64,000 bases of DNA from a virus, in the IMG/VR virus record IMGVR_UViG_3300030419_007002, positions 40,347 to 104,346 of that record; one strand, 5' to 3'. The position numbers and the translations under genes are program-made. Under the pieces are notes generated by a model, which was given only the letters and a program-made list of their open reading frames with translations, searched no databases and had not been told where the DNA came from. This document shows, in pieces, positions 1 through 64,000 of this stretch (position 1 is its first letter; each line of letters begins with the position of its first letter).

Positions 1-2
1 AA

Positions 3-686
3 TGCGACGAACTAACAGACATGGCGAAATCGAAAGGCTTAACCATAATGATAGCGCATACATTTTTATTTACTGGCGCAGTAAGAAAACTTAAAGACCT
101 AGCAGACTCCAATCATTTAGGAAACTTAAAACATTTCGATTCCTGCAGGGTTAATCTAGGATTATTCCAAAGAGATTCTAATGTGGTTTGGGATTTAGCT
201 CCCCACGACTTTTCTATCCTGAGTTATATAATCGGGGATGAAAAACCGCTTTTTCTTTCTGCGGTCGGGTCCACGCATACGCCGAAGGGGAACGCTGACG
301 TAGCGAATATATCAATTCAATATGAAAATGGGTTTTCTGCGCATATCCACATAAGCTGGTTCTCTCCTATTAAGGTGCGTCAAATTTTGCTTAATGGAGA
401 TGAGCGGATGGCCGTATATGACGACAACAAACCCTCCGAAAAGATAATGGTTTACGATAAGGGGGTAAATTACGCAGATAGCGTTTTCGATTATCGAGTG
501 GGTGATATGTTCTCCCCAAAACTACCAAGCTCTGAGGCAATTGAGCAAGAGATAGAACACTTTTGTGAATGCATTCAGGGGGCAGAATGCATATCGGGCC
601 CAGACCTAGGGAGGAAAGTTGTTGGGTTAATAGAGGCAACCAATAAGTCAATAGGGCTGAAAGGAGAACCTTTCGATGTACAGTAG
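3..686 (+). CDS. Gfo/Idh/MocA-family sugar oxidoreductase, 5' end cut by window
   Basis: C-terminal two thirds of an NAD(P)-dependent sugar dehydrogenase. The frame is open to the left edge, reading CDELTDMAKSKGLTIMIAHT, which in this family lies just after the Rossmann half, so the ATG at 21 is internal and the true start is outside the window. The remainder matches the substrate-binding half: a GH/AHTFLF-type strand, the VWDLAPHD segment that carries the usual catalytic-region His/Asp, and a closing EIEHF helix. It overlaps the next gene by 11 bases. With the following acetyltransferase and the DegT aminotransferase it resembles the WlbA/WbpB step of 2,3-diacetamido-2,3-dideoxyuronic acid synthesis. 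That exact substrate is inference; family membership is clear. Confidence 0.85.
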   Translation, partial: CDELTDMAKSKGLTIMIAHTFLFTGAVRKLKDLADSNHLGNLKHFDSCRVNLGLFQRDSNVVWDLAPHDFSILSYIIGDEKPLFLSAVGSTHTPKGNADVANISIQYENGFSAHIHISWFSPIKVRQILLNGDERMAVYDDNKPSEKIMVYDKGVNYADSVFDYRVGDMFSPKLPSSEAIEQEIEHFCECIQGAECISGPDLGRKVVGLIEATNKSIGLKGEPFDVQ

Positions 687-1134
687 AGTCAAGGATTGCA
701 AGCTGGGCATGGGAGTATCCGTGCATAACTATGTAAATGTTTATGGTTGCGAAATCGGCGGGAACACTACTTTAGGATCATATGTAGAAGTGCAAAAGAA
801 CGCCAAGATAGGTAAAAATTGTAAAATTTCTAGTCATTCATTTGTGTGTGAGGGCGTGGAAATAGAAGATGAAGTTTTTGTAGGCCACGGAGTTATGTTT
901 ATTAACGATAAAAAACCAAAAGCCTGTAATGTCGACGGATCCAAGCAAAGGGATGGCGATTGGAAGCTAGAGAAAACCATCGTAAGGAAAGGAGCATCGA
1001 TAGGATCAAACGCAACTATTTTATGTGGCATAGAGATAGGCGAAAGCGCAGTGGTAGGCGCTGGGTCAGTAGTAACAAAAGACGTGCCCCCTAATTCTAT
1101 CGTTTATGGAAATCCAGCGAAAACTAAACAATGA
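676..1134 (+). CDS. Left-handed beta-helix (hexapeptide) acetyltransferase, WlbB/WbpD-like
   Basis: A 152-residue acyltransferase built from hexapeptide repeats (CEIGGNTTLGS, AKIGKNCKIS, VEIEDEVFVG, ASIGSNATI) ending in the typical VVGAGSVVTKDVPPNSIVYGNPA signature. FINDKKP matches the 'TNDKYP' loop of UDP-sugar 3-N-acetyltransferases such as WlbB and WbpD, which use acetyl-CoA. An AAGGAG ribosome site lies 11-15 bases before the ATG and the gene overlaps the end of the oxidoreductase. It probably acetylates the 3-amino group made by the aminotransferase downstream. Substrate assignment rests on neighbourhood. Confidence 0.85.
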   Translation: MYSRVKDCKLGMGVSVHNYVNVYGCEIGGNTTLGSYVEVQKNAKIGKNCKISSHSFVCEGVEIEDEVFVGHGVMFINDKKPKACNVDGSKQRDGDWKLEKTIVRKGASIGSNATILCGIEIGESAVVGAGSVVTKDVPPNSIVYGNPAKTKQ

Positions 1135-2420
1135 AAATACAATTCATAAATCATGCTAGCGTAATTTTTAAATGCGGCGAAACAAAAATTCTAACTGACC
1201 CTTGGTACTGTGGACACCCTTTTAATAACGGGTGGAGCCTGTTGGTAGAAAAAGATATAGATATCAATAAATTAGATTTTAATTATCTTTGGTATTCTCA
1301 CGAGCACCCAGATCATTTCAGCATAGCTGATATAAAAAAAATTAACGAAGATCGCAAAAAAGAAATAACCATCCTTTTCCAAAAAACTCCAGACCAAAAA
1401 GTTAAAGGCTTCTGTGAGAAGCTGGGGTTTAAAGTAAAAGAATTAGAGCCACTGAAGGAATACGAATTAGAAGGGGGTGTAAAAATAATCTGCGGCATAG
1501 AAGGCGGATTTGATTCTTGGATTTCAGTTAGTCACGAAGATAAAACAGCCCTAAATATTAATGATTGCAGGGTAGAAAACGAAGAAGAGCTAGATGAAGT
1601 TAAAAACCTTGTCGGAAAAATTGATGTTTTGTTAACGCAATTTAGTTGGGCTAATTGGGTAGGCAATAGCGGTGATGAAAAAGCTATTGAAACATCCAAG
1701 GGGATGGTATACCATAGGGTAGATAATCAAATTAAATTTTTAAAACCGAAATATATTATACCCTTTGCTAGCTTTACTTGGTTTTCTCATGAAGAAAACT
1801 ATTTTTGTAATCACAATGCAATAACGGTAGAAGAATTCGTGGAAAGATACCCCGACGAGAATATGATTACGATGTACCTCGAAGATGAATGGGAGGTCGG
1901 AGAAGACAGGGATTGCGCAGATTCCATATCTAAATGGATGAAAGCAATATCCCAGAACAGAACCCCCAAACACACGAGCTATACCGTACCAATAGAAGAC
2001 CTATTAGACTCATTTAAAGAAATGAAATCTAAATTGCAAAAAGACAATGACTGGCAATCTATAATTGAGCTACATGAATCAGGAAATCTAGAAGACTGCA
2101 TAGTTCACCTTACGGATACGGACCAAAATTTTATATTTAACATAGTTAAAGAAGCATTAACAGAAACCCAAGAACCTCACGACATAGAAATGGGAAGCGA
2201 ATCTTTTCATTACTTAATGAAGCATGCTTGGGGAAGGGGGACGTTAATGATCAACGGCAGGTTTCAAGCTAATTACGAAACCTTATATAGATTTTTAAGG
2301 CAAACCCACATATATTACGGCAACAATATAGGAAAAAGTTTCCCGAAAGACATAAGCCCAGAACAGATAATTAACCCTAAATGTTTTGTCTTCGAAACGA
2401 TAGGGGAAATGAATAATTGA
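1131..2420 (+). CDS. Metallo-beta-lactamase-fold hydrolase-like protein in sugar cluster
   Basis: A 429-residue protein. Its first 240 residues have a metallo-beta-lactamase fold: MKIQFINHASVIF and LTDPW at the N-terminus (UlaG / CMP-Neu5Ac-hydroxylase-like subgroup), and the metal motif H57-E-H-P-D-H62. The C-terminal 190 residues are mostly helical with no motif I recognise. No Rieske cysteines are seen, so it is not a complete CMP-sialic acid hydroxylase. The ATG overlaps the preceding stop (ATGA), and it sits between acetyltransferase and aminotransferase genes, suggesting a role in modifying or hydrolysing a nucleotide sugar. Exact reaction unknown. Confidence 0.75.
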   Translation: MKIQFINHASVIFKCGETKILTDPWYCGHPFNNGWSLLVEKDIDINKLDFNYLWYSHEHPDHFSIADIKKINEDRKKEITILFQKTPDQKVKGFCEKLGFKVKELEPLKEYELEGGVKIICGIEGGFDSWISVSHEDKTALNINDCRVENEEELDEVKNLVGKIDVLLTQFSWANWVGNSGDEKAIETSKGMVYHRVDNQIKFLKPKYIIPFASFTWFSHEENYFCNHNAITVEEFVERYPDENMITMYLEDEWEVGEDRDCADSISKWMKAISQNRTPKHTSYTVPIEDLLDSFKEMKSKLQKDNDWQSIIELHESGNLEDCIVHLTDTDQNFIFNIVKEALTETQEPHDIEMGSESFHYLMKHAWGRGTLMINGRFQANYETLYRFLRQTHIYYGNNIGKSFPKDISPEQIINPKCFVFETIGEMNN

Positions 2421-2421
2421 A

Positions 2422-3519
2422 ATGAAAGTAAAATTCTTAGATTTATCAAAGCAAAATAAAGTTTTTAAAAGCGATTTCCTTAAGGAAGTTTCCGACATAG
2501 TGGATTCAGGGGCATACGTTTCCGGAAAAAGAGTTGAAAAGTTTGAGCAGGCGTTTGCTGAATATTGTGACTCGAAGTATTGCGTAGCTACTAGCAGTGG
2601 AACCTCAGCCTTACACGCGGCTCTTTCCTGCTTCGACCTAGAGGGGGACGTAGTAACTCCACCTAATAGCTTTATAGCCACAAGCGAGGCAGTTTCTTAC
2701 TGCGATAAATTAAAACATAAATTCGTAGATGTAGATAAAAGTGGGTGCATGGACCCCAAAAAAACTGAAAAACTAATAGGAGAGAAAGAAACTAAACTCA
2801 TTTTACCCGTAAGCCTTTACGGAAACCCATGCGATCTGATAGAGTACTCGAGGCTTTGTCAGCAACATAAAAAATTCTTAATACATGACGCTGCACAAGC
2901 TCATGGAGCAGAGGTGATGAATACGCCGATCTCTTGGTTTTCAATTGCTACGTGCTTCAGTTTTTATCCCGGTAAAAATTTAGGGACAGCAGGGGAAGGC
3001 GGCGCAGTTGTCACCAACTCTCGCCAAGCCTATGAATACATGAAGGCTTTCGTCAATCACGGACAAATTGAAAAATACAAACACGAAATAGTAGGTAACA
3101 ATTACAGGATGAGTGAAATAGAAGCGGCAGCTTTGAATATAAAACTAAACTACATAGACGAGTGGACAGATCAAAGGATTGAAGCAGCCGAAAGGTATAT
3201 CAATAACTTTTCCGGACACAAGAAAATAGGCCTAATCAAAACAAATCCACAGAACAAATGCGTATATCATTTATTTCCAGTTTTCGTTTCTAATAGAGAC
3301 AAAATTATCAAGAAGCTAAATGACAAAGGTGTCCAGACGGGAATACATTACCCTATACCCATCCACATGCAAGGAGCATACCAGAGCCTAGGTCACAAAA
3401 AAGGTGACTTCCCAGAATCAGAGAGGCAAGCTAGAAGAGAAATAAGCCTGCCTATTTACCCCGGAATAACCAACCAGCAGATAGATTACGTATCTGAATC
3501 CCTAATCGATTCATTATGA
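2422..3519 (+). CDS. DegT/DnrJ/EryC1/StrS-family PLP-dependent sugar aminotransferase
   Basis: A full-length (365 aa) sugar aminotransferase. Visible features are the phosphate-binding GTSALHAAL (60-68), the PLP-ring segment HDAAQAHGAE (155-164) and the internal-aldimine lysine K185 in FSFYPGKNLGTAGEGG. The C-terminal HLFPVFV and GIHYPIPIH segments are also typical. The family transfers an amino group from glutamate to a keto-sugar nucleotide. In this cluster it is the likely partner of the oxidoreductase and acetyltransferase (a WlbC/WbpE-type step). It begins two bases after the previous stop and is translationally coupled to the next gene by ATGA. Confidence 0.92.
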   Translation: MKVKFLDLSKQNKVFKSDFLKEVSDIVDSGAYVSGKRVEKFEQAFAEYCDSKYCVATSSGTSALHAALSCFDLEGDVVTPPNSFIATSEAVSYCDKLKHKFVDVDKSGCMDPKKTEKLIGEKETKLILPVSLYGNPCDLIEYSRLCQQHKKFLIHDAAQAHGAEVMNTPISWFSIATCFSFYPGKNLGTAGEGGAVVTNSRQAYEYMKAFVNHGQIEKYKHEIVGNNYRMSEIEAAALNIKLNYIDEWTDQRIEAAERYINNFSGHKKIGLIKTNPQNKCVYHLFPVFVSNRDKIIKKLNDKGVQTGIHYPIPIHMQGAYQSLGHKKGDFPESERQARREISLPIYPGITNQQIDYVSESLIDSL

Positions 3520-4418
3520 AGATAAAAACTTTCGGATATAAAAAAACCTCAGAGAACTACTTGCACTTACTTGAAGAAGAGTGGCTCAAAATGGGGCACG
3601 AAATTTTTTACGATGACGATACCTCTTCTGATTACGACTTCATTTTCAACATAGATAGATCTCAGTTAGACCTAGCTTATTCAGAGTCCATAAAACGGAA
3701 CAAGCCTCTACATTGTTTAATTTTAGATTTGTCTTATGGGTTTTTTAATGGGCAATTTAACATTTACGACCCCTCTCTCGTAGAAAAAGAAAGTCGAATA
3801 TATAAACACTGCGCTTCATTAATGGCGATCTCGAAGGAGACGGGGAGGGTACTAGAAAAGCTTACCGGACTTAGGGCTAACCACGTTGGAATACCCGCGC
3901 TTTCTTGTGATAAGTTTTATGAAGAAAGGGATAGGGGTGAATACATATATTTCTTTGGCAGACCCCTAGATCCAATTAAAAATATAACTACTGTTTTAAA
4001 AGCCATAAACGGCACAGGAGTTGAGCTTTACGTATCCGGAGAGCCATGCCCGCAAGAACTATTCACCTCTATCGCTCCAGACGTTAAAATAAAAAACTTT
4101 GGCTGGCTAGATAGGCAGGGGGTCAATGAACTAATAAAACAAGCCAGACTGCTGATAGCCCCAGAGCTCTATGGTGGACTAGGCATGCAGCCAATAGAGG
4201 GCGCACTAATGGGAACACCGTGCCTAAGCGCTGATATACCAATAAAAAGGGAGGTGTGGGGAGACACGCTACCCCTCTACGAACCCCAAGACCACGAAGA
4301 CTGTAGAGAAAAAATAATAAATTTTGATCAAGGATCTATCGATATGACAAAGGCAGCAGAGATAGCTGAATGGTACCTACCTAATAGAGTAGCAGAAAGG
4401 ATACTTAATAATATATGA
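3516..4418 (+). CDS. GT-B glycosyltransferase (GT4-like)
   Basis: A 300-residue glycosyltransferase. The C-terminal half has GT4 landmarks: IYFFGRPLDPIKNITTVLKA (donor-domain start), KNFGWLDRQGVNELIKQARLLIAPELYGGLGMQPIEGALMG with the E-x7-E type region (APELYGG...PIEGALMGTP). The N-terminal acceptor domain is shorter than in bacterial GT4 enzymes. Four-base ATGA overlaps tie it to both neighbours. It probably adds one sugar to a surface glycan; donor and acceptor are unknown. Confidence 0.8.
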   Translation: MKIKTFGYKKTSENYLHLLEEEWLKMGHEIFYDDDTSSDYDFIFNIDRSQLDLAYSESIKRNKPLHCLILDLSYGFFNGQFNIYDPSLVEKESRIYKHCASLMAISKETGRVLEKLTGLRANHVGIPALSCDKFYEERDRGEYIYFFGRPLDPIKNITTVLKAINGTGVELYVSGEPCPQELFTSIAPDVKIKNFGWLDRQGVNELIKQARLLIAPELYGGLGMQPIEGALMGTPCLSADIPIKREVWGDTLPLYEPQDHEDCREKIINFDQGSIDMTKAAEIAEWYLPNRVAERILNNI

Positions 4419-5176
4419 AAATAGGCATTATATCCGCAGCGTATAATTGTGGTGAATACATTGATGAAGTTCTAGCTCCTTGGGTAGAGCTTAAAAAAGA
4501 GCACGATATATTTATTAGCATGATACATGTGTGCTTCAAAGAAAATCAAGAATTAGGCCTGTCGCCTAAATCAGAAGACAATACAGAAGAATTGTTGCAG
4601 CTTGCCCTAAGTGAATCAAAAATAGACTATTACGAATCTACGACAGAACCCCTTACAGAACCAGAGGCAAGGACTATATGCTTAAATAATGTTAAAAAAC
4701 ATGACATAGATTATCTTTGGCTCTTGGGCTTAGACGAAATATATACGACCGAAGAAATAAAAAAAATAATTAATTTTGTAGAATTTAATAAGTTCATATC
4801 TTGGTTTAGCATAAACTTTAAAAATTATTTATTCGAGAATAATACTTGGATAGATGGGTTCTCTCCCCCTAGAATCTTTAACGCAAGATGTAATGACGGT
4901 ATTAAGCAGCTTTATTACGATGACGATGTCGTTTATAATGATGGGGCAGACTATAAAGCGCTTTCTAATTTAGAGATACCCAGAGGGATAGCTCATGTCA
5001 AGCACATGACTTGGCTAAATAATGAAACCAGCAGGAGAAAATGTGAATACCAGAAATCTAGGTGGGGAGAAGATTTTTGTAGCTACCTTTGGGACTACGA
5101 CAAAAAAGAATTAAAATTCAATGAAAACTACTACAAGCTCCACAACAAACAAAAGCCAAAATTAAATTATGATTGA
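4415..5176 (+). CDS. Putative GT-A glycosyltransferase (GT2-like)
   Basis: A 253-residue protein. It begins MKIGIISAAYNCGEYIDEVLAPW, the nucleotide-binding start of GT2-type enzymes, and has a LLGLDEIY segment near residue 108 in the place of the metal-binding DxD (here LDE). The tail (HVKHMTWLNNE, YQKSRWGED) is typical of phage and capsular transferase-like proteins. It lies between two transferase-like genes with overlapping ends. Classification is by motif pattern only, since the DxD is not canonical. Confidence 0.55.
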   Translation: MKIGIISAAYNCGEYIDEVLAPWVELKKEHDIFISMIHVCFKENQELGLSPKSEDNTEELLQLALSESKIDYYESTTEPLTEPEARTICLNNVKKHDIDYLWLLGLDEIYTTEEIKKIINFVEFNKFISWFSINFKNYLFENNTWIDGFSPPRIFNARCNDGIKQLYYDDDVVYNDGADYKALSNLEIPRGIAHVKHMTWLNNETSRRKCEYQKSRWGEDFCSYLWDYDKKELKFNENYYKLHNKQKPKLNYD

Positions 5177-6110
5177 TAAACCCAAGCTATGGTTATGCGG
5201 AATAACCCAAGACAGAGAAAAGGATGTGGAAGAAATGACTCGGCCAGAAGTCATGGAGCACTTTGATGGATTAGTTTTTACGGATGGTTATTCAAAAGAC
5301 GAAACTTATAGTATTCTTAACGAAAGAAAAAAAGAAGGAAAGATCGCTCGAAGAAAATGGACCAATGACCACGATTACCAAATGAACGAGTTCATGAGAT
5401 GCGGAGCAATGAGTAACGGAGATTGGTTTGTTTTATTAGATTCGCCAGATAGAGTAAACCTAGATTGGGCAGCTGGCCTAAGGGAAGAAATAGAAAAGCT
5501 AGAAGAAGAATCGGTAGGAGCCGTAAACATGGACAGCAAAATACATCTAGCAAAATATTTTGACCACATGTATTACGCCCCGAATCCTCACTGGGGCCTG
5601 CAAGGGGTCGTAAACAAAGTAGCATTTTACGACAAAGACCAGAAAGAGCAATGCATAGAAAGTAAAAGGTTTGATAATCCAGTAAAATCAGCTTTAGTTC
5701 ATCCCGTAAAATACTATTACGTATACGGAAGATCAAATCATTGCCAATTGCTTTACGGAAGATTTGGTGCAGAAGCAGTCAACTTCCACGAAGCTAATAG
5801 GTTAAGGTTCAGATTGCATTGCGAAAAAATCTTAGGGCTAGACATCTCCACGTTAGATTCTCTAGAAGAATTCTATAGGAAGGGAGATTTTAGCGACGAA
5901 TTCATAGATGCCGTGGAGCTAGAAGTAAACTTAAAAGATTACTTCAGATACAAAATACTAGAACAAGACTTCGTAGAAGAGATAGATAAAAATAGAATTA
6001 ATTGGAGTTTTAGACTATACTTAGATAGTGGAGACGCTAAACAAGAATCTACCGATTATAAGGGCCCGATAAATCAATACCTAGAACAGGTAGGACAACC
6101 AGAAGAATGA
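5169..6110 (+). CDS. Putative glycosyltransferase-like protein
   Basis: A 313-residue protein. Its N-terminus (KLWLCGITQDREKDVEE, then FDGLVFTDGYSKDET, then NGDWFVLLDSPDRV) has the layout of a GT-A fold: beta strand, 'DGSxD'-like turn, and a DSPD segment where a DxD would sit. The remainder (HMYYAPNPHWGLQG, NHCQLLYG) is unassigned. It overlaps the previous gene by 8 bases and Gmd by 4, so it is part of the sugar operon. I would not name a substrate. Confidence 0.45.
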   Translation: MIDKPKLWLCGITQDREKDVEEMTRPEVMEHFDGLVFTDGYSKDETYSILNERKKEGKIARRKWTNDHDYQMNEFMRCGAMSNGDWFVLLDSPDRVNLDWAAGLREEIEKLEEESVGAVNMDSKIHLAKYFDHMYYAPNPHWGLQGVVNKVAFYDKDQKEQCIESKRFDNPVKSALVHPVKYYYVYGRSNHCQLLYGRFGAEAVNFHEANRLRFRLHCEKILGLDISTLDSLEEFYRKGDFSDEFIDAVELEVNLKDYFRYKILEQDFVEEIDKNRINWSFRLYLDSGDAKQESTDYKGPINQYLEQVGQPEE

Positions 6111-7171
6111 AAAAAGTATTAGTTACAGGAATCCTAGGGCAGGATGGCGCTAACATGGCGGAGTTTTTACTATTTGAAAACGAAGAGCCAGTCCAAGTCT
6201 ATGGAATGATGCGCAGAAGCTCTATACCTAATTTTACAAACACAGATAAATTTAGATATCATGAAAATTTTGAGTTTGTGCATGGTGATCTTTCTGATGA
6301 CGTCAGTCTCGATAACCTAGTAAAAAAAATTCAACCAGACTACTTCGTTAACTTCGCAGCAAACTCTTTTGTTGGTTGTTCTTGGGATATGCCAGAGCAA
6401 GTCATGGATGTTAACACCCTTGGCGTCCTTAGGTGCTTGGAGTCTATACGTAAGTTCAAGCCAGATTGTAAATTTTACAGCGCAGGAAGTAGCGAAGAAT
6501 GGGGGGACGTAGACTATTCACCCCAAGACATAAAGCACCCCATAAAACCCAGAAGCCCCTACGGAGCGTCAAAAGCAGCAGCTAGACATTTAGTAAAAGT
6601 TTACAGAGAATCGCACAATCTTTACGCAGTTCACGGAATACTCTTCAATCACGAAGGGACCAAGAGGGGGGAGGAGTTTGTTACTAGAAAAATAACGAAA
6701 GCAGTTGCAAAAATATATAACCAGAAACGGATTGGGCAAAAAATTACACCAGTTGAGCTTGGAAACCTAGACGCTAAACGCGACTGGAGCGATAGTAAGG
6801 ATTTTGTGAAAGGGGTATGGCTAATGCTTAACCAAGAATCCCCCAAAGACTATATATTGTCGAGCGGAGAAACGCACTCTATAAGGGAATTTGTAGAGCT
6901 AGCCTTCAAGGAGGCAGGAATAGAAGGTCAATGGAAAGGCGAGGGGGTGGAAGAAACTTACAATCTTAAAGATTCTGATCCTAGTCGATATTCTTCGGGA
7001 GAAACATTATTAAAAATAAATAAAAAATTTTACAGACCAGCAGAAGTAGACCTCTTATTAGGAGACTCCAGCCCCATAAGAGAAGAATTAGGCTGGAAAC
7101 CAGAAATTTCATTTGACAATCTAGTAGCAAGTATGGTACAATATGATATTGGATTGTTAGATGGCAAATAA
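6107..7171 (+). CDS. gmd: GDP-mannose 4,6-dehydratase
   Basis: An extended short-chain dehydrogenase of 354 aa that converts GDP-D-mannose to GDP-4-keto-6-deoxymannose, the precursor of GDP-fucose, rhamnose and perosamine. It has the Gmd-specific nucleotide motif GILGQDGAN (8-16), MMRRSS (NADP phosphate contact), AGSSEEWG (126-133) and catalytic Y152-x3-K156 in PYGASK, followed by the NHE segment (normally NHES; here NHEGTKRG). It starts inside the previous stop (ATGA) and overlaps the next ORF by 11 bases. No GDP-fucose synthase or Rmd homologue is in the window, so the end product cannot be told. Confidence 0.93.
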   Translation: MKKVLVTGILGQDGANMAEFLLFENEEPVQVYGMMRRSSIPNFTNTDKFRYHENFEFVHGDLSDDVSLDNLVKKIQPDYFVNFAANSFVGCSWDMPEQVMDVNTLGVLRCLESIRKFKPDCKFYSAGSSEEWGDVDYSPQDIKHPIKPRSPYGASKAAARHLVKVYRESHNLYAVHGILFNHEGTKRGEEFVTRKITKAVAKIYNQKRIGQKITPVELGNLDAKRDWSDSKDFVKGVWLMLNQESPKDYILSSGETHSIREFVELAFKEAGIEGQWKGEGVEETYNLKDSDPSRYSSGETLLKINKKFYRPAEVDLLLGDSSPIREELGWKPEISFDNLVASMVQYDIGLLDGK

Positions 7172-7535
7172 GACGGATCATAATAAATGTAAAATGATTG
7201 TATCCAAGCTCGTCTCTCAGACGAGATGGGATGGCTCTAAAAATCCCATTAGTTGGCCTAAAGAAATCAAAATAGCCAAACAGTTAATTAAAAAGTTTCC
7301 ACAAGAAAAGTTTTGGAAAACTTTATTTATAGAAGAAAAACCCACTTCCTTGTCTTGGTTTTTGACCACGGAAGGTAACATAATTTTATGTCAGCACAAC
7401 CTGAAAACAAACAAAAAAGAAACCACGGGGCTAGCTAAAATAGCTGAAGTAAAAATGAACTCCACCAAGCTAGGTGAAGACAAAAACGTGTCGCTACCCC
7501 CGACAAACATTATGGAATTCATGAAGGATGACTAA
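7161..7535 (+). CDS. Hypothetical protein
   Basis: A 124-residue lysine-rich protein with no motif I recognise. Its short segments (LISKFPQEKFW-like helix, FLTTEGNIILCQH) suggest a small soluble alpha/beta fold. It overlaps gmd upstream by 11 bases and the RecA-like gene downstream by 8, so it is transcribed with the recombinase and may act with it. That link is positional only. Confidence 0.6.
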   Translation: MANKTDHNKCKMIVSKLVSQTRWDGSKNPISWPKEIKIAKQLIKKFPQEKFWKTLFIEEKPTSLSWFLTTEGNIILCQHNLKTNKKETTGLAKIAEVKMNSTKLGEDKNVSLPPTNIMEFMKDD

Positions 7536-8616
7536 GAAAAAAACAGATAACGTTTCTCCCCTCCAACAGATACAAGCTTACTTGGAGCAAAACAAAGGAG
7601 ATCATTACAACTTTGAAGAAGAGAGGGTATATACCGTCTCTAGCGGCAGCTTATTATTAGATATAGAAATGGGTGGTGGAATAAAACCCGGAGTAGTAAG
7701 AGCCTCTGGAGTTACAGAGGGAGGCAAAACCTCTTGCGGCTTAGCTTTCGCCAAGAATTTCCAGAAGATGGATAACAGTATGGTTATCTATATCAAAGCA
7801 GAGGGTAGACTATCCGTAGACATGATAGAAAGAATGGGAATTGACACTAGCGAAGAAAAGTGGTTTGTTTTTAAATGTAATGTTTATGAAACTGTAATAG
7901 ATTTTATGAGGCAGATGGTGAAAGATAACCCATCAGATACTCGTTATATGTTCATCATAGACTCTATGGATGCTTTAGTCCCCAAGGGGGATCTCGAAAA
8001 AGGCGCAGACGAAGCACTCAAGGTCGGCGGCGGAGCTTTACTAAGCTCAGACTTCTTGCGCCGCATGGCGCTGGGGCTAGCGACAAGAGGTCATATATGC
8101 TACATGATTTCTCAAGTACGCAGCACAATAAAGATTAACCCATACGAAAAATCTGACCCGCAAGTCACAAACGCTTCGGGCGGAAATGCCGCGCTCCATT
8201 ATAGCGATTGGATTTTAGAATTTCAGCCCAGATATTTAAAAGACCTGATCACCACTCAGCCGAACGGCAAAGGTGATCATCTTGGACACTGGTGCAAGGT
8301 GGTTTTTAGAAAGACTCCTAACGAAAAAACTGGCGTGTCTGTTCGTTACCCTATCCGTTACGGCAGAAAGCACGGCAAGAGCATCTGGGTTGAAAAAGAG
8401 GTTGTCGACATGATGCTTATGTGGGGAATGGCCACAGCAAAAGGTGCTTGGGTTACAATTTCAGACGAAATAATAGAAGAAGTAAATAAAGAAACAGGGG
8501 TCGAGATTAAAAAGCAGCATCAAGGCATGGACAACTTTAGTAAATACTTCGAAGAAAACAAAGAAATAGGAAAATATTTATTTTATAAATTTAGAGAAAC
8601 GCTAAAAAAATCTTAA
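7528..8616 (+). CDS. RecA/UvsX-like recombinase
   Basis: A 362-residue RecA-fold ATPase. Walker A is G61-VTEGGKTS, Walker B is MFIIDSMDAL (141-150), the RecA-type opening SSGSLLLDIEMGGGI is at 38-52, and YMISQVRSTI follows with the glutamine of motif 4. The SGGNAALHYSDWILE segment matches the loop preceding the C-terminal core. It would form filaments on single-stranded DNA and promote strand exchange for replication, recombination and repair. In length and divergence it is closer to phage UvsX-type proteins than to host RecA. It overlaps a small unknown gene and is followed by a tRNA. Confidence 0.9.
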   Translation: MTKKKTDNVSPLQQIQAYLEQNKGDHYNFEEERVYTVSSGSLLLDIEMGGGIKPGVVRASGVTEGGKTSCGLAFAKNFQKMDNSMVIYIKAEGRLSVDMIERMGIDTSEEKWFVFKCNVYETVIDFMRQMVKDNPSDTRYMFIIDSMDALVPKGDLEKGADEALKVGGGALLSSDFLRRMALGLATRGHICYMISQVRSTIKINPYEKSDPQVTNASGGNAALHYSDWILEFQPRYLKDLITTQPNGKGDHLGHWCKVVFRKTPNEKTGVSVRYPIRYGRKHGKSIWVEKEVVDMMLMWGMATAKGAWVTISDEIIEEVNKETGVEIKKQHQGMDNFSKYFEENKEIGKYLFYKFRETLKKS

Positions 8617-8626
8617 GAAGAATTTT

Positions 8627-8703
8627 GCTCTCGTAGCTCAATTGGATAGAGCATCTGTCTTCTAAACAGAGGGTTCTGGGTTCAAGTCCCAGCGAGAGTA
8701 CCA
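8627..8703 (+). tRNA. tRNA-Arg(UCU), CCA encoded
   Basis: A full cloverleaf. Acceptor GCTCTCG (8627-8633) pairs with CGAGAGT (8693-8699, one G-U). The D stem is GCTC/GAGC, the anticodon stem TCTGT/ACAGA (8654-8658/8666-8670) with loop CTTCTAA, giving anticodon TCT, and the T arm is CTGGG-TTCAAGT-CCCAG. The discriminator is A8700, then CCA. It reads AGA, a codon this AT-rich phage uses heavily. The last A of CCA (8703) is also the A of the ATG of the next gene. Confidence 0.96.
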
Positions 8704-9827
8704 TGAATAAAAGCGATACAAAAAAACTTAAAAATTTTTATGAATCCTTAAAGAGGGAGAAAGAGAGCTTCATAGGCTACCCAGTAAACACCTCCTTTGA
8801 TTATTCCGAGCTCTTCGAGTTCCTGTCTATCCCGCTTAATAATGTGGGCGACCCATTCTCTTCGAGTTATTACGGCCTAGACTCGAGAGAATTTGAAAGG
8901 GAGGTTTTGAATTGGTTTGCAAAACTACATAACGCTCCCCTTGATAATTATTGGGGATACGTAACCAATGGCGGAACAGAAGGAAACCTTTATGGGCTTT
9001 ACCTAGCTAGAGAGTTGTACCCCAAAGGGGTTGTGTATTATTCCCAAGATACTCACTATAGCGTAAGTAAAAACATTCGAGTATTAAATATGGAAAATGT
9101 GATGATTAAGTCCCGTCGCAATGGGGAGATGGATTATCAAGACTTTAAAGACATGCTCTCTAGCTGGAGATCTGCACCGCCCATAATATTCGCTAACGTA
9201 GGGACGACGATGAGAGAAGCCTTTGATAGTGTATCTGAAATTAAAAAAGTCTTGAAAGAGTTAGCGATACCAGAATATTATATTCACGTAGACGCAGCGT
9301 TAGGTGGCATGACTCTTCCGTTTATTGAAGGCTCTCCCAAATTTGATTTTACAACAGGTGTTCAAAGCATGTCTATAAGTGGACATAAGTTTATAGGTTC
9401 CCCCATGCCCTGCGGCGTAGTACTAGCCCTTAAGAGCAACGTGGGCAGGGTATCCAGAGCCGTAGAGTATGTGGGTTCACTAGATAGCACCATTAGCGGG
9501 TCAAGAAATGGATTCACTCCGATACTCCTGTGGTACGCAATTAAAAGGTATGGATTTAATGGGTTCAAAAAAGTCGTAAGGCAATGCGTGAGAACCGCAG
9601 AGAAAGCCGTAAGGAAATTTAACGAAGCAGGTATAAAGGCTTGGAAAAATGATCACTCTATAACAGTTATTTTCCCTAGGCCAAGCTATAAAATAAGCAA
9701 GAAATGGAAGCTTGCCGTTCAAGATGACATCGCCCACATAATTTGTATGCCTCAGGTTGATGATAAAACCATAGACTCGATAATAAAGGATATCCTAGAA
9801 GATGAGCCAAAGAAAATATTTGGATGA
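8703..9827 (+). CDS. hdc: Histidine-decarboxylase-like PLP enzyme
   Basis: A 374-residue group II PLP decarboxylase close to bacterial histidine decarboxylases (Morganella/BasG type), which make histamine. It has the family's N-terminal GYPVNTSFDYSEL and NNVGDPF segments, TNGGTEGN (88-95) for PLP phosphate, HVDAA (195-199) with the PLP-nitrogen aspartate, and the Schiff-base lysine K229 in SISGHKFIGSP. The length equals the family norm, which supports the ATG at 8703 even though this ATG shares its A with the tRNA CCA end. It overlaps the next gene by 26 bases. A phage copy is unusual, and the amino acid actually used is not proven. Confidence 0.88.
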   Translation: MNKSDTKKLKNFYESLKREKESFIGYPVNTSFDYSELFEFLSIPLNNVGDPFSSSYYGLDSREFEREVLNWFAKLHNAPLDNYWGYVTNGGTEGNLYGLYLARELYPKGVVYYSQDTHYSVSKNIRVLNMENVMIKSRRNGEMDYQDFKDMLSSWRSAPPIIFANVGTTMREAFDSVSEIKKVLKELAIPEYYIHVDAALGGMTLPFIEGSPKFDFTTGVQSMSISGHKFIGSPMPCGVVLALKSNVGRVSRAVEYVGSLDSTISGSRNGFTPILLWYAIKRYGFNGFKKVVRQCVRTAEKAVRKFNEAGIKAWKNDHSITVIFPRPSYKISKKWKLAVQDDIAHIICMPQVDDKTIDSIIKDILEDEPKKIFG

Positions 9828-10269
9828 CCCCAATTTCCACCGTATAATTAATAGCCTCATGAATATAAAATTAACAACTGTAGCGGTGAGCGGATACTTT
9901 GACCCTCTCCACGTGGGGCATATAGAGATGCTAGAAAAAGCGAAATCCCTAGGGGATAAGCTAATTGTTATAGTTAATAATGACGCCCAAGCTAAACTTA
10001 AAAAAGGCAAGTCATTCATGAGCCAAGAGGATAGGCTAAAAATCATAAGGTCGCTGAAATGCGTAAATGAAGCGTTCATTTCAATAGATGAAGACTCATC
10101 TGTATGCAAGTCGCTAGCCGCCTGTAAGCCAGATATTTTTGCCAACGGTGGAGACAGAATAGAGGAGGAAATCCCCGAATCGCTTATCTGTAGGGAGCTC
10201 GGAATAGAAATGGTAGACGGACTTGGCGATAAAATAAGATCATCATCAGACTATACAGGACTTAAATGA
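9802..10269 (+). CDS. Cytidylyltransferase-fold nucleotidyltransferase (HldE C-domain / RfaE-II-like)
   Basis: A 155-residue nucleotidyltransferase with SGYFDPLHVGHIEML, the G-x-F-D-x2-H-x-G-H active-site motif, and the downstream FANGGDR segment typical of ADP-/GDP-heptose synthases and glycerol-3-P cytidylyltransferases. The family moves AMP, CMP or GMP onto a sugar phosphate. With the PfkB kinase directly downstream it mimics the bifunctional HldE enzyme of LPS heptose synthesis, but as separate genes in reversed order. The start may instead be the ATG at 9859, which would avoid most of the overlap with hdc. Confidence 0.8.
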   Translation: MSQRKYLDDPNFHRIINSLMNIKLTTVAVSGYFDPLHVGHIEMLEKAKSLGDKLIVIVNNDAQAKLKKGKSFMSQEDRLKIIRSLKCVNEAFISIDEDSSVCKSLAACKPDIFANGGDRIEEEIPESLICRELGIEMVDGLGDKIRSSSDYTGLK

Positions 10270-11036
10270 AATTTTTAGTAATAGGAGATAGCTGTACAGA
10301 CAAATTTATCTACGGCAAATGCGAAAGGATATGCCCCGAAGCACCCGTGCCAGTCTTTAATCCGATAAAGGAAACCACCAATGGGGGCATGGCAGCTAAC
10401 GTGAAAGCAAACGTTGAGTCTTTGGGCGTAGAATGTGATTTAATAACTCACGAAAATCAGATAGTTAAAACTAGATATGTAGATATTAAAACTAATCAAA
10501 TGCTTCTGCGGGTCGATGAAAACGATGAGGCCATGGGAAAATTCAACCACGGAGAAGTAGATTGGAAAAAATATGATGCAGTTATTATTTCTAATTACGG
10601 AAAAGGTTTTCTCAACGGAATGAGTGATGTTAGAAAAATATGTTTAGAGCATGATAATGTGTTTTTAGATAGTAATAAATGTAAGATAGATACAGATTTA
10701 CCTTTAAATTTAAGATTCTTAAAAATAAATGAGTATGAACTAGAAATTAATCCTCACCTCAAGAGTCATCTAGAGCCAGACGTTGGATTTATGACAAATT
10801 ATACTAGGCCAGATCAAATTATAATTACTCTGGGCCATAAGGGGTGCAGTTATATGGGTAAGACTTACCCGCCGCCCAAGCGCGTTGTCGCTCAAGATTT
10901 ATCTGGCGCAGGAGACACTTTTTTAGCAGCATTAGCCGTCTCCATAATGAAGGTCAACGAAGTAGAAATGGCTATAGAATTTGCAAACGAATGCGCTTCG
11001 AAAGTAGTTGAGAAAAGGGGAGTAAAAACAGTATGA
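10266..11036 (+). CDS. PfkB-family sugar kinase (HldE N-domain / RfaE-I-like)
   Basis: A 256-residue ribokinase-fold kinase. It has the N-terminal VIGDSCTDKFIYGKCERICPEAPVPV-type opening typical of heptose-7-phosphate kinases, GGMAANVKANV (the GG of sugar binding), and the anion-hole/catalytic DLSGAGDTFLAALA near the C-terminus. It is shorter than the bacterial kinase domain (about 315 aa), with the mid region reduced. The ATG overlaps the preceding stop. It likely phosphorylates heptose 7-phosphate at C1 for the neighbouring nucleotidyltransferase. GmhA, GmhB and HldD homologues are not in the window and could come from the host. Confidence 0.8.
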   Translation: MKFLVIGDSCTDKFIYGKCERICPEAPVPVFNPIKETTNGGMAANVKANVESLGVECDLITHENQIVKTRYVDIKTNQMLLRVDENDEAMGKFNHGEVDWKKYDAVIISNYGKGFLNGMSDVRKICLEHDNVFLDSNKCKIDTDLPLNLRFLKINEYELEINPHLKSHLEPDVGFMTNYTRPDQIIITLGHKGCSYMGKTYPPPKRVVAQDLSGAGDTFLAALAVSIMKVNEVEMAIEFANECASKVVEKRGVKTV

Positions 11037-11968
11037 TTTATTTAGATGATTTAACAGTTAAAGAATTGCTTGATAACAAGTGGCTTGAAATTGCTGAAGC
11101 CGTTGAGGAAGCATTTGTTGACCCAACGGCAGACATGGTTCCTAAAGTTTACCTTGAAGCAGGTAACGCTGGGGATTATAGGGCCATGCCAGCAGCATTA
11201 GGTGGCTACGCCGCTTTAAAATGGATTGGTGTGTTCCCTGACAATAAAAAACACAGCCTTCCGACCACCATTGGTTCACTTATTCTTAACGATAGATACA
11301 CGGGTCAGCCATTAATAGCAATGGACTGTACGACACTGACTGCGTATAGAACCGCCGCCACTTCCGCGATTGCTGCAAAATATTGCGCTCCAGACGCGGA
11401 AGAGTTTGCAATTATTGGTTGCGGGATACAGGGGAGGTACCATATCGAAGCCTACGAAGCCATTTGTCAAGGCCACATGAAGTTAAGCATAGAGCTTTAC
11501 GATACCAACGAAAGCCCCATGTTGCAAATGTTTAATTGGCTTGGTAGAGAAAACCTTTGTCATGCTTGGGGCAGAAATAAGTCAGTAAAAGAAGCCGTTA
11601 AATACGCAGACGTTATCACGACACTCACGCCCTCGACTGAGGGCTATCTAAATATACTTGATCTTAAAAGTAATTGTCATGTAAATGCAGTTGGCGCAGA
11701 CGCCGTGGGTAAGCGTGAATTAATGACTAATGTAATTGACGGAGCCGCGAATATCATTTGCGATGACCCAACGCAAGCTCTGCACTCTGGAGAATTACAA
11801 TACAATGAGTGGCCTCATTTAGATGTTAGCTCCATGAATCATCTCATCAGGAATCATAAAACCATGCAGTTAGACAGGGGCGTGTCAATATTTGACTCGA
11901 CAGGGGTGGCGATAGAAGATATAGCTATCGCAGAATTAATCTATAGGCTTCACAATGGACAAAAATAA
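11033..11968 (+). CDS. Ornithine cyclodeaminase / mu-crystallin family protein
   Basis: A 311-residue NAD(P)-dependent enzyme of the OCD/alanine-dehydrogenase (mu-crystallin) family. Visible features are KWIGVFPDN and the dimer and substrate segment, TTLTAYRTAATSAIAAKY (the conserved substrate-carboxylate R), the Rossmann motif IIGCGIQGRYHIEA, and the NAVGAD segment with the catalytic Asp. The family converts ornithine to proline or oxidises small amino acids and N-substituted amino acids. It is coupled to the kinase by ATGA and closes an operon that began with the decarboxylase. Its substrate is unknown. Confidence 0.87.
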   Translation: MIYLDDLTVKELLDNKWLEIAEAVEEAFVDPTADMVPKVYLEAGNAGDYRAMPAALGGYAALKWIGVFPDNKKHSLPTTIGSLILNDRYTGQPLIAMDCTTLTAYRTAATSAIAAKYCAPDAEEFAIIGCGIQGRYHIEAYEAICQGHMKLSIELYDTNESPMLQMFNWLGRENLCHAWGRNKSVKEAVKYADVITTLTPSTEGYLNILDLKSNCHVNAVGADAVGKRELMTNVIDGAANIICDDPTQALHSGELQYNEWPHLDVSSMNHLIRNHKTMQLDRGVSIFDSTGVAIEDIAIAELIYRLHNGQK

Positions 11969-12101
11969 TTTACTAAAATGGAAAATTCGCCGTTTAGAAG
12001 CTAAAATAAGTAAGCTAGAAGAAGAAAAAAGAACCTTGAAAAAGCGTCATAAACATCAAAGAAGTCGTGATAGAAAGGTATATATTCAATGCCGATGCTG
12101 A
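11955..12101 (+). CDS. Small basic coiled-coil ORF
   Basis: A 48-codon ORF starting inside the end of the OCD gene. Its centre (KIRRLEAKISKLEEEKRTL) has heptad-like leucine spacing, followed by a K/R/H-rich tail. It overlaps the beginning of the next gene (GTG at 12067), in keeping with the dense packing here. Neither homology nor a clear ribosome site supports it, so it may be untranslated. Confidence 0.4.
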   Translation: MDKNNLLKWKIRRLEAKISKLEEEKRTLKKRHKHQRSRDRKVYIQCRC

Positions 12102-12474
12102 AGAATTATTTTATAATAAATTAAATAATTTACATGATAAGTATGTTTATCATCTTATATTAAGCGGAGTAGCAGATAAAGGCACGGATATTGAGTCTAT
12201 AAAAATGACCAAAAATCCGCTTGCAAACAAAAAATATTGCGAAAAAATAGTGGGCGGGTTGGTAAATATCAAACCACAAATAATATCGAGCCTAAAAGAA
12301 GATGGAAAAGCCAAACTAGAGTGTATTTTTACAAAGATAGAAGACAATAAATACTTAAACCATATCTACATGATACAGAATGTTATGGATTGGCCACAGC
12401 TAGACAAGTTCAGCTGCCAAATATGGTATCTCGGAGAGACTGGGCTTGAGGACATTAAAAAAATTTGGGATTAA
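12067..12474 (+). CDS. Hypothetical protein
   Basis: A 135-residue soluble protein starting at GTG. It has no recognised domain; the pattern of helices and strands (YHLILSGVADKG, KLECIFTKIED, FSCQIWYLGETG) suggests a small alpha/beta fold. It immediately precedes the ExbB-like gene by 5 bases and so is probably co-transcribed with the membrane cassette. No function is proposed. Confidence 0.55.
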   Translation: MIERYIFNADAEELFYNKLNNLHDKYVYHLILSGVADKGTDIESIKMTKNPLANKKYCEKIVGGLVNIKPQIISSLKEDGKAKLECIFTKIEDNKYLNHIYMIQNVMDWPQLDKFSCQIWYLGETGLEDIKKIWD

Positions 12475-12479
12475 TTTAA

Positions 12480-12965
12480 ATGAATACTTTTACTAAATGG
12501 TTTCTGATTAATGCGGTCATGGGAACTGCCGTTTTTTTTGCAGAACAAAAGGGCGCGGTATCTACCGTAATTAAAAATGACTTATCATATATTTCTATTT
12601 TGATAATGGCACTATACGTTGGAGTTTCTATTTACGTAGGGAGATTATGTTACTTAGCTGACAAAATAAATAAGAAAAGAGAAGACGACGCCAGAGAATA
12701 TTTACTAAAACGATCAGACTTGGGGTGGTTCTCTGCGGAACATTTTTTCTCATTAGGGCTATTGGGTACGATCATAGGACTAATCTTCGCAACGAGAGGA
12801 AGTCTCGATTCATCACTACCAGTAGCAGATATAGTTGCGGGATTAAAAGAAGGGCTCAACACAGCCTTTTACACAACCGTGTGCGGAATTGTATTTAGCT
12901 TACCGCTACAGGTACAATTGGTAATTTTAAAATTTAAGCTAGAAACTCATGGCCATAAAACCTAA
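12480..12965 (+). CDS. MotA/TolQ/ExbB-like proton channel subunit
   Basis: A 161-residue protein with four predicted membrane segments at about 8-22, 38-58, 90-106 and 126-150. The last two carry the PF01618-type signature: SLGLLGTIIGLIFATRG and GLKEGLNTAFYTTVCGIVFSLPLQV, matching the LGLLGT, 'AL-TT-G' and proline positions of ExbB, TolQ and MotA proton-channel helices. A charged cytoplasmic stretch (61-84) separates the halves. It overlaps the following 53-aa membrane gene by 17 bases, which in turn overlaps an ExbD-like gene. Together these would form a pmf-driven inner-membrane unit. It is short for the family and lacks a large cytoplasmic domain. Confidence 0.75.
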   Translation: MNTFTKWFLINAVMGTAVFFAEQKGAVSTVIKNDLSYISILIMALYVGVSIYVGRLCYLADKINKKREDDAREYLLKRSDLGWFSAEHFFSLGLLGTIIGLIFATRGSLDSSLPVADIVAGLKEGLNTAFYTTVCGIVFSLPLQVQLVILKFKLETHGHKT

Positions 12966-13110
12966 CAGAAGCGAAAGGCTCATCATAGTCATTGTGGCTT
13001 CAGCTGCGATTGGCTTTACGCTAGGGGTTCTGTCCATGGAGCAAAAGGTAAAAGAAAAAGACGAACAAGTAGAAGAACTACTTGGCGCAGTAGAGGATTT
13101 ATTAAAATAA
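12949..13110 (+). CDS. Small single-pass membrane protein with coiled coil
   Basis: A 53-aa ORF between the ExbB-like and ExbD-like genes. After a basic start (KPNRSER) there is one membrane helix (IIVIVASAAIGFTLGVL, about 11-28), then an acidic/lysine heptad stretch ending VEDLLK. Its ATG lies inside the previous gene and its TAA overlaps the next ATG (TAATG), so the three are translationally coupled. It is probably an accessory subunit of the channel. There is no family match I recognise. Confidence 0.65.
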   Translation: MAIKPNRSERLIIVIVASAAIGFTLGVLSMEQKVKEKDEQVEELLGAVEDLLK

Positions 13111-13703
13111 TGAGAAAATTTTTTTCATTCAGGCCATTCATTGACGTTTTGTTCTGCTGCCTTCTTATGTTGGTGGCGATCTTATTTCTGCTAAAGACAG
13201 AGGAAGAGAAAACTAAGTCTCGCCCTCCTAATGTGATTTATGAAATAGTACTGACTTGGGATGGAGACAGTGAAGATGATCTAGACATCTATGTGCAAGC
13301 TGCATCGGGGCACAAGGTATACTTCAACAATAGGGAGGGCGGAGAAGGCAGTCTTATAAGCTTAGACCATGACGCGTTAGGCAAGCGAAGAAATAATAGC
13401 CTATCCCAAGGGCAAGAAGGGACTGTTGTAAAATTCAACGAAGAGATAGTCTCGTTTAGAGGGGTAACCGAAGGAGAAAACATAGTCACCGTTCACGTAT
13501 ATTCGAAAAGAGATGAAGAACCAACAGTAGCCACAATTAAATTAATAAAAATTAAACCATTCAGAGAAGTCATCACCAAGCAAAGACAATTCTCCACCAC
13601 GGGGCAAGAAAAAATAGCCTTCAGGTTTAAAACAGACAAGGACGGAAACATCTTAGACGTAAATGAGTTACCAGCTAATTTAGTAAATCAATTAGGAGAA
13701 TAA
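13110..13703 (+). CDS. ExbD/TolR-like membrane protein fused to a DUF2135/YfaP-like domain
   Basis: A 197-residue protein. Residues 8-28 (RPFIDVLFCCLLMLVAILF) match the ExbD helix, including PFIDV, where D12 aligns with the proton-carrying Asp (ExbD Asp25). After a short linker, residues about 43-165 start EIVLTWDGDSEDDLDIYV, with GHKVYFNNREGGEGSL, the signature of the DUF2135 (YfaP) beta-sandwich ('DLDLHV...G..YY.N...G..L'). This replaces the usual peptidoglycan-binding ExbD/TolR domain and should lie in the periplasm. It is coupled to the upstream ExbB-like gene through the 53-aa ORF. Partner and force target are unknown. Confidence 0.72.
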   Translation: MRKFFSFRPFIDVLFCCLLMLVAILFLLKTEEEKTKSRPPNVIYEIVLTWDGDSEDDLDIYVQAASGHKVYFNNREGGEGSLISLDHDALGKRRNNSLSQGQEGTVVKFNEEIVSFRGVTEGENIVTVHVYSKRDEEPTVATIKLIKIKPFREVITKQRQFSTTGQEKIAFRFKTDKDGNILDVNELPANLVNQLGE

Positions 13704-13705
13704 TC

Positions 13706-14704
13706 ATGAAACCATTAGTAGCAGTAGTAGACTGGAAGCAATCACCAAGAGGTGATGAAAGTTGCTATATAGAAAAAGAGGCTATTGGTAATAGGGCGCG
13801 AGTTAAATATTTTAAATGCGATACGGATAAAGACTGGAAAGGGGAAGTATTAAAATCGGACTATATCCTCTTATGGCACAATACAAGTATGCCCGATACA
13901 GTAATAAACAAGCTGGAAGACTGCAAAGCAATAATTAGAATTGGCACCGGATATGATTCAGTCGATTATATTGCGGCCGCAACCAGAGACATCCCAGTTT
14001 GTAACGTTCCAGACTACGGAACAGATGAAGTTGCAGATCACTCCATAGCCTTAGCGCTTGCCCTTTGTCGCCAAATTATACCCATTGACCAAGAATGTAA
14101 AAACCTTGGTTGGGACATACCAAACAAAAATAAGATTCAAAGATTTGGAGAAATGATGTTCGGGGTTATAGGGCTAGGCAGAATTGGAACATCTGTCGCC
14201 CTAAAGGCTAAAGCTCTCGGATTTGAAGTTCATTTTTATGACCCCTACCTTTCTAATGGCGTCGATAAATCCCTAGGTATAGCTAGAAGTAAAAATCTCG
14301 ATAATTTTTTAGGCATGATGGATATAGTGTCCATTAATTGCCCGCTAACCGAAGAAACTCATCATATGATTACGAAGAGGGAGCTTAAAATAATGAGAAA
14401 AAATGCTTTCATTGTTAATACAGCGCGTGGATCCATTATAAAAAAGAAAGATTTATTCTCCTCCCTCAGAAAAAATGATATAGGTGGCGCAGCCCTTGAT
14501 GTAATAGAAGACGAGCCATTGAAGACAAAAAAAGAAGCCGAAACCCCCAACCTAATTGTAACGTGTCATTCTGGATTTTACAGTATCCAAGCTGCATGGG
14601 AAATGAGACATAAGGCAGCATCAATCGCACGAGATATGATCTTAGGAGAAGATATAGAGAATTGTATTAACTGTAATTTTTTACCAAGGAATTTTATAAA
14701 ATGA
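13706..14704 (+). CDS. D-isomer-specific 2-hydroxyacid dehydrogenase (CtBP/hydroxypyruvate-reductase-like)
   Basis: A 332-residue NAD-dependent dehydrogenase. It has IIRIGTGYDSVD (substrate loop), the Rossmann GVIGLGRIGTSVA, the catalytic Arg in NTARGS, the Glu in DVIEDEPL, and the His in VTCHSGFYS. The family interconverts 2-keto and D-2-hydroxy acids. An AGGAG ribosome site lies 8 bases before the ATG. It follows the channel cassette by 2 bases and is coupled by ATGA to a kinase-like gene. The physiological substrate is unknown; roles in nucleotide-sugar or serine-type pathways are possible. Confidence 0.9.
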   Translation: MKPLVAVVDWKQSPRGDESCYIEKEAIGNRARVKYFKCDTDKDWKGEVLKSDYILLWHNTSMPDTVINKLEDCKAIIRIGTGYDSVDYIAAATRDIPVCNVPDYGTDEVADHSIALALALCRQIIPIDQECKNLGWDIPNKNKIQRFGEMMFGVIGLGRIGTSVALKAKALGFEVHFYDPYLSNGVDKSLGIARSKNLDNFLGMMDIVSINCPLTEETHHMITKRELKIMRKNAFIVNTARGSIIKKKDLFSSLRKNDIGGAALDVIEDEPLKTKKEAETPNLIVTCHSGFYSIQAAWEMRHKAASIARDMILGEDIENCINCNFLPRNFIK

Positions 14705-15213
14705 TTTATTTATTATACGGACAACCGGGATCAGGCAAAACAACTCTGGGAAGTATGTTGGCCAGAGAAATAGACACCCCATTTTTTATAGATGGAGATG
14801 AATTTCGTAAAATGTTTTCACGCCAGAACCTCGGGTACGGAAAGGCGGGCAGAACCAAGAACATAAGGAATGTCAATGCGGTAGCAACCTTTTTAAATAA
14901 GAAAGGTAAAAGTGAAGACTGGATGTGCATTTATGTTCGTGACAAAAACAACCCCAACAGTATAGAGGGGATAAGCGTTAACAACGAAACTGATGTAGTT
15001 CTAAGTTTTGTTAACCCTTATGCAGAGCTAAGAGAAGAACTGAGGGTAGACAATAAAGGGCAAGTGGTAGAGATTTTATTAAAGTCAGACAGAGATCTAA
15101 GGAAAGAATATCATGTTGAAGACTTCGAAGAAGGCAACCCAGATCACAGCATATCCACAGACAAAGATGTTACAGAAGGTTGGGCTGAATTAAAAAATTT
15201 ATTAAAATTATGA
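14701..15213 (+). CDS. APS-kinase-like (CysC-fold) P-loop kinase, divergent
   Basis: A 170-residue kinase. It has the P-loop GQPGSGKTT (7-15) and the CysC-type DGDEFRKMF and LGYGKAGRTKNIRNV segments, which in adenylylsulfate kinases bind APS (DGDxxR, LGFSxxDRxENIRR). The usual short lid region is replaced by an insertion (about residues 60-95, KGKSEDWMCIYVRDKNN) before the conserved SFVNPYAELRE. It could phosphorylate APS or another nucleotide or sugar phosphate; the insertion argues for a changed substrate. It overlaps the dehydrogenase and the lipoprotein gene by 4 bases each. Confidence 0.7.
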   Translation: MIYLLYGQPGSGKTTLGSMLAREIDTPFFIDGDEFRKMFSRQNLGYGKAGRTKNIRNVNAVATFLNKKGKSEDWMCIYVRDKNNPNSIEGISVNNETDVVLSFVNPYAELREELRVDNKGQVVEILLKSDRDLRKEYHVEDFEEGNPDHSISTDKDVTEGWAELKNLLKL

Positions 15214-15425
15214 AATTAATATTACTACTAGCAGCTTTTTATTTAGTTGGATGTTGCTGCCCAACATGTGAGCCAACTATATATTACAGCCCTAGCGGTA
15301 AACCATTCCCTACTAGTTGGGGTAGTCCTCCAGAGATACAGACTAAAGACTATCGACCCCTGCAAGAAGGTTATGGGCATGGCAGCAGCACCTTATATCA
15401 TTGGATAGAGGAGAATCAAAAATGA
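15210..15425 (+). CDS. Small lipoprotein
   Basis: A 71-residue protein with a short signal sequence and a lipobox: MKLILLLAAFYLVG followed by C15 (LVGC), then a CCPTC cluster. The mature part is proline- and aromatic-rich with no domain. It should be lipidated and exported to the envelope. Size and composition recall lysis lipoproteins such as Rz1, but no Rz partner is adjacent, so that is speculative. Overlaps on both sides (ATGA) place it in the same operon as the channel cassette and a secreted Q/N-rich protein. Confidence 0.65.
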   Translation: MKLILLLAAFYLVGCCCPTCEPTIYYSPSGKPFPTSWGSPPEIQTKDYRPLQEGYGHGSSTLYHWIEENQK

Positions 15426-15877
15426 AAATATTACTATTCCTATTACTTACTAGTCTCTCTACCTACTCTCAAGTAGCTAGACCAACGTACAACCCATTCA
15501 ATAATGGAGGCATTCCATTTTACGGTCAAAATCAAATGAGGCCGCAAAATAATTACTACAATAACAATAACTTGTACAACAGACCGCAGTTTCCAAATAA
15601 TACAAACCATCCTTTGAATTTTCATCGACCAAATAATTTTGGGTTTCAGAATAATTTTCAAAGACCCCAGCAGTTCTTCCCGCAGAGTCAGCCGCAGCAA
15701 AATTGGCAGCAACCCCAAGTACAACCACAACAGCCTCAACCGCAGCAACCCGCTCCCCCACCAATGTTTACTAGAAAGTTCCATCTTAATAATGGATATT
15801 TATTCGGTAGGCCTACGCTATGGTACGACTCCAAATCTAACAAGATGCAGCCTTGGGTTAGGAAAAACCTAAGATAG
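15422..15877 (+). CDS. Secreted Q/N/P-rich low-complexity protein
   Basis: A 151-residue protein starting at the ATG at 15422, which overlaps the lipoprotein stop. This start exposes a clean signal peptide (MKILLFLLLTSLSTYS) with probable cleavage near residue 17. The body is repetitive and rich in Asn, Gln, Pro, Tyr and Phe (PQFPNNTNHP, QPQVQPQQPQPQQ), followed by an ordered tail with RKFHLNNGYLFGRPTLWYD. It is probably exported and disordered. Role unknown; position suggests an envelope function together with the lipoprotein. Confidence 0.6.
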   Translation: MKILLFLLLTSLSTYSQVARPTYNPFNNGGIPFYGQNQMRPQNNYYNNNNLYNRPQFPNNTNHPLNFHRPNNFGFQNNFQRPQQFFPQSQPQQNWQQPQVQPQQPQPQQPAPPPMFTRKFHLNNGYLFGRPTLWYDSKSNKMQPWVRKNLR

Positions 15878-15886
15878 CTAAGCGTA

Positions 15887-16153
15887 ATGAAAGCTAAATT
15901 TCCAGAAGGTTACGGGGAGTACAAAGAGTATGATTTTGATAACAGGATCAGCTACGAAGAAGACTCTGATTCAATGTATATCTACGTCGCTCCGCCCCAA
16001 GGGCAAGTGGGGGCAGTAATGGTTTACAATGAAGATGGGTGTATGGTATCAATAGATACGGACGAAGTGAATACTCAAGTAGGTATTGAAATAATTGGCG
16101 TGTCTAAATTAATGGATAAATTTAATCTAAAGAATATAATAAAGAAGAACTAA
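15887..16153 (+). CDS. DUF2283-like small protein
   Basis: An 88-residue protein whose centre (DSDSMYIYV ... VSIDTDEVNTQVGIEIIGVSKLMD) matches the pattern of DUF2283 (PF10049) proteins: 'D-A-L/M-Y-I' strand, hydrophobic strand, then 'G-I-E-I-I-G-x-S'. The family is of unknown function and common near toxin-antitoxin-type and phage genes. It stands alone in a run of small genes. Confidence 0.6.
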   Translation: MKAKFPEGYGEYKEYDFDNRISYEEDSDSMYIYVAPPQGQVGAVMVYNEDGCMVSIDTDEVNTQVGIEIIGVSKLMDKFNLKNIIKKN

Positions 16154-16154
16154 A

Positions 16155-16328
16155 ATGGAAAATAAACACAGAGAGCCTTGGGAAATCATAGGCATCATAA
16201 CCTCAGGATATTTAGGAGTATTATTAGTGCATTGTGTACTTACGGCTATGGAGTATGGAATGTTAATTGTAAATTATAAAAAAGAATTTAATTTGGGAGA
16301 CTGCTTTCACGTGCCCTTATTAGTATAA
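16155..16328 (+). CDS. Small membrane protein
   Basis: A 57-codon ORF with one hydrophobic helix (IIGIITSGYLGVLLVHCVL) after a charged start and a short polar tail. It begins one base after the previous stop, and its TAA overlaps the next ATG (TAATG). No recognised family. Its coupling to a second small membrane ORF supports it being real. Confidence 0.5.
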   Translation: MENKHREPWEIIGIITSGYLGVLLVHCVLTAMEYGMLIVNYKKEFNLGDCFHVPLLV

Positions 16329-16489
16329 TGCTTAAAAAAATTATATTAATATTTTTTGCAGTTTTAACTATTCTTTTTGTTATACAGGCATTACCTGTTA
16401 TACTTGCTATCGTTTATTTAGGGGGTTGGATGATATGGTGCGTTCTAACAGGGGATTCTTTTTGGGGTGAGTATGGCCCGTTTTGGTAA
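16328..16489 (+). CDS. Small hydrophobic membrane protein
   Basis: A 53-codon ORF, almost entirely hydrophobic: KKIILIFFAVLTILFVI and VILAIVYLGGWMIW suggest two membrane helices, with a short acidic end (GDSFWGEYG). It is coupled to the previous ORF by TAATG. Holin-like size and character are compatible but not proven; no lysin lies next to it. Confidence 0.5.
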   Translation: MLKKIILIFFAVLTILFVIQALPVILAIVYLGGWMIWCVLTGDSFWGEYGPFW

Positions 16490-16787
16490 AATGGAAAGTC
16501 GAAAAAAATTTATAAAATGCAGTTGTCACGGCGAAGGTATGCTACTTGCCAAGTTTGACGGCGAAGAAGAAATCTATGTTAGCTTTTGGCGAGAGGGCAT
16601 AAACCCCGTCAAATTAACTTGGTGGATGAGACTGAAGCTGTGTTACTTGGCTTTATTTAAGGGCAATTATTATGACGACCAGTTAGTTTTAAGTAAAGAA
16701 GAAGCAAGACAGCTTTGTACGTGGATTCAGGATGAATACGACATGGACGCGGTGGAAAGAGAGATGGAAAAAGATGTGGAACAATAG
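16473..16787 (+). CDS. Hypothetical protein
   Basis: A soluble protein of about 104 aa. The start is uncertain: GTG 16467, ATG 16473 or ATG 16491 (the last overlaps the upstream stop less). It has KCSCHGEG with a C-x-C, then alternating strands and a W/Y-rich segment (LTWWMRLKLCYLALFKG), and an acidic helical end. The pattern is typical of unassigned phage ORFs. No function inferred. Confidence 0.55.
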   Translation: MARFGKMESRKKFIKCSCHGEGMLLAKFDGEEEIYVSFWREGINPVKLTWWMRLKLCYLALFKGNYYDDQLVLSKEEARQLCTWIQDEYDMDAVEREMEKDVEQ

Positions 16788-17010
16788 AATCATAAAGCAC
16801 GAAAAGGATGGAGTCACTTGGCATAGTGTCCATGAAGTCTTTTACAATGAAGACGGTAGCATTTATGGTCACACCGAAGACCCAATTACTATCGTTGGAG
16901 AAACCGAAGAAGAAGCGGTAGAACAAGCGGAACAAATATTGAGAGATATTAAAGATACGCCAGTTCTTGTGGCGTCTGAAATAGAATTTAAAGACCATGA
17001 AGAAATATAA
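16774..17010 (+). CDS. Hypothetical protein
   Basis: A 78-residue protein if started at the ATG 16774, which leaves a 14-base overlap; an upstream ATG at 16732 would overlap by 56. WHSVHEVFYNEDGSIYGHTEDP followed by an acidic helix (TEEEAVEQAEQILRDI) is a pattern seen in small phage proteins of unknown role. It overlaps the next gene by 14 bases. Confidence 0.55.
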   Translation: MWNNRIIKHEKDGVTWHSVHEVFYNEDGSIYGHTEDPITIVGETEEEAVEQAEQILRDIKDTPVLVASEIEFKDHEEI

Positions 17011-17350
17011 AAAAGAACGATTAGAGAAAAAAGGCTGGTCTGTTGGAGATACGGATGATTTTCTAAATGACGAGTCTCTTGAAGAATTTATGTCTAGTGA
17101 TTTTCCGAGGGTTTATATACATGACGTTAAAAATAACCCAGACGATACCTGCTCTATAGAAATTTCTACTAATAAAGCTTTTGACGAACTCTTTAAGAAA
17201 GAAAAAAATCGTAAGCGAGTTAGCAATAAAGGAATACAGGAGTTTTTTATAGAGCTACTCGAAAAGGGTCTAGCTAAAGAAGATGGGTACGATTTAAAGA
17301 CATTAGACAAGCGTAAGTCAAGTCGTAAGGCAAGTAAACTTTACAAATAG
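16997..17350 (+). CDS. Hypothetical protein
   Basis: A highly charged 117-residue protein with alternating Lys- and Asp/Glu-rich stretches and a serine/lysine tail (KRKSSRKASKLYK). No known motif. It starts within the end of the previous gene. Confidence 0.5.
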   Translation: MKKYKKERLEKKGWSVGDTDDFLNDESLEEFMSSDFPRVYIHDVKNNPDDTCSIEISTNKAFDELFKKEKNRKRVSNKGIQEFFIELLEKGLAKEDGYDLKTLDKRKSSRKASKLYK

Positions 17351-17376
17351 ACGGACAAATGTAAAAAAGCTAAAAG

Positions 17377-17571
17377 ATGTTTAAAAGACTTTGGTTAATT
17401 TGGTCGAGGACGGTAGATCATCGCATTGGCAAAACCGACGATGACGCCCCAGATATTCCAATTTTAAAAAACAAAGATGCGAATATTAGTTTGTTAATAA
17501 GGACCGTAATCGTTATAATAAATGTAGTAACTTGTTTTTTTATTATAGCTAATGTGATAAGGCACTGGTAA
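17377..17571 (+). CDS. Small membrane protein
   Basis: A 64-residue protein with one C-terminal membrane helix (ISLLIRTVIVIINVVTCFFII) after a polar, Asp-rich N-terminal half. It is spaced two bases from the next membrane protein, suggesting a pair. Function unknown. Confidence 0.5.
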   Translation: MFKRLWLIWSRTVDHRIGKTDDDAPDIPILKNKDANISLLIRTVIVIINVVTCFFIIANVIRHW

Positions 17572-17573
17572 AT

Positions 17574-18152
17574 ATGAATATAGCATTACCAATTTTATTA
17601 TTAGTATTTGGAGCACTGAGCTTTTGGATACTCACTGAATCAAGCGTTAGGTGGTATATCAAAACGGCTTGCATTACAACGTTTTGTTTATTCACGATCG
17701 TTTTTTGGACAACTATACACACCTTCTTGGGGTGGTCGGCTCACGAAGAATATATGCCTCAAAAAGTTTTGGTTCATTGGGTAATAATCAAAGAGCCCAA
17801 TAAAGTAACCGAGTCGAAAGGCTCTATACACATTTTGATAGAGTCCATAGAAGACGCAAAAGGAAATATGATTTCCAAATTCTTCGGCTACAGAACGGAT
17901 AAAATTGAGCCAAGGCTATTTGAACTAAAATACAACAGAGAGCTTCACGAAAAACTCGAAAAATTAAAACAGAGACTTAAACAAGGCCAACCTGTAGCTG
18001 GTAAATTCACCAAAGAAGGAGAGAAAGGAAAGGCTAAGGGTGGAAAGGGAAAGAAAAACGACAAGAACGGAGAGGGCAGCGAATCTCAAGAGCAAAGCTG
18101 GGAATTCCACGAATTATTACCATCAGAAATACAAGGGAAACCAGAGCGATGA
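17574..18152 (+). CDS. Membrane protein with lysine/glycine-rich cytoplasmic tail
   Basis: A 192-residue protein with two membrane helices (about 3-21 and 28-50), a soluble beta-rich region (about 62-105) and a charged tail with KGKAKGGKGKKNDKNGEG low complexity and a final PSEIQGKPER. The tail may bind nucleic acid or acidic surfaces. It is coupled to the 64-aa membrane protein upstream. No family recognised. Confidence 0.5.
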   Translation: MNIALPILLLVFGALSFWILTESSVRWYIKTACITTFCLFTIVFWTTIHTFLGWSAHEEYMPQKVLVHWVIIKEPNKVTESKGSIHILIESIEDAKGNMISKFFGYRTDKIEPRLFELKYNRELHEKLEKLKQRLKQGQPVAGKFTKEGEKGKAKGGKGKKNDKNGEGSESQEQSWEFHELLPSEIQGKPER

Positions 18153-18325
18153 AAGAAAAAATAAAAGAAGTATTAAAGCGTTACGAAAACATGCAGGTCA
18201 ACTTAGGCTCAGAAGTAGCTAGAGATATATTAGCAGAAGAAATACTTTCGGCGCTAGACCCAGAGAAAGAAACCAAAGAGTGGCTAGATAAAAACGATAA
18301 GACTAGTGAATGCGGAGGAGTATAG
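18149..18325 (+). CDS. Small acidic helical protein
   Basis: A 58-codon ORF starting in the ATGA overlap with the previous stop and ending in TAG, which overlaps the next start (TAGTG). The sequence (IKEVLKRYENMQ ... ARDILAEEILSALD) is helical and acidic. No family recognised; tight coupling supports expression. Confidence 0.5.
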   Translation: MKEKIKEVLKRYENMQVNLGSEVARDILAEEILSALDPEKETKEWLDKNDKTSECGGV

Positions 18326-18516
18326 TGCACGAATTCAAACTACCCCCCTATATATGCCCCTACGAAAAACGCAAGAAATTTTGCAGAAAAATAAGAGACA
18401 CTGAAAAAGAAATCCAAAACTTGAAAAGCGAGGGGCGTTGGAAAGAGGTCGCCCACTTACAATGTGTCTTAAGAAACTCTTGGTGGGGATACAAAAGATT
18501 TGCCGAAAACAAATAA
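18325..18516 (+). CDS. Small basic Cys/Trp-containing protein
   Basis: A 63-residue protein if started at the GTG at 18325. A strong GGAGG lies at 18314-18318, six bases before this GTG, which decides the start over the in-frame ATG at 18310. The sequence ICPYEKRKKFCRKI and LQCVLRNSWWGYKRF is basic with three cysteines, possibly nucleic-acid binding. It ends just before the tmRNA promoter. Confidence 0.5.
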   Translation: MHEFKLPPYICPYEKRKKFCRKIRDTEKEIQNLKSEGRWKEVAHLQCVLRNSWWGYKRFAENK

Positions 18517-18527
18517 TTGTGTATAAT
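18500..18527 (+). promoter_or_regulatory. Promoter of tmRNA
   Basis: TTGCCG (18500-18505), a 16-base spacer, then TATAAT (18522-18527). The tmRNA 5' end at 18535 lies 7 bases after the -10 box, the usual distance, so this promoter likely serves the tmRNA alone. Confidence 0.65.
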
Positions 18528-18629
18528 AATATACGGGAGCGTACTGGATTCGATTTAGGGTCTTACGCCAGATTGCAAGTAGAGGATGATAGTTGGCCTC
18601 TTTAATAATCTATCTAGGAAACTTCAACT

Positions 18630-18725
18630 GCCGATAATATTGTTGATATGGCTCCTTCGCTTGACGAAGCTGATGCGATTCTCGCTAAGTTTGGTTGGAC
18701 CGAAGAGGCCGCGATGGCAGCATAG
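18630..18725 (+). other. tmRNA proteolysis-tag reading frame
   Basis: The tag frame starts at resume codon GCC (18630) and reads ADNIVDMAPSLDEADAIL before ending in EEAAMAA and TAG. The start resembles cyanobacterial tags (ANNIV...), and the small, nonpolar AMAA end resembles the LAA/VAA protease signal. At 31 residues it is well above the usual 8-20. The resume codon is placed by analogy and could be shifted. Confidence 0.7.
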
Positions 18726-18787
18726 ATTGCCCCGTCCTACTCCGGATGCTCGTTAAGGAGATAGGGCGACGACAGCGAGCAAAACAC

Positions 18788-18807
18788 TGGTTGAGTCTGG
18801 TTGAGTC
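18788..18807 (+). repeat. Direct decamer repeat within tmRNA
   Basis: TGGTTGAGTC occurs twice in tandem, in the pseudoknot region of the tmRNA. It may offer two alternative pairing partners for one stem, or be a recent duplication. Confidence 0.6.
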
Positions 18808-18956
18808 TCCAGTTGCTTAAAAAAAGATAGACCAAACCTTACGTGAAGTTGTCGGTCACAGACACGTATTGCATTAGATCGACTAAGCTTGTAGTAATTT
18901 GAGCCGATGGCTTTAAAGACGCGGGTTCGATTCCCGCCGCTTCCACCAATTTTAAC

Positions 18957-19376
18957 ATGAGACTGTACAATATAAAGGGGAGGCTTCAAAGCAGGAATGT
19001 CTCCAAGTATCTCATAGACTGGGATGGAAAATCTAGGTCAAAAATACAATTCTCAGTAAAACAATTCTTAAAATCATTCTGGAAGAATCAAATAGTTTAT
19101 GAAGAGTTCCCCGTATACGGGACAAGGCTCAAGGTAGATATTTTAAATGCTACAAAGAAAATAGCGATAGAAGTACAAGGTAAACAACATAGTGAATTTA
19201 ACAAATTCTTTCATAAAAACAGTGCATCTAATTACCTTAGCTCTATAAAAAGGGACGTACAGAAAAGAGAGTGGCTTGAATTAAATAATTTTAAAATACT
19301 CGAGATAGAACAAGAGGATATAAACCAACTTTCTTTAGAATATATAGAAAAAACATTTAATGTCTCTATTTTATAA
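18957..19376 (+). CDS. PD-(D/E)XK / DUF559-like endonuclease
   Basis: A 139-residue nuclease-fold protein. The core reads FPVYGTRLKVDILNATKKIAIEVQGKQH: D in 'VDI', then E-V-Q followed by GKQH, the arrangement of VSR/DUF559-type PD-(D/E)XK enzymes. It is followed by KRDVQKREWLELNNFKILEI, the conserved helix and strand of the same family. Small single-domain copies like this act as nicking, repair or free-standing homing endonucleases in phages. It starts 8 bases after the tmRNA. The precise target is unknown. Confidence 0.7.
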   Translation: MRLYNIKGRLQSRNVSKYLIDWDGKSRSKIQFSVKQFLKSFWKNQIVYEEFPVYGTRLKVDILNATKKIAIEVQGKQHSEFNKFFHKNSASNYLSSIKRDVQKREWLELNNFKILEIEQEDINQLSLEYIEKTFNVSIL

Positions 19377-19394
19377 ACAGTGTAATCCATATTG

Positions 19395-19691
19395 GTGAAA
19401 AATAATAAATTTGTATTCCCGAAGCAAATCCTAGACCAAATAAATGAGTGCTCTAATGGAGGATTTATTCTATTTACTCTAAATGACGAAGGTTTACCAG
19501 AAGTACATAGCGACTTCGATAATCCTATTCATGCTATGGCTTTACAATATTATGTTAACAATTGGTCAAAAGCGGTTGAAATGCTGAACACTGAAGCGAC
19601 CACGTCTTCATTAGAACTTCAAGAGATGCCTCCACCAGATGAAGAAAGTGAGATTGAAGAACCAGAAGACAATGACGAAGATTGCATTTGA
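19395..19691 (+). CDS. Hypothetical acidic protein
   Basis: A 98-residue protein, GTG start at 19395 (an adjacent in-frame TTG is possible). An ordered N-terminal part (ILDQINECSNGGFILFTL) is followed by a strongly acidic tail (DEESEIEEPEDNDEDC). Similar acidic tails occur in small host-factor-binding or ssDNA-mimic phage proteins, but no family is recognised. Its stop overlaps a TTGACT promoter-like element. Confidence 0.5.
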   Translation: MKNNKFVFPKQILDQINECSNGGFILFTLNDEGLPEVHSDFDNPIHAMALQYYVNNWSKAVEMLNTEATTSSLELQEMPPPDEESEIEEPEDNDEDCI

Positions 19692-19716
19692 CTTTTAGCT
19701 CACTTTATAATATCTT
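19688..19716 (+). promoter_or_regulatory. Possible distal promoter for helicase operon
   Basis: TTGACT (19688-19693), 17-base spacer, TATCTT (19711-19716). A better TATAAT at 19706 has too short a spacer from this -35 box. A transcript from here would have a leader of about 65 bases containing GACAAATTGTC (a palindrome) and a GTCCC/GGGAC hairpin (19739-19759). Weaker than the proximal promoter. Confidence 0.4.
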
Positions 19717-19754
19717 TCATAAGATTTTGCGACAAATTGTCCCCTCAAAAAAAT

Positions 19755-19782
19755 GGGACTTACTGGTTGATGATATTATAAT
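19755..19782 (+). promoter_or_regulatory. Leaderless promoter of dnaB operon
   Basis: GGGACT (19755-19760), 16-base spacer, TATAAT (19777-19782), then only five bases to the helicase ATG at 19788. No Shine-Dalgarno site is present. Same architecture as the promoters at 23227, 28176, 32512 and the reverse one at 41146. Confidence 0.6.
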
Positions 19783-19787
19783 ACGGC

Positions 19788-21287
19788 ATGAGCAACATAT
19801 ATTCCTTACAACTCGAAAAGCATGTCCTTGGAGGACTGATTAATCACCCCGACGTTTTCCCCGAAGTAGATAAATTTTTATCTGAATCAGACTTCTTTAG
19901 CGAAGTACATTATACAATTTTTTGCGTTATAAGAAAATCACTTTCAAAAAACGAGAAGGTAGATAAGGTCATCTTGGCTGACCAACTTAAGAACTGGGGG
20001 ATCAAATATAACGGAGATTTAGACATCTACGAATACATAGATGGCATAGCGTTTACTCAAATCAAGAAAAGCGCAGTTATACAAGCGGTAAAAGACCTCA
20101 AAAAGTACTCCCTCAGGAGGGACTACGAAAAAATCGGAGAAGAACTTAAGGATTCCATGCGCAAAAATGGAGAAAAAAAGTTCGAAGAGATTATAGAAAG
20201 TGCAGATAAAGTATGCAACCAATTAGTTACGAAATACACTGAGGCAGAAGAACCCACGAAGCTAACCACGGGATTAGTAGACCTCCTAGAAGACAGGGGG
20301 AATAACCCAGTCGAAGAAATAGGCCTAGCCACCCCATTCAAATGCTTAAACGAAATGTACGGAGGGTTAAGGGTGGGGCAAGCCTTCGCAATAGCAGCTA
20401 GACCAAAGCAAGGCAAAAGCACCTTCCTTAACCAAGTAGCCTTCGAGACGGCAAGGATAAATAAATGTAAAGTTCTTTTCCTAGACACAGAAATGGCAAC
20501 GGAGGAAGTAAAATTCCGAAGGTCAGCAGCTTTAACAGATATAAATCCTTGGTGGCTAGAAACAGGCAACTGGAGAAAAAATGAAGAGATGGTTAAAAAG
20601 GTTCGTTCGTGTGAGGGCTTGAAAGAGGATCATGATGTTTATCATCTTTACATTGGCAACATGAGCGTTGACAAGATTTGCTCTCTAATAAGAAGGTTTA
20701 AATATAACCACGTGGGCAGGGGCAATAATTTTTTAGTAGTTTATGATTACCTAAAAATAACCGGAGAAAAACTATCGGATTTTAACAAGGAATACCAAGC
20801 GATAGGTGATAAAATTAATATGCTTAAATCTGTATGCATGGAAACTGAAGCTTGCCTACTAACCGCTAACCAACTAAATAGAACCGGAGAGAACAGGGGG
20901 AGAAGGGGTGCCCAAGTAGTAGATGATATGTCTACGCTAGCTGGCTCAGATAGATTAGCTTGGTTCGGTGGCAATATATTCATCTTCAGAGCCAAGACGG
21001 AAGATGAAGTACACCTAGATAACAGGGGCGGCATAGATCGAGGTACTCATAAATTAATTTGCGTAGCCTCCCGTTACCAAGGCAAAAATGCAGCGGGTTT
21101 TAGGGACATGGTAACTAGGACATTAGAAGATGGCTCGCAACGAGCAGAGCCGAATTATATTAATTTTAATATAAGTAATTTTAGGGTAGAGGAGCAGGGC
21201 ACACTAGAAGACATAATCAGGAGAGAAGAGGGCATAGCAGATATATCAGACATAAGTGGAGATGACGGAGACTTTCTTTTAGAATGA
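19788..21287 (+). CDS. dnaB: DnaB-like replicative helicase
   Basis: A 499-residue hexameric-type helicase. The N-terminal DnaB domain starts LEKHVLGGLINHPDVF (9-24), where bacterial DnaB reads 'AE..vLG.ll..p'. A linker follows, then a RecA-like domain with Walker A ARPKQGKST (204-212), FLDTEMATEE (231-240) and Walker B NFLVVYDYLKI (D320). Then come the QLNRTGENR arginine segment and DDMSTLAGSDRLAW. It unwinds DNA ahead of the phage polymerase. It is first in an operon with primase and nuclease and probably has a leaderless mRNA. Confidence 0.93.
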   Translation: MSNIYSLQLEKHVLGGLINHPDVFPEVDKFLSESDFFSEVHYTIFCVIRKSLSKNEKVDKVILADQLKNWGIKYNGDLDIYEYIDGIAFTQIKKSAVIQAVKDLKKYSLRRDYEKIGEELKDSMRKNGEKKFEEIIESADKVCNQLVTKYTEAEEPTKLTTGLVDLLEDRGNNPVEEIGLATPFKCLNEMYGGLRVGQAFAIAARPKQGKSTFLNQVAFETARINKCKVLFLDTEMATEEVKFRRSAALTDINPWWLETGNWRKNEEMVKKVRSCEGLKEDHDVYHLYIGNMSVDKICSLIRRFKYNHVGRGNNFLVVYDYLKITGEKLSDFNKEYQAIGDKINMLKSVCMETEACLLTANQLNRTGENRGRRGAQVVDDMSTLAGSDRLAWFGGNIFIFRAKTEDEVHLDNRGGIDRGTHKLICVASRYQGKNAAGFRDMVTRTLEDGSQRAEPNYINFNISNFRVEEQGTLEDIIRREEGIADISDISGDDGDFLLE

Positions 21288-22204
21288 TGGATTACAAAAA
21301 CATCCTTGGCGAAATAGGCTATTCCAATATCGTGGATAACGGTAGAGAATTAAGAATGAAGCCTATCTATAGAGAGTCTAGCAGCAACACCGTGTTAAGT
21401 GTCCGCAAGGACAGCGGCTATTTTATAGATTTTAGTAAAAATATTAGTGGCTCATTTTACGACTTGGTTAAAATATCTTTAAAGCTAAAGTCCATAGACG
21501 AAGCAAAAACTTGGGTCTCCAAGGGGAACAGTATACCAGACGCAGAGAAGATAAAGCATCAGCCCAAGATCAAAACTCAAAGAGTTTTTTCCAAAGATCC
21601 TTTGTCTAAAATTCTACCCATCCACTCCTACTGGGTAAACAGAGGTGTCCCAGAAGACGTAGTAAAAATATTTAAAGGGGGAGAAATGAGGGAAAAGGGG
21701 AAGATGAAAGACAGATATGTTTTTCCTATTTTTAACTGGAAGGATGAGCTCATAGGTATAAGCGGCAGATATTTACTAGACCTAGAAAAGGGATCCAAGA
21801 TACCTAAATGGAAACATTATGGTGACAAAAGTAAATGGAATTACCCACTGTTCATTAACAGTAAGATTATTAGAAACAAAAAGGAAGTCATCCTAGTGGA
21901 AAGCATAGGAGATATGTTGGGATTATGGAAGGCTAACCACCATAATGTTATGGTTACTTTTGGATTAGATGTCAGCGTGTCTATGATAAATACATTCTTA
22001 AAAATGGACATGAATAAAATCATTATTGCATTTAATAACGATTCAGAAAACAACAGCGCAGGAAATGAAGCGGCAAAAAAAGCTCATAAAAAAATGCTAA
22101 AGTATTTTGACCCCCATCAATTGTCAGTAAATTTACCAGACAAAAAAGATTTTGGCGAGATGTCCATAGACGAAATTAACGCATGGGCCTCTTCAATTAA
22201 CTAA
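21284..22204 (+). CDS. Toprim-domain DNA primase
   Basis: A 306-residue primase. The N-terminal part (KDSGYFIDFSKNISGSFYDLVK) has the shape of the CHC2-type zinc domain but lacks the cysteines. The Toprim core shows VILVESIGD (E206) and KIIIAFNNDSENN, where the metal DxD is N-N-D (D253) as in several phage primases. It is coupled to dnaB by an ATGA overlap and should synthesise primers with it. The catalytic AEP-type residues are not present, so it belongs to the DnaG/gp4 class. Confidence 0.85.
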   Translation: MMDYKNILGEIGYSNIVDNGRELRMKPIYRESSSNTVLSVRKDSGYFIDFSKNISGSFYDLVKISLKLKSIDEAKTWVSKGNSIPDAEKIKHQPKIKTQRVFSKDPLSKILPIHSYWVNRGVPEDVVKIFKGGEMREKGKMKDRYVFPIFNWKDELIGISGRYLLDLEKGSKIPKWKHYGDKSKWNYPLFINSKIIRNKKEVILVESIGDMLGLWKANHHNVMVTFGLDVSVSMINTFLKMDMNKIIIAFNNDSENNSAGNEAAKKAHKKMLKYFDPHQLSVNLPDKKDFGEMSIDEINAWASSIN

Positions 22205-23223
22205 TGAATAATAAAGAAAGTATTTTATCTGCATCACGCATTAAAACGCTCGAAGCGTGTTCGTGGCTGTATTGGTGCAAATACAAGCTCAAACTGCCTG
22301 AGAAGACCAATTCCGGCGCATTAAGGGGCACTATATGCCATCTTATCCTAGAGCTTCTCCTCAAAAAAAGACATAAAAAACATTATAATTTAATAATTAA
22401 AGAAGGACATATAAAGGCTAGTAGCTCCGTAGATAAAGTAGTTAAAAAATACCTCAAGAAGCACAAGCTTTTAGACTCAAACGAAGACGAGGATCACTAC
22501 GGACTTTGTAGCGATATGATTTTAGTTGGGCTTAAAAATGATTTCTTTAGCGAGGGCGGAAAGATCTTAGACCCTGAATATGAATTCCTATTAGAGAGTG
22601 AAGACCCACCATATAAAGTGATGGGGTTTATGGATAAAACAGTTACCTATAGCAAGAAAAAAGAAATCTTAATATCCGATTATAAAACCAGCAAGAGTAA
22701 ATTTTCTGGAGAAGATTTAGATTCTAACTTACAAGGATTAATTTACAGCCTAGCTGCAAAAAAGATATGGCCTAAACTTAAATCTTCCATAAGGTTCATA
22801 TTCTTAAAATTCCCCAAAGACCCACTGCAAGAGTTATCCTTTAAAGATTCTCAGCTTAGCGGGTTAGAATATTACTTAGCTCATGTTTTTAAAATTATAA
22901 ATAATTTCTCGGAAGAAACAGCCTCTACAAATTATGCGGCAGATCAGCCTATGCCCCCTAAAGGGGGAGGCTTTAAAGGCCCACTGAACTGTGGCTTCGC
23001 CAAGAGGAAAGGTCAACTCAAAAAAGATGGCTCACTCATGTGGCATTGTCCGTTTAAATTTGATTTTGAATATCATGCTCTTGTCAACGAGCTCGGAGAA
23101 ACCATATCCTCAGCCTTCGATGAGGATAGCTTACCCACCCCCAAGGACGGCGAATCCATAGTTAAAAAGAAGTACGATGGATGCCCCAGACATAACAATA
23201 AAAATGATGATTTTGATTTTTAG
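22204..23223 (+). CDS. RecB/Cas4-like PD-(D/E)XK exonuclease
   Basis: A 339-residue nuclease with SASRIKTLEACSWLYWCKYK at the N-terminus, the GTICHLILE histidine (H46), VMGFMDK (D144), and ISDYKTSK (D159, K161), the signature of RecB/AddB/Cas4 nucleases, plus LQGLIYSLAA (QxxxY motif). Additional cysteines (C19, C25 and three in the last 80 residues) may hold an iron-sulfur cluster as in Cas4 and AddB. It probably resects DNA ends for recombination. It is translationally coupled to the primase by TAATG. Confidence 0.83.
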   Translation: MNNKESILSASRIKTLEACSWLYWCKYKLKLPEKTNSGALRGTICHLILELLLKKRHKKHYNLIIKEGHIKASSSVDKVVKKYLKKHKLLDSNEDEDHYGLCSDMILVGLKNDFFSEGGKILDPEYEFLLESEDPPYKVMGFMDKTVTYSKKKEILISDYKTSKSKFSGEDLDSNLQGLIYSLAAKKIWPKLKSSIRFIFLKFPKDPLQELSFKDSQLSGLEYYLAHVFKIINNFSEETASTNYAADQPMPPKGGGFKGPLNCGFAKRKGQLKKDGSLMWHCPFKFDFEYHALVNELGETISSAFDEDSLPTPKDGESIVKKKYDGCPRHNNKNDDFDF

Positions 23224-23226
23224 AGC

Positions 23227-23255
23227 TTGACTTTCTTCTGCTTTTAGTTTATCAT
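23227..23255 (+). promoter_or_regulatory. Leaderless promoter of polymerase operon
   Basis: TTGACT (23227-23232), 17-base spacer, TATCAT (23250-23255), then six bases to the ATG at 23262. No ribosome-binding site between. It lies in the 38-base gap between the nuclease stop and the polymerase gene. Confidence 0.75.
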
Positions 23256-23261
23256 TAGTAA

Positions 23262-24017
23262 ATGAGTGTTTTACCGTTATTTAAGTCACATTATTCCTTA
23301 GGTAAAAGCATATTAACCTTAGAAAGCCCAGAGTCAGTATACCCAGAAGGCCCTGACTCCATTATAAAGATATGCAAAGACAATGAAATATCCTCTTTCT
23401 TCTTGATAGAAGATAATATGAGCAGCTTCCTTCAGGCCTATAAAAATTCCTGCCTAGAAAACATAAAGTTTAACTTTGGTTTAAGGTTAACCGTATGTAA
23501 TGACATGGAAGCAAAAAACCAAGACGAATTAACTAAATCCTGCAAGTATGTTATTATTGCAAATAATGATGAGGGGTACAGAAAGTTAATAAAAATTTAT
23601 TCTTTAGCTTCTCAGAGGGGCTTCTATTATGAGCCAAGAATAGATTTTAAAAATTTAAAATATATTTGGTCAGAAAAAGACTTGACACTGTGCGTTCCAT
23701 TTTACGATTCTTTCTTGCACAAGAACTCTTTGCATGATCATATATGTCAACCAGATTTTGATTTTACTTCTCCAGTTTTTATGGATGAAGATAATGATAA
23801 TTTTATTGATATTTTAATCAAAAATAAGATCAGAGATTTTTGTAAGGATAAATACGAAGTCCTAGATGCTAAAAGTATTTTTTATCATAAAAGAGAAGAT
23901 TTTAAAGCTTACCTGACCTTCAGGTGCATTAACCAAAGAACTACCTTGGACAAACCAAATTTTGACCATATGACCTCTAGAGAGTTTTGCTTTGAAAGCT
24001 GGAAGGAAAAAGTATAA
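23262..24017 (+). CDS. DNA polymerase III alpha, separate PHP-like N-terminal piece
   Basis: A 251-residue protein matching the N-terminal PHP domain of bacterial DnaE: LFKSHYSLGKSIL takes the place of 'HxHSxYSLLDG', followed by a layout of PHP strands, NNDEGYRKLIKIYSLASQRGFYYEPRID (in DnaE 'N..GY.NLl.l.S.a...GfyykPrid'). The two leading metal histidines are replaced (L-F-K), so PHP chemistry is probably lost. With the 880-aa catalytic piece downstream the total (1131 aa) equals a complete DnaE. The exonuclease gene sits between the two. Confidence 0.8.
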   Translation: MSVLPLFKSHYSLGKSILTLESPESVYPEGPDSIIKICKDNEISSFFLIEDNMSSFLQAYKNSCLENIKFNFGLRLTVCNDMEAKNQDELTKSCKYVIIANNDEGYRKLIKIYSLASQRGFYYEPRIDFKNLKYIWSEKDLTLCVPFYDSFLHKNSLHDHICQPDFDFTSPVFMDEDNDNFIDILIKNKIRDFCKDKYEVLDAKSIFYHKREDFKAYLTFRCINQRTTLDKPNFDHMTSREFCFESWKEKV

Positions 24018-24655
24018 TGGACGAACACCTTTTAAGATTTGACGAAGAGAAAACCTTGGTTTTTATAGACCTAGAAACATTTAATTTATGTTTAAGCTTC
24101 GAACATAATCTTCCGTGGCAAGTAGCCATGATTAAAATAGAAGGAAAAAAGAAAGTATCCGAAAAAAACTTTTTTATTAAATGGGATACGAAACTAAAAA
24201 TCGGGAGTGAGGCAGCAAGGATAACCAACTACAACCCCAAGGTAGTAAAAGACAAAGGTCTGAAGCCGGACGAGGTGTTCCCCACTATAGAAGACTGGCT
24301 AGATAATGCGGATTATATATTAGGCCACAATATCATAGGTTTTGATATGTTTTTAATTAAAGATTTTTATAAATACATGGGTAAAGACTGGTCTCACTTA
24401 ATGGACAAAATGATAGACACCAACTGTCTAGCCAAGGGTATTAAAAACGGTATTTTTTATGATGGAAAAGAGTCTCTCTGTGAATACCAATACAGAATGT
24501 ACCACAAGAGGGTTAAAGGGGTCAAAACGAACCTAGATGCTCTGTCTAAAGATTTTGATATTAAATATGACAAAACGAAAAGGCACGATGCACTCTATGA
24601 TTTAGATCTTAACGTCAAAGTATGGGATAAATTAAAATGGCAGGTGGAAATTTGA
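24017..24655 (+). CDS. dnaQ: DnaQ-like 3'-5' proofreading exonuclease
   Basis: A 212-residue DEDDh exonuclease: FIDLETF (D18, E20), YILGHNIIGFDMF (second Asp) and KRHDALYDLDLN (His and last Asp). This is the epsilon-subunit type that removes mismatched 3' nucleotides. It is coupled to the PHP-like gene by TAATG and overlaps the polymerase gene by 19 bases, so the three should be made in a fixed ratio and form one holoenzyme. Confidence 0.9.
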   Translation: MDEHLLRFDEEKTLVFIDLETFNLCLSFEHNLPWQVAMIKIEGKKKVSEKNFFIKWDTKLKIGSEAARITNYNPKVVKDKGLKPDEVFPTIEDWLDNADYILGHNIIGFDMFLIKDFYKYMGKDWSHLMDKMIDTNCLAKGIKNGIFYDGKESLCEYQYRMYHKRVKGVKTNLDALSKDFDIKYDKTKRHDALYDLDLNVKVWDKLKWQVEI

Positions 24656-27279
24656 AAACTACATTAGAAAAAAAATCCAAAGGATACTCTTTACCCATGC
24701 ACGGGGTAAGGTTGCCTTCCTTTAGTATTGATATTGAGGATAAACGCGCTATCGGTGCGAGCGAAGATTGCTCTAATTATGATTTTCTTCGCACCCTATC
24801 CGCAAAGACTTTTAAAGAAAAGATTGCTCCGAACCTAAACAAAAAAGAAGCTCAAGAATATAAAGATCGAGCCAAATACGAACTAGAAACCCTTAAGGAT
24901 TTAGATTTTATTGACTACATCCTCTTGGTGTGGTATGTATGTAGGTACTGTGATAAAAATAAAATCGAAAAGGGGTTAGGGAGAGGTAGCGCGGCGGGTA
25001 GTTTGATCCTTTACCTAATAGGGGTCACAGGTATTGATCCAATTAAGCATGGTTTATTTTTTGAGAGGTTCGTTTCCAAGGTAAGGGCTAAAAAAGAAGT
25101 TCATGATGGTGTTGTTTATTTAGATGGCTCATTAATGGCTGATATTGATTTGGATATTTGTTATTATGACCGGCAAAAAGTTTTAGATCACCTAGAAGAA
25201 AAGTTCAAAGGTAAAACATCCAAGATACTTACGCTTAATACCCTTAGCTCTAAACTTCTTATAAAAGAATGCGGAAAAATAACAGGTCATTCATCGAAAG
25301 GCGACATTGGAATTCCATTGACCGAAGCAGAAATGAATAAAGTGTCAGCAATGATCCCGAAGATATACGGCAATGTTACTGACATTCAGGAGGCGTATTC
25401 AGAAGTACCAGAATTTAAAGAGTGGTGCGACGAACACGAGGAGGTGTACAAAATAGCACTAAAACTAAGAAATCTAATTAAGAACAAAAGCGTTCACCCA
25501 TCTGCCATAGCTCTTTCTTATTCTGATCTTGAAGACTCCTGCCCGACAGAGTTATGTTCGGACAAGGTAAGCACTGTATCTTCTTATGACATGAATTGGA
25601 TGCAGCTTTTCAATGTTAAACTAGACGTATTAGGCTTGAGATGCGTATCTGTGGTATCTAAAGTATGCGAAAGGATAGGCGTTAAGAAGGAAGATCTCAT
25701 CCCTTATGTCAATGGAGAGCATAAAGATTCTTACGATAAAATATATGCCCACCTCCAACAGTTAAGGTCTAAACATGGATTATTCCAAATAGAAGCAGAC
25801 ACAGGCTTTAAAGTATGCAAGAGCATTAAGCCAAAAAATCTAGAACAACTAAGTGCCGTGTTAGCTATCGCTCGTCCGGGGGCGCTTCAGTTCGAGCAAA
25901 CTTATGCTGATTGGGCTAATGGAGGGGAGTATCAAGCTATCCATCCATTCTTTGATGATATTTTGTCTGCGACCGGAGGCGTTGCTTTATACCAAGAGCA
26001 GTTAATGAAAATGGCACACAAAGTCGGATTCACCCTAGATGAAGCGGAGATCCTCAGGAGAATTGTGGGCAAGAAAAAGGTTTCAGAGGTTCGCAAATGG
26101 AAAAAGAAAATTAAAGACAAGGTAAAAGAAAATAATCTAGACCCCAAAATCTCTGATATTCTGTGGCAAATCCTAGAGGACTCAGCCAATTATTCTTTTA
26201 ATAAATCTCATTCGATAGCCTATGCTGCGCTATCAGCAATAACCGTTTATCTTAAGTTTAATTATCCTAAAGAATTTTTCTTAGAACTGCTTAGGATGAC
26301 CAAGCATGAACCAGACCCAACTGAAGAAATTTCATATATACAAAAAGAACTTTATTCTTTTGGTATTAAGTTGTTAAGACCTCATATTGTAAAATCTAAA
26401 GATGATTTTTTTATTGAGGATAATAATATCAGATTTGGCCTTCTGTCTATTAAGGGCATCTCAGAAAAATCTATTGATAAAATTAAAAAGTTCAGACCAG
26501 AGAAAGAATACTCAAATAAATTTGAGATTTTTCAAGCAGCAGAAGAAGCTGGCCTGAATATAGGAACTCTCTCCGCCCTCATACAAGCAGGAGCCCTAGA
26601 AGGGGGATACAATCAATCCAGAAGCAAGGTAGTATTAGAATCTCAACTGTGGAAGATCTTAACCCCGAGGGAAAAACAAAGGTGTTTAGTCTTGGCAGAA
26701 GAAAAAGATAATGATTTAATTAATATAATTAATTCGTTAAAAACCCCGAGTGGAGAAGGTGAAAAACCCTTCATTAAAGAATCCAGATACGGAACTATAA
26801 AAAGAAAATACGTACCCTATGTTCAAATATATAAGCAAAATAGTAAATACGAAAATTTTGCTAACTGGTATTATGAAAATAAATTATTAGGATACACCCA
26901 TGGACAGTCCTTAAAATCTATTTTTCAAGATGAAATACCTAATTTAATTTATGTTTCTGACCTAGAGGATGAACCAGATAACGCAAGGGTAAAATTAATG
27001 GCCTATGTTGGCAAAAAAAGTTGGACAGGCACATCTAAAAACGGTAATAATTACTATAAATGCAATATCCTAGATGAGACAGGGTCTTACCAAGCTATGA
27101 TCTTCGATACCAAAAACAGAAAACTTCTCTCTCAATGCAGGGATGCGAACGGAGCACTACCGAAAGAAGGTAATATCGTTTTCGTAGCGGGAGCAAGAAA
27201 AGATGGCGTTATTTTTGCTGATAAAATCACCATACAAGATTTAAAAATATATACCAAACTATCAGAACTCAAAGAATGA
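24637..27279 (+). CDS. dnaE: DNA polymerase III alpha, catalytic piece
   Basis: An 880-residue C-family polymerase. The palm has KGLGRGSAAGSL (112-122) and the metal motif ADIDLDI (D169, D171), with a third Asp in NVKLDVLGLR near residue 328. Fingers contain ARPGALQF, YQEQLMKMA and FNKSHSIAYA. Then follow a helix-hairpin-helix (about 640, TLSALIQAGAL) and an OB domain (ARVKLMAYVGKKS ... KCNILDETG). It starts right after where DnaE's PHP domain would end; that piece is encoded by the gene two upstream. It replicates the phage genome with the phage helicase, primase and DnaQ. Confidence 0.93.
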   Translation: MAGGNLKTTLEKKSKGYSLPMHGVRLPSFSIDIEDKRAIGASEDCSNYDFLRTLSAKTFKEKIAPNLNKKEAQEYKDRAKYELETLKDLDFIDYILLVWYVCRYCDKNKIEKGLGRGSAAGSLILYLIGVTGIDPIKHGLFFERFVSKVRAKKEVHDGVVYLDGSLMADIDLDICYYDRQKVLDHLEEKFKGKTSKILTLNTLSSKLLIKECGKITGHSSKGDIGIPLTEAEMNKVSAMIPKIYGNVTDIQEAYSEVPEFKEWCDEHEEVYKIALKLRNLIKNKSVHPSAIALSYSDLEDSCPTELCSDKVSTVSSYDMNWMQLFNVKLDVLGLRCVSVVSKVCERIGVKKEDLIPYVNGEHKDSYDKIYAHLQQLRSKHGLFQIEADTGFKVCKSIKPKNLEQLSAVLAIARPGALQFEQTYADWANGGEYQAIHPFFDDILSATGGVALYQEQLMKMAHKVGFTLDEAEILRRIVGKKKVSEVRKWKKKIKDKVKENNLDPKISDILWQILEDSANYSFNKSHSIAYAALSAITVYLKFNYPKEFFLELLRMTKHEPDPTEEISYIQKELYSFGIKLLRPHIVKSKDDFFIEDNNIRFGLLSIKGISEKSIDKIKKFRPEKEYSNKFEIFQAAEEAGLNIGTLSALIQAGALEGGYNQSRSKVVLESQLWKILTPREKQRCLVLAEEKDNDLINIINSLKTPSGEGEKPFIKESRYGTIKRKYVPYVQIYKQNSKYENFANWYYENKLLGYTHGQSLKSIFQDEIPNLIYVSDLEDEPDNARVKLMAYVGKKSWTGTSKNGNNYYKCNILDETGSYQAMIFDTKNRKLLSQCRDANGALPKEGNIVFVAGARKDGVIFADKITIQDLKIYTKLSELKE

Positions 27280-28187
27280 AAATATTAGTTACAGGAGGCG
27301 CTGGCTTCATAGGCAGTCATTTAGTAGACCGCTTACACTTGTCGGGTCACGACGTCGTTGTCGTCGATAATGAATCTGCAGAATCGAATGAAAGATTCTA
27401 CTGGAAAAAGCGTGGCGTTAAAAATCTAATGGAGAGCATAGAGCATCAAGACTCTATGGAGTTTATCTTTAGGCAAGAAAAACCAGATGCCGTTTGCCAT
27501 TTAGCCGCAGAGTCGAGAATCCAAAAAAGCCTAAAAGAACCCTCCAAAGTTTGTTCTGTAAACTACGTAGGAACTGCTAATTTATTAGAGGCTTGCAGGA
27601 ACCATGGCGTTAAACGATTCATTTTTTCATCCACATCTTCGATATACGGAATAAGAAATAAGATTCCGCTTAGAGAAGATATGCCAGCAGATTGCCTAAC
27701 CCCTTATTCCATAAGTAAATTAGCTTCTGAAAGTTTATGTAATTTTTTTTACGAGAACTATGGGATAGAAACCATCTCCTTAAGATACTTTAATGTTTAC
27801 GGAGACAGACAACCGCTCAAAGGAATTTATGCTCCAGTTATAGGACTTTTCTTAAAGCAAGCCAAAGAAGGAAAGCCAATGACTATAGTCGGAGACGGAG
27901 AGCAGACAAGGGATTTTACCCGTGTAGAAGACATAGTGGAAGCGAACGTATTAGCGCTAACGACCGAGAACGATAAGACATTTGGTGAAGTTTTTAATAT
28001 AGGAACAGGCAAGGCCTACAAGGTCAATGAAATTGCCGAAATCATTGGTGGCGAGGTAGAGCATATTGCACCCAGACTAGGGGAGGCGCGACACACCCTT
28101 GCGGACACATCCAAGGCTAAAGAAATGCTGGGCTGGAGTGCTTCCAAAAATCTTGAAGATTATTTAAAAAATGAGTTGACTTTTTAA
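27276..28187 (+). CDS. NAD-dependent nucleotide-sugar epimerase/dehydratase (GalE-like)
   Basis: A 303-residue extended SDR enzyme: nucleotide motif GGAGFIGSH (7-15), VVVDN, HLAAESRI, catalytic Ser/Thr in FSSTSSIYG, and Y-x3-K in PYSISKLASE, followed by RYFNVYGDRQ and the RDFTRVEDIV segment. The pattern fits UDP-hexose 4-epimerases or dehydratases of this subfamily. It is coupled to the polymerase by ATGA, a sugar gene inside the replication block, and precedes the SSB-like and glycosyltransferase genes. Substrate not determined. Confidence 0.88.
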   Translation: MKILVTGGAGFIGSHLVDRLHLSGHDVVVVDNESAESNERFYWKKRGVKNLMESIEHQDSMEFIFRQEKPDAVCHLAAESRIQKSLKEPSKVCSVNYVGTANLLEACRNHGVKRFIFSSTSSIYGIRNKIPLREDMPADCLTPYSISKLASESLCNFFYENYGIETISLRYFNVYGDRQPLKGIYAPVIGLFLKQAKEGKPMTIVGDGEQTRDFTRVEDIVEANVLALTTENDKTFGEVFNIGTGKAYKVNEIAEIIGGEVEHIAPRLGEARHTLADTSKAKEMLGWSASKNLEDYLKNELTF

Positions 28188-28203
28188 CAAAGTTTGTTAA
28201 TAT
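28176..28203 (+). promoter_or_regulatory. Leaderless promoter of SSB-like gene
   Basis: TTGACT (28176-28181, inside the end of the epimerase gene), 16-base spacer, TAATAT (28198-28203), five bases, then ATG 28209. No Shine-Dalgarno site. This -10-to-ATG spacing decides the start at 28209 over in-frame TTG 28194. Confidence 0.72.
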
Positions 28204-28208
28204 TAATT

Positions 28209-28766
28209 ATGATACAATTTTACAAACCGAACGCAAAAAACACTGGCTCCGCTTGCTCTTTTTGGGTTAATAGAGATGGTTCAGTTATGGCCTCGTTAAT
28301 TAAACAAGCCTCTTGGGACAGTCAGAGAAAGATCGGGTCTTTTTCTAAAAATAAGGAGAACCCTAAAGGGCGAGTTATTACTAAATTATCTCGTACTGAG
28401 GTCGGTGGAATTCTTGACTCTATTGAATCTAATAGGGAATTTTCTGCTTACCACAGCAGTCAGAAGCAGGTGGTTCAAATGAAGTTCGGCCCATACATGA
28501 GGGGTGATTCCCAAGTAGGCTTCTCTTACTCCGTTAATAAACAAGATAAAGAAGACTCCACCTTTAAGGCTAGCTTTGTTATTGGATTTACTTTTCCAGA
28601 AGCTAGGGTTCTAAAACATGATTTGCAAAATTTTTTAGATAAAACAGCCCCGAGCCTTCAAAATAATCAAGAGGAAGAGTCACCGGTAAAGGTGGTAGAC
28701 CTAGAAGAACCACCTCAAGCTCAAGCTCAATCGAGCGAGAATAGTGACGAAGAAATTCCTTGGTAA
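28209..28766 (+). CDS. Putative single-stranded DNA-binding protein
   Basis: A 185-residue protein. The ordered part (residues 1-140; FYKPNAKNTGSACSFW, LIKQASWD, VVQMKFGPY) is followed by a Q/P/S-rich linker and the acidic end SSENSDEEIPW, which mimics the DDDIPF tip that SSB proteins use to recruit replication partners. The N-terminal fold is not the classical OB pattern that I can recognise. It sits between polymerase and recombination genes with its own promoter. The role is inferred from the tail and the context. Confidence 0.55.
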   Translation: MIQFYKPNAKNTGSACSFWVNRDGSVMASLIKQASWDSQRKIGSFSKNKENPKGRVITKLSRTEVGGILDSIESNREFSAYHSSQKQVVQMKFGPYMRGDSQVGFSYSVNKQDKEDSTFKASFVIGFTFPEARVLKHDLQNFLDKTAPSLQNNQEEESPVKVVDLEEPPQAQAQSSENSDEEIPW

Positions 28767-28769
28767 GGT

Positions 28770-30680
28770 ATGCCAAGAAAGAAAATATTATTACAAAGCG
28801 ACTTCTCCCTCGCTAAGACCGGCTTTGGCAGGAATGCCAAAGCTATACTTACTTATTTACATAATACAAATAAGTATGACCTAGTACATTATTGTTGCGG
28901 CCTGAATTGGTCAAACCCCCAGTTGACAAGAACCCCTTGGAAATCCATAGGCTGTCTACCCGATAACGAAGAAGAGACTAAAAATCTTAACAAAGACCCA
29001 AACGTTGCCAGATTAGCATCATACGGAGCGCACTATTTAGATAGAGTAATAGAGCAAGAAAAACCAGATGTTTATATAGCAGCCCAAGATATATGGGGCG
29101 TAGACTTCGCAATAGATAAGCCTTGGTTTGATAAAATAAACTCCGTAATTTGGACCACTCTCGACTCTTTACCCATCTTACCCGCCGCGCTAGAAAAGGC
29201 TCCCAAAGTTAAGAACTATTGGATTTGGTCAAATTTTGCAACGAAAGCCATGAACAGCTTAGGGCATTCTAATGTAAAAACCATGCACGGAGTTGTCGAT
29301 GATAAATACTTTCGCAGACTAAAAGACTCAGAAAGGAAATCCTTAAGAAAGCAAAATAATTTACCGCAGGATATATTCATGGTCGGTTTTGTTTTTAGAA
29401 ATCAACTCAGAAAATCTGTACCAAATTTACTAGAAGGATACAAAATCTGGAAAGATAAATATTACGATAAAAAACGACCCACTGGATTACTTTTGCACAC
29501 ACATTTCTCAGAGGGGTGGAATATCCTTAAGCTCGCTGAGGAATATAAGATAGATAAAAAAGAAATTTTTACGACTTACATCTGTAGAAATTGTTTAACT
29601 TATAATGTACAAAATTTTGTAGGACAAGATATAAAATGTAACTGTTGCGGAGAAGAAAAAGGTAAAATTACCACCAACGTCAGCGTAGGGGTTTCAGAAA
29701 AAGAGCTAAATGAGGTATATAATCTAATGGACGTTTACGCTCACCCCTTTACTTCCGGAGGACAAGAAATACCCATACAAGAGGCAAAGCTTACGGAGCT
29801 AATTACGCTAGTAACAGATTATAGCTGTGGTCAAGAGATGTGCGAAAAGGGGGCCGCATCCCTAGCCCTAGATTGGTCGGAGTACAGAGAGCACCAGACC
29901 GAATTTATAAAAGCATCCACGAAGCCTAATTCTATTGCAAAAAATATACATAAAGTATATAGCATGGGTCAAAAGAGGCTCAGAGAAATGGGCGAGCAAG
30001 CTCGCCAATGGACTCTAGACAATTATTCCCCCCAAAACGTAGGCTCACTTATAGAAAAAGAAATTGAAAATTTTGATTCTATAAAATATGATTTTCCCAT
30101 CAAGGGCAAACCGAAAGATCCAAATGCGGAAATACCCAAGATAGATGATGATAAAGAATGGCTTATATATATGTATAAGCATATTCTAAACATGAGCGTA
30201 GACCAAACAGATGAAGGGCATCAATATTGGATGCAGGAAATTTCTAAAGGCAGAAAAAGGTCAGAGATAGAACAGTATTTCAGAAAGGTCGCGCAAGAAG
30301 AAGGGGATAAAAAATCTGTAGATTTTGAAAATCTTCTAGATAAAGAAGACAAGGGGAATCGGATGCTATATGTTATGCCAGAAAGTATAGGTGATGTTTT
30401 TCTCTCTACAAGTCTTTTTAAATCTTTAAAAAAACAATATCCAAAATATAATCTATATGTTGCTACTAAAGAGGCAAACGCAGAAGTGCTAGACGGCAAC
30501 CCATACGTACATAAAGTGATACCCTATGTCCAACAAATGGATAACCTTCTCTGGCTAGAGGGGCAGGGGGACCATAAAGGGTATTTTGAGGTTGCGTTCT
30601 TGCCCCACGTAGGAACACAAAGGATGTTTGATTACCAACACAACGCAAAAGATGAAATAGCTTTTGATTTAAAATATTGA
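28770..30680 (+). CDS. GT4 glycosyltransferase fused to N-terminal half of a GT9 heptosyltransferase
   Basis: A 636-residue protein. Residues 1-430 are a GT4-like enzyme: LQSDFSLAKTGFGRNAKA at the start, then MVGFVFRNQLRKSVPNLLEGY and VYAHPFTSGGQEIPIQEAKL (the E-x7-E donor site). It has an inserted zinc-ribbon-like C-x2-C / C-x-C-C-G segment near residues 272-295. Residues about 532-636 start MLYVMPESIGDVFLSTSLFKSL, the N-terminal Rossmann half of GT9 (ADP-heptose:LPS heptosyltransferases), ending after FEVAFLPHVG. The other GT9 half is encoded two genes downstream. It probably extends an LPS-like glycan. Confidence 0.8.
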   Translation: MPRKKILLQSDFSLAKTGFGRNAKAILTYLHNTNKYDLVHYCCGLNWSNPQLTRTPWKSIGCLPDNEEETKNLNKDPNVARLASYGAHYLDRVIEQEKPDVYIAAQDIWGVDFAIDKPWFDKINSVIWTTLDSLPILPAALEKAPKVKNYWIWSNFATKAMNSLGHSNVKTMHGVVDDKYFRRLKDSERKSLRKQNNLPQDIFMVGFVFRNQLRKSVPNLLEGYKIWKDKYYDKKRPTGLLLHTHFSEGWNILKLAEEYKIDKKEIFTTYICRNCLTYNVQNFVGQDIKCNCCGEEKGKITTNVSVGVSEKELNEVYNLMDVYAHPFTSGGQEIPIQEAKLTELITLVTDYSCGQEMCEKGAASLALDWSEYREHQTEFIKASTKPNSIAKNIHKVYSMGQKRLREMGEQARQWTLDNYSPQNVGSLIEKEIENFDSIKYDFPIKGKPKDPNAEIPKIDDDKEWLIYMYKHILNMSVDQTDEGHQYWMQEISKGRKRSEIEQYFRKVAQEEGDKKSVDFENLLDKEDKGNRMLYVMPESIGDVFLSTSLFKSLKKQYPKYNLYVATKEANAEVLDGNPYVHKVIPYVQQMDNLLWLEGQGDHKGYFEVAFLPHVGTQRMFDYQHNAKDEIAFDLKY

Positions 30681-30681
30681 C

Positions 30682-31329
30682 ATGAAAGTTTTAGTACCAT
30701 TATTACTTAGGCCAAACGGCCCAGAAGTCTGGATTAAAAATGCAGAAAAAATTAAAAATAAATTAACATACGAAGACAAAGATGTTGTTATTTTCGACGA
30801 AGAGGTTTCGTCTTACCAAAGCAAATTTGCAGCAGAGGCTAACGCCAGAAATGCAGTGATAGACAAACACCTGAAGGATGAGCACACCCACGTCTTTTGG
30901 ATAGATACTGATGTCGTAGAATTTCATGAGAACATAATAGAAATGCTTTCCACTATTCCCGGAGCAAACCCACTAAAAGATATAGTAGCCCCGTTTGTTT
31001 TCTTAGAGGACAATGACGCTTGGCCTTTTAAAAGATTTTATGATATATCCTGCTTCATAGATAGTAACGGCGAGAATTATGATTATAAAGAACCCTATAA
31101 CATGTGGGAAAAAGAACAACCCCTGCACCGATGCAAATGCGTAGGGACATGCTTCCTAATGCCAGCTAGTATATATAAGATGGGGGTAAGATATGATCCG
31201 TATGATGAAAGAAACGAACACATACCATTTTTTGAAGAAGCGAAAGAAAGGGGTTTCGGCATATGGTCAACCCCCTTGGTAGAAATACGCCACGCCTTTT
31301 TACCGAAATATGGAATAAACTTTAGATAA
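30682..31329 (+). CDS. GT-A glycosyltransferase-like protein (Anp1/GT62-like)
   Basis: A 215-residue protein with ARNAVIDKHLKDEHTHVFWIDTDVVEF, the 'W-x-D-x-D' metal-binding pattern of Anp1/Mnn9-type and related transferases, preceded by a nucleotide-binding-like start. A CKCVGTCFLM segment follows. It lies between the two parts of the split GT9 enzyme, one base after the first. Donor and acceptor unknown. Confidence 0.6.
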   Translation: MKVLVPLLLRPNGPEVWIKNAEKIKNKLTYEDKDVVIFDEEVSSYQSKFAAEANARNAVIDKHLKDEHTHVFWIDTDVVEFHENIIEMLSTIPGANPLKDIVAPFVFLEDNDAWPFKRFYDISCFIDSNGENYDYKEPYNMWEKEQPLHRCKCVGTCFLMPASIYKMGVRYDPYDERNEHIPFFEEAKERGFGIWSTPLVEIRHAFLPKYGINFR

Positions 31330-31330
31330 T

Positions 31331-32515
31331 ATGCATTTAGTAGAAAGATATGCACTAGGTAGTGGGGCTAAAATAGACCAGCCTTATATTTTAGAAAAAT
31401 TTTTCCCCCACGACATGAATAGATACATAACGCTTCACCCAAGAAGCAAATATGATTCTAAGTGTTATGACTATTGGCAGGAAGTGGTTGACATCATACA
31501 TCCAGAATTATCCAAGCACGGGATCGACATCTTACAAATAGGAGTAGAAGGAGACCCCTTATTAAACCTATGCAAACACGCCGTAGGTGGAACAAGCATA
31601 GGGCAAACCGCATACATTCTTAAAGATTCGGAGCTTCATTTGGGTGCGGACAGCTTCCCTGTCCACGTAGCTTCTCATTATAACAGAAAAATAGTTGCGC
31701 TTTACTCTAACATTTATCCCAATCAAGCAAATCCATATTGGGGAAATAAAAAAGATCAAATACTTCTAGAAGCAGACAGGGAAGGCAAAAAGCCTAGCTA
31801 CGCAGCACAAGAAAACCCAAAAACAATCAATTCGATTAAGCCAGAAAACATTGCAGAGAAAGTCCTCTCGCTTTTAGGGCTAGAGTATTCTTATCCCTAT
31901 CAAACCCTAACGCGGGGACCGAACTTTTTATCTAGAAATATTCAATCTGTTCCTAGGGGAGTTTTGGATATACAAGGTTTGGCTGTGGACTCGATTATAA
32001 TGAGAATGGATTTACATTTTGATGAAAATGTATTAGCTAATCAATTGATGAGGACTAAATGTTCTATATTAAGCAATAAGCCCATATCGTTAGATATATT
32101 TAAACAGTTTAAAGAAAAAATTAATCAATTCGTCTACGTAATAGATGAGAACCATAACCCCTCGTTCATAGAAGATCTCATAAACACGGGGGCGGTTAGG
32201 CCGCTTCTCATATCTGAGATGAGTGCTGATAAGTTAAATAAGCTTAAAATTGATTACATGGATCACAGCATAATAATGCCGAAATCTTTGCCCAAAGAAA
32301 AAGATATAGAAGAAATAAAAAAGCACGGAATGGATAATCTTTATTATAAATCAAATAAATTTTTAATAGATAAAGGTCGCGTATATCCCAGCATAGCTGC
32401 ATGGCAACAAGAAGAATCTATACCCTCATTAGTAAATACTCCTCAAAAAGTTATCGACACAGATAATTTCTGGAAAGAAATACAAGATTATTACATTCTA
32501 AAGAAAAGCTCTTGA
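31331..32515 (+). CDS. C-terminal half of GT9 heptosyltransferase-like enzyme with extra domain
   Basis: A 394-residue protein. The first 200 residues match the donor-binding half of GT9: RYITLHPRSKYDSKCYDYW, LQIGVEGDPLL, then GGTSIGQTAYILKDSELHLGADSFPVHVASHYNRKIVALYS, which in heptosyltransferases reads 'GxTsl.e.aali..a.l.igvDSGp.HlAaa...p.valfg'. Residues 200-394 are unassigned. The matching N-terminal half is fused to the GT4 protein two genes upstream. The two halves together could rebuild one enzyme. Confidence 0.75.
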   Translation: MHLVERYALGSGAKIDQPYILEKFFPHDMNRYITLHPRSKYDSKCYDYWQEVVDIIHPELSKHGIDILQIGVEGDPLLNLCKHAVGGTSIGQTAYILKDSELHLGADSFPVHVASHYNRKIVALYSNIYPNQANPYWGNKKDQILLEADREGKKPSYAAQENPKTINSIKPENIAEKVLSLLGLEYSYPYQTLTRGPNFLSRNIQSVPRGVLDIQGLAVDSIIMRMDLHFDENVLANQLMRTKCSILSNKPISLDIFKQFKEKINQFVYVIDENHNPSFIEDLINTGAVRPLLISEMSADKLNKLKIDYMDHSIIMPKSLPKEKDIEEIKKHGMDNLYYKSNKFLIDKGRVYPSIAAWQQEESIPSLVNTPQKVIDTDNFWKEIQDYYILKKSS

Positions 32516-32540
32516 CTTATTACCTCCTTAATGTTAATAT
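32512..32540 (+). promoter_or_regulatory. Leaderless promoter of putative annealing protein gene
   Basis: TTGACT (32512-32517, overlapping the previous stop), 17-base spacer, TAATAT (32535-32540), five bases, ATG 32546. No ribosome-binding site next to the ATG. Confidence 0.75.
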
Positions 32541-32545
32541 AATAC

Positions 32546-33289
32546 ATGCCGAAAAAGAAAGTGGGCTTTTCCCAAAAAGAAGAAGAAGATGTTAGATTTT
32601 CTCCGCCGAAAGTTTTTACTAGAAACGAATACGGCCTAGTAGAAGACGACGACACAAAATATGTTTTCACTGACGAAGGCTTGATTGACTGGAGGAAAAT
32701 GGTTAAGCCAGAGTACCTTGTTTCCAATAGGCAAAGGACAAAGGAGCTCGACGTAACAAAGTTAGAAGACAAGGACCTTCTGATTTTATTGGGTGGGATC
32801 AAGGAGCTAGCCCAGATAAGGGGTTATACAGATTTAACATATAATGTAGTTTCGCCTAGCGCAGATTATGTTATAGCTACCTGCACAATAACTTGGACTC
32901 CCAATTACGAAACAGAGGGAAGAACAGTAAAATTTTCAGCCATAGGAGATGCATCCCCCGGAAACACTAAAAGTTTCGCAAGAAATTTTCTTGGCCCAAT
33001 CGCAGAAAATAGAGCTTTTGTACGATGCGTAAGAAACTTCTTGAGAATTCACATCGTAGGCTCAGATGAGATGGGTGATGTCAAAATGGGATCTGAACCC
33101 GTTCAGGAATCGGCGGCAGACCCCAAGGCACTTCTTAAATCTCTCATGAAAGATAAGGGTATCACATTCGAAAACGTGAAATCCAAATTACAGAAAGAGT
33201 CTTATGATGGCGCAGAGAATTTTTCTGCTATAGAAGACATTCCGAACATTAAAATATTCGAACTAATAGAAAGAATGAAGAAGGTTTAA
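32546..33289 (+). CDS. Putative single-strand annealing / recombination protein
   Basis: A 247-residue protein with a compact core (YTDLTYNVVSPSADYVIATCTITW, GRTVKFSAIGDA, SFARNFLGPIAENRAFVRCVRNFL). The strand-rich region followed by a helix with 'A-x-A/E-N-R-A-x-x-R' recalls Rad52-type annealing proteins, where a similar helix lines the DNA groove. A C-terminal helix-rich part (LLKSLMKDKGITFENVK) resembles RecT/Rad52 tails. It ends the + strand replication block, with its stop overlapping the stop of a convergent gene. Family assignment is tentative. Confidence 0.45.
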   Translation: MPKKKVGFSQKEEEDVRFSPPKVFTRNEYGLVEDDDTKYVFTDEGLIDWRKMVKPEYLVSNRQRTKELDVTKLEDKDLLILLGGIKELAQIRGYTDLTYNVVSPSADYVIATCTITWTPNYETEGRTVKFSAIGDASPGNTKSFARNFLGPIAENRAFVRCVRNFLRIHIVGSDEMGDVKMGSEPVQESAADPKALLKSLMKDKGITFENVKSKLQKESYDGAENFSAIEDIPNIKIFELIERMKKV

Positions 33290-33615
33290 TCCTTCGGGTA
33301 TTTTTCTTTCACTTGATTAATAAAATTTATTAATTCATTTAATTTCTCTGGTCGACCCATGGCGTTTTCAGTTAAAGCTTCGAACTGGGCCTCTATAGGC
33401 CAGCTTTCCATTATGTCATTTTTTCTATTTTCTTGTACCTCCGTCAAGGAAAGTTGGTTTTGAAATTCTTCCTGAGACCAAATATCATTTAGCTCTGTCT
33501 CCGTCGGCTTGGGGATAGAATTATTTTCTGACCAATTAAAGTTCTCATATCCCTCCCCCTTTAAAGACCATTCATATTCTAAATATTTAGATTCTAATAT
33601 TCTTAATAGATTCAT
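33286..33615 (-). CDS. Tail fibre assembly-like protein
   Basis: A 109-residue protein located immediately after a fibre gene, as tail-fibre chaperones are. It has YEWSLKGEGYENFNWSENN and the proline-rich PKPTETELNDIW, a pattern frequent in XkdW/tail-fibre-assembly proteins ('...iPkPteaEleaa...'). It starts in the ATGA overlap with the fibre gene and has a strong GGAGGA ribosome site. Its stop overlaps the convergent stop on the + strand. Confidence 0.55.
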   Translation of the reverse strand: MNLLRILESKYLEYEWSLKGEGYENFNWSENNSIPKPTETELNDIWSQEEFQNQLSLTEVQENRKNDIMESWPIEAQFEALTENAMGRPEKLNELINFINQVKEKYPKD

Positions 33616-35471
33616 TCTAATTCCTCCCTGACCTCTTCTATAGTCATGTTAGAGTATGCCTTTCCGCCCAATATTGTACTGGGATTGTTCATGTAGTGCG
33701 TTCTGTTAAGATATACCGACGCATTTCGACTCTGCCTTCTACCAGCCCTTATGCTCCAAGTCTGCTCACCTAAAGAATCTACTATGTGAACGTGTCTCAT
33801 TCTAACGATTTGCCCATACTCTCTGGCGTATACGTTATTTGACCACGCCCTCCTAGGCGTTGCTTCGTCATCTTTATATAAAGCTATTATGGCTTCAGAA
33901 TTGCCACCCGCGCTCAGATTTAACTCTGCATCTATTATCAATGTATGCCCCGTTTGCACGGGGGATATAGATAGGCCTGTTATTTCGGTCCCCTGAGAGC
34001 TTTGAGGATTTTCATAATCAATAATTTCTGTCGTCGAAAATGTGTCATTCCATCTAACCCCAGTCATTCTAACATATTTACCCGTTACCCCAGCTATACC
34101 CGTCATTGGCCCTATGCCAGAGACGGTTAAATCAGATACCCATATTCCGTCTCCGGTTGCGGTTAGCAAGCCCAATACATGAAGATCTTGAAACGTTCCG
34201 GTCCCATGAAAGAATTTGTTTCCACTTACTTCTTGATTTCCAGTAGTTAAAACTATTTTGTCGAAGAAATTTACTTTCTCCTCGGTTATTCCGCCATCTA
34301 TTACGCTGAACGCCCCTATTTCATCTCCCCCTGCGCCAGTAAAATTTATCGTTTCTCCATCAACAAACACTCCAAGGTCCAGAGTGTCTCCCATATATAC
34401 TTTTATATCTCCAGTTAATCCAGCGCCAGCATTTACGCTGAAGTAACCCGAGCCTGTTTCCAAAAATGTACTATACGCGACACCAGTCTCTAACAATATT
34501 CCTGTATCAACATTGACTGCTCCCCCAGAAATTATTATTCCACTTCCCTGAACTACGTTAGCTACAACGCTTTGGTCTCCGCTGAAAACAAAATCATTGA
34601 GACCTGATCCACCACTTATGTTATGCTTAAGACCTAATACCTTAAAAGCGCCTATAGCGTCCTCGCCCCCGCCAGTAAAGCCTATTGTTTCGCCATCTAC
34701 ATAAACGCCTAGGTCTAAAGTATCGCCCATATAAACCTTGGTGTCGCCAGTAAGTCCAGCTGCGGCATTGATGTTAAAGAAGGCACTTCCAGTGGTTAAT
34801 AAATATCCTGTGTCTAAATTCACAGAGTCTTCAGTAACTATGAGCCCCGTTCCCGGGCTTAGATCTATTCTTCTGGAACTGCTTAGGTTTCCTCCCCCGA
34901 CTAAGCCACTACCGGCAATCATCTCTACATATAGGGGGTTAAAGCCAGTTAGCCCGCTTAAGTTTAAGCCTCTATATTTTACCCTACTAGTGTCACCGTC
35001 ATCATTTATTGCTATAGTCAAAAATCCAGTCGTTTCTCCATCATAGTCTACATCCCTTATATCCAGAGAACCACTTATATCTATATTACTAAGCAAAGTG
35101 GTGTCAGGTTTTGTAACAGTAAAACAGCAAGCAGTATCTTGACCCCTGTCAGACTCAACCCCAAAAACCTGAGCGTTTCCGATACCCTTTATCTTTAAGG
35201 TGTCCTGAGAACCTATATGAGATCTTAGCTCGGGTACTTCCCCAGATAGCCCGTAGGCATAACCACCCGTTGAAGCATAACCAAATTCTTCGGAGTTTGC
35301 TCCGCTAATTGCATCAAAGTAATAAACATCGCCAAATTCATCTTCAAATCTTAAACCGGTTACATACTCTAGACTTTGACCAGTTATTAAAATATGAGAA
35401 CCGGTAGGGCCCATGGAGGGTATAATTCCGTCGAGCCTTATATCTGGTACAAATGTTAATCCTTCACCCAT
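33612..35471 (-). CDS. Tail fibre / receptor-binding protein with internal repeats
   Basis: A 619-residue beta-rich, Gly/Thr/Ser-rich protein. The N-terminal 1-120 is an IPT/TIG-like domain (IIPSMGPTGSHILITGQSLEYVTGLRF). The middle holds two copies of a 48-residue segment (232-280 and 344-391) with GLTGD-KVYMGDTLDLGV-VDGET. The C-terminal 430-619 (ISPVQTGHTLIIDAELNLS, TPRRAWSNNVYAREYG) looks like a globular receptor-binding head. A GAGGAA ribosome site precedes the ATG. It is the last and most distal fibre gene of the operon. Confidence 0.75.
   Translation of the reverse strand: MGEGLTFVPDIRLDGIIPSMGPTGSHILITGQSLEYVTGLRFEDEFGDVYYFDAISGANSEEFGYASTGGYAYGLSGEVPELRSHIGSQDTLKIKGIGNAQVFGVESDRGQDTACCFTVTKPDTTLLSNIDISGSLDIRDVDYDGETTGFLTIAINDDGDTSRVKYRGLNLSGLTGFNPLYVEMIAGSGLVGGGNLSSSRRIDLSPGTGLIVTEDSVNLDTGYLLTTGSAFFNINAAAGLTGDTKVYMGDTLDLGVYVDGETIGFTGGGEDAIGAFKVLGLKHNISGGSGLNDFVFSGDQSVVANVVQGSGIIISGGAVNVDTGILLETGVAYSTFLETGSGYFSVNAGAGLTGDIKVYMGDTLDLGVFVDGETINFTGAGGDEIGAFSVIDGGITEEKVNFFDKIVLTTGNQEVSGNKFFHGTGTFQDLHVLGLLTATGDGIWVSDLTVSGIGPMTGIAGVTGKYVRMTGVRWNDTFSTTEIIDYENPQSSQGTEITGLSISPVQTGHTLIIDAELNLSAGGNSEAIIALYKDDEATPRRAWSNNVYAREYGQIVRMRHVHIVDSLGEQTWSIRAGRRQSRNASVYLNRTHYMNNPSTILGGKAYSNMTIEEVREELE
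34299..34778 (-). repeat. Two-copy 48-residue repeat inside tail fibre gene
   Basis: Two copies of a coding repeat (about 146 bases each; 34632-34778 and 34299-34442) about 336 bases apart. The proteins are near identical (GLTGD, KVYMGDTLDLGV, VDGET) while third codon positions differ, so the duplication is not recent or is kept by selection on protein. Confidence 0.75.
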
Positions 35472-35491
35472 GTTATTTTATTTCCTCTGAT

Positions 35492-37429
35492 TTAGTCATG
35501 ATAATCTAGTAACGTTAGCGTTGCATTACCAGTAGTAATTCCTGTGCACGGGTTAACGCCTATGTAAGCTATATAGTCATGATTTATATTACAATTGAAT
35601 GGATTTTGCGTTATCACTCCACTTACCCATTCTCCAGTGTTTATCAAGCATGTGGCACTAACTCCTTGTATTTTTACCCCAGTAACGTTATGGAAAAATC
35701 TTCCACTTATACCTAAGAGCGCAGTAGCGCTTACGGAATTAGAAGTTAAACCGCTAACCTCTGGCCTTCTTCCAGATATCTCCATCAAATCCCCAGTCAA
35801 ATTTCCAACTAAGTCGTGCATATCCGAAGTCATAAATCTAGAAGAAAAAGATTCTATTTTAAATATTTTTCCTTCATAAACTGAATTCAGCCTTGATGGT
35901 TCGTAATCATTACTTATTATTAAGCTGTCAGGCACTAAGAACGGAAAGCCTTCACCTAAGAATGAATTATTTATAATTCCCGTTATTATACTCACACCCG
36001 TCCTCACCCCAGAGAGATTTTCTCCAGTTATACTAGAATGATCTATTCCTAAATCGTAACCAAAATAATCAGTTAATCCTATATCTAATTTTTTATTAAG
36101 CAGGTGATCAATCACAATATTACCTTCGGTACCATATTTCATTGTGGTCGTCACTCGGTTATTATGAGATATAAACCTAATCCCCGTATCTCCCCTACTA
36201 GAGGACATTCCAGTTATACCTATCAATGGGGCAGCTTGGTAGGCATTTAAGCCAGTTATCCTAAAGCTTTGTCCGACGATTAAATTTTCTGTTTCTATTC
36301 CTGATATAGATGGAAGCACAGTAAAAATCTGATCAGATTCTTCGAAAATTTCATTTCCGCTGATGGTAATAGGTGAATTAATTATTTCTCTCGGTACCCT
36401 TATGTAAGCCCCCGTTCCATCTACAAAAGTTTTTTCTTTAGCGGGTATATACTCTGCAGATTCCCCGCTCCAAGCAGATCTAAATAAGAATTCAACCCCA
36501 GTTAATTGAGTCCCCGATATGTTTATTAAATCGTTATATTTGCCAGAAGAGGGCTCTATTATATTTATACCAGTATAAACAGAATGAAGCTCAGTCGGCG
36601 ATAAAGTACTTTCAGCTATTTGTCCACCGGTAATATTTATCAATTTAAATTTTTCTTTCTCTTTAATATTTGGCGGTATATTGAAAGACAAACCAGTTGT
36701 GCCTACTCCGGTAAATAACAATGAAGAGAGGGGCCTATTTCCAGAAACGGTGGACTGAACAATATAAGGATTACTTAACACTACGCTCGGTACCCTAGAC
36801 CCCGTAAATTCTAACTTGTCTATTTTATGAAGAGAAATACCAGATAAATCAACCCTAGTACCCGGAAATCCAGACAAAGGAGAAAAGCCTTTTACTTCAG
36901 TGTCAGGAACTCTTACTTCAAAATTTCCAGTTTGGCTTACTCCCGACTGACCGCTCAAGGTAGTGACTAACCCCCCCGTAGCATAAACGAATATTGGTCC
37001 AGAATTAGATTCATTAGGAACAGTAAACCTTATACCCGTTTCTCCATCTACGGAAAAATTATTAGAAAATGTCTCTGCTATTTGGACTCCAGTTATGTTA
37101 ACAAAATTTTCTCCGCTTATTAATACATCTTCCCCCCAATAAGCCCCAGTCGCTCTATCGAAACCAGAGATTTGTGGTTTATCTATGAACCTAAGGCCCG
37201 TACCGGATGCATAGTTTACTCCATTGTATAAAACAAATGTATTATGTTTTTCTAGACCATCGGGAATACGAAAACTTACAAAATTATGTGCGCTAGTAAA
37301 AGAACCACTGACTATGTCTGCCCGATTACCGCTTGTGCTATTAAAAAATATAGCCGTTTCAGGGGTATCATATATCCCCGAACCGCTAAGCGATAAAACG
37401 TCTCCTGCTATTCCACTTTTAAAAGCCAT
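35492..37429 (-). CDS. Tail fibre protein with tandem IPT/TIG domains
   Basis: A 645-residue protein made of repeated IPT/TIG beta-sandwich domains, each recognisable by 'I-x-G-F/I...S/G...G..V-x-I-S-G-x-x-L/F..I-T-G-V-x-F': ISGFDRATGAYWGEDVLISG, VKGFSPLSGFPGTRVDLSG, INIIEPSSGKYNDLINISG, LPSISGIETENLIVGQSF. There are at least five, with Gly/Ser/Thr-rich linkers and no transmembrane segment. In phage tails such arrays form side or central fibres that bind polysaccharides. It lies between two other TIG-containing genes. Confidence 0.75.
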   Translation of the reverse strand: MAFKSGIAGDVLSLSGSGIYDTPETAIFFNSTSGNRADIVSGSFTSAHNFVSFRIPDGLEKHNTFVLYNGVNYASGTGLRFIDKPQISGFDRATGAYWGEDVLISGENFVNITGVQIAETFSNNFSVDGETGIRFTVPNESNSGPIFVYATGGLVTTLSGQSGVSQTGNFEVRVPDTEVKGFSPLSGFPGTRVDLSGISLHKIDKLEFTGSRVPSVVLSNPYIVQSTVSGNRPLSSLLFTGVGTTGLSFNIPPNIKEKEKFKLINITGGQIAESTLSPTELHSVYTGINIIEPSSGKYNDLINISGTQLTGVEFLFRSAWSGESAEYIPAKEKTFVDGTGAYIRVPREIINSPITISGNEIFEESDQIFTVLPSISGIETENLIVGQSFRITGLNAYQAAPLIGITGMSSSRGDTGIRFISHNNRVTTTMKYGTEGNIVIDHLLNKKLDIGLTDYFGYDLGIDHSSITGENLSGVRTGVSIITGIINNSFLGEGFPFLVPDSLIISNDYEPSRLNSVYEGKIFKIESFSSRFMTSDMHDLVGNLTGDLMEISGRRPEVSGLTSNSVSATALLGISGRFFHNVTGVKIQGVSATCLINTGEWVSGVITQNPFNCNINHDYIAYIGVNPCTGITTGNATLTLLDYHD

Positions 37430-37430
37430 A

Positions 37431-39071
37431 TTAATTAAATCCTATTTCCCCCGCTCCTCCGCCTTGGTTTATTGGTTTTTTCATAACAAAGACTGAGTTT
37501 TCCCAAGTCGCGTCTCCTATGGGTGTTTGAACCATTATAGAATAAAGCCCAGCGCCCGGATCTGGAGAGCTATCATGCGGGAAGCTAGCTTCCGCGGGAA
37601 GATCGAAAGAGACTACGTCTCCGCCTTCTTCGTCTCCCCCGATGAAGGTTCCCTCCCCGCCGTAAGGATTAGAAGCCTCTCCTTCGTAAGTTATGACTTC
37701 GCTTCCTATTAATTTTATGCCAGTTGCAATACCTAAATTTTTTCCACTTAACACAATCCTACTACCGCCCCGATAAGAGTCTGAGGGCTTAACGTTTATT
37801 GTGCCTTTGTTATATATTTCCGGTAAACCCGGATTAACTATGAATATACCCGTAGAAAAATAAGATCCTCTTCCCGCGTTTTCAGATTTTTTGATATAAA
37901 CTGGTCCGCTTTTCGCCCCCAAGGGTATGGAACCAGTTATTGTTGTGTTATTTATTTTGTTAAATTGAGAATAAACCTCGCTCCTATCATTCGAAGTAAA
38001 ATAAACAGATAGCCCACTGGGGTCCAATATCCTAAAGTATCCACTCCCTCCGTACCCAGTGTTTTTTACATCATAATAATATAATTTATCCGGAGCATCA
38101 TCGTAAAGAGTTAGTTGCGCATAAGGTTGCCACGAGATCCCCGTATGGGAATACCCAGTCACACCAGCGATGCCGTGTTGAGAAAAACCAGAGTAATCAT
38201 ACAAACCAGAAAAAACTCCAGTAGACCCAGTGATTGCGTGTGCACCGTCTACCCTTTCTGAAACCGCAAATGCATTACCCGAGTTTGAGATATGCATGGT
38301 ACTAAAATAGTATGTATGATTTCTAAACAAGGTAATTATCGGGCAGCCATCGGCAATGCCCGTACTATATCCACTGCGTTGAATATAATATTTATTACCT
38401 ACCCCAGAGGATTCGCCCTGATTAACACGAATTTCATATAGATTTCCAGAATCAGAAAAATCAGAAAATAATTCATCGAAAAAATATTGTCCATATATAC
38501 CGACAGAATTACCAGTGTCTCCACTAGTTAAACTAAATCCTGTTATTTTAACTTCTGGAATAAAAAATTGATCATGGTATCCCGTTACGCCAGACTGTCC
38601 GAATAAAGAAATTTTACCATATGTATTTCCAGAGGGTATAGTCAACGTTATTCCCGTATTTGAATCGACAGTTAAATCGCAATTTAAATTGTTTATGGTA
38701 GCCCCAGTTATCCCAGAAAAACAATTACCCGTAACAGAAACCGTTTCTCCAGATATACCAAATATAGGAGCAAAAGAATTGATCCTAGGCGCAGGCACAA
38801 ATTTGTCGATAGTATAACCACTAACGCCGGTGGAAAAACCAGAGGCCCCGCTTATGTCCCCTGACGCGTAGCTAACCAAATTGTCAGATACGAGCCAAAT
38901 GTTATCCCAAGCAGCGTTTTCCGGAACCGTAGTCCTTATTAAATTCTTGTCTATTATTTGAAAATCAGATTCAGCAGAAGAAAATAAAACACGCTCTACG
39001 GGTAACAAATAATCTCCAGATATAGATATCTGATCACCTATGCTGCCGCTAATTTCCCCTAAAGTAATCAT
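37431..39071 (-). CDS. Tail fibre protein with tandem IPT/TIG domains
   Basis: A 546-residue protein beginning with a TIG unit (LGEISGSIGDQISISGDYLLPVERVLF) and containing further units (INSFAPIFGISGETVSVTG, SFSLTSGDTGNSVGIYGQYF, a C-terminal YRGGSRIVLSGKNLG). The middle (about 190-400) includes a beta-rich insert with YYIQRSGYSTG and YYFSTMHISNSGN. It is joined to the next upstream gene by a 4-base overlap and shares composition with its two neighbours, so the three probably form one fibre. Confidence 0.72.
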   Translation of the reverse strand: MITLGEISGSIGDQISISGDYLLPVERVLFSSAESDFQIIDKNLIRTTVPENAAWDNIWLVSDNLVSYASGDISGASGFSTGVSGYTIDKFVPAPRINSFAPIFGISGETVSVTGNCFSGITGATINNLNCDLTVDSNTGITLTIPSGNTYGKISLFGQSGVTGYHDQFFIPEVKITGFSLTSGDTGNSVGIYGQYFFDELFSDFSDSGNLYEIRVNQGESSGVGNKYYIQRSGYSTGIADGCPIITLFRNHTYYFSTMHISNSGNAFAVSERVDGAHAITGSTGVFSGLYDYSGFSQHGIAGVTGYSHTGISWQPYAQLTLYDDAPDKLYYYDVKNTGYGGSGYFRILDPSGLSVYFTSNDRSEVYSQFNKINNTTITGSIPLGAKSGPVYIKKSENAGRGSYFSTGIFIVNPGLPEIYNKGTINVKPSDSYRGGSRIVLSGKNLGIATGIKLIGSEVITYEGEASNPYGGEGTFIGGDEEGGDVVSFDLPAEASFPHDSSPDPGAGLYSIMVQTPIGDATWENSVFVMKKPINQGGGAGEIGFN

Positions 39072-40285
39072 GATATTTCTCTTTGCTTTACGTAGAGAAT
39101 TTTAGAATTAGATGGCCCGCCTATACCGTAAGCCCTGACCAATGCACGAGCATCAGCGGTCCAACCACGACTACGGCGGTGAATATCTTCTGGAATTTTT
39201 ACATATTGTATTTCAGATTCTTTTACGGCCCCGCTTATATCTGCATTAGAACCATTCATTTCTATTTCAGAGACAGTATCTAAACCAATACCATGTATAG
39301 TAATATATTCTCCCGGGTATACAAAATCTTTCGTTCCCGTGACAGAAAAATAAGTTATGCTAGGCGCTCTACCCACTGTAGACTGAGAAATATTTAATCT
39401 ACCCCCTACTTTACTATTTGGCTCTACCGAGTAACTCTTGTCTGTCAACTTACCAGATATTAAAAACTCATCATGTAAATTACCGTTAAAGTCATGGGTC
39501 TTTAAGCACAGGTTGACATGTTCACCAGAGTAAGGAATTTTTATCCCTGTGTCATTAGTATCTATAGTAAGATTTATATTCTTTTCTCCGAACCTTATTT
39601 CTTTAGGGTATATTTCTCCCACCCTTAAGCATGGTTCCACTGAGGATTCGAAGGAATAATCTAGGCCAAGGATATTGTCAGTAGTAATGCCGATGGGCTC
39701 GTCATAATAAAAATTATCTATAGTTAAGTCATCGTATTTTAGAAACTCTACTTCTTTTGGTAAAACATTATTTTCGCCATCTAAAACAACTGTCGATTCT
39801 TCTATTCCATGAAAAAAAGATATACTTGCTTTAACATCAATAGGGGTATTAGGTCTAGCGCTTAAAGAGTAAGATGTTAGATATCCACTTCTTATTATGT
39901 TTTCACCTATTTTGAAGGTCATGTTCGGAAACCCATCAAAATTTAAATTCTTATATAAAGGAAACGATGCATCGTCACTATTACCAATTTTTTCTTTTTC
40001 ATTTAAAAAATAATATTTTTTTAATGGATCCTGTCCAGTCAGAAGATAGCTTAATTGTATACTTCCCCTAGGGCTAGTATTAGCTAGCGGTTCTTCTGGA
40101 CTCCTTCTTTCAGTTAAATAAGAATTACTTAAGGAAACGCTATTAGAAATTTCTACAGAAGTTGCATATATGTGCTCTAACGGATAATCACCCTGCTGCT
40201 CCCAGCGGTCAATATCCCACCAAGGTTGATGCAAAGATGGCGCAAAAAATACCTTTACATCTTTAGATTGTAAATATTTACCCAT
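39068..40285 (-). CDS. Tail-fibre base protein with C-terminal IPT/TIG domain
   Basis: A 405-residue protein. The N-terminal 300 residues are beta-rich (IYATSVEISNSVSLSN, SIQLSYLLTGQDPL, SGYLTSYSLSARPN), compatible with a tail-tube-like or baseplate attachment domain. Residues about 305-395 are a TIG unit (YPGEYITIHGIGLDTVSEIEM). It is the first of three fibre genes and may anchor them to the tail. A ribosome site (AAGGAA) precedes the ATG. Confidence 0.6.
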   Translation of the reverse strand: MGKYLQSKDVKVFFAPSLHQPWWDIDRWEQQGDYPLEHIYATSVEISNSVSLSNSYLTERRSPEEPLANTSPRGSIQLSYLLTGQDPLKKYYFLNEKEKIGNSDDASFPLYKNLNFDGFPNMTFKIGENIIRSGYLTSYSLSARPNTPIDVKASISFFHGIEESTVVLDGENNVLPKEVEFLKYDDLTIDNFYYDEPIGITTDNILGLDYSFESSVEPCLRVGEIYPKEIRFGEKNINLTIDTNDTGIKIPYSGEHVNLCLKTHDFNGNLHDEFLISGKLTDKSYSVEPNSKVGGRLNISQSTVGRAPSITYFSVTGTKDFVYPGEYITIHGIGLDTVSEIEMNGSNADISGAVKESEIQYVKIPEDIHRRSRGWTADARALVRAYGIGGPSNSKILYVKQREIS

Positions 40286-40315
40286 TAATTCCTTATTCCT
40301 TGATATTAATTACAC

Positions 40316-41140
40316 CTATAGCTTGTATACTTCCTTGCTAAGAAGCTTATATTCTGCCCATAATTTATCTCTAACCCCCGGGTCCTCGTTAAAAGAAAGG
40401 CTCCCCTTTCTCCTAAAGTAAGTATAAGTTTCTACACCGTTAGCTGGACAAGCAAATATGCCAGCCTTATGCATCTCTTCCCACAGCAGAAGATCTTCAT
40501 GAGCCATTAAACCTTCATGAAATAATTTTCCGTCCTCTGGTATAAGGGATTCGTGCATGAGAGTTGCCCAAGGGCCGAACCTTTTATTCATCACGTTTTT
40601 TTTTGCTTGGTGAGTAGTCCTAATCCATTCTTTTGGGGTTTCGGCCTCTATAGTGTAGTCTCCTACTACAAATTTTTTATTATGTTTTTTAGCGAAACTT
40701 ATTAATCCCCTAGCTTTTCCATCGTGAACCTCGTCATCTGCATCGCAAAGCAATATAGCTGGATAATCTTTTCTATAATGATTTATTTCTTTAATTATTC
40801 TATTTTTTGCCTGTGCGGCGCTCTCCGCTTTGCTAAAATAATGGGATTCAAAAACGTCTGCACTACAATATTTTTTATTATGATCTATTCTATCTTGAGT
40901 TTCGTCTGTCGAGCCGTCATTTGCCAACAGAAAAACCCAATTTAAGCCACTCATGGACCGTTCTACGCTTTCCAAAGCTCTGGTCAACCACTCGTTAGCG
41001 TTATGGGCAGACATCACCACCTGAAAGCCTGTATTTTTCCATAGTTGTTCGGGGGCATTTTTATTTAAGTTTATAAATTTTTTATGCCTGTCTATTAGAG
41101 TTTCTTCGGGTTTTCTAGGCTTCTTCAGTACATGAGCCAT
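40316..41140 (-). CDS. GT2-family glycosyltransferase in tail fibre operon
   Basis: A 274-residue GT-A enzyme: VVMSAHNANEWLTRALESV (nucleotide-binding start), FLLANDGSTDET (DGSTD motif), and ILLCDADDEV (DxD metal site, D-A-D), followed by HEDLLLWEEM (the catalytic-base region ED). It heads the - strand fibre operon from a leaderless promoter. Placement next to fibre genes suggests that it glycosylates fibre proteins rather than host glycans, which is inference. Confidence 0.85.
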   Translation of the reverse strand: MAHVLKKPRKPEETLIDRHKKFINLNKNAPEQLWKNTGFQVVMSAHNANEWLTRALESVERSMSGLNWVFLLANDGSTDETQDRIDHNKKYCSADVFESHYFSKAESAAQAKNRIIKEINHYRKDYPAILLCDADDEVHDGKARGLISFAKKHNKKFVVGDYTIEAETPKEWIRTTHQAKKNVMNKRFGPWATLMHESLIPEDGKLFHEGLMAHEDLLLWEEMHKAGIFACPANGVETYTYFRRKGSLSFNEDPGVRDKLWAEYKLLSKEVYKL

Positions 41141-41145
41141 ATTGA

Positions 41146-41175
41146 ATATTACATTGTTTTCTGATCTAAAGCCAA
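41146..41175 (-). promoter_or_regulatory. Leaderless promoter of GT2/fibre operon
   Basis: On the reverse strand TTGGCT (41175-41170), 18-base spacer, TAATAT (41151-41146) preceded by TG (extended -10), then five bases to the ATG at 41140. No ribosome site. Same layout as the four forward leaderless promoters. Confidence 0.65.
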
Positions 41176-41209
41176 TAAAAGTGTAAATAAAATAAGGAAA
41201 AAGGAAAAA

Positions 41210-41779
41210 GTGCCATCTATATACGACATACCTAATTGGGTCTATTCAGCGACCCAGACATATGAGAAAAACTCTATAGTTTATTATCATATTGGGACTG
41301 CTGCAGAGAAAGAAGACCCCTATCATCCTAATGGCAAATATTATTATGCATCCGAATATTTAGACAAACATAATAATTGGAACCCAGTAGAATCACAGGG
41401 CAGGGCGTATTGGTACGGAAGGACGATCATGAATAATTTGAATATGCCTCATTTTTTTTGGTCGCCCTCTTATTCTGCCACGGTCTCTATGCAGCCAGCA
41501 AATAAAAGCATAGTGTTTGGGGACGGATACGAACAGAGTTCGTCAGAAAGCTTATCTGATCCACTCCTTATGCTAAACCTCAAATTTGAAAATAGGGATG
41601 ACTATGAAGCTGCTGCTATAAATCATTTTTTAGATAATGCTGGAGGAATTCAAAAATTTGTCTTTAGAGCTCCTCGCCCGTTTTCATCTAGAAAGGTTTT
41701 TGTATGTAGGGATTGGTCCAGTTCGTACACCTACAAAAACAATCATTCGATATCTGCTACATTCGAGGAGGTAATATAA
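41210..41779 (+). CDS. gpM-like minor tail protein with N-terminal carbohydrate-binding-like module
   Basis: A 189-residue protein starting at GTG 41210, with AAGGAAAAAGGAAA ribosome sites. The C-terminal half (residues about 95-189) matches lambda gpM (PF05939): IVFGDGYEQSSSESL, FENRDDYEAAAINHFLDN, FVCRDWSSSYTYKNNHSISATFEEV. The N-terminal 90 residues (IPNWVYSATQTYEKNSIVYY ... KYYYASEYLDKHNNWNP) look like a CBM5/12 module (W...Y..G/N..V....YY.A........W). gpM is normally about 110 aa and binds the tape measure end at the tail tip. Confidence 0.78.
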   Translation: MPSIYDIPNWVYSATQTYEKNSIVYYHIGTAAEKEDPYHPNGKYYYASEYLDKHNNWNPVESQGRAYWYGRTIMNNLNMPHFFWSPSYSATVSMQPANKSIVFGDGYEQSSSESLSDPLLMLNLKFENRDDYEAAAINHFLDNAGGIQKFVFRAPRPFSSRKVFVCRDWSSSYTYKNNHSISATFEEVI

Positions 41780-42366
41780 TGTCGTCATCGATATATAATA
41801 TAGAAACTTGGGATGGAGATAGAAATTATAATCCTAATGATATAGTTGAAAAAAACGGTCACTATTATTACGCGAAACAGCACATTGTTAGCTGTAGTAC
41901 GTGCGAACCCCATCATAACGATGGGGAATGGGCGGGATATATTAAATCAAAAAATGATTGGCGCCCGCATTTTACTTGGATTCCCTCTTACGATTCATCA
42001 ATTAATTTTAAACCAAGGGCAAGGAGAGTAAGATACGGAGATTCATCAGTAGAGCAAAGACTAAAGGACGGCCTAAATACAGATTTAATAAGCTTAAATT
42101 TAAAATTTGATAAAAGAGAAATAAATGAATCAACTGCTATATTGCACTTCCTTCATAAACGAGCCGCACAGGAACCATTTGTTTTTGATCCTCCAGCACC
42201 ATTTAATTTTCCAGATGGCGCCGGAGGGATGAGCAACAATACAAAACATTATAGAATCTTTTTGTGCAAAGATTGGTCGAGTACTTATAATTTTCATGAT
42301 AATTATACCATTTCTGCCACCTTTACAGAAATAGCAAATTACCATAACAAGGGGGCAATATTATAA
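41779..42366 (+). CDS. Second gpM-like minor tail protein with carbohydrate-binding-like module
   Basis: A 195-residue paralogue of the previous protein. ATG 41779 overlaps the preceding TAA (TAATG) and has a perfect GAGGAGGT ribosome site, which rejects the longer ORF start at 41713. N-terminal module: IYNIETWDGDRNYNPNDIVEKNGHYYYAKQ, then C-x2-C with histidines (CSTCEPHH). C-terminal gpM domain: RVRYGDSSVEQRLKDGL, ESTAILHFLHKRAAQEPFVF, FLCKDWSSTYNFHDNYTISATF. Two different gpM copies may form a heteromeric tip. Confidence 0.78.
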   Translation: MSSSIYNIETWDGDRNYNPNDIVEKNGHYYYAKQHIVSCSTCEPHHNDGEWAGYIKSKNDWRPHFTWIPSYDSSINFKPRARRVRYGDSSVEQRLKDGLNTDLISLNLKFDKREINESTAILHFLHKRAAQEPFVFDPPAPFNFPDGAGGMSNNTKHYRIFLCKDWSSTYNFHDNYTISATFTEIANYHNKGAIL

Positions 42367-42367
42367 A

Positions 42368-43672
42368 ATGAACAAACAAGAGGCAAAAGTTGCATCCAAA
42401 AGAATACGCGAGGAATCTTCTAAGCTTAACCACGCACCCTTGGTTACTCTTTTCGAGATAGATCTTTCAGAAATAGCTATTGACGAAACCCTATCTAGAA
42501 ATTTAAGGTTAGCATCGGCCACTCAAGCTTTAGCTGCTGTGCCGGATATGATATTTCGTTTTCATAATAATATGAGTTTACTAAAACCAACGGTGGGAGC
42601 AGGAGCAGTAATCGCTCCCCCCATATGGTTTGGGGGAGTAAAATACGTAGCCGCACCGATACAGGCGTCCGGCTTTGAGGTCAGCACAAAAGGTACATTA
42701 CCTAGGCCAAAGTTGAGCTTGACAGTAAACACAGAAGGGGTAGAATTTATTTCTATTTTAAAAAACCTAATGAAAGATTTGGGGGATTTATCGAACGCTA
42801 AGGTCACAAGGATCAGAACTTTTTCAAAATATTTAGACTACCAAAATTTTTATGTCACAAATGGGGATGGAAGCAAGGCTACCCCAGAAAGAACTATTGT
42901 AGAAAGAATTCCAGATGACTTGACTCCTGACCCCAATGCTACATTGCCGAAGGACATTTATTATATAGACAGAAAATCTATGGAAGATAAACAGTCTCTT
43001 GAATTTGAATTGTCTTCTATTTTAGAGCTAGACGGCATGGTTCTACCCTCTAGGCTCATGGCTCAGAGAAGGTGTACATTTAATTACAGAGGCGAAGGTT
43101 GTTGTTACGAATACGGACAAGATAATAATGATAACCAATGCTTTAGCGTAGCAGATTGGAAAAAAATCCATAGATCAACGGGGGCGTCTCATGAATTAAA
43201 TCTCCCAAATCTCGCCCCGCCAATGGCTAATGAAAAAGACGAACTGCTAGGTGGGAGTAAGGGGGTTGTGCGGAATAAAAAAACAGACAGCGGCGGAAAT
43301 GATATCAGCGATGATTTTTATGTTTCAAATAGTAACACCAACAAGCCAAACTGCTGGAAAAAGAACACGGTGTATCCGCCCAAGAGTGCAGTTTATATAA
43401 ATGTAGCTGGAATTAATTATTACTATGTAGCAAAATTTTGGGACTGTGATGCCGATGGTAACAACTGCGGCAACACAAGCGTCCCATCGAACGAACCCCC
43501 GCCTAATACTAAATACTGGGAACCCGACGTTTGCTCCAAAACGATAAAAGGATGTAAAATAAGATGGAATGCAGGTACGCCAGCAGGTATGTCATCTAGT
43601 AATCCATTTAAAGGGAGCGCGGGCGTTCATTTACCCTTTGGGGGTTGGCCCGGAATAAATAGAAAAGCATAA
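42368..43672 (+). CDS. L: gpL-like minor tail protein with cysteine cluster and carbohydrate-binding-like insert
   Basis: A 434-residue protein. The N-terminal part is lambda gpL-like (LVTLFEIDLS, FGGVKYVAAPIQASGFEVSTKGTLPRPKL), and the C-terminal domain has the four-cysteine pattern of gpL: RRCTFNYRGEGCCYEYG at about 236 and CSKTIKGCKIRW at about 388, ending LPFGGWPGIN. In lambda these cysteines hold a 4Fe-4S cluster. Between the cysteine pairs lies a CBM5/12-like insert (CWKKNTVYPPKSAVYI, YYYVAKFW, KYWEPD). It forms part of the tail-tip hub. Confidence 0.85.
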   Translation: MNKQEAKVASKRIREESSKLNHAPLVTLFEIDLSEIAIDETLSRNLRLASATQALAAVPDMIFRFHNNMSLLKPTVGAGAVIAPPIWFGGVKYVAAPIQASGFEVSTKGTLPRPKLSLTVNTEGVEFISILKNLMKDLGDLSNAKVTRIRTFSKYLDYQNFYVTNGDGSKATPERTIVERIPDDLTPDPNATLPKDIYYIDRKSMEDKQSLEFELSSILELDGMVLPSRLMAQRRCTFNYRGEGCCYEYGQDNNDNQCFSVADWKKIHRSTGASHELNLPNLAPPMANEKDELLGGSKGVVRNKKTDSGGNDISDDFYVSNSNTNKPNCWKKNTVYPPKSAVYINVAGINYYYVAKFWDCDADGNNCGNTSVPSNEPPPNTKYWEPDVCSKTIKGCKIRWNAGTPAGMSSSNPFKGSAGVHLPFGGWPGINRKA

Positions 43673-44389
43673 ATGATTTTACACAGAAACATTAAAGATA
43701 AAATCAAGGACTACTCCCTTAGGGAAAGCCCAAATGAATGCTGTGGTCTTATTGTTAATGATCAATCTAAGGGTGATATAGTTTTTTTATGTAAAAATAT
43801 ATCAGATAACCCTAGAGTTCATTTCGAAATAGACACGAAGGATTATTTAAGGGCGAGCCAATTAGGGGAAATAGTTGCCGTTTTTCATTCGCACGTGAAT
43901 GGAGATAGTCAATTCTCAGAGCTAGACAAGCAGGTCAGCAATGGGTTAGAAATTCAGTCTATACTTTACTCCGTAAAAGAAAATAAATTTAATGTATATT
44001 ATCCTAACGATTATACAAATGAGTATGTGGGAAGAAAATTTGAAATAGGAAAATCTGATTGCTTTTCTGTAATGAGAGATTTCTTTATGAAAGAATTAAA
44101 CATTTTTGTAAATAATTATCACAGAGATCAAGACTGGCAAAAGAAAACTCCTCACATATATGATCATAGTTATGAAAAAGAGGGGTTTATAAAGGTAGAG
44201 GATGGAACATTGAAAAAATATGATTGCATTTTATTTAAGTTTTTAAAAAATACAGAACATATAGCAGTTTATTTAGGCGATGATTTAATATTACATCAAC
44301 CCAGAGGAAAAGAATCATTAATAGAAAAATATTCCCCCTCTCTCGAGAGGAGAAAAAGTTACATCATAAGACATAGGAGTCTAGCATGA
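43673..44389 (+). CDS. K: gpK-like tail tip peptidase (JAMM + NlpC/P60)
   Basis: A 238-residue two-domain protein. N-terminal JAMM/MPN+ metalloprotease: E22 in SPNECCGLIV and H72-S-H74...S82-E-L-D85. C-terminal NlpC/P60: C130 in IGKSDCFSVMRDF and H196 in NTEHIAVYLGDD, with Q209. This is the lambda gpK layout. The first domain probably processes a tail protein, and the second cuts cell-wall peptides during DNA entry. It directly follows gpL and overlaps gpI by 4 bases. Confidence 0.9.
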   Translation: MILHRNIKDKIKDYSLRESPNECCGLIVNDQSKGDIVFLCKNISDNPRVHFEIDTKDYLRASQLGEIVAVFHSHVNGDSQFSELDKQVSNGLEIQSILYSVKENKFNVYYPNDYTNEYVGRKFEIGKSDCFSVMRDFFMKELNIFVNNYHRDQDWQKKTPHIYDHSYEKEGFIKVEDGTLKKYDCILFKFLKNTEHIAVYLGDDLILHQPRGKESLIEKYSPSLERRKSYIIRHRSLA

Positions 44390-45054
44390 AAAGCAATTTA
44401 ACAAAAATAAAACTTCACGGAAAACTCGGCAAGCAGGTGGGTAAAAATTTTAATTTATCTATCGGTAGCGTAAGCGAAGCCATGCATGCGGTAGATATTT
44501 GCTCTGGAAGAAAACTTTATAAAAACTTAATCGAAAACGACAAAAAAAATATAAAGTATCGAGTCCTAGTTAATGGAAAAGATATAATAGACCAAGACAA
44601 AACCCCCCTCGATCCGAATAAGCCGAACACAATAAGAGATTCAGACATAACATTAAATAGAAAAAATATAAAAAGCATAGATATAATACCCGTCGTAGAA
44701 GGAGCAGACTCCGGCTTTTGGGAAACTGCATTAGTTGTAGTAGGGGCAATACTTTTTATCGGTGGTATGTTTTATGGTTGGGGCGTTGCGACAGCAATGT
44801 TGGGGTCAGGGCTTTTACTACAAGGCATAAGTTCTATGATGATGGACCCGCCAGAGTTTGACGATTTTAGAGAGATTGAACAAGTAAATAAAAGATCTTC
44901 ATATCTTTTCAACGGACCCCAAAACACCGTAAATGAAGGAGGCCCAATTCCTGTTTTGTATGGCAGGCTTTTGATAGGGTCACAGACAGTAGGGGCGTCT
45001 TACGATATCCAATACGTGGACGCAGAAGAAGAAGGAAGTAATATAACCACATAA
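44386..45054 (+). CDS. I: gpI-like tail assembly protein
   Basis: A 222-residue protein. The N-terminal ubiquitin-like domain (TKIKLHGKLGKQVGKNFNLSIGS) and the hydrophobic hairpin FWETALVVVGAILFIGGMFYGWG ... LLLQGISSMM are typical of lambda gpI, which is needed for tail-tip assembly but may not stay in the particle. The end has FNGPQNTVNEGGPIPVLYGRLLIGS, which is conserved in gpI C-termini. It sits in the canonical K-I-J order. Confidence 0.9.
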   Translation: MKSNLTKIKLHGKLGKQVGKNFNLSIGSVSEAMHAVDICSGRKLYKNLIENDKKNIKYRVLVNGKDIIDQDKTPLDPNKPNTIRDSDITLNRKNIKSIDIIPVVEGADSGFWETALVVVGAILFIGGMFYGWGVATAMLGSGLLLQGISSMMMDPPEFDDFREIEQVNKRSSYLFNGPQNTVNEGGPIPVLYGRLLIGSQTVGASYDIQYVDAEEEGSNITT

Positions 45055-45060
45055 AATATT

Positions 45061-48000
45061 ATGGCAGAAGCACACGAAGGCGTAAAAGTTAATGGAGTAA
45101 AAAGCTATTCTGTGACAAGAATAGATACTCTTGATCTTCTTTCCGAAGGCCCGATAGAAGGCCTAGTAAGTGGAGAGCACACCTTCAAATCAGAAGAAGG
45201 AAAAATTGGATACACTCCCGACACCAGCCTAGGCGTAAGTGGTTATAAATATCAATCATGGGGAGGTGGCACATTAAACCCGAAAGGGGTATTGAGGTCT
45301 ATATACTGGAACCAAATGCCAATTGTAGATACGCAGGGTCTAGCAAACTTTCAAGATTTTACATGCGTAGATACGGAAGGATATCCTAATGGTAACCTAG
45401 ATTCCGGTGGGGGATCCAGACCAGAAACTACCAGAACCACCGCTATAAACGAAAGGCTAAGAGGACCTACTATAAGAGACGGAAAAAAAACTGGGGCAGT
45501 TTTCCCCAAGTATTATAGGATTCTCAATCCAGAGAGCGATAAAGCTCAAGTTAATATAAAATTAAATAGCCTCTTTAGAATAGAAAGAGATGAGCCGCAT
45601 GAATTTGGAGAACAAAAAGATACCTCTGTTCAGATAGCAATTTACTTTAAACCAATATTTTCAGACGGAACAGCTGAAGGCGTAAGCCACTATGCCCCAA
45701 CAGAAGGCGCGGTAAAAACAATCGAAGGCAGAGTAACTCACGGCTTTATTAGAAGCTATGAGATAACTTTACAGTATAAAGATTCTAATGGAAATGATTT
45801 AACAGATAATAATAACTTTTTGGGGTGGGAAATAAAAATAGAAAGACTCACGGGTGAATCTGAGACCGGTGACGTAAGGGACATCACAACTGTAGATTCA
45901 ATAACAGAAATATATGGATTAAAATTTGCCTATCCAAACTCAGCGATGGTTTCATCTAAATTTCAAGGCGAATACTTTAGCTCCATACCAGAAAGAGCAT
46001 TCGAAGCAAAAGGTATAAAAGTAAAAATACCCAGTAATTATGATCCAATAATGAAAAATTACGCCACCCCTCCAACCGCAAATGAAGCGGTTTGGAACGG
46101 GCTTTTCAAAGGGGAAATTACGGCTGGAGACGGCAACCATGAATTGCACTATACAGATAATCCAGCTTGGATTTTTTATGACCTTATAACTAACAGAAGA
46201 TACGGATTGGGAAAAACTGTAAGCCCGAACCTTATAGATAAATGGACTTTATATGAGATAGCAAGGTATTGCGACGAAATGGTTCCCGATGGCTTCGGTG
46301 GTTTTGAACCGAGGTTTGTATGCAATATGTATATAACCACCAGAGCAGAAGCGCATAAAGTTGTTAATGATATAGCATCTATTTTTAGGGGAATGGTATA
46401 TTATGCTGGAGGGAGCATATTCGCAGTGCAGGATTCTCCAAAAGAACCTGTTTTCCAATTTACAAATGCGAATGTAGAAGACGGAAACTTCAATTACCAA
46501 AACAGTAGCACGAAAGTAAGGCACACCTCAGCAGTCATAAGATATAATGATAAAACTAATTTCTATAGACCGGCCATAGAGTATGTAGAAGACGTAGACG
46601 GAATAAGAAAGTATGGTATAAGAGAAACTGAAATGTCAGCATTCGGCTGCACAAGCAGGGGTCAAGCTTCTAGATTGGGTAGATGGCTTTTGTTTACAGA
46701 AAATCTAGAAACAGAGAGCGTCACTTTTACAGCAGGGCTAGAGTCTACATTTTTAAAACCCGGAGACGTATTCGCTGTTTCTGATTCTAACAGAAATTCG
46801 AACAGGAGAGCCGGTAGACTAGCAGCAACACATGTCGGAACACATTCAGACGGAAGTGTTAGAACTACTTTAGTTTTTGACTCAAAAAAAGGAGATATAG
46901 ATTATACAATAGACCCTAATAGAATTTATAAATTATCTGTACTTACCCCCAGTTATCACTACGACCCCTCTATGTACGACGTAACTACTAGTGAAGATAT
47001 ACCAGACATAAGAAGGTCACAACTGCAATCTTGTCATTTTACGGGTAGCCAAATCGTTGCGGGAAATACGATTTATAGTACTGATTATTTTAATAATGAC
47101 GCAATACAATTATACACAGGCTTTAACACAGTAGATTATAAGCTAGATAAAGACTGTATTTGGATGATAGAGCCGGAGGGGACGAACTACAATGTTTCTG
47201 ATTTTGAAGAGTCTTTCACCACTGCTAGTAAATACAGAGTAGTTTCTATAAATGAAGTAGAACCTAATAAGTTCAGCATCGCTGGCGTAGAATATAAAGA
47301 TCAAAAATACTCATCGGTAGAGAAGGGTATAAGCTTTGACGACACAAACGTAGTTTTTACTCCGGGGCACCCCGGAGGAATAACAACCGTCGAACATACG
47401 CCTTGTCAAGATTGTCATACCAAAATAATAAGATACACGATAACACATTGTAGCTCTAATGCAAATCACACATGCAGAAAAGGATTAAATACATATTACG
47501 TATATTCAAAATACGCGGGAAACGGTAGCCAAGCTGAGAAATGGAAAGCCAGAGATTTCCTTACAAGATACAGCCTTTCTCAATTAGGGGCAGCTAGCGA
47601 GGATTCAGATATTACAGATGACAGTTTTATACCAGACGCTAAATATCTCATAGGTACTCCCGCTTGGAATGTACAACAAGGTAATCACCATGGAAGTTTT
47701 GTTCCAAGCCAAGAGGGGCATTACCAATTTAAAGCATTTGCGGTTAATGCTCATGGCACACATTCTTCTAGAAGTGCAAATACATCAAGGCACGTAGATA
47801 ATGTGCGCCCAGTCGAAGACGTTACAATTAATTCGTTAGCCTTTAGCGAAGATACTGACACAAATGCAGCTGGACAAGTAGTAGCAGATTGTGCGAAAAA
47901 AGAACCGCCGAATGACCCAACTAATGGATTAGGCTTTTCTTGGCTTGCGCAAATAGCAGATGGTTCATCTTTTAGCAGTAGCCTTTCGTATAGAATAACA

Positions 48001-49551
48001 TTTAGAGATGTGTCCTCCAATAATACCCCTAATGGAAATATATTTTATGAAATAAAAGATCATAAAGCTTCTCAAACGGAAGGAACTTATTTTTATATTT
48101 TTCCGTTCTCAACTCATGCCGTGGTTAATGGTGGACCAAGAAGGAATTTTGATATAGTTGTAGAAGCGCATGATGAATTTTATAATTCTTCTGCCGGAGG
48201 AAATGTAGAAAACGGAGATGGGAACTGGAGCAACAATCAAGGGTATGATATATTTAGAGTAACTGATCATAAAATACCTGCTCCAGTTTTGACAGATTGG
48301 AGCAGCACAAGCGAATGCACCAATACTACTTGGTGTACTGATGCAAATATAGAATTAAATGGTGATATAAGAGTTTTATTCACGAGGCTCAATCCGATAC
48401 ATAACGCGACCTCTAACCCCGGTGGATGGAGTTGTCTGGGAGGAGATATAGCTGGAGGCTATGTCTATGCTTGGCCAGAGAATGTAAACATAAACCCACA
48501 GACTCAAATCGCTGGAAAAACAATTTCCCAACTCCCATCTCAAGTAGAAGCTATGAGATTCCAAACTTCAGACAACCCTGTTTCAGTTACTCCTAAAAAT
48601 AGCAATATAAGATTAGCTAAAGAATTAAATGTATGTATGGGATTTTATGATAACTTTGGAAAAGCCAGATCCCTTACGGACTCTTCTTATAACGTAGAAG
48701 CAGATATAAATATATCCAATGATATAAAAATAACATTTAAAACAGACACTCTATATAGCTTAGTGGGTCAGGGAACAAACATATGGATCAGGATGAAGAA
48801 AAACGGAGACTGGATAGGAAGAGGGATAGTGTGTGTAGAAAAATTACCTCCGGATGGAGACGATGGTAGCGGGGCTATATATGGCGTTAATCAAGGTTTA
48901 TATGGGTTTAGAAGGTGGTCATGTGATTCACATGCTACATGGTATTTATCTCCATGGGGATCTCACGCTCTTATAACTTGGGCAGGCGGCGCCAATTATC
49001 CGGAGACACCAATTTGGAACTATTATTGTGGCTATGTTGAACCAAGGCTAGAAGGTGGCTTGTTAGAAAATAACAGTACCTTTACCAGCACTCAGATAAA
49101 TGCGGGGTTAGACTATAAAAGGTATAGAGTATATATAGCCACAGACTCCCTTCCCCCCGATGACAACTACGCCATAGTTGGTACAAATGCTAGAAATTCT
49201 GATTACAGAAGGCCAGATGACCCGATCGTAGGTTTTTTGAAAAATGCCTACGATAGCCCCGACCACGAAGATTCCTCTACTTGGATGAACCCCGATCCTG
49301 CTGGATCAACTTATGGCTGGGGGGAGGGTTATCCATTACTTCAGAGCAGCCCGGAATACGAACACCACCCAGCGGGCTTTGGGCAAGGCTTCGGGGGAAT
49401 GAAAAAAGAGAGAACATATTTTGACGTGCACATGGGTAGACTTATAGATGGAAGCTACCTAGATGAAGCGTACTTTAAGGTGGTAAGCAAGAGCTCAGCA
49501 CTTTCCGAAACGAATACTTGGGAAGATGCTAAGAATCTAGGAGATTGTTAA
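45061..49551 (+). CDS. J: gpJ-like central tail fibre / tip attachment protein
   Basis: A 1496-residue host-specificity protein. N-terminal gpJ domains: SVTRIDTLDLLSEGPIEGLV, LRSIYWNQMPIVD, then YDLITNRRYGLGKTVSPNLIDKWTLYEIARYCDE and FTAGLESTFLKPGDVFAVSD. After residue about 770 come fibronectin-III-like beta domains (HVDNVRPVEDVTINSL) and an unrelated, cysteine-containing C-terminal part (CQDCHTK, HTCRKG; CTNTTWCTD) up to the receptor-binding end. It caps the tail and probably contacts the receptor and triggers DNA release. Homologous over the first half; the last 700 residues are phage-specific. Confidence 0.92.
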   Translation: MAEAHEGVKVNGVKSYSVTRIDTLDLLSEGPIEGLVSGEHTFKSEEGKIGYTPDTSLGVSGYKYQSWGGGTLNPKGVLRSIYWNQMPIVDTQGLANFQDFTCVDTEGYPNGNLDSGGGSRPETTRTTAINERLRGPTIRDGKKTGAVFPKYYRILNPESDKAQVNIKLNSLFRIERDEPHEFGEQKDTSVQIAIYFKPIFSDGTAEGVSHYAPTEGAVKTIEGRVTHGFIRSYEITLQYKDSNGNDLTDNNNFLGWEIKIERLTGESETGDVRDITTVDSITEIYGLKFAYPNSAMVSSKFQGEYFSSIPERAFEAKGIKVKIPSNYDPIMKNYATPPTANEAVWNGLFKGEITAGDGNHELHYTDNPAWIFYDLITNRRYGLGKTVSPNLIDKWTLYEIARYCDEMVPDGFGGFEPRFVCNMYITTRAEAHKVVNDIASIFRGMVYYAGGSIFAVQDSPKEPVFQFTNANVEDGNFNYQNSSTKVRHTSAVIRYNDKTNFYRPAIEYVEDVDGIRKYGIRETEMSAFGCTSRGQASRLGRWLLFTENLETESVTFTAGLESTFLKPGDVFAVSDSNRNSNRRAGRLAATHVGTHSDGSVRTTLVFDSKKGDIDYTIDPNRIYKLSVLTPSYHYDPSMYDVTTSEDIPDIRRSQLQSCHFTGSQIVAGNTIYSTDYFNNDAIQLYTGFNTVDYKLDKDCIWMIEPEGTNYNVSDFEESFTTASKYRVVSINEVEPNKFSIAGVEYKDQKYSSVEKGISFDDTNVVFTPGHPGGITTVEHTPCQDCHTKIIRYTITHCSSNANHTCRKGLNTYYVYSKYAGNGSQAEKWKARDFLTRYSLSQLGAASEDSDITDDSFIPDAKYLIGTPAWNVQQGNHHGSFVPSQEGHYQFKAFAVNAHGTHSSRSANTSRHVDNVRPVEDVTINSLAFSEDTDTNAAGQVVADCAKKEPPNDPTNGLGFSWLAQIADGSSFSSSLSYRITFRDVSSNNTPNGNIFYEIKDHKASQTEGTYFYIFPFSTHAVVNGGPRRNFDIVVEAHDEFYNSSAGGNVENGDGNWSNNQGYDIFRVTDHKIPAPVLTDWSSTSECTNTTWCTDANIELNGDIRVLFTRLNPIHNATSNPGGWSCLGGDIAGGYVYAWPENVNINPQTQIAGKTISQLPSQVEAMRFQTSDNPVSVTPKNSNIRLAKELNVCMGFYDNFGKARSLTDSSYNVEADINISNDIKITFKTDTLYSLVGQGTNIWIRMKKNGDWIGRGIVCVEKLPPDGDDGSGAIYGVNQGLYGFRRWSCDSHATWYLSPWGSHALITWAGGANYPETPIWNYYCGYVEPRLEGGLLENNSTFTSTQINAGLDYKRYRVYIATDSLPPDDNYAIVGTNARNSDYRRPDDPIVGFLKNAYDSPDHEDSSTWMNPDPAGSTYGWGEGYPLLQSSPEYEHHPAGFGQGFGGMKKERTYFDVHMGRLIDGSYLDEAYFKVVSKSSALSETNTWEDAKNLGDC

Positions 49552-49552
49552 T

Positions 49553-50302
49553 ATGAATAATAATTTAATAATATTTTTAGAAAATGGAACTAAGAAAAAA
49601 TTATCTTTTCCGCTAAACGATAGCGAAGAAAAAGCTATAGAAAAGATGAATGAAATTTATGGTCACCTTAAAATAAAAAAATATTTTTACCTACCTCATG
49701 ATGAAAAATATTTAGATATAGAATCTTATTCTTTAGATAATTTTGAAAAGCTTAAAGTAGATGAAAGAATATCTATTATAAGAAATAAAATGTTACTTAT
49801 AAGAAGGAAAAGAGATTTGCTTCTTAAAGAGTTAGATTTGTCTTTCATGAGATCTTTAGAAGATGACTGTAAAATGTGTACAGAAAAAATAGTTGAATTA
49901 AAAAAATTCCTCAGAGATCTTCCGCAAAAATTAAGGTTTGACGAAATAGAAGATATAGAAGACTTAAAAGATTATAATCCGTTTAATAATATATTTGATA
50001 TACATGTGATACAACGGGGTAAAGAATATAAAACTCCTCCGAATATAAAAGTTTTACCTCCATCAGATCAATATTTTGGCTTCGAAGCGAAAGCTGTAGC
50101 CGAAATAGAAAATGGATCAATAAAAAACATTAAAGTTATTGACCCCGGTTGTGGATACGCCAGAAAACCAACGGTTATTATAGCCCCCCCGTTTGAAGGA
50201 GCTCCACCAAGCCATATCGGTGTTGCATCTGCTGGATTGCCACAAAATGCCACGGAAGACCTTAGAGGGATCGCTATGCTCTCTGATATTAAAATTGATT
50301 AG
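49553..50302 (+). CDS. Tail-associated protein with 'GYxxxPTV' motif
   Basis: A 249-residue protein. The first 150 residues are charged and helical (coiled-coil region RNKMLLIRRKRDLLLKELDL). The last 100 have two beta repeats, KEYKTPPNIKVLPP and GCGYARKPTVIIAPP, a motif recurring in structural proteins of large phages ('G.GYt.pPtV.i.pP'). It directly follows gpJ by one base, so it is probably a tail-tip component. Its stop overlaps that of the convergent tape measure gene. Confidence 0.6.
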   Translation: MNNNLIIFLENGTKKKLSFPLNDSEEKAIEKMNEIYGHLKIKKYFYLPHDEKYLDIESYSLDNFEKLKVDERISIIRNKMLLIRRKRDLLLKELDLSFMRSLEDDCKMCTEKIVELKKFLRDLPQKLRFDEIEDIEDLKDYNPFNNIFDIHVIQRGKEYKTPPNIKVLPPSDQYFGFEAKAVAEIENGSIKNIKVIDPGCGYARKPTVIIAPPFEGAPPSHIGVASAGLPQNATEDLRGIAMLSDIKID

Positions 50303-53300
50303 TATAAAAGACCACCCGGACGCTTCTCTTCTATAATGGTTCTTACTACAACCTGCTGCACTTTATCTGCTAGTGCTTTTCCTTGACCTTCTTGATCATT
50401 ACCGCCTTCAGTATTGGTTTGAGCATTTCCGGCTTCATCAATATTTATTGTGACACTAATATTGTTTGTCATTTCGCCAGCGCTTGGTCCACCTTCGCCT
50501 GTTCGTATTCCAGAATTATTGCCTACGTAACCGCCCTCTGCGAACTTCCAAACTTTGCCGCTATTCAATTTATTGAAAAACTCAAGGCCATATTTATCTA
50601 CTGCAGCCTTTTGCATTACGAACTCTCCATCAGTTAATAATGCTGCTATATCGTCCGTTTCCCCCGCTCTGGGAGAGCCCTTCGCGCGTTTGCCTATTTT
50701 CGGAGCCATGTATTGACCGAAGTAGCCTCTATTAACCGTACCCATCGGGCCAGTAGCACCAGAAGCGCTGAATCCCCACATGCCGCCTCTTGTATGTCTA
50801 GCCTGTATTTGTGAGCCACCCATTAGGCCTCTAGAATAATTTGGCATACCGCCAAGGTCTCCGCCCGGGCCAACCATTTTGTTATAGCTGCCTATATCAT
50901 TAGCTATAGAAGCTCTGGTTGCCGGATCCATAGCGTTATACAGGGGAGACCTAGGATTATTGATATCATGGTTCAATCTTTTTAGTTCTTTTGGAGATAG
51001 CTCTGCACCACTATTATATTTTTCTATTAATGTATTAGATCTTTTGGCTTGATAATTTTGTATTTGGTTAGCTAGACCCATAACGGCTAAAGACACACCC
51101 GCTTGTATAAACGCCCCTCTGGCCTGCCTCCTCTTTTGATCTTCAAAATCTTGAAGAGCTTGGGCTTTTTCTTTTTCAAAATCAGCTTTTTCTTTTATGT
51201 AATTTACAAGGTTTTCGTATCTTTCAAATTTTAATTCGTTCTGAGGGTTATCTGGATCGGTCAAAGCGAAAGCAGACATCCTAGGATCAACCTCGAAGTT
51301 TCCATGGGTTGGTCTTTTAGCATCATTATATACATATCTATTTATCATAGATGTTCCTTCTGGGGACTCAGTATAAACTGTCTTTCCAGTTTTTTCTGCC
51401 ATGCTCATCTCTTCAATATCTTTGTACTTAAGTAATCCACGGGCGGCGAATCCTTGCTTGTCATCGCCCATATGTACAAGGCCGCCAGTGTTCATCTTCA
51501 AAAATCTTCCGTTATTCAAAGACGCAAAGAACTCGGGGCCATAAGCATCTACCATACTTTTTCTTATGACGAATTCTCCAGCTTGGAGTCTAGCAGGAAC
51601 ATCATCCTTATACCCGCTACCCCCAGTAACCATGCCACCTTTTGCAAAGCCGGGGCCATATCCCATTGCTGCGCCCGCCATAGCGCCGAATAAACGCTGC
51701 ATAGCCATTTTCAACAGGCCACCTAGTATGTCTTTAGCTAAGTCTTTAAACAGATCTCTGAACGCGTCCTTGAGCTTCTTAGTGCCGAATATGGCTGCAT
51801 TTAAAGCGTCCGTTATGCCGTCCCTAAGATTAAGGGCTAGGGCATTTACCATGTTATCCAAATCATTGGTCATGTCTCTGTTATCGTATAACAGTGCGCT
51901 GCCGAAAGTTCTTCCTGCATTAGAAGCTCCATATCGTCCTTGCTGAATTGCTGTTTGATTTTCTGCAGCTATTCTGTTTCTAACGTCCTGAGTAGTACCT
52001 ATACCCATTCTGTATTGCTCTTCAGCTATCTCTCTCATAGCTGTTGCAATAACATGACTGTATGCTTGAGTTTTTTGTATTTCTGATAGCTTAGAATTAT
52101 TTAACTTTTCAGATGATTCAGCTAACTTTTTGTATAGTCTTATTTGCTCATCAACTGCTATGTTGGATTCTGCTATCGCAGTGCTAGCTTGCCACTGCAT
52201 ATCATTCAATTTGCTTTCAGCAGTAAATCCTTCCCCCCTAAAGGCGGGGCTAGTCATTGTCCGTGATGCGAAAGCTGCCCTTATCCCCTCGGCTGTCGTT
52301 AGTCTGTCTTTGCTCTTCTGAGTATTTAGCATCGTGCTTAACATGCCACCCCTAGTAGTTAAATCGCGCCTTAATGTTGCACCCAGCACAGGCGCCCGCT
52401 TAGCAAATTCTTTTGCAGCTTCTTTGTCCCCTTCTTTTGTGTTTCTATCAAGCACGTCTCCGGGAGGGGCATCTTCTGACATAGTGCCCTTATAGGCTCC
52501 GGCTAATTTCTTTATGAATTTGAACACTGGAGAATGCTCGAAGGTCCATGGTGCTTTGCTTGCGGCGCTTGCTTGTTCTTCTGAAATTTTCTTTCTAACT
52601 ACCGCCAATTTTGCTTCTAGAGCTTCTACAGTTTTAGTAAACTTCATGAAAGGGGACAGCTTCTCATTCCAAGTACTTTCGTCTATTAGGTCTCCGAAAT
52701 TCTCGTTAATAAGTTTATCCCAAGCTTCGTTGTTGCCCCGCCTAGGTAAGTCACCGAAGTGCTCGCTCTCTACTCTTGTTTTGGGGTCCGCTAACTGCAG
52801 GGTATGTATTGCTTTTGTGAGCCTTTGAGCTTCCGCTTGTAGCTTAGCTGTTCTTCTAAAATTTTGATTTGATAAGTTTTGAATTATTTTAACGGGGCTA
52901 TTTTGGCTCGCCTCGGCAGCATTAGCAGGAGTAGTTAGGTTTGCTCGCATTTGCGCCTGAGCCGCTTCCTTCTTTTCTACTTCTTCGGCAGCTTTACGAA
53001 CCGCCGCTTTTCTCTTTTCTTCAGCTTTGCTTGTCATACCTCCTGCAGACATAGGCAAAACTTCCGCTGCCAATGGGCCAAAGTTTTCATTGCCTCCTCC
53101 CACTCCTCTCATCTCCCGAAGTCTTTGTATTACCCCATCAATCATGGGATTAAGATTATCTACGGCAACGCCAAGATTATCAGCTACTTTACTCAAATCA
53201 TCGTCTTGCTTCTCCTGATTTTGAACCATTCTGTCCATTGATTCACCAACGTCGGGAGATCCATGCAGTCTACCATCTATAGATGATAACATGTCATAAG

Positions 53301-56300
53301 CCTCCCATATAGCATATTCCACATCTTGCACGGGTGCAACTAGATTACTTTGTGGCAAATTTTTAGGATCACCGTATTTTTTTTCAATTGCTTTTCTTAA
53401 TTTATTTTGATAATCCTCTATGCGCTCGCTTCCCATTTGGGGTCTGGGTAAGCCCCATTTATCTAGCTTTTTGAGAAATTCCAGAAACGCTTTGTTCTGC
53501 CTCTGGACTACCCTACTGTGCTCTTGTCTTTTCTGGTTATAGCTTGGGTTACCGCTCATAGGTGCATGTCCCGGGCCACCCTCATGGAAGCCATCCCTTA
53601 GGGCCTCTCCGGCGTAAAAATACCTAGGATGTTTACGCTTGCCACCCTTCATTTTGATTGCGCTACCGGCGTAGCTTCCATAATCTGGCTGATAAGGCAT
53701 AGTCCTTTCTGCCTCTCGTATAAGGTTGAATGCTTCCCATTTATTGGGGCCAGAGTATAAAGGTTTTTTTGGCTTTTTTGATTGAGGACCAAGAGCAGGA
53801 GATCCCGACAGGCCCGCACCACCCGGGCCGCCAGTGCCACCCGCCCCACCGCTAGGAGCAGGCATCGGCCCATAAGGCGCGGGGGGTACGAGGTTCGGTG
53901 CCCAAGGACCTTGAGGGTGAGCAGCTTTAGACCTAGCATGTATTTCTGCAGCCTCCTTCATTGCTTGGGCGGCCCTTTCCGCAGCTAAAGCTGCTGCTTC
54001 TTGTCTTAAAACGTTAGCCGTCCAGTCGTCTATCTTCATGGCCTCTTGTTGCTCCTTCGCTACCCGAGCCATTTCCTCTGCTGCTTCTTGTTTTTTTAAT
54101 TCTTTTTGTTCTGTGTCGAAAGCTTCATAATTTTTGTCTACATCGAACTGTTTTCTTATCCACTCTTTCAACTCTGGGCTAAACTGATCCATTCCCTGCG
54201 GGTGAAACCCTTGTTCATAGCCCATTCTTAAATTACTTTCTATAAGACTTCTTATAGCTTCAAAATCATCTAGTGTTGCGCCGCCCTCTTTGTCGGTATG
54301 GTGTTGATAATCTCTTCTAGACTGAGATAGATTCCCAAATATACCGGGGTTCATAGCGAGATCTCCCCCTTTGAGCGCGAACTGTTTTAATATTCTATCT
54401 GCAACTTCATCTATGTCAAATTTACCCCTTGCCATCTGCATCTCAGGCTTAACCTCTTTTGGCTCGGGCGTGGATAACAACGGTTTGCCGTCTGGACCCA
54501 TTTTTTCACTAGGAGGAACAACCCCTTTGACCGGCGGGGTTTCTGGGGCATCAGGTTTTGTCCTTGCTGATTCGGGTTTTCTTTGACTTGGGGTCATTCC
54601 GCCGCCCGGCTGAGCCATGCCTTGATTCGGGACAGATTGAGCGCCACGGGTTTTTACTTGCCTTATTATTTCTTTTACCGCGTCCCTAACTATCTTAAAT
54701 GTACTTTGTCCGGCAGCAGTTGTAGCGCCCATTAAATTACTTCCCATCGCGCTAAGCGACGGGGGAAGGGTGGGTTTACTAGTTCTTCCACCCTTCTGCT
54801 GCTGTGCTTGGCCCATGTTTTCGGGGCCCACCATTTCCGTTCCGGGTACGGCTCTTGCTCCGGTTCCCGGGACAACCGCTATTCCCGATCCCAAAGCGGC
54901 GCTTGCCATTTTGCTTATATTTTCAAATAAGCTGTTGTTTCCTTCGAGATATCTTCTAACTAGCTCTGCAGGGCTATCCTCCTTGAAAGTGGCCTCAAAC
55001 TGCATTGCAGCGCGTTTATAGGCCGTTTCTGGGTCCAAGGACGTTCCCAGACTTTGCATAAGGCGCATCTGATTTTCGGCATTTTTCTCAATCATTCTGC
55101 TTCTCATGTCCTCTGGAATGTCGCTCTCCCCATAGCCCAGAGTTTTGAGTTGTTTGGCCATAGCCAAATCTGTTTCTGCTCGCATTTGTTGTCCAATAGC
55201 GCTACCCTCTCCAAAGTGCTGGATCATATTTTGCTTGTCTTGAATGTTCATTACATTATTAAGACTGCTGCCTAATAGATTCGCTTCGAATCCTCCGCCC
55301 CAGTTTATGTTGCGTTGGATTTTTTGGACTTCCATTTGCTCACGCATCCGATCCCCAATGCTTTGCCTTTGTAAATCGTATGAGCGTTTGTTTAGTTCGA
55401 AATTAGCTTTTCCGTTTGTAGCTATTGATCTTAACTGCAAAAGAGTTTTTTGTCTTTGAGCTATTTCTTGTTGAAGCCGCTGACCCCCCTTTGAATAATC
55501 TGCGAATTGTCCGGTCGCAGCCTCTTCGCCAGAATAAATCTTGGCCATGTGTTTGGTTTCTGATTCTAGACTCGAAATAAATTCGTTTAATCTCCCTTGC
55601 CCGACTTCAAAAGAATGATTGAATCCTTCTGTTATGTGCTGCATGTTCCCTAAAGAGTCATAAGCTTTCTTTTCTCTTTCTGTTAGCTTTTCTCTTGAGA
55701 ATCCAGCTTGACCTAATCTACCATCCAGCTTTGCGAAGGTTCCCGCAAAGTCTTGCATAACCTTAGATACGCTTGTTGCAGAACCTATTCTTTCATCTAG
55801 GGCTGCCTCCTGTTGAGATCTATCTAATTCCCTTAATTGAATTTGCGCATCGAACTGAGTCATTGCCAGATCGTTTCCGAACATGCCAGCTTTTTTACTA
55901 GCAAAGCCTTCGAGCATAGAAGATCTTTCTCGCTCGTATTTTATAGCTTGCTTTAGGCCATTAATGTTTTGATTTGTTTGGTCGTTGAACGCCTGCATGG
56001 CAACTTGCATGTCATACATTCTATCAATGAAATTCATTGTGTTTGCTTTAAGTTGCTCTTGCCTTAAGTTCCACCTAGCTAATGCCTCTTTAAAATCCTC
56101 GACCTCCGATTTGCTATCTATGAGCCTCTTCTTGAGTCTTTCCATAGCTGCATATAAAATATTTGAACCGCCGCCATCTTCTCCGGCATCTGTTTGAAAT
56201 TTTTCTAAGTTGGCGACGATCTCTTTAATATGCTCTGAAGTAACGCCCACGCCCGTTGTCCCAGTTCCATCCTTGCCCGCTTGAAGTGTTCGTATTAAAT

Positions 56301-59300
56301 CATAAAACTCATTCGCCCACCTGCTTTGATCTTCTGATCCTCCGGCTTCGTCCCATTTACCGGCATCGGAAATCATCTTCATTGACGCCATTATGCCTGT
56401 CAGTTTTTTCTCAAATCTTATAAGCTGTTGCCCACTTAAGCCGCCCATTTCTCCCCAAATTGCCCGGCTCATTTCATTGCCCTGATCGTCGTGAGTTCTC
56501 CTAACTGGGGATTGCAAAATAGTATCAGCTATTAAATTAGCTTGGGTTCTTCCCTCTGCAGTTATGTCTGTTACGTTTTCCGGGTCCCCGCCGGATAAAA
56601 ACCTTGTCGGGACATAGGTTTCGTCTGATATAGCGTCAGAGCCCAATACTCTTTCTGCTATTACTCTGAGGTTATTTACGTCTGCTTTAGATTTGGCCAC
56701 TCTTTGCGCTCCGGCCGCCACCTGCTCTAGTTCCTTTGTATCTGCCCCGCCCCTTAATGCGTTTAAGAAATCTTTTTGGGTAGCTGGATCCATTCTGCCA
56801 ATGATATCAGCTTGTCTTTGTTCAAGGTTCCGCAGCGTATCTTCATTGGGTTTTTGAAAGCCCTGCATCATAGCGCTTATGTCAGAACTGGCTTTAAAAA
56901 ATTCACCAAACGTATCGCTCATTGATTGAAGATCTGAATTAGCTTGCTGTAGGGCATACTGAGCGCCCTGTATGTCGTCATTCCACCCAGCCATAACATT
57001 ATTGACTTCATAAAGCAGAGTTCCTATACCGGTTGCCCAACTCAAAACGCCCCCTCCTGCTGCAGCGCCAGTAAGCACTCTCGCTCCAATACCTCCCGCT
57101 CCTCTCGCCGCAATTGCGCCGGCAGTTCTACCGCCAAGCCCAGCGGCAGTTTTTCTAGCGGTTGCTCCTGCGGCCCAGCTGCCTCCTTGACCCATTAATC
57201 TTTGACCTACCGGACCATAGCCCATGCCCCTGCCTGCGCTAGCTAACTGTCTGGCCATTGCTCCTCGACTCATACCTTCCACGCTCTTTCCGCCGAGTGC
57301 GTTGGAAATTGCGCTTCTTGCTTGATCTTTTATTGCATCGCCCACAAAATGAGCCATAATGCCAGCCTGAAGAGAGGAGGATATAGCGCCAGCTATCTCG
57401 TCGCCCCTTCTAGCATTGATACTAGGAGGCCCTCCGCCGCCCCCTCTTGCGCCCGTAATTGACCCGACCATGCCCTGAACCATAGAGGGTAACATAAATG
57501 CGGCCATCATACCCACGCCACTACTCTCTGCCCCTGCTCTAATCATTCCTCCTCGCCACCCTGCGGCTTTTCCGGATCCGCCTGCCGCTGCGGTTGCTCT
57601 GGCCGTAGTAACTGCTCCGCCTCCCGTGCTTGTCGCTCCCCCGGCTGCTCCAGATAGCCTATCCAGAGCCCTACCTGTTGCTTTGGCTGCAGTTTTATTT
57701 TCTTTTGTTACTCTAGCTTGTTCTTTTAGTTGGGTAACTGTATTTTTTAATTCCCTATGGAAGGTTTTGACCGAGCTTTCGCTCATGTTTGCTGTAGTAC
57801 CGAACCTTCTAAAATTCTTATAAGCTTTATCTATAGCTTTTTCACCCTTGTCAACGGAGTTCAAAAGGTTATTAAAAGACTGGTTCATTCTTTCAAACGT
57901 TTTCGGATCAAATGAACTTACTCTCGTAGTAGCGTTTTGTCTCATCCATTTATGTAGTGGATCTTCAACAAAGTTGGGAATAAAGCCTGCGTATGCTTTG
58001 CCCTGCTTTTGAATATCGGATATAGTTTTACCTGTAGCCATATGGCTATCTATAGCTTTAGAAAGATTACCTTCAGTGCTATTGTAAACACCTATTCCTC
58101 CAGAGGCATAAAGTCTTTTATCAAAGCCAACTCTTACCTGACTTCCTGATACGCCGGGAGAGCCAGCTTCTCTTGCGACGGCTTCCGATAATGCTCCAGC
58201 AAAATTTGGAACGAACCCGGAAGAAAATGCCTTAAGGTTTCCTCTTGGTGCGGCGAACGCTTTCCCCTTGTTTGCATTAACGTTACCTGCTACGAGGTTT
58301 AGTTTTTCTTGTATAGTTGATCTTATTCCCGCAGTGCCCGTAAGCTTGCCCCTCATACTCTTTAGGGTTGCATCACTCCCCATTCCGGAAAGCTTAGAAT
58401 CTATATATTTATTACGAGAAATATGAACGCCTACTCCGCCCTTTCCTTCGTTGCCTATTAATGCATTTGTGACATCAGCATTGTTACCTAAAAATTGTTT
58501 AGGGCTATGATCCCATCTTCCACTACCAGCCATATCTTTTGACCATATAGCCGTGTTGATTGCTGCTTCAAATATTCTTCCTGCAAACTGGGGATAACCA
58601 GAAGTATCCTTTCTCACAAGCTTCATTATTTTTGACACGTTTGGAAAATCCTCTTTCCCAGAAGGCTTGAGCAATTTTTGGGATATTTGACGTACGGCTC
58701 CGCCGATAGGCTTTTTAATCATATCGTCGAATCGACTATTTTTACTGGGCTTTGATAGATCTCCCCGCTTAAGTGCTTGGGGTATATACTGTCTTATACC
58801 AGTAACGTTAACTAAGCTCTTTTTAGGCCCTACTGCCGACTCCATGTCTTTTGGTACTTTTATTCCGCCTTTTCTTAGGGCTTCGGCGGTAAAGCCCAAT
58901 CTTCCCATGGCTAAATCCTTAGAGGTTATAAGTGCCACACCGCCTAGAGATGCTGATGGTAAAGTTAAACTTCCTGCAACTGGTTTTTGTTTACCTTTAG
59001 GTGCGGTGAAGTTGGGGATGAACCCCTTTGATGCTTTATATGGATCATATCCATGCATCATTTCAAATGATTGTTTGTATCTATCTCCAGCCCAGCTGTC
59101 CCTTGGGGGAAGTATAGCGTCTTGGCCAAGACCTACGTCTTTCTTTTTTTCGTTTGAGTTATATACTACTTGACCTATCCCCTTTATGTGAGTCCTTCTT
59201 ATTTCTCCAGCCTCGTAACCATTCATTATAGCCCCGATCTGTTCCGCTCTTTCATCAGCCTTTTTGGCAAAATTTGGAATAAAACCCGAAGACTTTGACT

Positions 59301-59451
59301 TACCGCCCCTAGCAGATTTTCCTACTGATTTACCCGGTAGAGCTCCTCCCCCAGTGGTTCTCGCGGCGTTCTGAAGATTAGCAGCCATTGTCGCACTCAG
59401 TCTTGATGCCTCTGCAATTTGTTTGTTGCGCTGCCTAACTACATCGAGCAT
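50299..59451 (-). CDS. Tail tape measure protein, main (C-terminal) part
   Basis: A 3050-residue protein, one of the largest in the genome. It holds four GF(I/V)PNF motifs (56-61, 143-148, 412-417, 489-494), hydrophobic helices (MMAAFMLPSMVQGMVGSI; VLSWATGIGTLLYEV), long Gln/Glu/Lys coiled coils, proline-rich linkers, and in the last 550 residues two copies of the tape-measure C-terminal signature: DDVPARLQAGEFVIRKSMVDAYG and DDIAALLTDGEFVMQKAAVDKYG. It sets tail length and helps DNA enter the cell. Its frame is open upstream of the ATG (reading SSESLLAVEKQ), which suggests continuity with the 496-aa ORF just before it. Confidence 0.9.
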   Translation of the reverse strand: MLDVVRQRNKQIAEASRLSATMAANLQNAARTTGGGALPGKSVGKSARGGKSKSSGFIPNFAKKADERAEQIGAIMNGYEAGEIRRTHIKGIGQVVYNSNEKKKDVGLGQDAILPPRDSWAGDRYKQSFEMMHGYDPYKASKGFIPNFTAPKGKQKPVAGSLTLPSASLGGVALITSKDLAMGRLGFTAEALRKGGIKVPKDMESAVGPKKSLVNVTGIRQYIPQALKRGDLSKPSKNSRFDDMIKKPIGGAVRQISQKLLKPSGKEDFPNVSKIMKLVRKDTSGYPQFAGRIFEAAINTAIWSKDMAGSGRWDHSPKQFLGNNADVTNALIGNEGKGGVGVHISRNKYIDSKLSGMGSDATLKSMRGKLTGTAGIRSTIQEKLNLVAGNVNANKGKAFAAPRGNLKAFSSGFVPNFAGALSEAVAREAGSPGVSGSQVRVGFDKRLYASGGIGVYNSTEGNLSKAIDSHMATGKTISDIQKQGKAYAGFIPNFVEDPLHKWMRQNATTRVSSFDPKTFERMNQSFNNLLNSVDKGEKAIDKAYKNFRRFGTTANMSESSVKTFHRELKNTVTQLKEQARVTKENKTAAKATGRALDRLSGAAGGATSTGGGAVTTARATAAAGGSGKAAGWRGGMIRAGAESSGVGMMAAFMLPSMVQGMVGSITGARGGGGGPPSINARRGDEIAGAISSSLQAGIMAHFVGDAIKDQARSAISNALGGKSVEGMSRGAMARQLASAGRGMGYGPVGQRLMGQGGSWAAGATARKTAAGLGGRTAGAIAARGAGGIGARVLTGAAAGGGVLSWATGIGTLLYEVNNVMAGWNDDIQGAQYALQQANSDLQSMSDTFGEFFKASSDISAMMQGFQKPNEDTLRNLEQRQADIIGRMDPATQKDFLNALRGGADTKELEQVAAGAQRVAKSKADVNNLRVIAERVLGSDAISDETYVPTRFLSGGDPENVTDITAEGRTQANLIADTILQSPVRRTHDDQGNEMSRAIWGEMGGLSGQQLIRFEKKLTGIMASMKMISDAGKWDEAGGSEDQSRWANEFYDLIRTLQAGKDGTGTTGVGVTSEHIKEIVANLEKFQTDAGEDGGGSNILYAAMERLKKRLIDSKSEVEDFKEALARWNLRQEQLKANTMNFIDRMYDMQVAMQAFNDQTNQNINGLKQAIKYERERSSMLEGFASKKAGMFGNDLAMTQFDAQIQLRELDRSQQEAALDERIGSATSVSKVMQDFAGTFAKLDGRLGQAGFSREKLTEREKKAYDSLGNMQHITEGFNHSFEVGQGRLNEFISSLESETKHMAKIYSGEEAATGQFADYSKGGQRLQQEIAQRQKTLLQLRSIATNGKANFELNKRSYDLQRQSIGDRMREQMEVQKIQRNINWGGGFEANLLGSSLNNVMNIQDKQNMIQHFGEGSAIGQQMRAETDLAMAKQLKTLGYGESDIPEDMRSRMIEKNAENQMRLMQSLGTSLDPETAYKRAAMQFEATFKEDSPAELVRRYLEGNNSLFENISKMASAALGSGIAVVPGTGARAVPGTEMVGPENMGQAQQQKGGRTSKPTLPPSLSAMGSNLMGATTAAGQSTFKIVRDAVKEIIRQVKTRGAQSVPNQGMAQPGGGMTPSQRKPESARTKPDAPETPPVKGVVPPSEKMGPDGKPLLSTPEPKEVKPEMQMARGKFDIDEVADRILKQFALKGGDLAMNPGIFGNLSQSRRDYQHHTDKEGGATLDDFEAIRSLIESNLRMGYEQGFHPQGMDQFSPELKEWIRKQFDVDKNYEAFDTEQKELKKQEAAEEMARVAKEQQEAMKIDDWTANVLRQEAAALAAERAAQAMKEAAEIHARSKAAHPQGPWAPNLVPPAPYGPMPAPSGGAGGTGGPGGAGLSGSPALGPQSKKPKKPLYSGPNKWEAFNLIREAERTMPYQPDYGSYAGSAIKMKGGKRKHPRYFYAGEALRDGFHEGGPGHAPMSGNPSYNQKRQEHSRVVQRQNKAFLEFLKKLDKWGLPRPQMGSERIEDYQNKLRKAIEKKYGDPKNLPQSNLVAPVQDVEYAIWEAYDMLSSIDGRLHGSPDVGESMDRMVQNQEKQDDDLSKVADNLGVAVDNLNPMIDGVIQRLREMRGVGGGNENFGPLAAEVLPMSAGGMTSKAEEKRKAAVRKAAEEVEKKEAAQAQMRANLTTPANAAEASQNSPVKIIQNLSNQNFRRTAKLQAEAQRLTKAIHTLQLADPKTRVESEHFGDLPRRGNNEAWDKLINENFGDLIDESTWNEKLSPFMKFTKTVEALEAKLAVVRKKISEEQASAASKAPWTFEHSPVFKFIKKLAGAYKGTMSEDAPPGDVLDRNTKEGDKEAAKEFAKRAPVLGATLRRDLTTRGGMLSTMLNTQKSKDRLTTAEGIRAAFASRTMTSPAFRGEGFTAESKLNDMQWQASTAIAESNIAVDEQIRLYKKLAESSEKLNNSKLSEIQKTQAYSHVIATAMREIAEEQYRMGIGTTQDVRNRIAAENQTAIQQGRYGASNAGRTFGSALLYDNRDMTNDLDNMVNALALNLRDGITDALNAAIFGTKKLKDAFRDLFKDLAKDILGGLLKMAMQRLFGAMAGAAMGYGPGFAKGGMVTGGSGYKDDVPARLQAGEFVIRKSMVDAYGPEFFASLNNGRFLKMNTGGLVHMGDDKQGFAARGLLKYKDIEEMSMAEKTGKTVYTESPEGTSMINRYVYNDAKRPTHGNFEVDPRMSAFALTDPDNPQNELKFERYENLVNYIKEKADFEKEKAQALQDFEDQKRRQARGAFIQAGVSLAVMGLANQIQNYQAKRSNTLIEKYNSGAELSPKELKRLNHDINNPRSPLYNAMDPATRASIANDIGSYNKMVGPGGDLGGMPNYSRGLMGGSQIQARHTRGGMWGFSASGATGPMGTVNRGYFGQYMAPKIGKRAKGSPRAGETDDIAALLTDGEFVMQKAAVDKYGLEFFNKLNSGKVWKFAEGGYVGNNSGIRTGEGGPSAGEMTNNISVTINIDEAGNAQTNTEGGNDQEGQGKALADKVQQVVVRTIIEEKRPGGLLY

Positions 59452-59465
59452 TTGTTTTTCAACGG

Positions 59466-60956
59466 CTAATAAACTTTCGCTACTAGTGGTTGCCTTATCT
59501 CAGGATTCTTTAATAAGATGTTTTGAATTAGCGTCTGTATACTCGCTTGCTCTTGCGCGGATTTGTTTAACCCAGTAAAAGTTTGGACGGCCTTGACCGT
59601 GAATTTTAAAAAGTTAGCACCTATTTTAGCTAAGAGCGCAGCAAGTAATAATAAACCCGGTCCAGATAAAACCTTACCTATACCAGCTAAAAGCCCTTCT
59701 CCCATTTTTGCGCCCCAGCTTTCTGGATCTTTAATAGTAAAGGCAGAAATTACGGCATTGATGGTCTTAAATATTTTTTCGATAGCAGGACCAACTGTCG
59801 TTTTCCCTACTGCCGCAGCAAACTCTGTTATGTTTGCCAAAGTTTCATTTAACATCGCGGCTAGAGTTTTATTTAACTCTTGATTTCTATCCATAGCCTC
59901 GTTAGTGGTATTTATAGAAGTTTGAAGCGCTTGGTTATAAATAGAAAATTCAGAACTTAAATCCGACATAGTAGCTTTCAAAACGTTGACTTGGAATACG
60001 CCACCAAGTAACTCAGCTGTCAATGCCTTCTGTGAGTCTGTTAAATTATCATAGGTTTTAGAAAACGACTGAAGGATTTCCATAGCGGGCTTCATCTTGC
60101 CCGCAGCATCTTGAGTAACCACGCCCAAGTCCTGCATCTGTTTTATAACCCTAGGTCTTTGTAGTCTTGTAAAGATGGTTTTAAAACTGTTACCGATTAC
60201 TCTACCGCCTCTAGCCGTTTTCTGCTGCGCTGCAGTAATAGTAGCTAACAAAGAATCAAAGCTTACATTAGCAGCTTGAGCCGAGCTACCAACACGCTTA
60301 ATGGCTTCAGCTAAGTCTTCAGAGCTTACAGCAAACTTAGCATCAACGTTAGCAAGCTTATTTACTATTGTTGTGCTATCTAACGCTGTCTGATTAAAGG
60401 TATTCATGGCCGCAGTAAGGGCTTCTGTTGCGGCAACAACATCCATACCAGCTAACCGAGCCAAAACCATGGCATCCTTAGTTCTCCTAAGGGTTTCCTC
60501 TACTCCAAGGCCTTGTCTAGAAAACTCAGTCGCCGATTTTGCTACTTCTTTAAATGCTTGACCAGTTTGACCAGCTATATTAAATAATTCTTTGCTAAAA
60601 CCCCTAAGGTCCGTAGTGGTTAACCCCAAGATTACGTTTATATCTTTGAGTTGCTTTTCGACTTCTATAGTAGTCTTGACTAATCTAGAGAAAGCCTCTT
60701 CGACGGCATAAATTGCACCCGCTGACGCACCGAACGCCAGAACACGAGCATTTGATGCTTCTAAGGATTTGGTAAATTCATCAGCGGATGCAGTTATGCG
60801 ACCTAAAGGTTGGGTGTAAGCTGAACTAAGAAGTTTTCCACTGGCAGCTAGTTTTTGTACGTTACGAAAAGACCTTTCGACCTGCTTCTCCGCCCTAGAA
60901 AGTGAAGCCCGATCTACATGTACGCCAATTCTTAAATCAGTTGGTAATTCAGCCAT
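59466..60956 (-). CDS. Tail tape measure protein, N-terminal TP901-type core
   Basis: A 496-residue protein matching the TP901 core of tape measure proteins: VEKQLKDINVILGLTTTDL, FSKELFNIAGQTGQAFKEV, AMNTFNQTALDSTTIVNKL, SFDSLLATITAAQQKTARGG and GNSFKTIFTRLQRP, followed by a hydrophobic region (GLLLLAALLAKIGANFL). An AGGAAAAAGGGG ribosome site precedes the ATG. The ORF stops at 59466-59468 after VAKVY. The tape measure continues in the -1 frame in the next ORF, so this is either a separate N-terminal protein or a frameshifted gene. Confidence 0.88.
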   Translation of the reverse strand: MAELPTDLRIGVHVDRASLSRAEKQVERSFRNVQKLAASGKLLSSAYTQPLGRITASADEFTKSLEASNARVLAFGASAGAIYAVEEAFSRLVKTTIEVEKQLKDINVILGLTTTDLRGFSKELFNIAGQTGQAFKEVAKSATEFSRQGLGVEETLRRTKDAMVLARLAGMDVVAATEALTAAMNTFNQTALDSTTIVNKLANVDAKFAVSSEDLAEAIKRVGSSAQAANVSFDSLLATITAAQQKTARGGRVIGNSFKTIFTRLQRPRVIKQMQDLGVVTQDAAGKMKPAMEILQSFSKTYDNLTDSQKALTAELLGGVFQVNVLKATMSDLSSEFSIYNQALQTSINTTNEAMDRNQELNKTLAAMLNETLANITEFAAAVGKTTVGPAIEKIFKTINAVISAFTIKDPESWGAKMGEGLLAGIGKVLSGPGLLLLAALLAKIGANFLKFTVKAVQTFTGLNKSAQEQASIQTLIQNILLKNPEIRQPLVAKVY

Positions 60957-60991
60957 TTCCCCTTTTTCCTATTATAATTACACTTAATTAT

Positions 60992-62008
60992 TTAAGCATC
61001 ATGTAACTTTATAAGATCTTCCATGCTTAATTTTCCGCCCTTTTTATGAGCTTCTTGAGCTAAGCTAACTGGTCTTTGATGATTTTGATCACCAGAAAGA
61101 CCCATCCTCTCCATGTCTTCTTTTGTAGCGCCTACTATGCTAGTGGCTTTTCCTTCGCCCTCTTTTTTCTGTGTCTTCGAGGTTATTTTTTCTACGTTTT
61201 TACTGGCATTAAATAAATCAATTATCCTATCGGGATCATCTAGCTCTTCAGCAGTCAAGGATCTTTCCATGTTTTGAATCATAGTTTTAAAATATCTTCC
61301 ATAACTAAATAAATCAACTTGGTTAAAAGTCAATTCAACGATTGGCCTACCATAGAATGTCATTGGGTTATCGTCACTTAGGGAAAAAAAGTTCATAAAA
61401 TAAGTGCATAAAGAAATTCTTTTTATGTTTTCTTCTGAAAATTTTTCAGAATCTTTCACGAAAACTTCCGTTAAAGACATAATATCTTCATCTTGTAGAT
61501 AATTAAAGTCCTCTTCTTCTATTAATCTTTCGTTCAACTGCTTATCCTTAAAAGACGTAGTAACTAAATAATGTTCATTTACTTTTTTGGCGGCATAAGC
61601 TTCGGCTGTATACCCTATTAGTGCCTGTTTTTCTTCTTGAAGATTTTGAAGTTTACCTGAAGACTCTTTTATGTCTTTATTGATAGAGTCTATTTCTGCT
61701 TTCAGAAGAACTTTTGATTTTGTATCCCTTAAATTAGACACGTAAGAGCGTAGGTCTCTCATCTCTGATTCTTCTTTTTCGCTCCAATCTCCATCTTTTA
61801 ATATATCTTTCTCCCTTTGTTTTAGCGTGGGAAGCCCTTCCTTAGTTGCTTTATTCATTAAGTTTTCTTTTAATTCATCTAGATCTTCAGATGAACTATA
61901 ATCAGTATGCTTAAGATAGAAAAACCCAAATTTTTCGCTCCTAACCATGGAATACCCACGAAGAATTTCCATATATACTTTCCTTAATTGAGATTTTTCT
62001 AGTTTCAT
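60992..62008 (-). CDS. Probable tail assembly chaperone/accessory protein
   Basis: A 338-residue protein located between the tail tube region and the tape measure, where tail assembly chaperones (lambda gpG/gpT) are normally found. A central coiled coil (EIDSINKDIKESSGKLQNLQEEKQ) and a C-terminal part with TFYGRPIVELTFNQVDLFSYG. No close family match. A terminator lies just upstream, so its expression is probably lower than that of the 289-aa gene. Confidence 0.5.
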   Translation of the reverse strand: MKLEKSQLRKVYMEILRGYSMVRSEKFGFFYLKHTDYSSSEDLDELKENLMNKATKEGLPTLKQREKDILKDGDWSEKEESEMRDLRSYVSNLRDTKSKVLLKAEIDSINKDIKESSGKLQNLQEEKQALIGYTAEAYAAKKVNEHYLVTTSFKDKQLNERLIEEEDFNYLQDEDIMSLTEVFVKDSEKFSEENIKRISLCTYFMNFFSLSDDNPMTFYGRPIVELTFNQVDLFSYGRYFKTMIQNMERSLTAEELDDPDRIIDLFNASKNVEKITSKTQKKEGEGKATSIVGATKEDMERMGLSGDQNHQRPVSLAQEAHKKGGKLSMEDLIKLHDA

Positions 62009-62014
62009 TTATAT

Positions 62015-62041
62015 AAAAAAAGCCCCATTGTTTGGGGCTAG
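62015..62041 (-). terminator. Rho-independent terminator between tail genes
   Basis: On the reverse strand: stem AGCCCC / GGGGCT (62039-62034 and 62026-62021), 7-base loop, then T6-7. It lies after the 289-aa tail gene and seven bases before the start of the 338-aa gene, so it should attenuate transcription into the tape measure operon. Confidence 0.9.
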
Positions 62042-62062
62042 GATTTAACTATGTATTTTATT

Positions 62063-62932
62063 TTATTCCCCCTCTTTTTTTGTTTCTTCTTCCCTTCTCT
62101 CTACTTGTTTAACTTCTTCTGGCTCTTCTTCAGGCTCTTCTTGAGCTTCCTGAATCATTTCTTCAGCGGCCTCGTCTAGCGGAACGCCACCAGATCTTTC
62201 AAATTCTGTTACTAAGTTTTTGAAATCTTCTTCTGAGCTAGCTCTCCCTACGTACCAAAAACTTATATAATATATTAACTTTTTAGAAAGAGTTACCCAG
62301 AAATCATTTTCATCCTCTTCTAATTCGTCATATTTTTCTAATCTTTGGTCGTACGTTCCCTCTCCATAAATAGAGGTATGGCTTCCGTCCTGCTCTAAAA
62401 AATAAGATAGATGAAGAACCCACCATAAGATAGTTTTATTGCGTGCCCTGTTTTCTGCCGTATTATCAAATAAAGAAGCTTGATCTAGTTCAAATGATTG
62501 AATTTCCTCTCTAACTACAGAGGCCTTTTTGATAGCATTTGAAAAAGTTTCTTTTTCTTCTTCTGTTCTATCTGACTCAGGGATCATGGTTATTTTTTCT
62601 ATATCGTTTTGAGATTCGAACATAGCTAAATAAAGCTCTGCATATCTATCCTTATCTCCTTCACTTAAAACCCCGCCATCATTAGAGAACCTCTTGGATA
62701 GCATTTGTCTAGTTAATAATCCAGCTTTAATACCTTCTGAAAGCTTTATTCCAAAAAACAGATCACCCTCATCGAATAAAGATCTAGTAGGTTTCTTAAG
62801 TATAACTGTTTTGTTAATTACCTTCTCGACCTCTTTCTTGGTGGTAATTTCTTCTCCATTTTCGCCAGTTGATTTTACTTCTTCAACTTCCTTGATCGTC
62901 TGAGGTATAGTAAATTCAAATAATTTTTTCAT
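62063..62932 (-). CDS. Probable tail assembly chaperone
   Basis: A 289-residue acidic protein. N-terminal part KKLFEFTIPQTIKEVEEV with an INKTVILKKPTRSLFDEGDLFF segment, a helical middle (KTILWWVLHLSYFLEQ), and a Glu-rich, disordered tail (EEPEEEPEEVKQ). The position between the tail tube and tape measure genes suggests the tail chaperone role. Acidic tails are typical of such proteins. No frameshift product is evident. Confidence 0.5.
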   Translation of the reverse strand: MKKLFEFTIPQTIKEVEEVKSTGENGEEITTKKEVEKVINKTVILKKPTRSLFDEGDLFFGIKLSEGIKAGLLTRQMLSKRFSNDGGVLSEGDKDRYAELYLAMFESQNDIEKITMIPESDRTEEEKETFSNAIKKASVVREEIQSFELDQASLFDNTAENRARNKTILWWVLHLSYFLEQDGSHTSIYGEGTYDQRLEKYDELEEDENDFWVTLSKKLIYYISFWYVGRASSEEDFKNLVTEFERSGGVPLDEAAEEMIQEAQEEPEEEPEEVKQVERREEETKKEGE

Positions 62933-62934
62933 AA

Positions 62935-63183
62935 TTAATCTTTTAATTTTATATCGAAGCTTGACAAGTCTTCTTCTATTTCTCTTATTGTGTCGTTGCC
63001 ATAATCTAGCACCCTTTTTCTACCGCGCCTATATGCTTCTGAAGATATCTTTGTCCCTTCAGATTCCTGAAGGTCCTCTAAGATGAAAAGAAAATTTTTA
63101 TAAAGATTTGTTACTTTTCTTCTAACTTGAAATTGAAGAAAATTACTATCGGGATTACCCTCCCGTTCATTATCCTTTTCCAT
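62935..63183 (-). CDS. Small helical tail-region protein
   Basis: An 82-residue, charged, helical protein (TNLYKNFLFILEDLQESE, RRGRKRVLDYGNDTIREIEEDL). AAAGG precedes the ATG. It lies after a strong terminator and just before the 289-aa gene. Function unknown; a head-tail or chaperone accessory role is possible from position. Confidence 0.5.
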   Translation of the reverse strand: MEKDNEREGNPDSNFLQFQVRRKVTNLYKNFLFILEDLQESEGTKISSEAYRRGRKRVLDYGNDTIREIEEDLSSFDIKLKD

Positions 63184-63230
63184 AACCTTTTACCTTCATT
63201 GTTTTTTACACCCAAAAATAACATGAGAAC

Positions 63231-63259
63231 AAAAAAAAAGCCCCCCAAGAAGGGAGGCT
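63231..63259 (-). terminator. Strong Rho-independent terminator after tail tube gene
   Basis: On the reverse strand: AGCCTCCC (63259-63252), 5-base loop, GGGGGGCT (63246-63239, one T-G wobble), then a run of nine T. It follows the tail tube gene stop by about 20 bases and should limit read-through to the low-abundance tail genes. Confidence 0.93.
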
Positions 63260-63279
63260 TGATTGTTAAGTTTAATAAT

Positions 63280-64000
63280 TTAAGCAGTATTGCCCGGGGA
63301 GTTAGCAAGGTTACCCTTGTCGTAGACTCCGCTCATGAACAATCCTCTATCGGTTTGTTTAGTACCACCAATTTGAGAACTGAACGTTAACGATACGGAC
63401 TTGTTACTACCGATATCGGAGGTGTACTCCTGACTGTCAATTTTGCAGTTTCTAAGCTCGTACCTAGCTACTGGCAGTGCACTCGCACCGGCCTGAGGAC
63501 CTCTCAAGTCTAGCATAAGATCGTAATTGATATTCGTGTCTTCGTTAACTACGTCAGACAAATTACCACTATAAAGATCTCCAACGTTTGCGTCGATCGT
63601 ACAGGTAACGGTTACCGGGAACGTGATCTCTCTAGAGAACGCATATCTGCTTCCCAACTTCTGGAGCGGATCACGAGCCAAATCGAAGCTTAAGCTGTAG
63701 CTTTGAATCTTAGCGTCATCGATCATTAATCCAGTCAAGGAGGTCATCTCGGTACCTGCCGGGCCAGCACCCTTCTTAAGGATCTTAACGGTAATATCTC
63801 CCGGACGGAGAGCGCTAAGCTGGTTACCAACAGGAATGGATCCAGTGTGATTACTGATACCACTAGGCAGAACATATTGAACCGATTGGTTCTTCGCTCC
63901 ATCTACAGGATTAACAGCAGGAACAAAGTTACCACTAGTACCGATATCGAACGCCATGTTTAGACCTTCGACACTACAAGAAGCCGTTGGGAAATCACCC
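63280..64000 (-). CDS. Probable major tail (tube) protein, may run beyond window
   Basis: A beta-rich protein of at least 225 residues (from the ATG at 63957): SYSLSFDLARDP, SREITFPVTVTCTIDANVGDLY, ISSQIGGT-type end, a composition typical of tail tube proteins. It lies directly before a strong terminator and upstream of the chaperone/tape measure genes, as expected of an abundant tube subunit. Upstream of that ATG the frame stays open to the edge and reads protein-like (GDFPTASCSVEGLN), though a GAAGG also sits 7 bases before the ATG. So the start may be 63957 or outside the window. Confidence 0.65.
   Translation of the reverse strand, partial: GDFPTASCSVEGLNMAFDIGTSGNFVPAVNPVDGAKNQSVQYVLPSGISNHTGSIPVGNQLSALRPGDITVKILKKGAGPAGTEMTSLTGLMIDDAKIQSYSLSFDLARDPLQKLGSRYAFSREITFPVTVTCTIDANVGDLYSGNLSDVVNEDTNINYDLMLDLRGPQAGASALPVARYELRNCKIDSQEYTSDIGSNKSVSLTFSSQIGGTKQTDRGLFMSGVYDKGNLANSPGNTA

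Follow-up and report, generated by a model that had tools for sequence, protein, structure and literature searches.

Solved tail tips of the lambda type comprise a ring of six gpM copies and a gpL trimer whose Fe-S domain lies on the outer surface; the lambda authors describe this exposed domain as functionally uncharacterized (PMC10721106, PMC11101478). The lambda ring is described as containing two conformers of one gpM, and 23 residues separate the two gpL cysteine pairs (C182 to C205) (PMC10721106). The RcGTA ring is described as odd and even subunits of one distal tail protein. Sugar-binding-type domains were reported on the RcGTA distal ring (six) and hub (three), with the hub domain inserted between Fe-S-binding segments; each tail was reckoned to have 21 sites of this kind (PMC7296036). 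In CBM5 domains, a Y and the C-terminal W are described as core aromatics, and two consecutive exposed aromatics (Y-W or W-W) as the contact to chitin (PMC8449059). We found no description of CBM5/12 modules in gpM- or gpL-type proteins in the open-licence papers searched.

Here, we analyzed a 64,000-nucleotide stretch of the virus record IMGVR_UViG_3300030419_007002 (hereafter, the window), which derives from an uncultivated bacterial virus. An original prediction, made from the sequence alone, held that three consecutive tail-tip proteins in the window carry CBM5/12-like carbohydrate-binding modules that would provide multivalent sugar binding at the tail tip, independent of the TIG fibers. 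The observation is real and its position exact; its interpretation is half-supported.

Tail-tip operon and protein identities

The proposed coordinates and gene identities proved correct. Phage_min_tail (PF05939) matched gpM1 residues 82-189 (68.2 bits) and gpM2 residues 65-141 (55.4 bits), both above the cut-off of 39, and Phage_tail_L (PF05100) matched gpL residues 62-257 (116.2 bits, cut-off 25). Structure models were predicted for gpM2 (pLDDT 86.9) and gpL (pLDDT 77.5). Using VIA-align, the gpM2 model matched lambda gpM (8iyk_E; Z 10.4, rmsd 2.1, 109 aligned), and the gpL model (6..434) matched lambda gpL (8iyk_L; Z 16.2, rmsd 10.5, 222 aligned), with the high rmsd indicating that the individual domains correspond but do not superpose as a single rigid unit. 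The gpL model also resembled T1 9l9p_J (Z 12.0, rmsd 2.8, 152 aligned). Within both models, the modules were confidently predicted (pLDDT about 90-97 for the gpM2 block and 81-95 for the gpL block) as small beta units with short strand pairs and a closing strand. The original prediction had asked for a beta-sandwich, which is the wrong test, since the CBM5/12 fold is a very small, three-stranded antiparallel sheet. gpM1, gpM2, and gpL are lambda-type tail-tip proteins with one added module each.

The three genes open a tail-tip operon (Table 1), in which the gpM1 stop codon overlaps the gpM2 ATG (TAATG). Among the window frames scanned with the module profiles, the gpJ-like central fiber (1496 aa) gave no score above noise. 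Fiber-type genes adjoin gpM1; the TIG label used in the original prediction drew no Pfam match in our search. In one related contig (L011), fiber-type genes likewise lie directly upstream on the opposite strand.

Table 1. Features of the tail-tip locus; positions are those of the window (bases 40347-104346 of the 104,346-base virus record)
Feature	Position	Strand	Remarks
Side fiber genes adjoining gpM1	35492-40285	-	
Lambda-type tail-tip operon	41210-49551	+	order gpM1, gpM2, gpL, gpK-like, gpI-like, gpJ-like
gpM1, lambda gpM-type distal tail protein with N-terminal module	41210..41779	+	189 aa, GTG start
gpM1 CBM5/12-like module, W10 to W68	41237..41413	+	
gpM1 core, residues 82-189	41453..41776	+	PF05939
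gpM2, second, diverged gpM-type distal tail protein	41779..42366	+	195 aa, PF05939
gpM2 CBM5/12-like module, W11 to W51	41809..41931	+	
gpM2 core, residues 63-188	41965..42342	+	PF05939, structural match to lambda gpM
gpL, lambda gpL-type hub protein	42368..43672	+	434 aa, PF05100
gpL first Fe-S cysteine pair, C236 and C245	43073..43102	+	spacing 9
gpL CBM5/12-like module, W330 to W384	43355..43519	+	F-W after VAK
gpL second Fe-S cysteine pair, C389 and C396	43532..43555	+	spacing 7
gpK-like protein (JAB and NlpC/P60), next operon gene	43673..44389	+	PF14464 2.1e-10, PF00877 5.5e-9
gpI-like tail assembly protein	44386..45054	+	phrog_32 8.5e-39
gpJ-like central fiber	45061..49551	+	1496 aa, phrog_31 1.6e-140

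Kinship of the three modules

The proposed aromatic pattern, W..Y..(G/N)..V..YY(Y/F).A/V..W, is present in all three proteins, reading W10..Y18..NSIV..YYYA..W68 in gpM1, W11..Y..NDIV..YYYA..W51 in gpM2, and W330..Y336..V..YYYVAK..W384 in gpL. Both gpM proteins have the extra N-terminus that had been noted, although its length was put at about 90 residues and measures ~81 in gpM1 and 62-64 in gpM2. The gpL module lies, as described, between the cysteine pairs (within C236/C245 to C389/C396).

Profiles built without the window and without its nearest relative (L038) scored gpM1 at 38.0, gpM2 at 52.3, and gpL at 46.3 bits. Of 900 shuffled copies, 651 were scored at all by one profile and 777 by the other, the highest value being 7.5 bits. 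A six-frame scan of the window gave good module scores at these three places only, and the full 104,346-base record contains two matches to the gpM-module profile. The gpM1 and gpM2 N-termini aligned with a score of 75 (best of 500 shuffles, 53). Single-sequence pairs of the window's gpM and gpL modules scored 30 and 32, values reached by 322/500 and 203/500 shuffles and not significant; the gpM-gpL link is thus visible with profiles only. Comparing 39 gpM with 52 gpL modules, hhalign returned 91.6% (E 8.3e-7, for one comparison), or 91.2% when the window and L038 were left out, against at most 6.8% in 27 real windows of the gpM and gpL cores and at most 4.4% in 60 column shuffles. A second alignment gave 84.9%. 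Profile comparison shows kinship between the gpM and gpL modules and supports the original view that the three segments are the same kind of module.

Relation to CBM5/12

The suggested search with CBM_5_12 (PF02839) turned out negative at the Pfam cut-off of 26.2 bits, which was reached by none of the window proteins. The highest value came from gpM2 (14.2 bits as whole protein and 17.0 as isolated module, both sub-threshold); gpM1 and gpL had no PF02839 match as whole proteins or isolated modules, and a PF02839 search of the window's own record returned 0/1. We therefore dropped the plain Pfam claim of family membership and refer to the modules as CBM5/12-like. Across the group, Pfam listed CBM_5_12 for 5 of 10 gpM proteins (best 7.4e-4) and 0 of 9 gpL proteins, and for 13/26 isolated gpM modules (best 5.6e-6) and 5/29 isolated gpL modules (best 0.032). 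Isolated gpL modules also drew SH3_2 (3/29, best 0.016) and ICL (1/29, 0.012), whose best E-values outdo that of CBM_5_12. The best PF02839 score outside the group, 26.1 bits against the cut-off of 26.2, belonged to the gpL of L016, an IMG/VR locus from a different lineage whose inter-cysteine slot contains two modules.

Profile comparison reached further. Against a small reference profile of four solved CBM5/12 domains, the gpM modules gave a full-length match at 85.7%, and the gpL modules reached 71.6%; the highest values among 60 column shuffles each were 1.5% and 3.0%, respectively. The positions of the CBM5 core aromatics are retained, with the Y position aromatic in 37/39 gpM and 52/52 gpL modules and the C-terminal position aromatic in 39/39 gpM modules and W in 52/52 gpL modules. 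The CBM5/12 likeness of the original prediction thus holds as remote relatedness: homology is well supported at profile level for the gpM modules and less strongly supported for the gpL modules.

Foldseek matched the gpM2 model to four chains of the chitooligosaccharide deacetylase VhCOD (probability 1.00, E 0.026-0.053, ranks 38 to 50), which hold two CBM5 domains each, with the aligned range not given. A CBM chain was absent among the 50 Foldseek matches listed for the gpL model. None stood among the 50 VIA-align matches listed for each of the two models either; the VIA-align absence excludes nothing. Against PDB sequences, the gpM-module profile placed Nipah virus glycoprotein G chains (14 rows, best E 0.0017) above CBM5 chains (0.032 and weaker). 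We attribute the Nipah virus match to chance, since it is confined to the C-terminal part of the profile and there is no further agreement. The gpL-module profile retrieved no CBM5 chain from the PDB and weak rows only, such as an F2-pyocin tail fiber (E 0.21). The gpM1 W within NNWNP was considered as a counterpart of the chitin-binding W687 of ChiA1; this pairing was rejected because it hangs on gap placement and is unsupported by the MAFFT alignment.

Distribution among related phages

A gpL-profile scan of IMG/VR retrieved 402 relatives, of which the best 80, together with earlier loci, formed a set of 84 distinct related contigs. The module thus extends beyond the genome of the window: it was found in 83/84 gpL and 80/82 gpM frames, and the three frames lacking it (gpL of L018; gpM of L048 and L053) are all cut by contig ends. 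Of the 82 gpM frames, 77 are clear of the contig start, and every one of these scored above 10 bits; in L092, the gpM module is split over two frames. The module profiles were built from part of the same contigs; among gpM frames from contigs outside the profile, 44/46 exceeded 10 bits, and the other two were the frames cut by contig ends. One of the two gpL search patterns contained the last tryptophan of the module, which biases the gpL count and leaves the gpM count unaffected. The module is a fixed part of this phage group.

Lambda homologs were said to lack such modules, and of the matching named-phage records, none covered at least 80% of the protein (gpM1, 0/240; gpM2, 0/38; gpL, 0/438). 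In two other searches, such coverage of a relative's gpL or gpM was seen in 7/1247 and 1/353 records. Weak matches placed module relatives in fiber proteins of named phages, some annotated as carbohydrate-binding. Pseudomonas phage PACT201 showed a full-length gpL-module match (E 0.7) beside genes annotated J. A DNA pattern scan gave 11 stretches, dismissed as noise given that none contained a gpL relative; scans with gpM2 alone or gpL alone, and one scan of genome contigs, found nothing.

The gpL slot between the cysteine pairs

All four cysteines were present in 41/41 aligned gpL proteins, with a first spacing of 9 in every case and a second of 7 in 39 and 8 in two. The pairs are 92-182 residues apart in the 39 gpL proteins of the group (144 for the window) and 22-23 residues apart in two gpL that have no module. 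Of twenty gpL loci from genome contigs, as read at their ends, nine have a long insert and another nine a short loop; the remaining two lack the cysteines. With the gpL-module profile, the long inserts of L118-L121 scored 49.9-62.5 bits and that of L131 scored 18.0, with weak values for L122 and L124 (8.7-13.5 bits). The insert of L129 looked like a module by eye only and was rejected, with no profile score above 8 bits. In L127, the insert is lectin-like, matching B_lectin (PF01453) at 15.7 bits (E 0.022), below the cut-off of 32.4. The inter-cysteine loop thus looks like a slot whose surface module varies from phage to phage, with a CBM5/12-like module here, an OB-type domain in RcGTA and R4C, and a lectin-like insert in L127. 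The exposed Fe-S domain might then serve to mount adhesion modules, an idea that slot comparison can test.

Two gpM genes

Among the 84 contigs, two gpM genes occur in L038 and L067, and a single one in the 68 contigs that extend 700 bases or more upstream. In the tree, the gpM2 proteins of the window and L038 pair at 100/99 and the gpM1 proteins at 92/82, while the two gpM of L067 do not group together. A recent tandem duplication is rejected on this topology, in which each copy pairs with its L038 counterpart. Since gpM1 groups with single-gpM contigs (93/87; deeper forks are weak) and the pair is common to the window and L038, the pair is old or partly acquired. In both genomes, gpM2 has an extra loop before the last strands that gpM1 lacks.

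One reading, natural but in our estimate less likely than not, is that gpM1 and gpM2 obligately alternate in a putative 3+3 hetero-hexameric distal ring that would set three different sugar-binding surfaces, those of gpM1, gpM2, and gpL, in three-fold register. Where lambda and RcGTA use two conformers of one protein to join a six-fold tube to a three-fold hub, two diverged genes would do so here, each with its own module. Two stacked gpM rings would fit as well. If true, the 3+3 ring would parallel, in a lambda-type tip, the ring that has been predicted for ceduoviruses, and the gpM pair would be a clear example of how duplicating or acquiring a gene can solve a symmetry mismatch.

Sugar binding or a structural part

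In the reading we favor, gpM1 and gpM2 would make up the distal ring of a siphophage tail tip of the lambda type and gpL its hub trimer, with each subunit bearing one small CBM5/12-like module, at the N-terminus in gpM and in the loop between the Fe-S cysteine pairs in gpL. The tail-tip placement originally proposed agrees with solved lambda-type tips, as far as these have been described, where the gpM ring and gpL trimer would bring the modules there. With copy numbers as in lambda (six gpM and three gpL), a tip would present six modules around its ring plus three on the outer hub face, nine in total. With a small domain resembling known chitin-binding modules on each of three neighboring proteins, the tip may have multiple weak points of sugar contact in addition to its main receptor binder. 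The likeliest job of the modules would be weak, many-point contact with surface glycans, which would hold and orient the tip while the central fiber finds its final receptor. The data establish the gene identities, where the modules lie, their kinship with each other and, remotely, with CBM5/12, and their constant presence in the group; how many copies a tip has, whether the modules are exposed in this phage, whether they bind sugar, and what they do in infection is inferred. Sugar binding by the modules is plausible, and its multivalent form, the functional core of the original prediction, is putative.

In favor of this function are the profile matches to CBM5/12, the constant presence in the group, the VhCOD match, and the sugar-binding-type folds that occupy the same slot elsewhere; against it are the sub-threshold PF02839 scores, the better best E-values of SH3_2 and ICL for isolated gpL modules, and the match lists without a CBM chain. 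The aligned modules speak to this function in both directions. The adjacent aromatic pair of CBM5 occurs in 2/52 gpL modules, those of the window and L038, both as F-W after VAK; gpM1 and gpM2 have no adjacent aromatic chitin pair, and the gpM columns after YYY are aromatic in 1/39, 0/39, and 0/38. For gpM, mean pair identity was 0.320 in the module and 0.465 in the core, with the module the more alike in 34/820 pairs, which are not independent; by diverging faster than their core, the gpM modules behave like adhesion parts. For gpL, the module (0.402) diverges hardly faster than the hub domain (0.439) and is the more alike in 232/741 pairs, again not independent, so the gpL module may be partly structural. 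Between the window and L038, gpL identity is 0.73 in the module and 0.66 in the hub domain.

These data bear on two other explanations. The modules might instead be structural and bind no sugar, forming an aromatic-rich collar that lends stiffness where ring and hub join or serves as a docking site for the neighboring side fibers. Retention of the core aromatics while the chitin-contact pair is not kept, a gpL module about as conserved as the hub domain, near universal presence in the group, as for an assembly part, and fiber-type genes adjoining gpM1 (upstream on the other strand in L011, too) all fit such a collar. The faster variation of the gpM modules relative to their core argues against it, as do the module relatives in fiber proteins, some annotated as carbohydrate-binding (weak matches), and the filling of the gpL slot elsewhere by other sugar-binding-type folds; we give a collar a substantial chance, short of even. 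That the segments are aromatic-rich insertions resembling CBM5/12 by composition only seems very improbable to us. Every single-protein CBM_5_12 score in the window is sub-threshold, and the surely unrelated Nipah virus G outscored CBM5 chains, so such scores can mislead; yet the reference-profile values (85.7% and 71.6%) and the gpM-gpL value (91.6%) stand far above every shuffle and core-window control. Our estimate for weak multivalent glycan contact by the CBM5/12-like modules, beside the central fiber, is close to an even chance, leaning in its favor. Glycan binding by the modules would mean that a large group of uncultivated phages, with 402 loci in IMG/VR, has a second, multivalent attachment layer at the tail tip.

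Comparison with known systems

Among the described systems, lambda shares the core folds of gpM and gpL as well as the four cysteines with spacings of 9 and 7, but its published description has no modules and an inter-pair loop of 23 residues versus 144 here (PMC10721106, PMC11101478). RcGTA, which offers the same layout on ring and hub, is described with OB-type rather than CBM5/12-like domains, with the domain inserted in the distal tail protein rather than at the gpM N-terminus, and with one distal tail gene rather than two (PMC7296036). In the account of roseophage R4C, the hub Fe-S domain is likewise in two segments (142-161 and 244-266) with an oligosaccharide-binding domain (162-243) between them, and the distal tail protein has an insertion domain; the fold differs, and a megatron replaces separate I and J proteins (PMC10276861). 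The ceduoviruses c2 and bIL67 resemble the present locus in having two tandem distal-ring-type proteins, predicted to form an alternating hetero-hexamer over a hub trimer, all with CBMs, whereas these are Hcp-like and VgrG-like proteins of Gram-positive phages, known by prediction only, and not gpM or gpL (PMC12474359).

Evolved Dits of Gram-positive siphophages also place CBMs on the distal tail protein, but those reported are BppA or CBM4-like and lie in or beside a galectin domain, which gpM lacks (PMC7291167, PMC8540738). Evolved Dits are defined by a distal tail protein plus a CBM; here, the distal tail protein is established and the module is CBM-like only. In Alishewanella phage LSH1, the gpM-like distal tail protein gp24 likewise bears an N-terminal decoration set apart from the rest of the protein, although that decoration was likened to galactose-binding folds and the hub is described without the Fe-S cysteines (PMC13243795). 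The layout has therefore been described with other folds; what is new here is the combination of CBM5/12-like modules with lambda-type gpM and gpL.

Inserts in the gpL slot and unusual gpM frames

The loop between the two Fe-S cysteine pairs of gpL, which houses the CBM5/12-like module in the window, also carries inserts in related loci. On genome contig L127, a B_lectin-like insert with two QxDxNxVxY-like stretches occupies this slot. The gpL of the IMG/VR locus L016, from a different lineage, holds two tandem CBM5/12-like modules there, with a score of 26.1 bits, just under the PF02839 cut-off of 26.2. Four gpL homologues (L012, L017, L132, and L136) stop short of the Fe-S domain and are without its cysteines.

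Within the long L122 frame, the gpM domain spans residues 271–366, accompanied by an additional weak gpM-module match at 394–447 and a weak C-type lectin match at 66–148 (E 0.18). At L092:2860-3404, the gpM module is divided between two reading frames, through either a frame break or a sequencing error. Three related phage contigs (L118, L119, and L120) all fall in one uncultured-bacterium bin (CAJQGZ01) and are probably phage sequence inside a metagenome bin.

Coordinates of tail-associated and neighboring features
Feature	Location	Strand	Match
GT2-type glycosyltransferase gene	window 40316-41140	-	PF00535, 1.1e-14
gpL with B_lectin-like insert	L127:1388-2611		PF01453, E 0.022, under cut-off
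gpL with two tandem CBM5/12-like modules	L016:4818-6008		
Open frame with gpM domain, 694 residues	L122:1-2082		
Tape-measure-like gene, 3050 residues	window 50299-59451	-	

Gene order around the tail-tip genes

The glycosyltransferase gene is flanked by fibre-type genes on one side and by gpM1, a tail-tip gene, on the other. The tape-measure-like protein contains four copies of a GF[IV]PNF motif (residues 56, 143, 412, and 489). Its gene lies downstream of the gpJ-like central fibre gene and is read from the opposite strand; the lambda order places H before M.
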